Part shown: positions 1 to 21,078 of the stretch, piece by piece
How positions within the stretch are numbered: position 1 is the first letter of the stretch
Layout: each line of letters begins with the position of its first letter
Notes under the pieces: generated by a model
Databases searched by the model: none
The model's input: only the letters and a program-made list of their open reading frames with translations
What the model was told of the DNA's origin: nothing
Translations under genes and position numbers: made by a program
Virus record (IMG/VR): IMGVR_UViG_3300017666_000014
Coordinates: 1-21,078 of that record
Source: a virus
Reading direction: 5' to 3' (one strand)
Length of the DNA stretch: 21,078 bases

Positions 1-228
1 ATGGCAAAGACGATCAAGGTTCGCATTCCGGCCGTGGTTGCCCCAGACGGCCGCTGGTGCGCCTACGGCTACCCTGGCGCAACGAAGGAGCCGGATTGGT
101 CGATGTGCGAAGAGGTCGCCGACAACGGGGAGTATGAGGGCTCCTACCAGCATCTGTGGATCACGGCCGAGCTTCCGGTCCCGGAGGCTGAAATCGACGT
201 CGAAGCCATCGCCGCCGGTCCAGCATAA
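1..228 (+). CDS. Small hypothetical phage protein (75 aa)
   Basis: I do not recognise this protein. It begins MAKTIKVRIPAVV and is acidic in its C-terminal half (EAEIDVEAIAA). It has three aromatic-rich patches (RWCAYGYPG, EPDWSMCEE, GSYQHLWIT) and no membrane segment. The ATG coincides with the window edge, so any ribosome binding site, or a longer start, is out of view. The reading frame is intact, ends at TAA, and is followed 20 bases later by the next small gene with a good ribosome binding site. It is therefore taken as the first visible member of the left accessory operon. The fold (short beta strands, acidic tail) cannot be assigned from sequence alone. Confidence 0.7.
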   Translation: MAKTIKVRIPAVVAPDGRWCAYGYPGATKEPDWSMCEEVADNGEYEGSYQHLWITAELPVPEAEIDVEAIAAGPA

Positions 229-248
229 CCTTTCCGCAGGGGCAAGTT

Positions 249-377
249 ATGACGCAATACGGACCAGACCCGTTCAACTTTTTCGCCGGCATAGGCGTGC
301 TCGTTTTTTTGTCGTGCTGCGGCTACGCCCTGGTGCGATGGATCAAGCACAACTACCCGCACAACATGGCCGAGTGA
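249..377 (+). CDS. Small single-pass membrane protein (42 aa)
   Basis: This short frame starts at an ATG preceded by AGGGGC about five bases upstream and ends at TGA. The protein has a polar N-terminus (MTQYGPDPFN) and one strongly hydrophobic segment at about residues 10-29 (FFAGIGVLVFLSCCGYALV). A basic, histidine-containing tail follows (RWIKHNYPHNMAE). The charge distribution predicts the C-terminus in the cytoplasm. The family is unknown. Its position among closely spaced small genes and its ribosome binding site support a real gene; function is unassigned. Confidence 0.6.
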   Translation: MTQYGPDPFNFFAGIGVLVFLSCCGYALVRWIKHNYPHNMAE

Positions 378-405
378 CACTCGCGATGAGACAGGGAGAA
401 AGCCG

Positions 406-588
406 ATGAGCGAACAATACGACACCAAGCAAGAGGCGCTAATCACCAGAACGAAGGAAAAGGCCTTTATGAAAGGCGTCGAAGCGGCTAGGCGCGGGAA
501 ATCGATCAACAACAACCCATACGCCCATGTCGACAATCAAGCGGTTTGGCGGGACGGGTTTCTGTCCGTTAAGCCTGACGCGCGCTGA
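406..588 (+). CDS. RMF/CrpP-like small protein (60 aa)
   Basis: The ATG follows a strong AGGGAGA ribosome binding site. After a charged N-terminal part (residues 1-20) the protein reads FMKGVEAARRGKSINNNPYAHVDNQAVWRDGF (about 21-52, described by its key residues). The spacing G24, A27-A28, G31, N37-P38-Y39, W48, G51-F52 resembles the ribosome modulation factor/CrpP group, which has a G-x-x-A-x-x-x-G segment, an NPY or CPY turn and a W-x-x-G motif. RMF dimerises stationary-phase ribosomes in Escherichia coli; CrpP was reported as a plasmid protein of related sequence. The similarity is by eye. If correct, a role in ribosome or host-stress modulation is possible but is inference. Confidence 0.55.
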   Translation: MSEQYDTKQEALITRTKEKAFMKGVEAARRGKSINNNPYAHVDNQAVWRDGFLSVKPDAR

Positions 589-604
589 GGCAAGGGGAAA
601 GCTG

Positions 605-1288
605 ATGACGGCCCGCACCGAGCAATGGTTGCTCGACCACAAGGACTATCCCTACGACTACTGCCTGATTTGGCCGTTCGCGCGGGAAGGCCGCGTTGGG
701 CGCGGTATGATGGGCGGCAAAGGAAACCGGAAGTGGGCTCACCGGGCGATGTGCGAGCTTGTCCACGGACCAGCTCCAGCCGACAAGCCACAAGCGGCCC
801 ATAGTTGCGGCAACGGCGACCAGGGATGCGTCAATCCTCGGCATCTGTCATGGGCCAACAATTCCGAGAACCAGATTCAGCGGTACGCTCACGGGCGCGG
901 GCCATCAAATACGAACGGCAACAAGAGCCGGTTCACGCCGACGCAAATTGCGGAGATCCGCGCCAAGTATGGCGAGTTCACGCAAACGAAGCTGGCCGAG
1001 ATGTACGGCTGTTCCCTTGGCACGATCCAATATTATCTGAAATACCGCGACGAACGCGGCCATGCCGGTGGAAAGATCAACCATTGGTCTCCCGATGAAG
1101 ACGACCAGTTGCGAGATTGCGTGAAGCGCGGTCTCAGCTTCCCGGAGATCGCTCGCGAGATCGGCCGGCCCCTCGGGGCCGTCACCGGACACGCCTACCG
1201 GATCGGTCTTAAGTCCGGCAGGCCACCCACGCGAACGGACTACGCCTCAGTTTCACAGACGAATGGGGAGCGCGAGACCGGGGGGTAG
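605..1288 (+). CDS. HNH endonuclease with C-terminal helix-turn-helix segments (227 aa)
   Basis: A likely homing-type or free-standing HNH nuclease. The ATG follows AAGGGGAAA and lies 16 bases after the previous stop; an upstream extension would overlap that gene. The nuclease core lies at about residues 45-86: an AHRAMCELVHGP helix, AAHSCGN (H66, C68), CVNPRHL (C75, H80), then WANNSEN. This matches the HNH_3 pattern H-x-C-x(n)-C-V-N-P-x-H-L. Residues about 112-147 (TPTQIAEIRAKYG, then LAEMYGCSLGTIQYYL) look like a helix-turn-helix. Residues about 159-206 (WSPDEDDQLRDCVKRGLSFPEIAREIG, by position) look like a second, SANT/Myb or GcrA-like one. No intron or intein is visible around it, so it may be a stand-alone mobile endonuclease or a packaging-related nicking HNH. 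Confidence 0.85.
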   Translation: MTARTEQWLLDHKDYPYDYCLIWPFAREGRVGRGMMGGKGNRKWAHRAMCELVHGPAPADKPQAAHSCGNGDQGCVNPRHLSWANNSENQIQRYAHGRGPSNTNGNKSRFTPTQIAEIRAKYGEFTQTKLAEMYGCSLGTIQYYLKYRDERGHAGGKINHWSPDEDDQLRDCVKRGLSFPEIAREIGRPLGAVTGHAYRIGLKSGRPPTRTDYASVSQTNGERETGG

Positions 1289-1289
1289 A

Positions 1290-1550
1290 ATGGACAACGT
1301 GCTGCTGTTTCTCGGATATCTCGCTCTGGTCGCGCTGTGTGGCTATTACGGCCCCGAGATCGCGAGCCGACTATGGAAGCCGAAGCCCCATGTCCCATGC
1401 CAGGAATGGCGAGAGATGGTCGAGCCGATCGTGAAAAAGTGCAAGTTAGCCGCCACCTTCAATGGCAGCACCAGCTTTGATGCCGAAGGTTCTAGCTCTC
1501 TAGCCTCCTTACTTGAGCGGATGGCTACCGAACTGGATCGGAGATCCTGA
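1290..1550 (+). CDS. Membrane-anchored small protein (86 aa)
   Basis: The ATG lies one base after the HNH stop codon, and a run of six G residues in the end of that gene can act as the ribosome binding site, so the two are probably translationally coupled. Residues 3-22 (NVLLFLGYLALVALCGYYGP) form one N-terminal membrane segment. A basic stretch (RLWKPKPH) follows, then a soluble region with two cysteines (C40 and C51 approximately) and a predicted helix near the C-terminus (SLASLLERMATELDRRS). The protein is unrecognised. The layout of anchor plus short helical domain would suit a small inner-membrane accessory factor, but no function is assigned. Confidence 0.6.
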   Translation: MDNVLLFLGYLALVALCGYYGPEIASRLWKPKPHVPCQEWREMVEPIVKKCKLAATFNGSTSFDAEGSSSLASLLERMATELDRRS

Positions 1551-1568
1551 CCGAACAACGAGGATGAG

Positions 1569-1826
1569 ATGAAAACGAACGCCTTAGATTACTGGCATGA
1601 AGCGAAGCCAAGGTGCCCTCATTGCGGGGAGTGCTTCGAAATATGGGAAAATGACCACCCGCTCGCGCTAAACTACGAGGACGGCGGGCGCACAACATTT
1701 GAGTGCGAGTCATGCAACAAGCCATTCGTATGCGAGACAGTCGTGAGCTACGTATTCTCAACTGCCGTCTCGGAGGAAGCTGCCGACGATGACGACTGGG
1801 GCCCGGAGCAAGAGGCCGCCGCATAA
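1569..1826 (+). CDS. Zinc-ribbon protein (85 aa)
   Basis: Two CxxC knuckles are visible: C16-P-H-C19 and C46-E-S-C49, about 27 residues apart, the usual spacing of a zinc ribbon. A further pair (C22, C55) flanks them. The C-terminus is strongly acidic (EEAADDDDWGPEQEAAA), reminiscent of phage proteins that bind host factors or mimic DNA, though this is only a compositional remark. The ATG is preceded by GAGGATG with AACGAGGA upstream as a ribosome binding site. Zinc ribbons of this kind are common in small early phage proteins that bind nucleic acid or RNA polymerase; the partner is unknown. Confidence 0.75.
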   Translation: MKTNALDYWHEAKPRCPHCGECFEIWENDHPLALNYEDGGRTTFECESCNKPFVCETVVSYVFSTAVSEEAADDDDWGPEQEAAA

Positions 1827-1849
1827 CCACAGCTGAGCAGGGAACGACG

Positions 1850-2026
1850 ATGAGAGAAATCGAAATGATCAGGCGGATGGGTCTCGTGATAGAGGTGCCG
1901 GAATTTGATCCTAAGAAGCACGTCAGATTCCGGGGGAAGCCCATTGAGGCGTTGACCCGCGAAGAACTCGTGGATGCGCTAGAGCAAGCTCTACGCGAGA
2001 TCCACGCGGCTCGTAGCCGATCCTAA
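1850..2026 (+). CDS. Small hypothetical protein (58 aa)
   Basis: The frame runs from an ATG with CAGGGAACG upstream to TAA. The protein starts MREIEMIRRMGLVIEVPEFD, continues with a basic stretch (PKKHVRFRGKP), and ends with a well-formed amphipathic helix (ALTREELVDALEQALREIH). The family is unknown. Its length, ribosome binding site and spacing (23 bases after the zinc-ribbon gene, 13 before the next) match the rest of the operon, which is the main support for calling it. Confidence 0.6.
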   Translation: MREIEMIRRMGLVIEVPEFDPKKHVRFRGKPIEALTREELVDALEQALREIHAARSRS

Positions 2027-2039
2027 ACAGGGAGAGATC

Positions 2040-2165
2040 ATGCTGAGCCTTCGGAAGGGAATCCCCCTGGACTATAAACCCCGCAAGGGGAGGTATCGTC
2101 GCGTTCGGGATCATGCAGTGCATCCGTTGAAGCGGCCCGGCAAGCGCTGGCTACGGCGCACATAA
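2040..2165 (+). CDS. Very basic mini-protein (41 aa)
   Basis: The ATG follows a near-ideal CAGGGAGAGATC ribosome binding site, and the stop TAA lies one base before the structured repeat at 2167. The 41-residue product (begins MLSLRKGIPLDYKPRKGRYR, ends RPGKRWLRRT) has about fourteen Arg/Lys and only two Asp and no Glu, so it should bind nucleic acid or acidic surfaces. No family is recognised. Because its stop directly abuts the inverted repeat, the repeat would form in the 3' part of the same transcript. Small size makes the call less certain, but the ribosome binding site is as good as that of any neighbour. Confidence 0.5.
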   Translation: MLSLRKGIPLDYKPRKGRYRRVRDHAVHPLKRPGKRWLRRT

Positions 2166-2166
2166 G

Positions 2167-2274
2167 AGGATGAGCGCGGCATACACGAGGGCGGTCGAAA
2201 GACCGGGGACCATAAGAGCGGGTCTTGGCAGGGGCAATGCTCCAGAACCCTGCCCTCTTGTATGCCGCGATCCT
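2167..2274 (+). ncRNA. Structured RNA candidate: long stem closing three hairpins
   Basis: A non-coding segment between two small genes forms a long inverted repeat. Pairing 2167-2171 with 2270-2274 gives 5 bp, then a 3-base bulge (GAG, 2172-2174). 2175-2185 pairs with 2259-2269 (11 bp), then one C/U mismatch (2186/2258), and 2187-2192 pairs with 2252-2257 (6 bp). Inside are a GGUC-GAAA-GACC hairpin with a GNRA tetraloop (2193-2204), a possible GACC...GGUC hairpin with a 9-base loop (2208-2224), and GGGGC-AAU-GCUCC (2231-2243). Alternatives exist: 2199-2204 with 2221-2226, and 2227-2233 with 2248-2254. There is no U-tract after it, so it is not an intrinsic terminator, and it lacks tRNA consensus loops. 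I know no matching RNA family. The active strand is not proven; + is assumed from the flanking genes. Confidence 0.5.
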
Positions 2275-2294
2275 GGGCAAGGAGCGCGAGAGCC

Positions 2295-2477
2295 ATGAAG
2301 AAGTCGGAAGCGATACGCTGGATCAAACGGGAAATCGCTCGCGAGATACGAGAACGAATTTCGGAAGTTCCAGATCGAATTGGCGAGGCTCCTGATCCAG
2401 GTATGGTTGAAGGGTTATGGGAGGCTGAGGCTTGGAAGGCCGCCGACCGCATCTGGCCCGAAGGCAAAGACGTTTGA
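2295..2477 (+). CDS. Small helical hypothetical protein (60 aa)
   Basis: The start ATG was chosen because AAGGAG lies at 2279-2284, ten bases upstream. The in-frame ATG at 2262 lies within the stem of the structured repeat and has no ribosome binding site. The N-terminal half (KKSEAIRWIKREIAREIRER) is a highly charged amphipathic helix. The second half has a GLWEAEAWKAADRIWPEG segment that looks helical with conserved-looking tryptophans. The family is unknown. It is the last gene of the left module and converges on the tail-spike gene of the opposite strand. Confidence 0.6.
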   Translation: MKKSEAIRWIKREIAREIRERISEVPDRIGEAPDPGMVEGLWEAEAWKAADRIWPEGKDV

Positions 2478-2526
2478 ACACACTGGCAATGTCCCTGAGA
2501 CAGTCCAAGACACCCGTTAACCCTGT

Positions 2527-2549
2527 CAAGGGGCTCCCTTGAAGGGAGC
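2527..2549. terminator. Nested palindromes between convergent modules (possible bidirectional terminator)
   Basis: Between the last + strand gene and the end of the tail-spike gene, two overlapping hairpins are possible. One is CAAGGG-GCT-CCCTTG (2527-2541); the other is GCTCCC-TTGAA-GGGAGC inside 2533-2549, whose full arms are 8 bases around one central G. They share the CCCTT arm and so exclude each other. The position is right for stopping converging transcription, but neither strand has a clear U-tract, so the terminator call is weak. Confidence 0.35.
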
Positions 2550-2562
2550 GAACGCCGTAAGT

Positions 2563-3939
2563 TTATGTGAGCGTCAGAGCGCTAAACAGCGATTGCACTT
2601 CCGGCACCAAAAGGTTGTCGGCAGCTAAGGTCTGATGCGTCCCGTCAGATGTTGCGTAATTGGCAAGACCATTCACCAACCACTTCCGGGGGTCCACCCC
2701 GCGAACCGCCTGCGGCACAGCGCTGAAATCCAAAACTCCGGATTGGAGAGCTGAAGCCTTGAGATCGTACCACAATCCTGCGGGGTAGGCTGGCACGGCA
2801 ACCGTCTGGTTCGCCTCGGTCACCCACGCGTCCGTTGAACTCGACTTTGGGAAAAGACCGACATGGCCAATTTTGTCGTAACCGTACACCGTCCTCGCCG
2901 TATTCCAAATCTTGAAGTAGTGGAGCAAACGGTTTTGATCGTTCGTGCCCATCATGTCCGAGAACACGCGGCAATAGGCCATATACGGATACCAGTGGGT
3001 GAACGGCACGATGGTGTACTGCGACGAGCCGCCTGCAGAGAATTCGATGCTGGCCACCCCAAGATTCTCTAGGGCTTTTTTGACGTAGGTTCCACTCCAA
3101 CCAACGAAATTAGCGCTAGTCCCCTCCATCAAGCTGTCACCGAGAATGAACACTGTCTTCGGATCGCCGGTCACCGGGACACCCACGAGGATAGGACAGA
3201 AGCCAGCAATGGCCGTGCTGTTGGTGAAGCCGCTCCCCGAAATGGTCAGTGCCCCCGTGCCGGTGAAATTCGTAATGGTCGCCGTAGCTGGGTCATAGAA
3301 GGTAGCGCTGCTGCCGGTGATTGAGTTCAGGCGATTGGACAAAGGTATCTTTTGCCCCGCGGCGGCAACGTGTCCTCGCACTCTCACCCAAAGCTCGGTG
3401 GATGCCGGAAAGTTGGACAGCCCCGTGAAGATCGATGGCAAGATAGCGTCCGATTTCACGTCAATGGCGCCGTCAGCGAGTGTTATCCCCGCTGCACCAC
3501 CAAATAAGACCTGCTTGCTCTCGGCCACAGTAGTGACCCGCTCAAGGTAACATTCATCAATGACGACGGCATTGCCGATGTTCGGGCTGTTGAAGTTAAA
3601 ATTGCCGAATGACAGCTTTAGGGCTGACATGGCATCGGCCCCCATCTTCAGCCTGAAGCGGGAGACGAAGCTTAGTTGCGTCCCGGAGAGAGTGCTTGTC
3701 GCGAAGCATGGGATGCGGTTGTCCACGCTGGCAGCTCGAAGAGCGCCCGGGGTTGCCGTGCTGGCCTTTGCGGCCGGCGCCGTGGCCGCCTGCATCTCCG
3801 CCACCGACATGCGGCGGGCATAGAACTTTATGGACTTAATGTGCCCTATATTGCCGGCCGCGCTGGTGCCGAGGAGGCGGATATCAGCACCGAATGATGG
3901 CGTAGCGCCTGACGTGGCCGCCCCCCCCATTCGACACAA
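2563..3939 (-). CDS. Tail spike, C-terminal part: SGNH-family esterase (separated by a frame change)
   Basis: This frame holds the distal part of a receptor-binding spike. It begins with the end of a lectin-like domain (HIKSIKFYARRMSVAEMQ, a common closing motif of fibre domains). A beta-rich region follows, then an SGNH/GDSL hydrolase: FILGDSLMEG with the nucleophile serine (GDS codons at 3141-3133), a glycine block (SAGGSS), MMGTNDQ (G-x-N-D, codons 2949-2938) and SDGTHQT (D-x-x-H, codons 2646-2635). All four catalytic blocks are present. Spikes of this class de-O-acetylate or otherwise modify host surface polysaccharide; the substrate here is unknown. The frame could start independently at TTG 3939 or ATG 3930, but neither has a convincing ribosome binding site. 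The natural product is more likely a fusion with the upstream frame (807 aa if one base of the G run is dropped). Confidence 0.8.
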   Translation of the reverse strand: MCRMGGAATSGATPSFGADIRLLGTSAAGNIGHIKSIKFYARRMSVAEMQAATAPAAKASTATPGALRAASVDNRIPCFATSTLSGTQLSFVSRFRLKMGADAMSALKLSFGNFNFNSPNIGNAVVIDECYLERVTTVAESKQVLFGGAAGITLADGAIDVKSDAILPSIFTGLSNFPASTELWVRVRGHVAAAGQKIPLSNRLNSITGSSATFYDPATATITNFTGTGALTISGSGFTNSTAIAGFCPILVGVPVTGDPKTVFILGDSLMEGTSANFVGWSGTYVKKALENLGVASIEFSAGGSSQYTIVPFTHWYPYMAYCRVFSDMMGTNDQNRLLHYFKIWNTARTVYGYDKIGHVGLFPKSSSTDAWVTEANQTVAVPAYPAGLWYDLKASALQSGVLDFSAVPQAVRGVDPRKWLVNGLANYATSDGTHQTLAADNLLVPEVQSLFSALTLT

Positions 3940-4987
3940 GATCGCTGCCCGACCCGTCCCAAGCCAAGGCAGTCTTGCCCGCTGCTGGCGCGTTCATGAT
4001 TGCCGTAGCGGCTGAACCAATGAGAACGCCTTCGGCGCAATCGTGCTCGACGATAAACGTTCCTTTTGCGCTGGTAAACCAAGACAGGTCGTTAAACAAA
4101 GCGATTTCAGCGGGCTGGGTTAGAGCAGCGGACGTCGTGGTGACCCAGCCTGTCGGCGCTGCGCCAGTGATGCACTGAAGGCCATAGCACTGGAAACCCT
4201 CAGTGGTGGCGCCGACGAAGGCGGCGTAGACAGCGCCGCTCGGTGAACCATCTTGGTTACAAGTCGCGACCTTGGCAACCTTGTTTGCCGTGTTGACCCA
4301 AGTGACAGTCATCGACAGCAGGAACATCCCGTTGGCCAGCTTGCGCAAGCCTTGCACAACGTTCGTGGCCTTCGTCGTGTCCGCCACGACATAGCTACCC
4401 GGCGTCCCATCAATCATAAAAATGCCGATGGGGCCAGCGTTGTCGTTTTGATCGGAGACCCTGAAAGACAGCGCCCAGCGGGTGGCGGTGCCCAGCGGCT
4501 TGACAATAGTGTAGAACGTCTGACGCGTGCCGGCCGCGATTGAGGTTGGCGTTGCAAAATAAGTCGGCCCGTGAATTGCGCTGGCCGTTGTCTCAGCAAG
4601 AGCCGTGAGCGAGCCTGCAACACCATCAGGCCCGGCGTCACCCGTTGCCCGGGTGACGCTCGACGTGCCCCATTGCACGGCGTTCGAAAAGTCGTTGCTG
4701 TATGTGAGTAACTGCGTGATGTTACCGCCGGACGGCGCAGCATCGACTGCCATCCCCCTCGCCACACCATCCCAGCTTTCAAAGGCAGGCTGACCCGACG
4801 CGACACTGACAAGAGCCCCGTTGACAATCGCGTTTCGCGCGCCAGTGCGCGTAAACGTGATGCTCGGCGGCAACGACGTTGTGAGGTCTAGGTTCAAGGC
4901 AGGGCCGCTCAAACCGCCACCTTTCGCTCCCCCAAGGGGAGTGCCGAGGCTCATTCTGCCGTATTTTCGGCCCATTCCTCCAACCAT
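3884..4987 (-). CDS. Tail spike, N-terminal part (367 aa as read)
   Basis: The virion-proximal part of the spike. It starts MVGGMGRKYGRMSLG at an ATG preceded by AAGGA, 12 bases after the DUF6378-like gene. A glycine-rich start is followed by a beta-rich fibre domain (LTYSNDFSNAVQWGTSSVTRA, by position about 90-115) of the kind seen in phage head-spike/fibre proteins. A second jelly-roll-like domain contains FSTSAKGTFIVEHD-type sequence near residue 310. The domain is cut in mid-fold: after SDLVSNGGGG the frame runs 12 residues (HVRRYAIIRC and the last Gly pair) to a stop, whereas the other frame continues the fold naturally. This part should anchor to the tail machine, while the esterase acts on the cell surface. 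Confidence 0.8.
   Translation of the reverse strand: MVGGMGRKYGRMSLGTPLGGAKGGGLSGPALNLDLTTSLPPSITFTRTGARNAIVNGALVSVASGQPAFESWDGVARGMAVDAAPSGGNITQLLTYSNDFSNAVQWGTSSVTRATGDAGPDGVAGSLTALAETTASAIHGPTYFATPTSIAAGTRQTFYTIVKPLGTATRWALSFRVSDQNDNAGPIGIFMIDGTPGSYVVADTTKATNVVQGLRKLANGMFLLSMTVTWVNTANKVAKVATCNQDGSPSGAVYAAFVGATTEGFQCYGLQCITGAAPTGWVTTTSAALTQPAEIALFNDLSWFTSAKGTFIVEHDCAEGVLIGSAATAIMNAPAAGKTALAWDGSGSDLVSNGGGGHVRRYAIIRC
3921..3928 (-). repeat. G8 homopolymer at the spike frame junction
   Basis: Eight C residues on the + strand (eight G in the coding sense) lie exactly where the spike passes from one frame to the other. As read, AAT is followed by G8 then CGGCC. With seven G residues the upstream frame continues as SNGGAATSGATPSFGAD, joining the two halves of one domain. 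A gain of two bases would also restore it; a single added G would not. Confidence 0.85.
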
Positions 4988-4999
4988 GCTATCGGTTCC

Positions 5000-5281
5000 T
5001 TATCGGCGGAATTCTTTGGTCGACACTTCGCCGGCACAAGCTAGGTAGCCAGCGCCGTCAATCCAGTCGTCTACGTTGATGCTCCCGCTCTTGGTGCGGG
5101 CGATTTTGAGGAGTGCCATCATGTGCGGGACGTCCGCAATTGTGAGCGGCTGGTCAAGCTTCAGGTAAGCAGTCCATAGCGCCGCGACGTGAGCAAAGTG
5201 CTGGTGCATGTCGCCGTGGGATTCTGCCCTGTCACCGCCGACGAGTTCAGCGGCCTTTGTGGCGATCTCTGTTGCGTTCAA
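5000..5281 (-). CDS. DUF6378-like phage protein (93 aa)
   Basis: The pattern GDRAESHGDMHQHFAHVAALW (residues about 16-36), DVPHMMALLKIARTKSG (about 50-66) and DDWIDGAGYLACAGE (about 71-85) is characteristic of the small DUF6378-type proteins found in many phages. They are helical and of unknown biochemical role; resemblance to MazG-like helices is sometimes noted but not established here. The TTG start at 5281 was chosen because it overlaps the preceding stop by four bases (TTGA) and fits the usual N-terminus of the family. An upstream in-frame TTG at 5326 would overlap the acetyltransferase gene further. It is coupled with the acetyltransferase and followed after 12 bases by the tail spike. 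Confidence 0.75.
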   Translation of the reverse strand: MNATEIATKAAELVGGDRAESHGDMHQHFAHVAALWTAYLKLDQPLTIADVPHMMALLKIARTKSGSINVDDWIDGAGYLACAGEVSTKEFRR

Positions 5282-5709
5282 AGACGTTTCATCCAATAGA
5301 GGCTGTGCGGGAAAGCCCAATTCCAATCAGGCTGAAACAACCGATAGCCCGCCCTGATAAAGTTGTTCGCCGACGCGACGTTGTCCGTCGTATCGCTTAC
5401 GATTTGCGTCCAGCTATTGTACTTTGATTTGCGCTCCAGCGCACGCATGAAGCGCAGTTGGAGCTTATGCCCAAGGTGTTTTTGAACAACTCCGACGCGG
5501 ATAAAGTAGCCAGCATTCGGGATGATCGTGGACTTGATGACGCCAGCGAATCCGACCGGCTCTTTGCCGAGATGAGCAAGCCACCAATGACCTTCATCAA
5601 AACTCGGCAGCTTGGCGTGGTCTAGGAACGTCTGCTCGTGAAGGTCTTTCAGGGTCTCTGAGATTAGCTCGTCAGAGGTATCGACTTCACGAATGACGTA
5701 GCTAGACAC
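5278..5709 (-). CDS. GNAT-family N-acetyltransferase (143 aa)
   Basis: A GCN5-related acetyltransferase fold is visible: an N-terminal helix (SDELISETLKDLHEQTF), strands HWWLAHLGKEPVGFAGVIK (about 41-59) and YFIRVGVVQKHLGHKLQLRFMRA (about 68-90) with the acetyl-CoA loop at Q76-G80. It ends DNVASANNFIRAGYRLF (about 109-125), the usual final helix with the Asn and Gly-Tyr/Phe motif. The GTG at 5709 was chosen because GAGGGG lies nine bases upstream and the gene overlaps the previous stop by eight bases. The substrate is unknown; related phage enzymes may modify host or phage proteins. Its position between the phosphoesterase and the tail spike suggests late expression. Confidence 0.8.
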   Translation of the reverse strand: MSSYVIREVDTSDELISETLKDLHEQTFLDHAKLPSFDEGHWWLAHLGKEPVGFAGVIKSTIIPNAGYFIRVGVVQKHLGHKLQLRFMRALERKSKYNSWTQIVSDTTDNVASANNFIRAGYRLFQPDWNWAFPHSLYWMKRL

Positions 5710-6667
5710 GATGCAGCGCCCCTCTAAACCACACGGTCCTGGCATCCATCTTTGTGACCAATTCCGGCGGCATCAGGATTCCATCCTTGTAAGTCAGGAC
5801 GGCAAACCCCGACCTCCAGTCCAGCGCGGAATCCTCTGTATAGCCGAACGCACGATGTTCTTTGTCAGCCACGCAGCCAGTATCAACGCCATAACGGTCA
5901 TGGCGATTGTAATCAGAAAGAGGTCGAACATTCTGCGCATGAAGGTGCCCCGTAACCATGGAGACGCCGGCATTGAGTGCGTTTGCTCTGGTCGCATTCA
6001 TGCCACCCTTCCAACGGTGCTTGACCATCGTGGCGCCGCCCGAGACGCCCTCGTTGATGAAGCAGGACATTGCTTTCTGCCAAGCTCCAAAGTGGTCTGA
6101 CAGGTGCACGCCTTTGATACCGCGATACTGCGGCGCCATACTCGCAATCATTAATTCAAATCGGGCGTCGTGATTACCTAACGTCCAGACCTTGTGTGTC
6201 CCACGCTTGCATGCTTGCACGATATCGTTCAAATGATCCTGCGCGGCCTCGATTTCCTCTTGTGGATCTGGCGCGGTTTCCCAATTCTGGGGGTGCCGGC
6301 TGATCCTTGGGAAGTCCATCACGTCACCATTCAGGATGACGGCTGCGGGCTTAATGTCAGCAACGAATTTCTTGAACGCACGAAGGCAGGTTGAAGGTTC
6401 ACCGGGCCAGATATGGAAGTCCGACCCGACGATCACGACGCCATTCTTGATGTCGAGATTGTATCGGCCTGGTGCCGTGGGGCGCTGGTGGGTTGGAGCA
6501 ACAAGGAAATGCCCTGCCCGCTCCAGTCGCTCGCGGCGGCCGTAGACGTTGCGCTCGGTTATGCCGAGCATGATGGAGGTTCGTTTAGCGCCTAGCGTGG
6601 TAAAGAGTTGCATGAACTCCTGATCGGAGCAGCGAGGGGCGGAATGTCCGCTCTTTGTCGCCGGCAA
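5702..6667 (-). CDS. Calcineurin-like metallophosphoesterase with N-terminal HTH (321 aa)
   Basis: A binuclear-metal phosphoesterase. The motifs are in order: SDFH (82-85), NGDVMDF (113-119), GNHD (164-167), a histidine at about 217 (KHRWKGG) and GHLHA (240-244), all with the metal-ligand residues intact. Residues about 15-50 (SDQEFMQLFTTLGAKRTSIM, then GITERNVYGRRERLE) form a helix-turn-helix-like domain, an arrangement seen in related phage proteins. The TTG start at 6667 has GGGGA seven bases upstream and lies three bases after the previous stop; a later ATG (residue 19) would cut into the HTH domain. The substrate could be a nucleotide, nucleic-acid end or phosphoprotein; it is not determined here. 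The downstream acetyltransferase overlaps its end. Confidence 0.88.
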   Translation of the reverse strand: MPATKSGHSAPRCSDQEFMQLFTTLGAKRTSIMLGITERNVYGRRERLERAGHFLVAPTHQRPTAPGRYNLDIKNGVVIVGSDFHIWPGEPSTCLRAFKKFVADIKPAAVILNGDVMDFPRISRHPQNWETAPDPQEEIEAAQDHLNDIVQACKRGTHKVWTLGNHDARFELMIASMAPQYRGIKGVHLSDHFGAWQKAMSCFINEGVSGGATMVKHRWKGGMNATRANALNAGVSMVTGHLHAQNVRPLSDYNRHDRYGVDTGCVADKEHRAFGYTEDSALDWRSGFAVLTYKDGILMPPELVTKMDARTVWFRGALHRV

Positions 6668-6670
6668 TCG

Positions 6671-6883
6671 CTATTCCCCTCTCTTGGGATGCAGCTTGAC
6701 CCATATCTGCACCGCAAGCCACAGAATGCCGAACACCTGAAGCGTCACGGCTAGAATGTCGTGCCATTCCTGTAAGTTCGGCATCCATGCCCAGCTTGTT
6801 GCGGCGGCCACGGCGACAGCGTCCGTAACCCCTTCGGTTTTCGTTTTGGGCAGAACAGCCACAAGGAACTTGAAAAGGCTCAT
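6671..6883 (-). CDS. Small membrane protein, holin candidate (70 aa)
   Basis: The ATG overlaps the stop of the upstream three-helix holin candidate (ATGA). The N-terminus MSLFKFLVAVLP is short and hydrophobic. The middle is alanine-rich (VTDAVAVAAATSWAWMPNL) and the C-terminal helix is clearly membrane-spanning (ILAVTLQVFGILWLAVQIWVKL, about 43-64), followed by HPKRGE. Two membrane segments are possible, as in class II holins. Family identity is not certain, but size, topology, basic tail and position among lysis genes support a holin, antiholin or related role. Confidence 0.6.
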   Translation of the reverse strand: MSLFKFLVAVLPKTKTEGVTDAVAVAAATSWAWMPNLQEWHDILAVTLQVFGILWLAVQIWVKLHPKRGE

Positions 6884-7263
6884 CGGCGGATGATCCTCGC
6901 AACGTTCTCAAACGTGCGCTTGCCGAAATAGAAGCCCATCACCATGCCAGCCCATACGCTGACATCGCCCTTGAGCGCGGGCGTGGTTCCCAATCCAAGG
7001 ACCGTGTCCCAGATGGTGCATTTGGCGAAGAAGACCAGCACGATATAGAATGCCAGCTTCTCCGGCTCCCATGGGTGGCCGATCTGGGCAACACGCAACT
7101 GCATGGCCGCTTGGTTTTCCGCCGTCTGTGCCGCGATCTCTCCGGCAGCAAGGTCAGCGGCGATCTTGTTGTCCTTGGTGCCCGCGTCGAGCTTTGCCCG
7201 ATAGGCATCAATCAGGCCCTTGATGACGGGACCACCCAGGAATGATATGATTGTCATCCACAT
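6880..7263 (-). CDS. Three-helix holin-like protein (127 aa)
   Basis: The protein has an N-terminal hydrophobic segment (MWMTIISFLGGPVIKGLI), an alanine-rich helix (about 24-68), and two C-terminal membrane segments: LAFYIVLVFFAKCTIWDTVL (about 77-96) and VSVWAGMVMGFYFGKRTFENV (about 105-125). The closing FYFGKRTFEN motif resembles the end of the three-transmembrane holins linked to gene transfer agent release and to many alphaproteobacterial phages. The ATG at 7263 is chosen because it shares a base with the upstream stop (TGATG); an in-frame GTG at 7299 would overlap that gene by 37 bases. Such holins permeabilise the inner membrane to release the endolysin. Confidence 0.72.
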   Translation of the reverse strand: MWMTIISFLGGPVIKGLIDAYRAKLDAGTKDNKIAADLAAGEIAAQTAENQAAMQLRVAQIGHPWEPEKLAFYIVLVFFAKCTIWDTVLGLGTTPALKGDVSVWAGMVMGFYFGKRTFENVARIIRR

Positions 7264-7457
7264 CAGAGCGTCCACCCATACTTGCGGGCCAGATACCACC
7301 AGACCTCAACGCCGGCCGACAAGCCGGCGCCGATCGCCATCGTTGCAATGTTGACGAGGTCTGGATCGTTCACATCGATCGAGACGCCCGCCTTGGCGAT
7401 CAGAGCGCCGCCGATGTAGCGCAGGAGAACCCGCGCGAGAGGGCCGGCAAGGTCCAT
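7263..7457 (-). CDS. Small holin-like membrane protein (64 aa)
   Basis: MDLAGPLARVLLRYIGGALIAKAG, a short acidic turn (VSIDVNDPDLV), then IATMAIGAGLSAGVEVWWYLARKYGW gives two amphipathic-to-hydrophobic helices. The layout L-R-Y-x-G-G-x-L-x-A-K-G ... G-x-G ... W-W-x-x-A-R-K resembles the small putative holins of the Pam3-gp28 type. The ATG overlaps the previous stop as TAATG, and the stop overlaps the next start as TGATG, so it is embedded in a coupled lysis string. It could be the pore-former, a pinholin or an antiholin to its neighbour. Confidence 0.65.
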   Translation of the reverse strand: MDLAGPLARVLLRYIGGALIAKAGVSIDVNDPDLVNIATMAIGAGLSAGVEVWWYLARKYGWTL

Positions 7458-7606
7458 TAGGACTTGCCCGTAAGTTTCTTGACCTTGTCATTCAGCGCGC
7501 CGACGTAGTCCTCAGCGCCCTTGTACCAAATCGTCACGGGCTCACGGCAGAACCAGATGAGAGCGCCACCCGCAACGAAGCCAACAATGAGAGAAAACAG
7601 TTCCAT
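7457..7606 (-). CDS. Small membrane protein of the lysis module (49 aa)
   Basis: The ATG at 7606 is preceded by AAAGGAAG, within the end of the endolysin gene and its three-base gap. The product begins MELFSLIVGFVAGGALIWFC (one membrane helix), then REPVTIWYKGAEDYVGALND and a lysine-rich end (KVKKLTGKS). A single N-terminal anchor with a short amphipathic tail would fit a small spanin-like or antiholin-like protein, but length is below that of known inner-membrane spanins. No family is recognised. Expression is supported by the ribosome binding site and TAATG coupling to the next gene. Confidence 0.55.
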   Translation of the reverse strand: MELFSLIVGFVAGGALIWFCREPVTIWYKGAEDYVGALNDKVKKLTGKS

Positions 7607-7609
7607 GGC

Positions 7610-8155
7610 TTACTTCCTTTTGAAAATGGCCGCGAAGATGGAGGCGATGAACGCGCCGAGCGAGCCTTTCGACGGGTTCGTGACTGATGGGGTTGCGGGC
7701 TTACTTGGCGCGGGCACGGCGCCGCCCATGACGCGCTTGTGGGCCTCGATCCAGTCCGCGTCAGGGGCCGGATAGGGCTTCCCGGCCTCGTGCCACGCCT
7801 GAGCTTTCAAGAACGGAATGGCCATCGGGCCGCGCCAGAACGCGTCATTCATGACCGTGTCGCGGGTCATGCCGGGGACGCGCTTCAGGACAAAGGCGAT
7901 ATAGCTTTCGACCCAATTCCCGCCCGACCAAATCTTGATGGCGTCGGCAAACCGCTTGTTCTTATAGTTCGGCGACGACCGCCAGAGATCAAGCTGTGCG
8001 CAGATGCCCTGCACATAGGTAGGGAACACGGCGATGTTGTTGCCCTGCCCTAAACCGTCATTAAGCTTGATGGCGGACTGAGCCCCCCACTTTTTGGCGA
8101 GTGTACTGCCCCACATTGCACCGGGGTTTTTGTATCGAATAGAGGCCGGTTCCAT
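7610..8155 (-). CDS. Putative endolysin / peptidoglycan hydrolase (181 aa)
   Basis: The ATG at 8155 has a near-perfect GGAAGGAG ribosome binding site; a longer frame upstream is rejected for this reason. The N-terminus SIRYKNPGAMWG (5-16), then VFPTYVQGICAQLDLW (43-58), ADAIKIWSGGN (70-80) and a C-terminal block with KAQAWHEAGKPYP and DWIEAHKRV resemble the muralytic proteins of phages in which R-Y-x-N-P-G-A and an invariant W-S-G-G-N occur. The catalytic residues are not certain from sequence. After a Pro/Ala/Ser linker (146-163) the protein ends in GAFIASIFAAIFKRK, a hydrophobic helix with basic tip that may bind membrane. It heads the lysis string of four small membrane proteins, which is the strongest support for its role. 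Confidence 0.72.
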   Translation of the reverse strand: MEPASIRYKNPGAMWGSTLAKKWGAQSAIKLNDGLGQGNNIAVFPTYVQGICAQLDLWRSSPNYKNKRFADAIKIWSGGNWVESYIAFVLKRVPGMTRDTVMNDAFWRGPMAIPFLKAQAWHEAGKPYPAPDADWIEAHKRVMGGAVPAPSKPATPSVTNPSKGSLGAFIASIFAAIFKRK

Positions 8156-8187
8156 AGGTTCTCCTTCCATGGAGTGGCTACCATGGG

Positions 8188-8216
8188 TTGATCTCGGACT
8201 GGTTGTGGGGTTAGAT
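8188..8216 (+). promoter_or_regulatory. Sigma70-like promoter candidate for the + strand membrane gene
   Basis: TTGATC (8188-8193) and TTAGAT (8211-8216) are separated by 17 bases, the ideal spacing. Matches to the TTGACA/TATAAT consensus are 4 of 6 and 3 of 6, so strength is uncertain. Its place just upstream of an isolated opposite-strand gene is what makes it worth listing. Two CCATGG palindromes (8167-8172, 8181-8186) lie directly before it. Confidence 0.35.
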
Positions 8217-8236
8217 TCTTCCCGGCAGGGAAGAAT
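8215..8236 (+). repeat. Perfect 9-bp inverted repeat over the start codon
   Basis: ATTCTTCCC (8215-8223) and GGGAAGAAT (8228-8236) flank a 4-base spacer (GGCA). As RNA it would be a stable hairpin that buries the GGGA ribosome binding site and the first two bases of the ATG at 8235. As DNA it is a 22-base dyad over the likely -10 region and transcription start. It could be an operator or a translation-blocking hairpin. No U-tract follows on either strand, so it is not a terminator. Confidence 0.7.
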
Positions 8237-8771
8237 GGGATATTCAGAACGCGATCTAGAGGCGCTGTGCGAGGCTTTGGCCAACCACGCAGAGCCAGTT
8301 GAGGCCGCCGCGCTGCGACAAATGGCCGAAAACTATCGGTCGGTGCCACAAAGGCCGAAACGCAAGTTTGGACTGCGTCAAGGCATTGCGGCTGTCGTCG
8401 TCGTTTATGCTTTGTGGACCGTGATCTATTTCACATATCCGCCGTTCGTCCCCTCACCAAAGCCGACCGCCGCAATGGTTGAGCAGTTGGTTGGGTTCAA
8501 AAAGACAGACACCGGCTGGACCGCAAGAACATACAAATTCGCCCCGCGCGAAACTTTCGTTCGAGGCAAGCGAATCTTTGACTTTACCGAAGCGGCTCCG
8601 CCCGTCGTTTACGAAAACAATCGGCCGATGCCAGATCATAGCTATGACGTTGACCCGCTGTCTCCGAATACGGATTGGCGCTTCGTCACCATCAAAACAA
8701 CTGATGATCCAAACACGAGCGGCAAGAGGTACTACCTCGTTTCAAGCGATGCGGACCACAGAGATCGTTGA
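8235..8771 (+). CDS. Membrane-anchored protein on the opposite strand, moron candidate (178 aa)
   Basis: This is the only sizeable + strand gene inside the right-hand module. Residues 1-49 are soluble and charged and end in a basic cluster (QRPKRKFGLR). Residues about 50-69 (GIAAVVVVYALWTVIYFTYP) form one membrane helix. About 109 residues follow (Pro-rich PPFVPSPKP, then a beta-rich part with GWTARTYKFAPRETF and DWRFVTIKTTDD). The positive-inside rule predicts the N-terminus in the cytoplasm and the C-terminal domain in the periplasm. ATG 8235 was chosen for its AGGGA; in-frame ATG 8169 would add 22 residues. Its 3' end overlaps the convergent fibre gene by 30 bases. I do not recognise a family. 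Host-surface modification or superinfection exclusion are possible roles, by inference only. Confidence 0.72.
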   Translation: MGYSERDLEALCEALANHAEPVEAAALRQMAENYRSVPQRPKRKFGLRQGIAAVVVVYALWTVIYFTYPPFVPSPKPTAAMVEQLVGFKKTDTGWTARTYKFAPRETFVRGKRIFDFTEAAPPVVYENNRPMPDHSYDVDPLSPNTDWRFVTIKTTDDPNTSGKRYYLVSSDADHRDR

Positions 8772-10037
8772 GTCCTTGTTTCCGTTGCCGGTGCGGTTGG
8801 CTTCAATGCCGCCGCTTACAGACGTGGTGTCGCGCACGCTGATGCGGATATTTCCTGCCGGCGACGTGATATACCCAGACAGCGCAATAGTCGCGCGGGC
8901 GCCCGCCGCCGTCGTTCCTGCGCTCGCTGCGGCAATAACGGTCGTGCCATCCCATAGCTTGGCATAGAAGCTGGCGCCGCCAGCGCTATCGTTCAACGTC
9001 ACGGTGCCGGTCGCAAGCCAAGTTCCGGTCGTTCCCTGCGCAACGCTGGGGCCGTCGAAATAGTTGGCGGTGTTGTTCAGCGCGACGTCGCCGGCCAGCG
9101 AATTAGTAAGCGTGGACGAAACGACCGTGGCAGCGGCCCATTGAGGGTTTGCTGAAGTCCCCTGCGTTTGCAGGAAATAGCCAGAGGTGCCAGGCGCCAA
9201 GGCGGCCCATGTGGACGCGCCACGATAAATCACAGATCCCTGCGTAGTGCCGAAAAGCTTATCGAGGACCGCGCTGATCGTGTTATCGCTTGGGGCAGCC
9301 ACGCCGCCCGAAATGTTTGACTTGATCGTGCCATCGGCCGCCGTCGCAAGCTCTGCGTTCGAGACAGTCGTTCCGGTCGTCCATGTGCTGGTCCCGGTAC
9401 GGCGGGCGATGCCCGTTCCGGACAGGCTTTCAAGCGCGTTGAGGTCGTCTGCCAGCGCCAGGGTCGGGTTGCCGGAAACGCCGTTGCCGTTGGTCACGGT
9501 GATGCCCGCAGCCGGCGCCGTCAACGTGCGCTGAGCCCATGTATCGGTCGCGGTACGGACGGCAATGCCAGTCGAGGACAGCCCCTCCAGCGCCGCCAGA
9601 TCGTTGGCGAGGACAAGCGTAGGGTTGCCGGCCACGCCGTCCCCATTGGTGACGCTGATCCCTGCGGCGGGCGGCGCTAAACTCCGGAAGGAGTAGGCCC
9701 CGGCGCCCGTGCGGGCAATCATGCCGGTCGATGAGAACGCCGTGATATTGTCGAGCAGCGTCCCGGAAGCCGTACCGCCGCCCGTCCCGCCCCTGGAAAC
9801 GGCCAGTGTGCCGGTCCAGCCCATAGTGATAGACACGTCCTTGAACAAGGCGGTAAGCGGAGTGCCGCCGAGCGTGACAGTGACGTTCGTATCGTCCGCC
9901 TTTGTCAGCGCGCCAACCGGGACGTTGGTGACGTGGTCGAAGTCGATGAAAAGGACGGACGAAAAGCGAGCGGCGGCGTTTGAGGTCAGCGTGAGATTGC
10001 CGGATGCGCGTGGGTTTGGCGAGATTTTCAGAGCCAT
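8742..10037 (-). CDS. Tail fibre with internal repeats (431 aa)
   Basis: A beta-rich, Gly/Thr/Ser/Ala-rich fibre. The N-terminal part (1-80) is followed by VSRGGTGGGTA (about 80-90), a variant of the SxGGTGxTTA motif common in phage fibres. From about 98 to 230 there are repeats of 52 residues built on AAGI-x-VTNG-x-GV-x-GNPTLALA-x-DL-x-AL-x-x-LS-x-TGI. The distal part (300-431) has LAGDVALNNTANYFDGPSV and a jelly-roll-like end (ATIALSGYITSPAGNIRISVRD). The start codon shares bases with the previous stop (TGATG). The role is probably receptor contact or a stalk. No chaperone or assembly gene is seen next to it; the downstream neighbour is the opposite-strand membrane gene. Confidence 0.82.
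   Translation of the reverse strand: MALKISPNPRASGNLTLTSNAAARFSSVLFIDFDHVTNVPVGALTKADDTNVTVTLGGTPLTALFKDVSITMGWTGTLAVSRGGTGGGTASGTLLDNITAFSSTGMIARTGAGAYSFRSLAPPAAGISVTNGDGVAGNPTLVLANDLAALEGLSSTGIAVRTATDTWAQRTLTAPAAGITVTNGNGVSGNPTLALADDLNALESLSGTGIARRTGTSTWTTGTTVSNAELATAADGTIKSNISGGVAAPSDNTISAVLDKLFGTTQGSVIYRGASTWAALAPGTSGYFLQTQGTSANPQWAAATVVSSTLTNSLAGDVALNNTANYFDGPSVAQGTTGTWLATGTVTLNDSAGGASFYAKLWDGTTVIAAASAGTTAAGARATIALSGYITSPAGNIRISVRDTTSVSGGIEANRTGNGNKDSTISVVRIA
9348..9746 (-). repeat. Fibre stalk repeats (52-residue period)
   Basis: Within the fibre, residues about 98-149 and 150-201 are two full copies, and 202-230 is a partial third. Aligned pairs include FSSTGMIARTGAGAYSFRSL with LSSTGIAVRTATDTWAQRTL, and GISVTNGDGVAGNPTLVLAN with GITVTNGNGVSGNPTLALAD. 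The codons differ at many third positions, so the duplication is not recent. Confidence 0.8.
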
Positions 10038-10408
10038 CAGAAGCCCAACTGCTCGTTAACGAACGTCACGATGCCGCTCAGCCAATGAATGATCTTGCCG
10101 TCATTTGTCTGTTGAGCGAAATCCGCCCTGTAGTCTCCGCACATGCCGACGACGTCCACGCTGATTGCGAAGATCGTGCTTGTCGTGTTTTGCGTTACGG
10201 TGATTTCACTTCCGCTGGTCAGCGTGAGGACCGGGTTTCCGTTGTCGCAGTCCTTGAAGACAAACTTCCATGTTGACGTGTCGGCGCCGGAAATCTGCGT
10301 CCCGTTCTGATCGATCTCGAAAGACTCGATCCACGTTGCGCCCGATGTGACGAAGCCGGAAACAATTCCTTTTGCTCCGGTCTGGAATGAGCCCTGTCGG
10401 TTCATCAT
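10037..10408 (-). CDS. Small tail-associated protein (123 aa)
   Basis: Begins MMNRQGSFQTGAKGIVSGFV. The beta-rich body (TWIESFEIDQNGTQISGADT, then WKFVFKDCDNGNPVLTLTSG) looks like one immunoglobulin-like or baseplate-type sandwich, and the end IHWLSGIVTFVNEQLGF is typical of domains that cap fibres or baseplates. It is translationally coupled on both sides: its start overlaps the first fibre's stop (ATGATGA) and its stop overlaps the second fibre's start (TGATG). The tight coupling suggests a complex of the two fibres with this protein as an adaptor, but that is inference; no named family is assigned. Confidence 0.65.
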   Translation of the reverse strand: MMNRQGSFQTGAKGIVSGFVTSGATWIESFEIDQNGTQISGADTSTWKFVFKDCDNGNPVLTLTSGSEITVTQNTTSTIFAISVDVVGMCGDYRADFAQQTNDGKIIHWLSGIVTFVNEQLGF

Positions 10409-11796
10409 CCCTCCCAGACGCCCCTAAGCAGCATTTGAGACGAACCGCCCAAGTAATTGACCGCCGGAGAACCGCTAGTCGCAACGGTCACTTCAAGGGA
10501 CGTGAAGACATTTATCCCGATGGTTGGGGGGTCTGCCAACCACGATACGTTATCCATTATTTGGAGAACATCGATGCTCGTGCCGTCCACTCGAATGCTG
10601 CCTTGGCCCCTTCGGCCCGAAAAAGTAGTCGTTGAGTTTTTGCCGATCCCGACTTGCCAGGTTGCAATTACTTGGCTGGTAGCGGTTACGGTTCCGGCTT
10701 GAACAGACTGATTGAATGAAATCTCAAACGGTTCTTCTGGTAGACCAGAAAACACCGTCAATGAATTTGCCGAAGAACCGTTTGAGGCACGGATTGTGTT
10801 GGTAAGGTAATTCCAAAGCGAGGTGGAATCGCCCGCCTGCAAGATGATCTTGCGGCGATTGTAGGCGTTCCAAACACCCCATTTTCGGGACTGGCCATAC
10901 GTCGTATGGCAGGACACCTGCCCGTTCGTGCCGTCCATGTAAATGGAGCCGACGTAGGTTCCCTGATAGGCCGGGATTGTTCCGGTGGTTGCGCCGTTAC
11001 GATAGGAAATGTCGTACTTGTTGACCCACAACCCGTTAATGCGGGTTAGCTCTGTCGTTCCGGCGCCAGTGCCGCGAGCGCCCGCCGCAGCGGTCGCCGT
11101 ATTCCACGCAACGCCCGTTCCGATCTGAAGTGCGGACCCGTCCCAGAAAATGAAGTTGTCATAGATCGCGCTAGCGACATGATTGGAGTTAAGGGTAAGG
11201 GTCAGATCGGACGTGAACTTGCGTGCGTTGAATTGCGTTCCGTCATAGACGGGGACGAGGTTGCCGACGAACGCTGTGTAGTAAACCGCCGTACCAGCCG
11301 AGACGCCGGTTGCCAGGACCGGCGTTCCGGTCGTCAGGGTCAACCGCCCCTGCGGGAATGAAACGATGTTCTGGACCGATGAACTCAGCGTCGTAATATC
11401 GGCCGCCAGGTCAGCCAGCTCCGATGTGCTGGGCACGCCAAGATTGGCGCGGGCCGCCGCCGCCGTGGTCGCGCCCGTACCTCCTGAAGAGACCGGCAAA
11501 GATCCGACACTGGCGGAAAGCCCGGTGTCAATGTTATCGTATTCGGGGGGAATGAGGACGCCTGCGGAAGTCTCGATCCGGACCTTGTAAACTCCGTCAG
11601 CCGTGTAGATTTGGGAGAACCGCCCCGCCGCGTCGGACGTCTGGGGGTTTGCCGCTGGAACGGTCAGCGCGGAGTCGGTATATACGTTGCGCAGGGTCGT
11701 GGTCCCGGCCTCGTACACGTAGAGCTTCGCACCAACATAAATATCGCCGTTGTTGTCGTTCGGCTGATTGATGGGCGCTTTGACTGTGGCTGCCAT
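10405..11796 (-). CDS. Tail fibre protein (463 aa)
   Basis: The N-terminal 110 residues (APINQPNDNNGDIYVGAKLY, then EAGTTTLRNVYTDSALTVPAANPQ and DGVYKVRIETSAGVL) match the virion-attachment domain found at the start of many podophage fibres and spikes. LPVSSGGTGATTAAAARANLGVPS follows, the widespread fibre motif. The rest is a beta-rich shaft and head (for instance INGLWVNKYDISYRNGATTG) with no recognisable enzymatic motif. The ATG is preceded by TTGAGGA, just after an intrinsic terminator, so the fibre genes may be transcribed partly separately from the head genes. It is coupled to the small tail protein by a four-base overlap. Confidence 0.85.
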   Translation of the reverse strand: MAATVKAPINQPNDNNGDIYVGAKLYVYEAGTTTLRNVYTDSALTVPAANPQTSDAAGRFSQIYTADGVYKVRIETSAGVLIPPEYDNIDTGLSASVGSLPVSSGGTGATTAAAARANLGVPSTSELADLAADITTLSSSVQNIVSFPQGRLTLTTGTPVLATGVSAGTAVYYTAFVGNLVPVYDGTQFNARKFTSDLTLTLNSNHVASAIYDNFIFWDGSALQIGTGVAWNTATAAAGARGTGAGTTELTRINGLWVNKYDISYRNGATTGTIPAYQGTYVGSIYMDGTNGQVSCHTTYGQSRKWGVWNAYNRRKIILQAGDSTSLWNYLTNTIRASNGSSANSLTVFSGLPEEPFEISFNQSVQAGTVTATSQVIATWQVGIGKNSTTTFSGRRGQGSIRVDGTSIDVLQIMDNVSWLADPPTIGINVFTSLEVTVATSGSPAVNYLGGSSQMLLRGVWEG

Positions 11797-11807
11797 TCAA
11801 ATCCTCA

Positions 11808-11832
11808 AAGAAAAAGCGCCCCAGTGGGCGCT
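11808..11832 (-). terminator. Intrinsic terminator before the fibre genes
   Basis: In the coding sense, AGCGCCC (11832-11826), a 4-base loop, GGGCGCT (11821-11815) and then a run of T (from 11815 downward). It lies in the 85-base gap between the last ejection gene and the first fibre gene and is followed by the fibre ribosome binding site. Confidence 0.8.
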
Positions 11833-11881
11833 ACTTTCGTGGCTCGTGGTATGTTGGCTTTTGATCGCCTACCCGTATGGG

Positions 11882-14359
11882 CTATTTCTGTTCGTCTTCA
11901 GCGCGGCTTGTTACGGGGCCTTGAAGAACACCCAAGAAGTCACCGATCCGGGCACTAGACCCGAGGCTTTGAGTGGTGTTGACTAGATTGCGCGAGGCGG
12001 CGCGATACCCAACAAGGGCCGCGGCGTTTCGCTTCTCAATAAGGGAAGCGTAAGCCCTTACCCATTTTGCGGCACTCGATGCTCCGGGAGGAGAGGCGAG
12101 AACCTTAGCCACCATGCTGCCTCCAAGGACGCTGGAAAGCGTAGTCAGCGGGGCCGCCAACACACCTCCGGCCAGAGCTACCAAGTTAACGTTTTGGGCC
12201 GTTCCTGATGGGTTGCCGAACTTTTGGCCGACCTGCTTCAAGCGGTTTGAGATGATAGCAATATCGTCAATGGCTTGGCGCTGAGGGCCGGCGTTGCCGA
12301 ACAGAATTGCTTTGGCTTGCGGCGTATAGCCTTGCCACTGAGAAACGAACACGTCCGGCGAGAACTGTCCGGTTCTGGGAGAAATACCAAGATTGCGGAT
12401 TATGGAGCCGGCTAAGTCGTTTCTGTCTTGGGCCGGAAGCGCGCGCACAAGCTTAGCCAATGTCTGGATATCGGCTTTACCTCCGGACTTCGCGTATCCG
12501 TCGATTGTTCGGAACAGCGCCTCGTCACTCTTGCCCCCCTTGCCGACGACCGTATCTGCGAGCTGCTGCATCGGGCCGGGGTTGACTTCCATCGTCCCCG
12601 GCTTGGTAACCTTGGCCACATCGCCAATGAGTTCGCGCGCTCCCTGACCAGCTCTCAATGTCTGGGCATAGGATTGCATCATACGGCGCTGTTCTGGGGT
12701 GAACAGCCGCTCCGCGATGTCGCGGCCTGACCCATTCAAGAACTCTGCGATATCGTTTGCGACCTTAGCTGGCGCCTTTGCTTCGGCACCTTCTGTAGCC
12801 TGCGTGAGCCTATTCCAAATGCCGCCCCGGATAGCCTGCATGGCCTCTGCGTCACCTCCGGTAGCTTCAGCAATGCGCGTGAGCAGTCGGGACGAAGCAC
12901 CCTTGGCTCCGACCTTGCCGGCCCCAACCAGGAAGTTGGAGACCTCTTGAGGGGTAATCTCCCCGGTCACAATCCTTTCGACAAATCGTCCAGCCTCATT
13001 CTCATCATTGAAAAAGCGGTTACGCCAATTGGCGTTTGCCGTCCGAGCCCGACGGAATGCATTGAGTGCTTCATCATTGCCGGAAATGAGCGCGTTTTCA
13101 AATGCATTTGACTGCCACTCATCGAACTGCCGCATCACATTGGTTGCAGCCCGCCGATCGGCGTCATTGGTTGCCGCGCTGCGGAAGAAACTTAGCCTCT
13201 TGCGCGCTTGCTCAATGCCTTGGACGCTGACCCCAACTCTTGCTTCATTACCCGCCGCAGGAAGGCGCGCGCCAACCGCGCGGTTCGGGATATTCAACTC
13301 AGACAGGCGCTGGAGTTCGTCCATCATCCTGCTTGCGGCGGGTGTCAATTGCGGATCGACGATAATACCAGAATCTTCGAGGCCCTGAGAAACAATAGAT
13401 CTGACGTTCTGGACTTCGTTGGCACGAACAGCCGCGTCCATGCCGCCAGCACGAGCATAGAGCGCATCCTTTTCCGCCCGTGCGGCAGCCTCACCAGTCC
13501 TTAGCCGCTGGATAAGGGCCGCGCCCATATCTTGGGGAGACATATCCCCGACCGCCTGCCGCGTGGCCTCAAGCGCGTTCGTTTCGCGGGTGGCAACGGC
13601 CTGATTGCCGGCGTCTATATCGCGATGATAGGCAGCCGCAACAGCCTCATCGGAGCGCCGGGCTGCATCCGTAGCGGCCCTTGTCTCGGCCTCAGCGGAG
13701 GCTTCCAGACCGCGGCCGATACGATTTGCAACATTAGGCCCGGCGCCAGTTCCGAATTGATCCGCAACGTTGCGAGTCGCGTTGCCCAGATCTTCGACAA
13801 GTCGTCCAGTGGCCTGCGGAATCTTATCGCCAACGATTGGCACATTCCGCAGCCCCTGCCCCAAACGCTGAACCGTAGTATTATCGCTTGCCACCGCAAG
13901 CGGCACATTTACCTGAGACCCATTCTGCTTTAACCGTTCCGCAGCAGCCAAAACCTCAGGATTTGCCCTTACTGCCTCAGCCTCGGTTCGCACGACGGGG
14001 GCCGCGACAGGCGCGGCCTTGGATGCGACCGACACCGGAGACGCCACGCCAGCGAGGTCAAACGACCGCTTGATTACTTCCTGGTCGGCAGCATCTTGAT
14101 TGCTGATATCACCCTCGGTGATCCAGCCAGGTTTTTCCGGCTTAACGGCGAATTTCCCTTGCGCAACATCGCCGGGCAATGTCACGGCTTCGTAAAGCGA
14201 CTTTGCCAGACGGGCCGGCCAAGTATCTTTCAGGCCAAATTTCTCCTTGGTGGGCTCTTCTGCGGTCTCCTGCGGGCGATACGCATTCCACGGACCATCA
14301 GAGGCCGGGGCTGACGTGAGCGCCGCGCCGCTTTGATACGCCTCCCAGGGACCGGCCAT
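11882..14359 (-). CDS. Large DNA-ejection (internal virion) protein (825 aa)
   Basis: The product opens MAGPWEAYQSGAALTSAPAS followed by DGPWNAYRP: two copies of the G-P-W-x-x-Y motif that marks the N-terminus of many podophage internal virion proteins. The body is alanine-rich, charged and mostly helical (for example AETRAATDAARRSDEAVAAA), with long stretches likely to be coiled coil. Near the C-terminus there is a hydrophobic segment (VNLVALAGGVLAAPLTTLSS, about 730-750, and VLGGSMVAKVL) that could insert into the host membrane. Such proteins leave the capsid ahead of the DNA and form a channel across the envelope. The start ATG 14359 overlaps the upstream stop (TGATG); a longer frame from 14377 is less likely. 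No lytic transglycosylase motif was recognised. Confidence 0.82.
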   Translation of the reverse strand: MAGPWEAYQSGAALTSAPASDGPWNAYRPQETAEEPTKEKFGLKDTWPARLAKSLYEAVTLPGDVAQGKFAVKPEKPGWITEGDISNQDAADQEVIKRSFDLAGVASPVSVASKAAPVAAPVVRTEAEAVRANPEVLAAAERLKQNGSQVNVPLAVASDNTTVQRLGQGLRNVPIVGDKIPQATGRLVEDLGNATRNVADQFGTGAGPNVANRIGRGLEASAEAETRAATDAARRSDEAVAAAYHRDIDAGNQAVATRETNALEATRQAVGDMSPQDMGAALIQRLRTGEAAARAEKDALYARAGGMDAAVRANEVQNVRSIVSQGLEDSGIIVDPQLTPAASRMMDELQRLSELNIPNRAVGARLPAAGNEARVGVSVQGIEQARKRLSFFRSAATNDADRRAATNVMRQFDEWQSNAFENALISGNDEALNAFRRARTANANWRNRFFNDENEAGRFVERIVTGEITPQEVSNFLVGAGKVGAKGASSRLLTRIAEATGGDAEAMQAIRGGIWNRLTQATEGAEAKAPAKVANDIAEFLNGSGRDIAERLFTPEQRRMMQSYAQTLRAGQGARELIGDVAKVTKPGTMEVNPGPMQQLADTVVGKGGKSDEALFRTIDGYAKSGGKADIQTLAKLVRALPAQDRNDLAGSIIRNLGISPRTGQFSPDVFVSQWQGYTPQAKAILFGNAGPQRQAIDDIAIISNRLKQVGQKFGNPSGTAQNVNLVALAGGVLAAPLTTLSSVLGGSMVAKVLASPPGASSAAKWVRAYASLIEKRNAAALVGYRAASRNLVNTTQSLGSSARIGDFLGVLQGPVTSRAEDEQK

Positions 14360-15330
14360 CAGGGCAACTTCACCCAATTCTTTTCGTCTCCGGGATCGCC
14401 GCCCTTGTAGCGGTAGCCCCTCTCAACAGAGCCAGGCTTAGGCAACGGCACAACCCTGCCGTCCTGAGTGTAGATAGATTTGGGCCGATAAGCCGGGCCG
14501 CCCTCTCGCCCCATCGCCTCCACTGCGGCGCGGCGATTGGCGGCCTTCTGCCGTTTGACCTCTTCGCTATCGCCCGGCACGGGGAAATACTGTTTGTCGG
14601 CGTTCTCGAACTCAGAGGCCGAGATGGCCGCTCCGGATTCGCGGCGAAGCTGGGCATTGATAAAGTCGCGCTTGGCCTGCTCATACTTCTGCCGGTCAAC
14701 ACTAACAAGATAGTTGCCGGCGACCGGGATTTTGCTTAGGCCGCCCTGAACAATGCTAGAGCCTTGGCTCTGCACATTCGGCTGTCCAAGGATGCCCTCC
14801 GATTGGAGCATACGATCAGTGAAGCCGGCGGCCTTGCCCTGCTCGTTATTGAACTTGCCGCCCGTCTCGTTAAACGGATTTGTCGGAGCCGTCGCCGTTG
14901 GCTGAGGACCAGTCGGCACGACGTCGCCTGTCCGCATGTTGTACTTCACGAAGCTGGTTGCGCCGGTCGCGGGGTCGGTGATTTCCTTTACGCCGAATTT
15001 GTCTTCGTCCGCACGTTCAGCGGCGCGCTTTGAGAGCGCGAGCTGCTGAAGCTGAACGCTCTGGCTAAATTTGTCATTTGACGCGAGCCGAGCGTCCTGC
15101 TGGGCCTGCCGCGCAAGTTCGTCCTGATGATTTTTGATATTGATACCAAGCTGGGCGAGCGACAGGTCGCCCGACTTCAGCAATGATTGCGCATCAGCCG
15201 CCCCGCCCTGCCCCAGATTGGCAAGCGTGCGCTCCCGCAAATTGTCCTTGCGCGCGGTCTGGTAGACGTTCCCAAGGTTGCCGAGCGGCGAAAAATCGAT
15301 GTTCGGAACGACGGGATCAATCAAGGGCAT
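14359..15330 (-). CDS. DNA-ejection protein, second of three (323 aa)
   Basis: The conserved block YEQAKRDFINAQLRRESGAA, then ISASEFENADKQYFPVPGDS and a lysine/arginine helix (EEVKRQKAANRRAAVEAM, about 255-272) is a hallmark I associate with podophage DNA-transfer proteins. The N-terminal third is helical and Gln/Ala-rich (SLLKSGDLSLAQLGINIKNH, then DELARQAQQDARLA). The middle is a low-complexity Thr/Pro/Asn region (about 140-160). The C-terminal end is basic and Gly-rich (RYKGGDPGDEKNWVKLP). It lies between the gp7-like protein and the large ejection protein, 10 bases after the former. It corresponds in position to P22 gp20, though direct homology cannot be shown here. Confidence 0.78.
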   Translation of the reverse strand: MPLIDPVVPNIDFSPLGNLGNVYQTARKDNLRERTLANLGQGGAADAQSLLKSGDLSLAQLGINIKNHQDELARQAQQDARLASNDKFSQSVQLQQLALSKRAAERADEDKFGVKEITDPATGATSFVKYNMRTGDVVPTGPQPTATAPTNPFNETGGKFNNEQGKAAGFTDRMLQSEGILGQPNVQSQGSSIVQGGLSKIPVAGNYLVSVDRQKYEQAKRDFINAQLRRESGAAISASEFENADKQYFPVPGDSEEVKRQKAANRRAAVEAMGREGGPAYRPKSIYTQDGRVVPLPKPGSVERGYRYKGGDPGDEKNWVKLP

Positions 15331-15340
15331 GCGTTAGACC

Positions 15341-16066
15341 TCAACCAAACGAGGGCCACGACCGGCCGCCGTAGTTCATGACGCCGGCAGTGCCGCCGCC
15401 TCCACCGATGCCACCGAACAGGCTGGACAGGCCACCACTACCGCCAAGCGCGGATGCGCCAAGGTTCGCAATGCCCATGCCGAGCCCCACGATGTTCTTT
15501 GCACCAGCGCCCTGCGCATTGGCCGCCGCAATATCACCATTGCCGATGGTCGATGCAGAATTCATGTCGCCCTGATACGCGGTCTGGCGCGTTCCTAGCT
15601 GCCCCTGAAGGCCCGTGCCAATCGTGGCATTCTGGCTGGTCAAGGCGTTCTGACCCTGCCCGGAGAGACCGCCAAGCGTTCCAAGGTACGAATTGAACTT
15701 GCTGTCGAAATAGTTCTCGCCGTACTTCTGGAGATCCTTGCCCGTCTTGCCGGAGAAAAGGGAGCCCTGCCCGATTGCCGAATTGGAAATCGCGTCGTTG
15801 CCCTGCTGAAGACCGGACTGATAGTAGGGCGTAGACGTGAAGCTTGACGGGTCCGACAGAAGGCTTTGGATGCCCTGGTTGGCTTGCAGGCCCGTGTTGA
15901 CGAAGGGCTGGTAGCCCTGCCCGAGCGTCGCGAACTTGCTGGCGTAGTCGTTGCCGTAGTTGGTCAGGCCCGTCGATGCGGCCTGCTGTTTCTGATACGT
16001 ATCGGCCGCGGCCTGCTTGGCTGCGTTCGCTGCCGTTTTGCCCGTAAGGTCGTCCCAGAGGCCCAT
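15341..16066 (-). CDS. P22 gp7-like DNA-transfer protein (241 aa)
   Basis: The N-terminus MGLWDDLTGKTAANAAKQAA is a short helix. A Gln/Gly/Ser-rich core contains SFTSTPYYQSGLQQGNDAIS and GSLFSGKTGKDLQKYGENYF (about 75-120), followed by DSKFNSYLGTLGGLSGQGQN. This is typical of the gp7-like DNA-transfer family. The C-terminus (IVGLGMGIANLGASALGG and GGLSSLFGGIGGGGG) is a glycine-rich hydrophobic tail, suitable for membrane insertion. The length is close to P22 gp7 (about 230). With the two following genes it makes the usual set of three ejection proteins. The ATG lies seven bases after the preceding stop. Confidence 0.82.
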   Translation of the reverse strand: MGLWDDLTGKTAANAAKQAAADTYQKQQAASTGLTNYGNDYASKFATLGQGYQPFVNTGLQANQGIQSLLSDPSSFTSTPYYQSGLQQGNDAISNSAIGQGSLFSGKTGKDLQKYGENYFDSKFNSYLGTLGGLSGQGQNALTSQNATIGTGLQGQLGTRQTAYQGDMNSASTIGNGDIAAANAQGAGAKNIVGLGMGIANLGASALGGSGGLSSLFGGIGGGGGTAGVMNYGGRSWPSFG

Positions 16067-16072
16067 GATGCC

Positions 16073-16246
16073 CTACTTGTTCAAATCTTGAATGAGCTGG
16101 TTGTAAGCCGCGATGAGATCGGCCAGGGTCGCACCACCCGGAAGCGCCGTGGTATTGCTCGGCTTGCGGCTTTCGATGTTCTGAATGTACGCCTGCATGG
16201 ACTTGGAAAGTCCGTGGTCAGACGGAAGCTTTGAATTGGTCGCCAT
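16073..16246 (-). CDS. Small protein between gp10-like and gp7-like genes (57 aa)
   Basis: A short frame linked to the gp10-like gene by TAATG. The product begins MATNSKLPSDHGLSKSMQAY and ends in a helix (LADLIAAYNQLIQDLNK) preceded by a Pro/Gly turn. In P22 the next gene after gp10 in this region is the tail needle (gp26), but this protein is far too short for a needle. It may be a minor tail or ejection-assembly factor, or an oligomerising peptide. No family recognised. Coding is supported by the start/stop overlap and by filling an otherwise empty 173-base gap. Confidence 0.6.
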   Translation of the reverse strand: MATNSKLPSDHGLSKSMQAYIQNIESRKPSNTTALPGGATLADLIAAYNQLIQDLNK

Positions 16247-17667
16247 TACTTCCTGATCGGCCTAATAGCTGCGTCCATCTCGACAATCGCTCGAATGACG
16301 GGGTCGGACACACGCAAGCGAAACATGATGCCCTTGTCACCAAATCGACCAAGGCGCCGCGTCACGACGCGAACGCGGTCGCCTCGTTTGCCGATCTTCA
16401 ACTGACGGTCGCCCGTGAAGCTGTTGCCGCCGTCGATTGACCAGCTCAGCATCAGAACCGGGTCATACCCCTGGTCAGTCGCCAGCGTCTTACCTACGCC
16501 CGTAGCAACGTCGATATAGAGCGCGTCAACAATGCCGCCGTTCGGGAACACATGAATGATGGGCGTATCCATGCCCCACAGCATGGTAGAGCCGCCCTCG
16601 TCATACGTGTCGGCATCGAGGTAGTAGAGATTGCCTGTTAACGCATCGCCGACAATGGTCTTGCCCCAAGCGCGAATAGCGTCACGAGCACGCCAATAGT
16701 CAAGTCCAGCGCTCTGGCGTTCGTGCCAGACACCCGTTGCGGCGTCATGCGTTACTGCGAAATTGCTGCCGTTCCAATGGGACATGGCGTGTCCTTGGAA
16801 CACATACGGGAAGCCCGTCACACTCTCGCGCTCGGGATCACCTTCCAACAGGCGCTCAATGCCGTGGTCGGAAATCCGTGTCGGCGCGTACCCATTCATG
16901 CGATAGAATACATTGTCCTCGCCAGGATACATCAGCGTATTGTCGTTTGCGATCACCGCATGCGGCGCCACAAGCCCTTTCCGGCTGACCGACCCGGAAA
17001 TCAACTGGAACGGCAAGTCAATGTCGCCGATGAAGCGCCACGGCTCAACCGAGGTTCGGCTGAAAATGAAAATGTCCGAGCCGTCCGCCTTGATGCGGGT
17101 CAACTTGTCAGGATATTGCTCAGCCGTCGCGAAGTTAAGGCTATCAATGTTCTGGCAGGCATTGATTCCCGACCAGAAGAACCGCCCATCCGAAATGCCA
17201 TAAAGCGTATAGCCGGCGCTATAGTCCTGCGTCACGGCAGTCGGCAAATCGACGTCAGTGACCTTCTTAACAACGTCCGCCTCGATATAGTACTCTCCCG
17301 TCCCGCAATGGATGCTCACCTGCGCAGGATCGGCCTGGTTGCGGCTCATCTGCACCTTATCGGTTCCGGGAACGGTTCCGATGCGAGTCGCGGTCAGGGC
17401 AAACGGGGAGGTCGTCGAGAGAACAACCTTGTAAACACCAGACGAATGCACCGAATAAGCGCAATCAAGGTCATCGAGATACAACAGCCCCCGATTTGGG
17501 GTGTCCGTCACCGAACAGCATGACACCATGCCGGGACACGGCAACACCACCATAGGGGCCTTGCCGTCGTTCCCCTGCTGTTCAGCGTAAGCATTCAACA
17601 GCCTCGAATTTCCGGTAAACGAGTATCGGGGCGAGCCCGACCGGAAGGCTATCGGGACGTTGACCAT
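16246..17667 (-). CDS. P22 gp10-like packaged-DNA stabilisation protein (473 aa)
   Basis: The protein starts VPIAFRSGSPRYSFTGNSRL and LLNAYAEQQ, then continues as repeated beta blades (YLDDLDCAYSVHSSGVYKVV; GISDGRFFWSGINACQNIDS; TRIKADGSDIFIFSRTSVEP; EDNVFYRMNGYAPTRISDHG). This is the pattern of the gp10 family of tail accessory factors, and the length agrees with P22 gp10 (about 470). In P22, gp10 binds below gp4 and closes the portal vertex after packaging. Position directly after a gp4-like gene with a TGATG overlap supports the assignment. The C-terminal part (DQGYDPVLMLSWSIDGGNSF, then RRLGRFGDKGIMFRLRVSDP) is also typical. Confidence 0.9.
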   Translation of the reverse strand: MVNVPIAFRSGSPRYSFTGNSRLLNAYAEQQGNDGKAPMVVLPCPGMVSCCSVTDTPNRGLLYLDDLDCAYSVHSSGVYKVVLSTTSPFALTATRIGTVPGTDKVQMSRNQADPAQVSIHCGTGEYYIEADVVKKVTDVDLPTAVTQDYSAGYTLYGISDGRFFWSGINACQNIDSLNFATAEQYPDKLTRIKADGSDIFIFSRTSVEPWRFIGDIDLPFQLISGSVSRKGLVAPHAVIANDNTLMYPGEDNVFYRMNGYAPTRISDHGIERLLEGDPERESVTGFPYVFQGHAMSHWNGSNFAVTHDAATGVWHERQSAGLDYWRARDAIRAWGKTIVGDALTGNLYYLDADTYDEGGSTMLWGMDTPIIHVFPNGGIVDALYIDVATGVGKTLATDQGYDPVLMLSWSIDGGNSFTGDRQLKIGKRGDRVRVVTRRLGRFGDKGIMFRLRVSDPVIRAIVEMDAAIRPIRK

Positions 17668-18020
17668 CAGTAATAATCGTTCTGGGCGTCGTTGCCGGTT
17701 GCCGGGATCGAGGAAATGATCCTCAAATCACGTTCAACCAGCGGGATGGCGTTGGACGAGTCCACCAGTGTTCCGAGCCCGAACGACGGAGCGAGCACCA
17801 GAGCCACGCGCCGCGACAGGGTCGTGTAATAGCTGTTCGGGATTTCGTTCTCGCTGCCATCCCAGATCGCGAGGCCCTTTGCCGCCATCAGGTCAAATTC
17901 AGACGACAGGGTTTCTTCGGCAAACACGAGATCGGCGGCACTGGGGGTTTCCTCAGCGCCCACGAGGCCCGTATCACGCAAGATACGGATAGCCATGTCC
18001 GATTTCGTGTATGTCGTCAT
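17667..18020 (-). CDS. P22 gp4-like head-tail adaptor (117 aa)
   Basis: A short helical protein: KSDMAIRILRDTGLVGAEETPSA (about 6-28), LVFAEETLSSEFDLMAAKG (about 31-49), IPNSYYTTLSRRVALVLAPS (about 60-79). This arrangement and the position before the gp10-like gene identify it as the gp4-type tail accessory factor that binds the portal ring first after packaging. It is shorter than P22 gp4 (about 166 residues), lacking the C-terminal extension. The stop overlaps the next start (TGATG). The ATG is separated from the upstream stop by no intervening base (TAAATG). Confidence 0.8.
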   Translation of the reverse strand: MTTYTKSDMAIRILRDTGLVGAEETPSAADLVFAEETLSSEFDLMAAKGLAIWDGSENEIPNSYYTTLSRRVALVLAPSFGLGTLVDSSNAIPLVERDLRIISSIPATGNDAQNDYY

Positions 18021-18242
18021 TTACTCGGCGTCCGCGTCAAAGCCTTCGACTGCAAAGAACGGGTTGCCCTTGGCCTTCTCAATCACATGCGGATTGGAGA
18101 TGGTCACAGGTTCGCCCTTGGTGAAGACGATGGTTTCGCCCTCGCCGACGCGCCACGCATTCTTGGACGGGCCGTTGCCCTCTTCGTGAAGGTGATCTTC
18201 GCCAAGCCACGTAATGGTGAAGTTTTTCTTGGGTCGTGCCAT
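18021..18242 (-). CDS. Small hypothetical structural-region protein (73 aa)
   Basis: The ATG is preceded by AAGGGGAATTC, directly after an intrinsic terminator. The product (begins MARPKKNFTITWLGEDHLHE) has a basic start, a beta-rich middle (WRVGEGETIVFTKGEPVTIS) and an acidic end (VEGFDADAE). Similar short genes occur between capsid and connector genes in podophages and may encode neck or decoration factors, but no family is recognised. It abuts the gp4-like gene. Confidence 0.6.
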   Translation of the reverse strand: MARPKKNFTITWLGEDHLHEEGNGPSKNAWRVGEGETIVFTKGEPVTISNPHVIEKAKGNPFFAVEGFDADAE

Positions 18243-18256
18243 GAATTCCCCTTGTT

Positions 18257-18283
18257 AAAAAAAGCGGGGGCCGAAACCCCCGC
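18257..18283 (-). terminator. Intrinsic terminator after the capsid/decoration genes
   Basis: In the coding sense GCGGGGG (18283-18277), a 6-base loop, CCCCCGC (18270-18264) and seven T residues (18263-18257). It lies 10 bases after the decoration gene stop and just before the ribosome binding site of the next gene. This is the strongest hairpin of its kind in the window. Confidence 0.88.
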
Positions 18284-18293
18284 CATGTTGTCG

Positions 18294-18779
18294 TTACACC
18301 GCAGCCGAGAACGGGGTTGCTTCCGTGCCCGATCCGGTAATGTGGCCGGTAACGCCCCAGACACCGGACTTGATGTCTTCCAGCTCGACCCAGTCACCGA
18401 TGTTGACGCCGCCGGTGGTGGTGCCGTTCAGGGTGATGGTGTCGGACGTGGACGCCGTGGACCAAATGTTGGCGCCGCCGGCAGTGTCGTTGCCCATAGG
18501 CAGACCGCCTGACATCACGTCAGTCGAGTTCGCCACCTGAATGACGTAGTTGGACGTGTTCACGACGCTGACGCGGAAGCGAAACTTCACACCCGAGCCG
18601 CTGGACGCGGGAAGCGTGAAAGTCAGCGCCGCGCCGGACGCGCCCATGAGCAGGGTCTGTCCGTCATAGCCCTGATCCAGCGAGGTCGATGCGGTCAGGG
18701 TGCGAAGGCGGGTGATGTACGGACCCGGATTTGCATCCGGAATCCTATTGGCCGAGTTGAGAGAGGTAACGCCAGGCAT
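18294..18779 (-). CDS. Probable head decoration protein (161 aa)
   Basis: A beta-rich, Thr/Ser/Gly-rich protein directly downstream of the major capsid gene: LLMGASGAALTFTLPASSGS, KFRFRVSVVNTSNYVIQVAN, and a closing IGDWVELEDIKSGVWGVTGH. Proteins of this size and composition at this position commonly decorate the capsid surface in podophages. No decoration family can be named with certainty from sequence alone. The ATG follows AAGGAGAACTGAACA; the gap to the capsid stop is 13 bases, so the two are one transcription unit, bounded by terminators on both sides. Confidence 0.65.
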   Translation of the reverse strand: MPGVTSLNSANRIPDANPGPYITRLRTLTASTSLDQGYDGQTLLMGASGAALTFTLPASSGSGVKFRFRVSVVNTSNYVIQVANSTDVMSGGLPMGNDTAGGANIWSTASTSDTITLNGTTTGGVNIGDWVELEDIKSGVWGVTGHITGSGTEATPFSAAV

Positions 18780-18792
18780 TGTTCAGTTCTCC

Positions 18793-19950
18793 TTAGTCAG
18801 CCGCCGAGGCGAAGAAGCCAGTCGCGACCGCGCGCTGCACCAGCTTGGTGCCAGTGCCCAGAGCGTTCGGCTTGGTGAAGATTTTCGAGACGCCGTAAGC
18901 CATCTCGATGCCGGTGCCGGTGATGAACCCGTAATCGTCCTCCTTGCGGAAGGTCGGGCGGGCCATCTGACCCCAAGCCATCGCCGCCGCCTGCTGACCG
19001 CAGAGGAACACCGGCTCAACACGGGCCGACGATGCGCCGGCAGTCTTAAGGGTGGTCCAGACGTTGGTGACGAAATTGGAGATTTCCGGGATCTGACGCA
19101 CGATCACGCCGTCATAAATCTGATCACCGTCCTGGAAGAGAGGATTGTTGTCCATCCCGCGGCCCTCACGAGCGCGAGCGGAGTAGTTGATCACCTTCAG
19201 GTCGGCTTTCAGATCGCGGAACGGGTTGGTGCCGCAGAACGCCACGAAGTATTCGTAACCGTCCTTGGTCTTGAACGGGCGAATCTTCGGCACGGCGTTC
19301 ATCGCGATACGCTTCAACAGCGAAAGGTTGTTCGCCGTGAACGTGTCGTTGGTCGTGTCAACGTTGCCCAGCGCGGTTGCGTGGGTCGCGTTGTAGTTGG
19401 CGGTGGAGTTGCCGTACAGCACGCGGTCAGAGTTGTCCTGGTTCCACGTATTGCGCTGCGCGGCGGTCGCGTCCTGATAAAGCAGGCCATTGACGCGCTG
19501 GCCGGCATCCGAACCAAGCGCGGCCGGAGCCGACTCGGACGGGAGAGCCATCAGGGCAGCAATGATTTCGTCGCGCTGAAGCTCCTTGCCCCAATCCGAC
19601 AGAAGCGGCTTGGCCTGACCGAAGATATCGGCCGAGTCACGCTGACGTTCCGCCTTGTTGGTCGTGACGGCGTTACGAGCCCAGTCGAGCCAGACGCGCA
19701 TACCGTACTGGTCGATCTGTTCCTCGTTGCCGACCAGCGTACCAGAACCCTTCGCCGCAGCGGTCAAGCGACCGACCACGGGGATGTTCATCTGTTCGCC
19801 GCCGTTCTTGAGGTCCATCTTCAGGCGGATGATGGAATTCATGCTCTCGCCCATGTAGGGGCTGAACATGTTCTCACGCACGTACTCTCGATTGATTTCC
19901 TGCGTGAACTTGACGAGCTTGTTATTGCTCTGAGTGGTAGAGAGAGCCAT
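18793..19950 (-). CDS. Major capsid protein, N4-gp56/DUF4043-like (385 aa)
   Basis: The N-terminal block NKLVKFTQEINREYVRENMF, SPYMGESMNSIIRLKMDLKN, then GGEQMNIPVVGRLTAAAKGS and LVGNEEQIDQYGMRVWLDWA is characteristic of the N4-gp56/DUF4043-type HK97-fold capsid proteins (R-E-x-x-F-x-P-Y-M-G and the L-x-G-N-E-E motif). The length, about 385, is normal. The middle region (WGKELQRDEIIAALMALPSE) and the C-terminal part (FLCGQQAAAMAWGQMARPTF, then GVSKIFTKPNALG) also fit. Position after the scaffold gene supports it. The ribosome binding site AAAGGA is strong. It forms the shell of the icosahedral head. Confidence 0.92.
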   Translation of the reverse strand: MALSTTQSNNKLVKFTQEINREYVRENMFSPYMGESMNSIIRLKMDLKNGGEQMNIPVVGRLTAAAKGSGTLVGNEEQIDQYGMRVWLDWARNAVTTNKAERQRDSADIFGQAKPLLSDWGKELQRDEIIAALMALPSESAPAALGSDAGQRVNGLLYQDATAAQRNTWNQDNSDRVLYGNSTANYNATHATALGNVDTTNDTFTANNLSLLKRIAMNAVPKIRPFKTKDGYEYFVAFCGTNPFRDLKADLKVINYSARAREGRGMDNNPLFQDGDQIYDGVIVRQIPEISNFVTNVWTTLKTAGASSARVEPVFLCGQQAAAMAWGQMARPTFRKEDDYGFITGTGIEMAYGVSKIFTKPNALGTGTKLVQRAVATGFFASAAD

Positions 19951-19982
19951 TTGATCCTTTCCGCGCTCTCAACCGCCCATAG

Positions 19983-20003
19983 AAAAAGCCGCCCGAAGGC
20001 GGC
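19983..20003 (-). terminator. Intrinsic terminator between scaffold and capsid genes
   Basis: In the coding sense GCCGCC (20003-19998), a TTCG tetraloop, GGCGGC (19993-19988) and five T residues (19987-19983). The UUCG loop makes it very stable. It lies 23 bases after the scaffold stop and ends 32 bases before the capsid start, leaving little room for a separate promoter. Confidence 0.85.
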
Positions 20004-20026
20004 CTGCTTTCTTCATATGAGGGCTG

Positions 20027-20839
20027 TTAGCGCAAAGCGTTTTGAAAGAGACTTTCGTTTGAGAAGTCGCCGCCATCGTCGATCGCTGGAGCCGCCGTGG
20101 TGGCTCGGTTGAGTGACGGGGGCACTTTGAAAACAGGCGCCGCAGGTTTGGTCTCTGGAGGCTGAAGCCTCTGCATCAGTTGCGCGGTGAACTTTTCGTC
20201 CTTGAGCGCTTCATCCAACTTGCGCTGGAAAAACGCATCAGGGTTCAGGCTGGCTTCTCGGTCTGCATACCAGCGAGCAATATCCCCGTAAGGGTCCATC
20301 GACTGCTTGACTTGGTTGACGACCGCCAAAGCCTGCGGATCGCCGGAGCGCGCCGCCTGATCCAATGCACTGTAAGCCTGCTCAACCCGCTCCTTGCCGT
20401 GCTCCATGATCGCAAACCGCTGCGACATGGTTTCCACCGCCGCGCTAAGACGCTGCTCAACGGGGGTTAGAACCTCCTGTACGTTGGTCCTGACAAACTC
20501 GTCCGGACGCTCGAACAGGTCGGGCTTGGGCGCGGGTTCTTGCTTGGGCTGAAATGAGCGAAGCTGCTGCTCAAGTTCGGCGGTTCGGCGCTGCTGGCGC
20601 TCGAATGCCTCTCGCAACTGCCGCATGCCGACAGATTCCGTTTCCTTGGCTTCCGGCTGTGCCGGGGTTTCTGCCTTGGGTTCGGGCTCTTTCGGCTCCT
20701 CCGCCTTGGGGGCGAAGCGGCCATGCTCATCCCTCGGACGGTCGTCCTTGGGCTCGACTTCGACTTCCGGTTCGGGAGCCGCAATCGGTTCATCACTCAG
20801 TGCAGAGTTGAAAAGTTCCTCGTTAGAGAGTTCTTCCAT
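20027..20839 (-). CDS. Capsid scaffolding protein (270 aa)
   Basis: Located just upstream of the capsid gene. The N-terminal third is acidic and Pro/Glu/Lys-rich (VEVEPKDDRPRDEHGRFAPK, then a PKEPEPKAETPAQPE-type stretch), and the central part is a long helix (MRQLREAFERQQRRTAELEQ, about 71-93, likely coiled coil). More helices follow (EHGKERVEQAYSALDQAARS; FFQRKLDEALKDEKFTAQLM). This is the profile of phage scaffolds, which guide assembly of the coat and are removed before or during packaging. Both ends carry the same short motif: SNEELFNSAL at 5-14 and SNESLFQNAL at 260-269. The family name cannot be fixed from this alone, but role and position are clear. Confidence 0.85.
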   Translation of the reverse strand: MEELSNEELFNSALSDEPIAAPEPEVEVEPKDDRPRDEHGRFAPKAEEPKEPEPKAETPAQPEAKETESVGMRQLREAFERQQRRTAELEQQLRSFQPKQEPAPKPDLFERPDEFVRTNVQEVLTPVEQRLSAAVETMSQRFAIMEHGKERVEQAYSALDQAARSGDPQALAVVNQVKQSMDPYGDIARWYADREASLNPDAFFQRKLDEALKDEKFTAQLMQRLQPPETKPAAPVFKVPPSLNRATTAAPAIDDGGDFSNESLFQNALR

Positions 20840-20934
20840 GTTTCACCTGTTTGCGCCGTGACGCGGTCGCCTTCGATGCTGAATGACGCTTCAGCGTGCG
20901 GGGTAGTCATTGAGCCGTGACGCTGGCTCGGCGA

Positions 20935-21078
20935 TTAGGTATTCGTAATTGCCGCGATCTTCGCGCCGCCAACCGGCACAGCAAACGAAATGATGTTGTC
21001 GGCAGGAACGCGCATCTTTGCAGTGGTCGCCGTGGCCGTTCCCGCCGAATCCGCGACCGCATAGGAATAGATGCCGTC
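20935..21078 (-). CDS. C-terminal end of a structural-region protein (47 aa visible)
   Basis: An open frame enters from the right edge and ends at TAA (20937-20935). The visible end reads DGIYSYAVADSAGTATATTA, KMRVPADNIISFAVPVGGAK, IAAITNT: small hydrophobic beta strands. It resembles the end of small beta-rich virion proteins of this kind, but does not look like a portal C-terminus. No name is given. The 95 bases after it (20840-20934) hold no convincing terminator; a small frame from 20910 overlapping the scaffold start lacks a ribosome binding site. Confidence 0.6.
   Translation of the reverse strand, partial: DGIYSYAVADSAGTATATTAKMRVPADNIISFAVPVGGAKIAAITNT

What the first reader, a model, noticed from the sequence alone, without database searches (positions are those of the whole stretch)
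2167..2274. Cloverleaf-like structured RNA candidate in the small-gene module
A 108-base non-coding stretch has near-complete outer complementarity: 5 bp, a 3-base bulge, 11 bp, one mismatch, 6 bp. It encloses a GGUC-GAAA-GACC tetraloop hairpin and two further small hairpins, with mutually exclusive alternatives. It is not a tRNA and has no U-tract. I recall no described RNA family with this arrangement. It could be a phage non-coding RNA, a cis regulator of the next gene (whose ribosome binding site starts 7 bases later), a processing site or a replication element.
Basis: seen in the sequence. Interest (0 to 1): 0.72.

Follow-up and report, generated by a model that had tools for sequence, protein, structure and literature searches.

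The report
Cloverleaf RNA shared by unrelated phages
Between two tiny genes, this phage encodes a roughly 100-base RNA predicted to fold into a four-armed cloverleaf, and the same fold, kept by matching changes on both sides of its stems, sits in an otherwise unrelated Bradyrhizobium phage, so it is probably a real phage RNA of an undescribed family whose job is unknown.

Summary
Window 2167-2274 (+) is intergenic, folds at -57.1 kcal/mol (z -5.4), and is the most stable of 3,498 108-base stretches scanned. It is no tRNA and matches no Rfam family.

It has one relative: Bradyrhizobium phage BDU-MI-1 (KY940711.1, 102565-102670), 77% identical over 106 bases. This is the only similarity found between the two phages. 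It also sits there between small same-strand genes that are unrelated to the window's.

The comparison gives a common four-way junction: P1 15 bp, P2 5 bp, P3 6 bp, P4 7 bp, with no unpaired base between P2, P3, P4 and P1. Of 22 substitutions, 20 fall in paired columns. Nine pairs changed on both sides, and seven of these are canonical in both sequences. The two large loops are almost invariant and share five complementary bases (GAGCG/UGCUC).

No third copy was found in IMG/VR (pattern scans, 80 related contigs), phages or plasmids, nor in one exact-pattern scan of 84,980 genomes.

Best reading: a new family of small structured phage RNA, cut from an early operon transcript and acting in trans. 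The conserved structure is well supported (about 0.9). The mode of action is inferred (about 0.5).

The parts
2167..2274 (+). Whole structured element as first described
   Evidence: MFE -57.1, z -5.4; inverted repeat I1
2175..2269 (+). Conserved core RNA, alignable end to end with BDU-MI-1 102570-102665
   Evidence: Alignments and CMs R1, R2: 110-111 bits for both copies
2175..2189 (+). P1 5' strand, 15 bp with 2255-2269, one mismatch (2186.2258)
   Evidence: Pair probabilities near 1 in genomic context; six pairs changed on both sides, four canonical in both
2255..2269 (+). P1 3' strand
   Evidence: As above
2192..2205 (+). P2 hairpin CGGUC-GAAA-GACCG, 5 bp
   Evidence: Stem invariant in both phages; loop GAAA or GAAG
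2206..2226 (+). P3 hairpin GGGACC-AUAAGAGCG-GGUCUU, 6 bp, invariant 9-nt loop
   Evidence: BDU-MI-1 has GCGGCC-AUAAGAGCG-GGCCGU: two pairs changed on both sides and still paired
2227..2254 (+). P4 hairpin GGCAGGG-GCAAUGCUCCAGAA-CCCUGCC, 7 bp, 14-nt loop
   Evidence: BDU-MI-1 has GGUGGGG-GCAGUGCUCCAGAA-CCCCGCC: one pair changed on both sides, one C-G to U.G
2216..2220 (+). GAGCG in loop 3, possible loop-loop partner of 2238-2242
   Evidence: Complementarity -6.3 kcal/mol, shuffle P 0.03-0.04; invariant, so no covariation support
2238..2242 (+). UGCUC in loop 4, possible loop-loop partner of 2216-2220
   Evidence: As above
2040..2165 (+). Upstream small ORF (41 aa), stop codon 1 base before the element
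2295..2477 (+). Downstream small ORF (60 aa), Shine-Dalgarno AAGGAG at 2279-2284
   Evidence: no relative in IMG/VR, no Pfam

Best explanation
The element is a small structured RNA of about 95-110 nt, made from the + strand as part of the transcript of a small-gene (probably early) operon. Shown by computation: a conserved four-way junction (P1-P4) kept by paired changes, with loops conserved more than stems. Inferred: it is excised or left standing as a stable RNA (the long P1 would suit RNase III), loops 3 and 4 make a loop-loop contact within one molecule or between two, and the invariant loops AUAAGAGCG and GCARUGCUCCAGAA present a surface that binds a host (or common phage) protein or RNA, so it acts in trans. 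A host RNA-binding protein or an RNA-directed defence is my guess for the target. It moves between unrelated phages of soil alphaproteobacteria as an independent cassette.
For: Homolog in BDU-MI-1 (E 1e-13; 77% over 106 nt and the only similarity between the two phages by DNA or by protein). Common structure: 20 of 22 substitutions in paired columns (20/66 paired against 2/29 unpaired columns, Fisher P 0.016), nine pairs changed on both sides with seven canonical in both, Fisher P 2.5e-6. P1 was proposed from the window sequence alone, before the homolog was known. Random mutation of the window copy with the same substitution spectrum folds as well as the BDU-MI-1 copy in only 15 of 2000 trials. 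The P2-P3-P4 core is the MFE of both copies once P1 is removed. P1 is near certain in genomic context. Several conserved pairs are G.U on the + strand and would be lost on the - strand; the - strand scores far lower with the CM (27 and 20 bits against 110). Neighbouring genes are unrelated, which favours a self-contained trans function. No frame is kept across the copies (one 1-nt indel), so the stretch is not coding.
Against: Only two copies are known, so covariation rests on one comparison and R-scape-type statistics are not possible. P3 and P4 were chosen with both sequences in hand. In the window copy alone, P3 and P4 have probabilities of only 0.28 and 0.13 under a pseudoknot-free model. 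No promoter or terminator of its own was found, and no transcript data were available. No specific partner was identified. The trans role and the counter-host role are inference.
Confidence: 0.5

Rival explanations
1. Cis-acting element of the polycistronic mRNA: an RNase III processing or stability site between small genes, like the sites between phage T7 early genes, that sets the abundance of the flanking messages.
For: In both phages it lies between small same-strand genes, within about 60 nt of the next start codon. The long P1 is a plausible RNase III substrate. No own promoter or terminator.
Against: Processing sites need a stem, not invariant loops. Here loops are more conserved than stems, and the two large loops differ at one base of 23 while the phages share nothing else.
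Confidence: 0.25
2. Riboswitch-like or protein-binding leader that controls translation of the downstream small gene.
For: Junction-type fold a short distance upstream of a start codon in both phages (20 nt in the window, about 55 nt in BDU-MI-1).
Against: Downstream proteins are unrelated. The element does not alter predicted pairing of the Shine-Dalgarno region in the window copy. No expression platform is visible.
Confidence: 0.12
3. A DNA-level element: mobile inverted-repeat element, replication or packaging site working as single-stranded or cruciform DNA.
For: Sporadic occurrence in unrelated phages; strong inverted repeat.
Against: G.U pairs are used on the + strand only and conserved loops are asymmetric. 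Single copy per genome. No target-site duplication visible at the ends; no IS110 recombinase in either record.
Confidence: 0.07
4. Chance or coding artefact: the stem is a fluke of GC-rich DNA.
For: Several coding stretches of this window fold almost as well.
Against: Conserved and covarying homolog in an unrelated phage; no frame is kept.
Confidence: 0.03

Closest known systems
ROOL and GOLLD RNAs (phage and prophage structured RNAs; PMC12286853)
   Same: Structured, non-coding, encoded in phages and prophages, function unknown; kissing loops hold their structures together
   Different: Those are several hundred nt, multi-domain, in Rfam and often near tRNA islands; this is about 95 nt with a single four-way junction, no Rfam match, and lies among small genes with no tRNA in the window
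tRNA and phage tRNA-like stable RNAs (for example T4 RNAs C and D, from memory)
   Same: Cloverleaf plan: closing stem plus three hairpins, possible loop-loop contact
   Different: 15-bp closing stem, 4-nt, 9-nt and 14-nt loops, no T-loop sequence, no CCA, no ARAGORN call
phi29 pRNA (from memory)
   Same: Small phage junction RNA with complementary loops that could pair between molecules
   Different: The window's head genes are of the P22/Pam1 type, not phi29-like; no Rfam match
T7 RNase III processing sites (from memory)
   Same: Irregular long stem between small genes of a polycistronic transcript
   Different: Invariant loops and a covarying junction are not expected there
Unannotated stretch upstream of DUF736 genes on rhizobial plasmids (found here)
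   Same: Shares GGTCGAAAGACCGGGGAC with one Agrobacterium vitis copy
   Different: That segment is the variable part of the plasmid family; the CM gives at most 17 bits, so it is taken as coincidence

Membership tests
tRNA | Recognised by a tRNA gene finder; 7-bp acceptor stem, T-loop, anticodon loop of 7 | tested here: not met
   ARAGORN 0 genes; closing stem 15 bp, loops 4, 9 and 14 nt
Any of 4,227 Rfam 15 families | Score at or above the family's gathering threshold | tested here: not met
   No match at gathering threshold in the whole window; best sub-threshold hits 14.1 bits against 77 and 11.8 against 37.8
IS110 bridge RNA | Encoded next to an IS110-family recombinase | tested here: not met
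   PF01548 absent from the window and from all of BDU-MI-1; the window is only part of its phage genome
Intrinsic terminator | GC-rich hairpin followed by a U-tract | tested here: not met
   No terminator-like site at the element; the element is followed by GGGCAAGGAG
Conserved structured RNA (general) | Compensatory changes between homologs that keep the stems | tested here: met
   Nine pairs changed on both sides, seven canonical in both, P 2.5e-6; two sequences only
Riboswitch or gene-specific leader | Same or related downstream gene in different genomes | tested here: not met
   Downstream proteins of the two phages are unrelated
Stable phage ncRNA | Discrete transcript during infection | not testable with these tools
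   No RNA-seq available
RNase III processing site | Cleavage by RNase III in the stem | not testable with these tools
   Needs biochemistry or an rnc mutant

The most novel reading that the evidence does not exclude
A new family of small, horizontally moving phage RNA with a four-way junction locked by a loop-loop contact, used by unrelated phages of soil alphaproteobacteria to capture a shared host protein or to block a host defence in trans.
Probability: 0.3. Interest if true: 0.8.

Novelty: new variant of a known kind. Interest (0 to 1): 0.56.

Why it matters
Small structured RNAs of phages are rarely annotated and few have a known function. Here a 95-nt RNA fold is the only thing two otherwise unrelated phages share, which argues that the RNA itself is under selection and moves on its own. 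One host, Bradyrhizobium diazoefficiens USDA110, is a laboratory strain, so detection, deletion and pull-down are feasible. If it acts in trans, it would give a handle on RNA-based phage takeover or counter-defence in rhizobia.

Tried and rejected
1) A loose DNA pattern over IMG/VR gave only background. 2) Exact conserved-block patterns over IMG/VR and one over 84,980 prokaryote genomes: hits were inspected by folding or by CM, and none is a homolog; two searches returned nothing. 3) CMs R1 and R2 over whole contigs of up to 80 phages sharing the major capsid protein: nothing; these contigs share the head genes but not the window's left-hand genes, so absence there says little. 4) Agrobacterium plasmid hits that share the P3 hairpin only: judged chance. 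5) Rhizobium gallicum and A. vitis plasmid hits led to a separate conserved stretch upstream of DUF736; tested with R2 and not accepted as a homolog. 6) IS110 bridge RNA: no recombinase in either record. 7) attC-type site: no GTTRRRY core seen by reading the ends. 8) Protein relatives of the downstream gene: none in IMG/VR. 9) Bradyrhizobium chromosomes could not be searched with the CM, because no genome handle for that genus was reachable; only the exact-pattern scan covers them.

Full report
Observation. The stretch 2167-2274 (+) lies between a 41-aa ORF (2040-2165) and a 60-aa ORF (2295-2477) in a run of small same-strand genes. As RNA it folds at -57.1 kcal/mol, z -5.4, no shuffle of 200 as good, and it is the lowest of 3,498 scanned 108-nt stretches of both strands, though some coding stretches come within 1-2 kcal/mol. 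Folding energy alone would therefore be weak evidence in this GC-rich DNA. No tRNA, no Rfam match at gathering or relaxed thresholds, no terminator or sigma-70-like promoter nearby on this strand.

Homolog. A search of 50,697 phage records finds one: Bradyrhizobium phage BDU-MI-1 (121 kb, host B. diazoefficiens USDA110), in an unannotated gap between small genes. The alignment is 77% over 106 nt, and nothing else is shared by the two phages: other DNA matches have E 1.1 or worse, and the only protein-level matches better than E 0.002 lie on the element itself. The window phage's head genes are of the P22/Pam1 type, whereas BDU-MI-1 has a tail sheath, tRNAs and its own replication genes, so they are different kinds of phage.

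Structure. Comparing the copies gives a common four-way junction: P1 15 bp with one mismatch at different sites, linker GG or GGG, P2 CGGUC-GAAA/GAAG-GACCG, P3 of 6 bp with the invariant loop AUAAGAGCG, P4 of 7 bp with the loop GCARUGCUCCAGAA, and no unpaired base from P2 through P3 and P4 to P1. Of 22 substitutions 20 are in paired columns; nine pairs changed on both sides and seven of them are canonical in both; one-sided changes are G-C to G.U and C-G to U.G. The Fisher test for coupled change gives 2.5e-6. Random mutation with the same spectrum rarely preserves folding this well (15 of 2000). Loops are more conserved than stems (P 0.016). With P1 removed, the core's MFE is P2-P3-P4 in both copies. 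The + strand is favoured: it uses G.U pairs, and the CM gives it 110 bits against 20-27 for the other strand.

Loop-loop contact. GAGCG in loop 3 is complementary to UGCUC in loop 4 (-6.3 kcal/mol; chance 0.03-0.04 by shuffling). A loop-loop contact would keep all of them. The bases are invariant, so covariation can neither support nor refute this; it is inference, and the contact could equally be between two molecules.

Distribution. CM searches of contigs of up to 80 phages sharing the capsid protein, pattern scans of IMG/VR, searches of plasmids and phages, and one exact-pattern scan of 84,980 genomes gave no third copy. Searches used a 65-nt consensus probe of the two copies. The near misses on rhizobial plasmids belong to a different conserved stretch upstream of DUF736. 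The element is thus rare in what could be searched; Bradyrhizobium chromosomes were covered only by the exact pattern.

Mechanism. Shown: a conserved, covarying structured element on the transcribed strand, independent of its neighbours. Inferred: a stable RNA cut from the operon transcript, acting in trans through its invariant loops. The independence from neighbouring genes argues against a gene-specific leader, and the element does not change predicted Shine-Dalgarno pairing in the window copy. The invariant loops argue against a mere processing stem. These arguments are moderate, and a cis processing or stability role remains a serious rival.

Novelty. Known phage structured RNAs such as ROOL and GOLLD (PMC12286853) are much larger and in Rfam; tRNAs, bridge RNAs and terminators were tested and not met. 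It is best described as a new small RNA family of a known general kind, phage structured non-coding RNA.

Noticed in passing
L178:2475-2583 (Agrobacterium vitis CP146241.1) and L353-L361: An unannotated ~110-nt stretch immediately upstream of DUF736 genes occurs in 553 plasmid records, mostly Rhizobiales (397 conjugative), 60-90% identical, with a conserved GGCCGCG-CCCAU-CGCGGCC hairpin and no Rfam match: a candidate conserved RNA or leader in its own right.
   Followed up: partly
window 406-588 (+): A 60-aa protein matches the ribosome modulation factor family (PF04957, E 1.8e-6, above cut-off), so the phage may carry its own ribosome hibernation factor.
   Followed up: no
window 605-1288 (+): HNH endonuclease with a C-terminal GcrA-like or other helix-turn-helix part (below Pfam cut-offs), which hints at an alphaproteobacterial host.
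   Followed up: no
window 1-6700 against 11000-21078: The capsid gene has many relatives in IMG/VR (387 loci), but the left-hand genes have almost none in the best 80 of those contigs: a sharply mosaic phage.
   Followed up: partly
L179/L180:2501-2522: Two Agrobacterium plasmids carry the exact P3 hairpin with its loop (22 identical bases) in an intergenic region; probably chance.
   Followed up: partly
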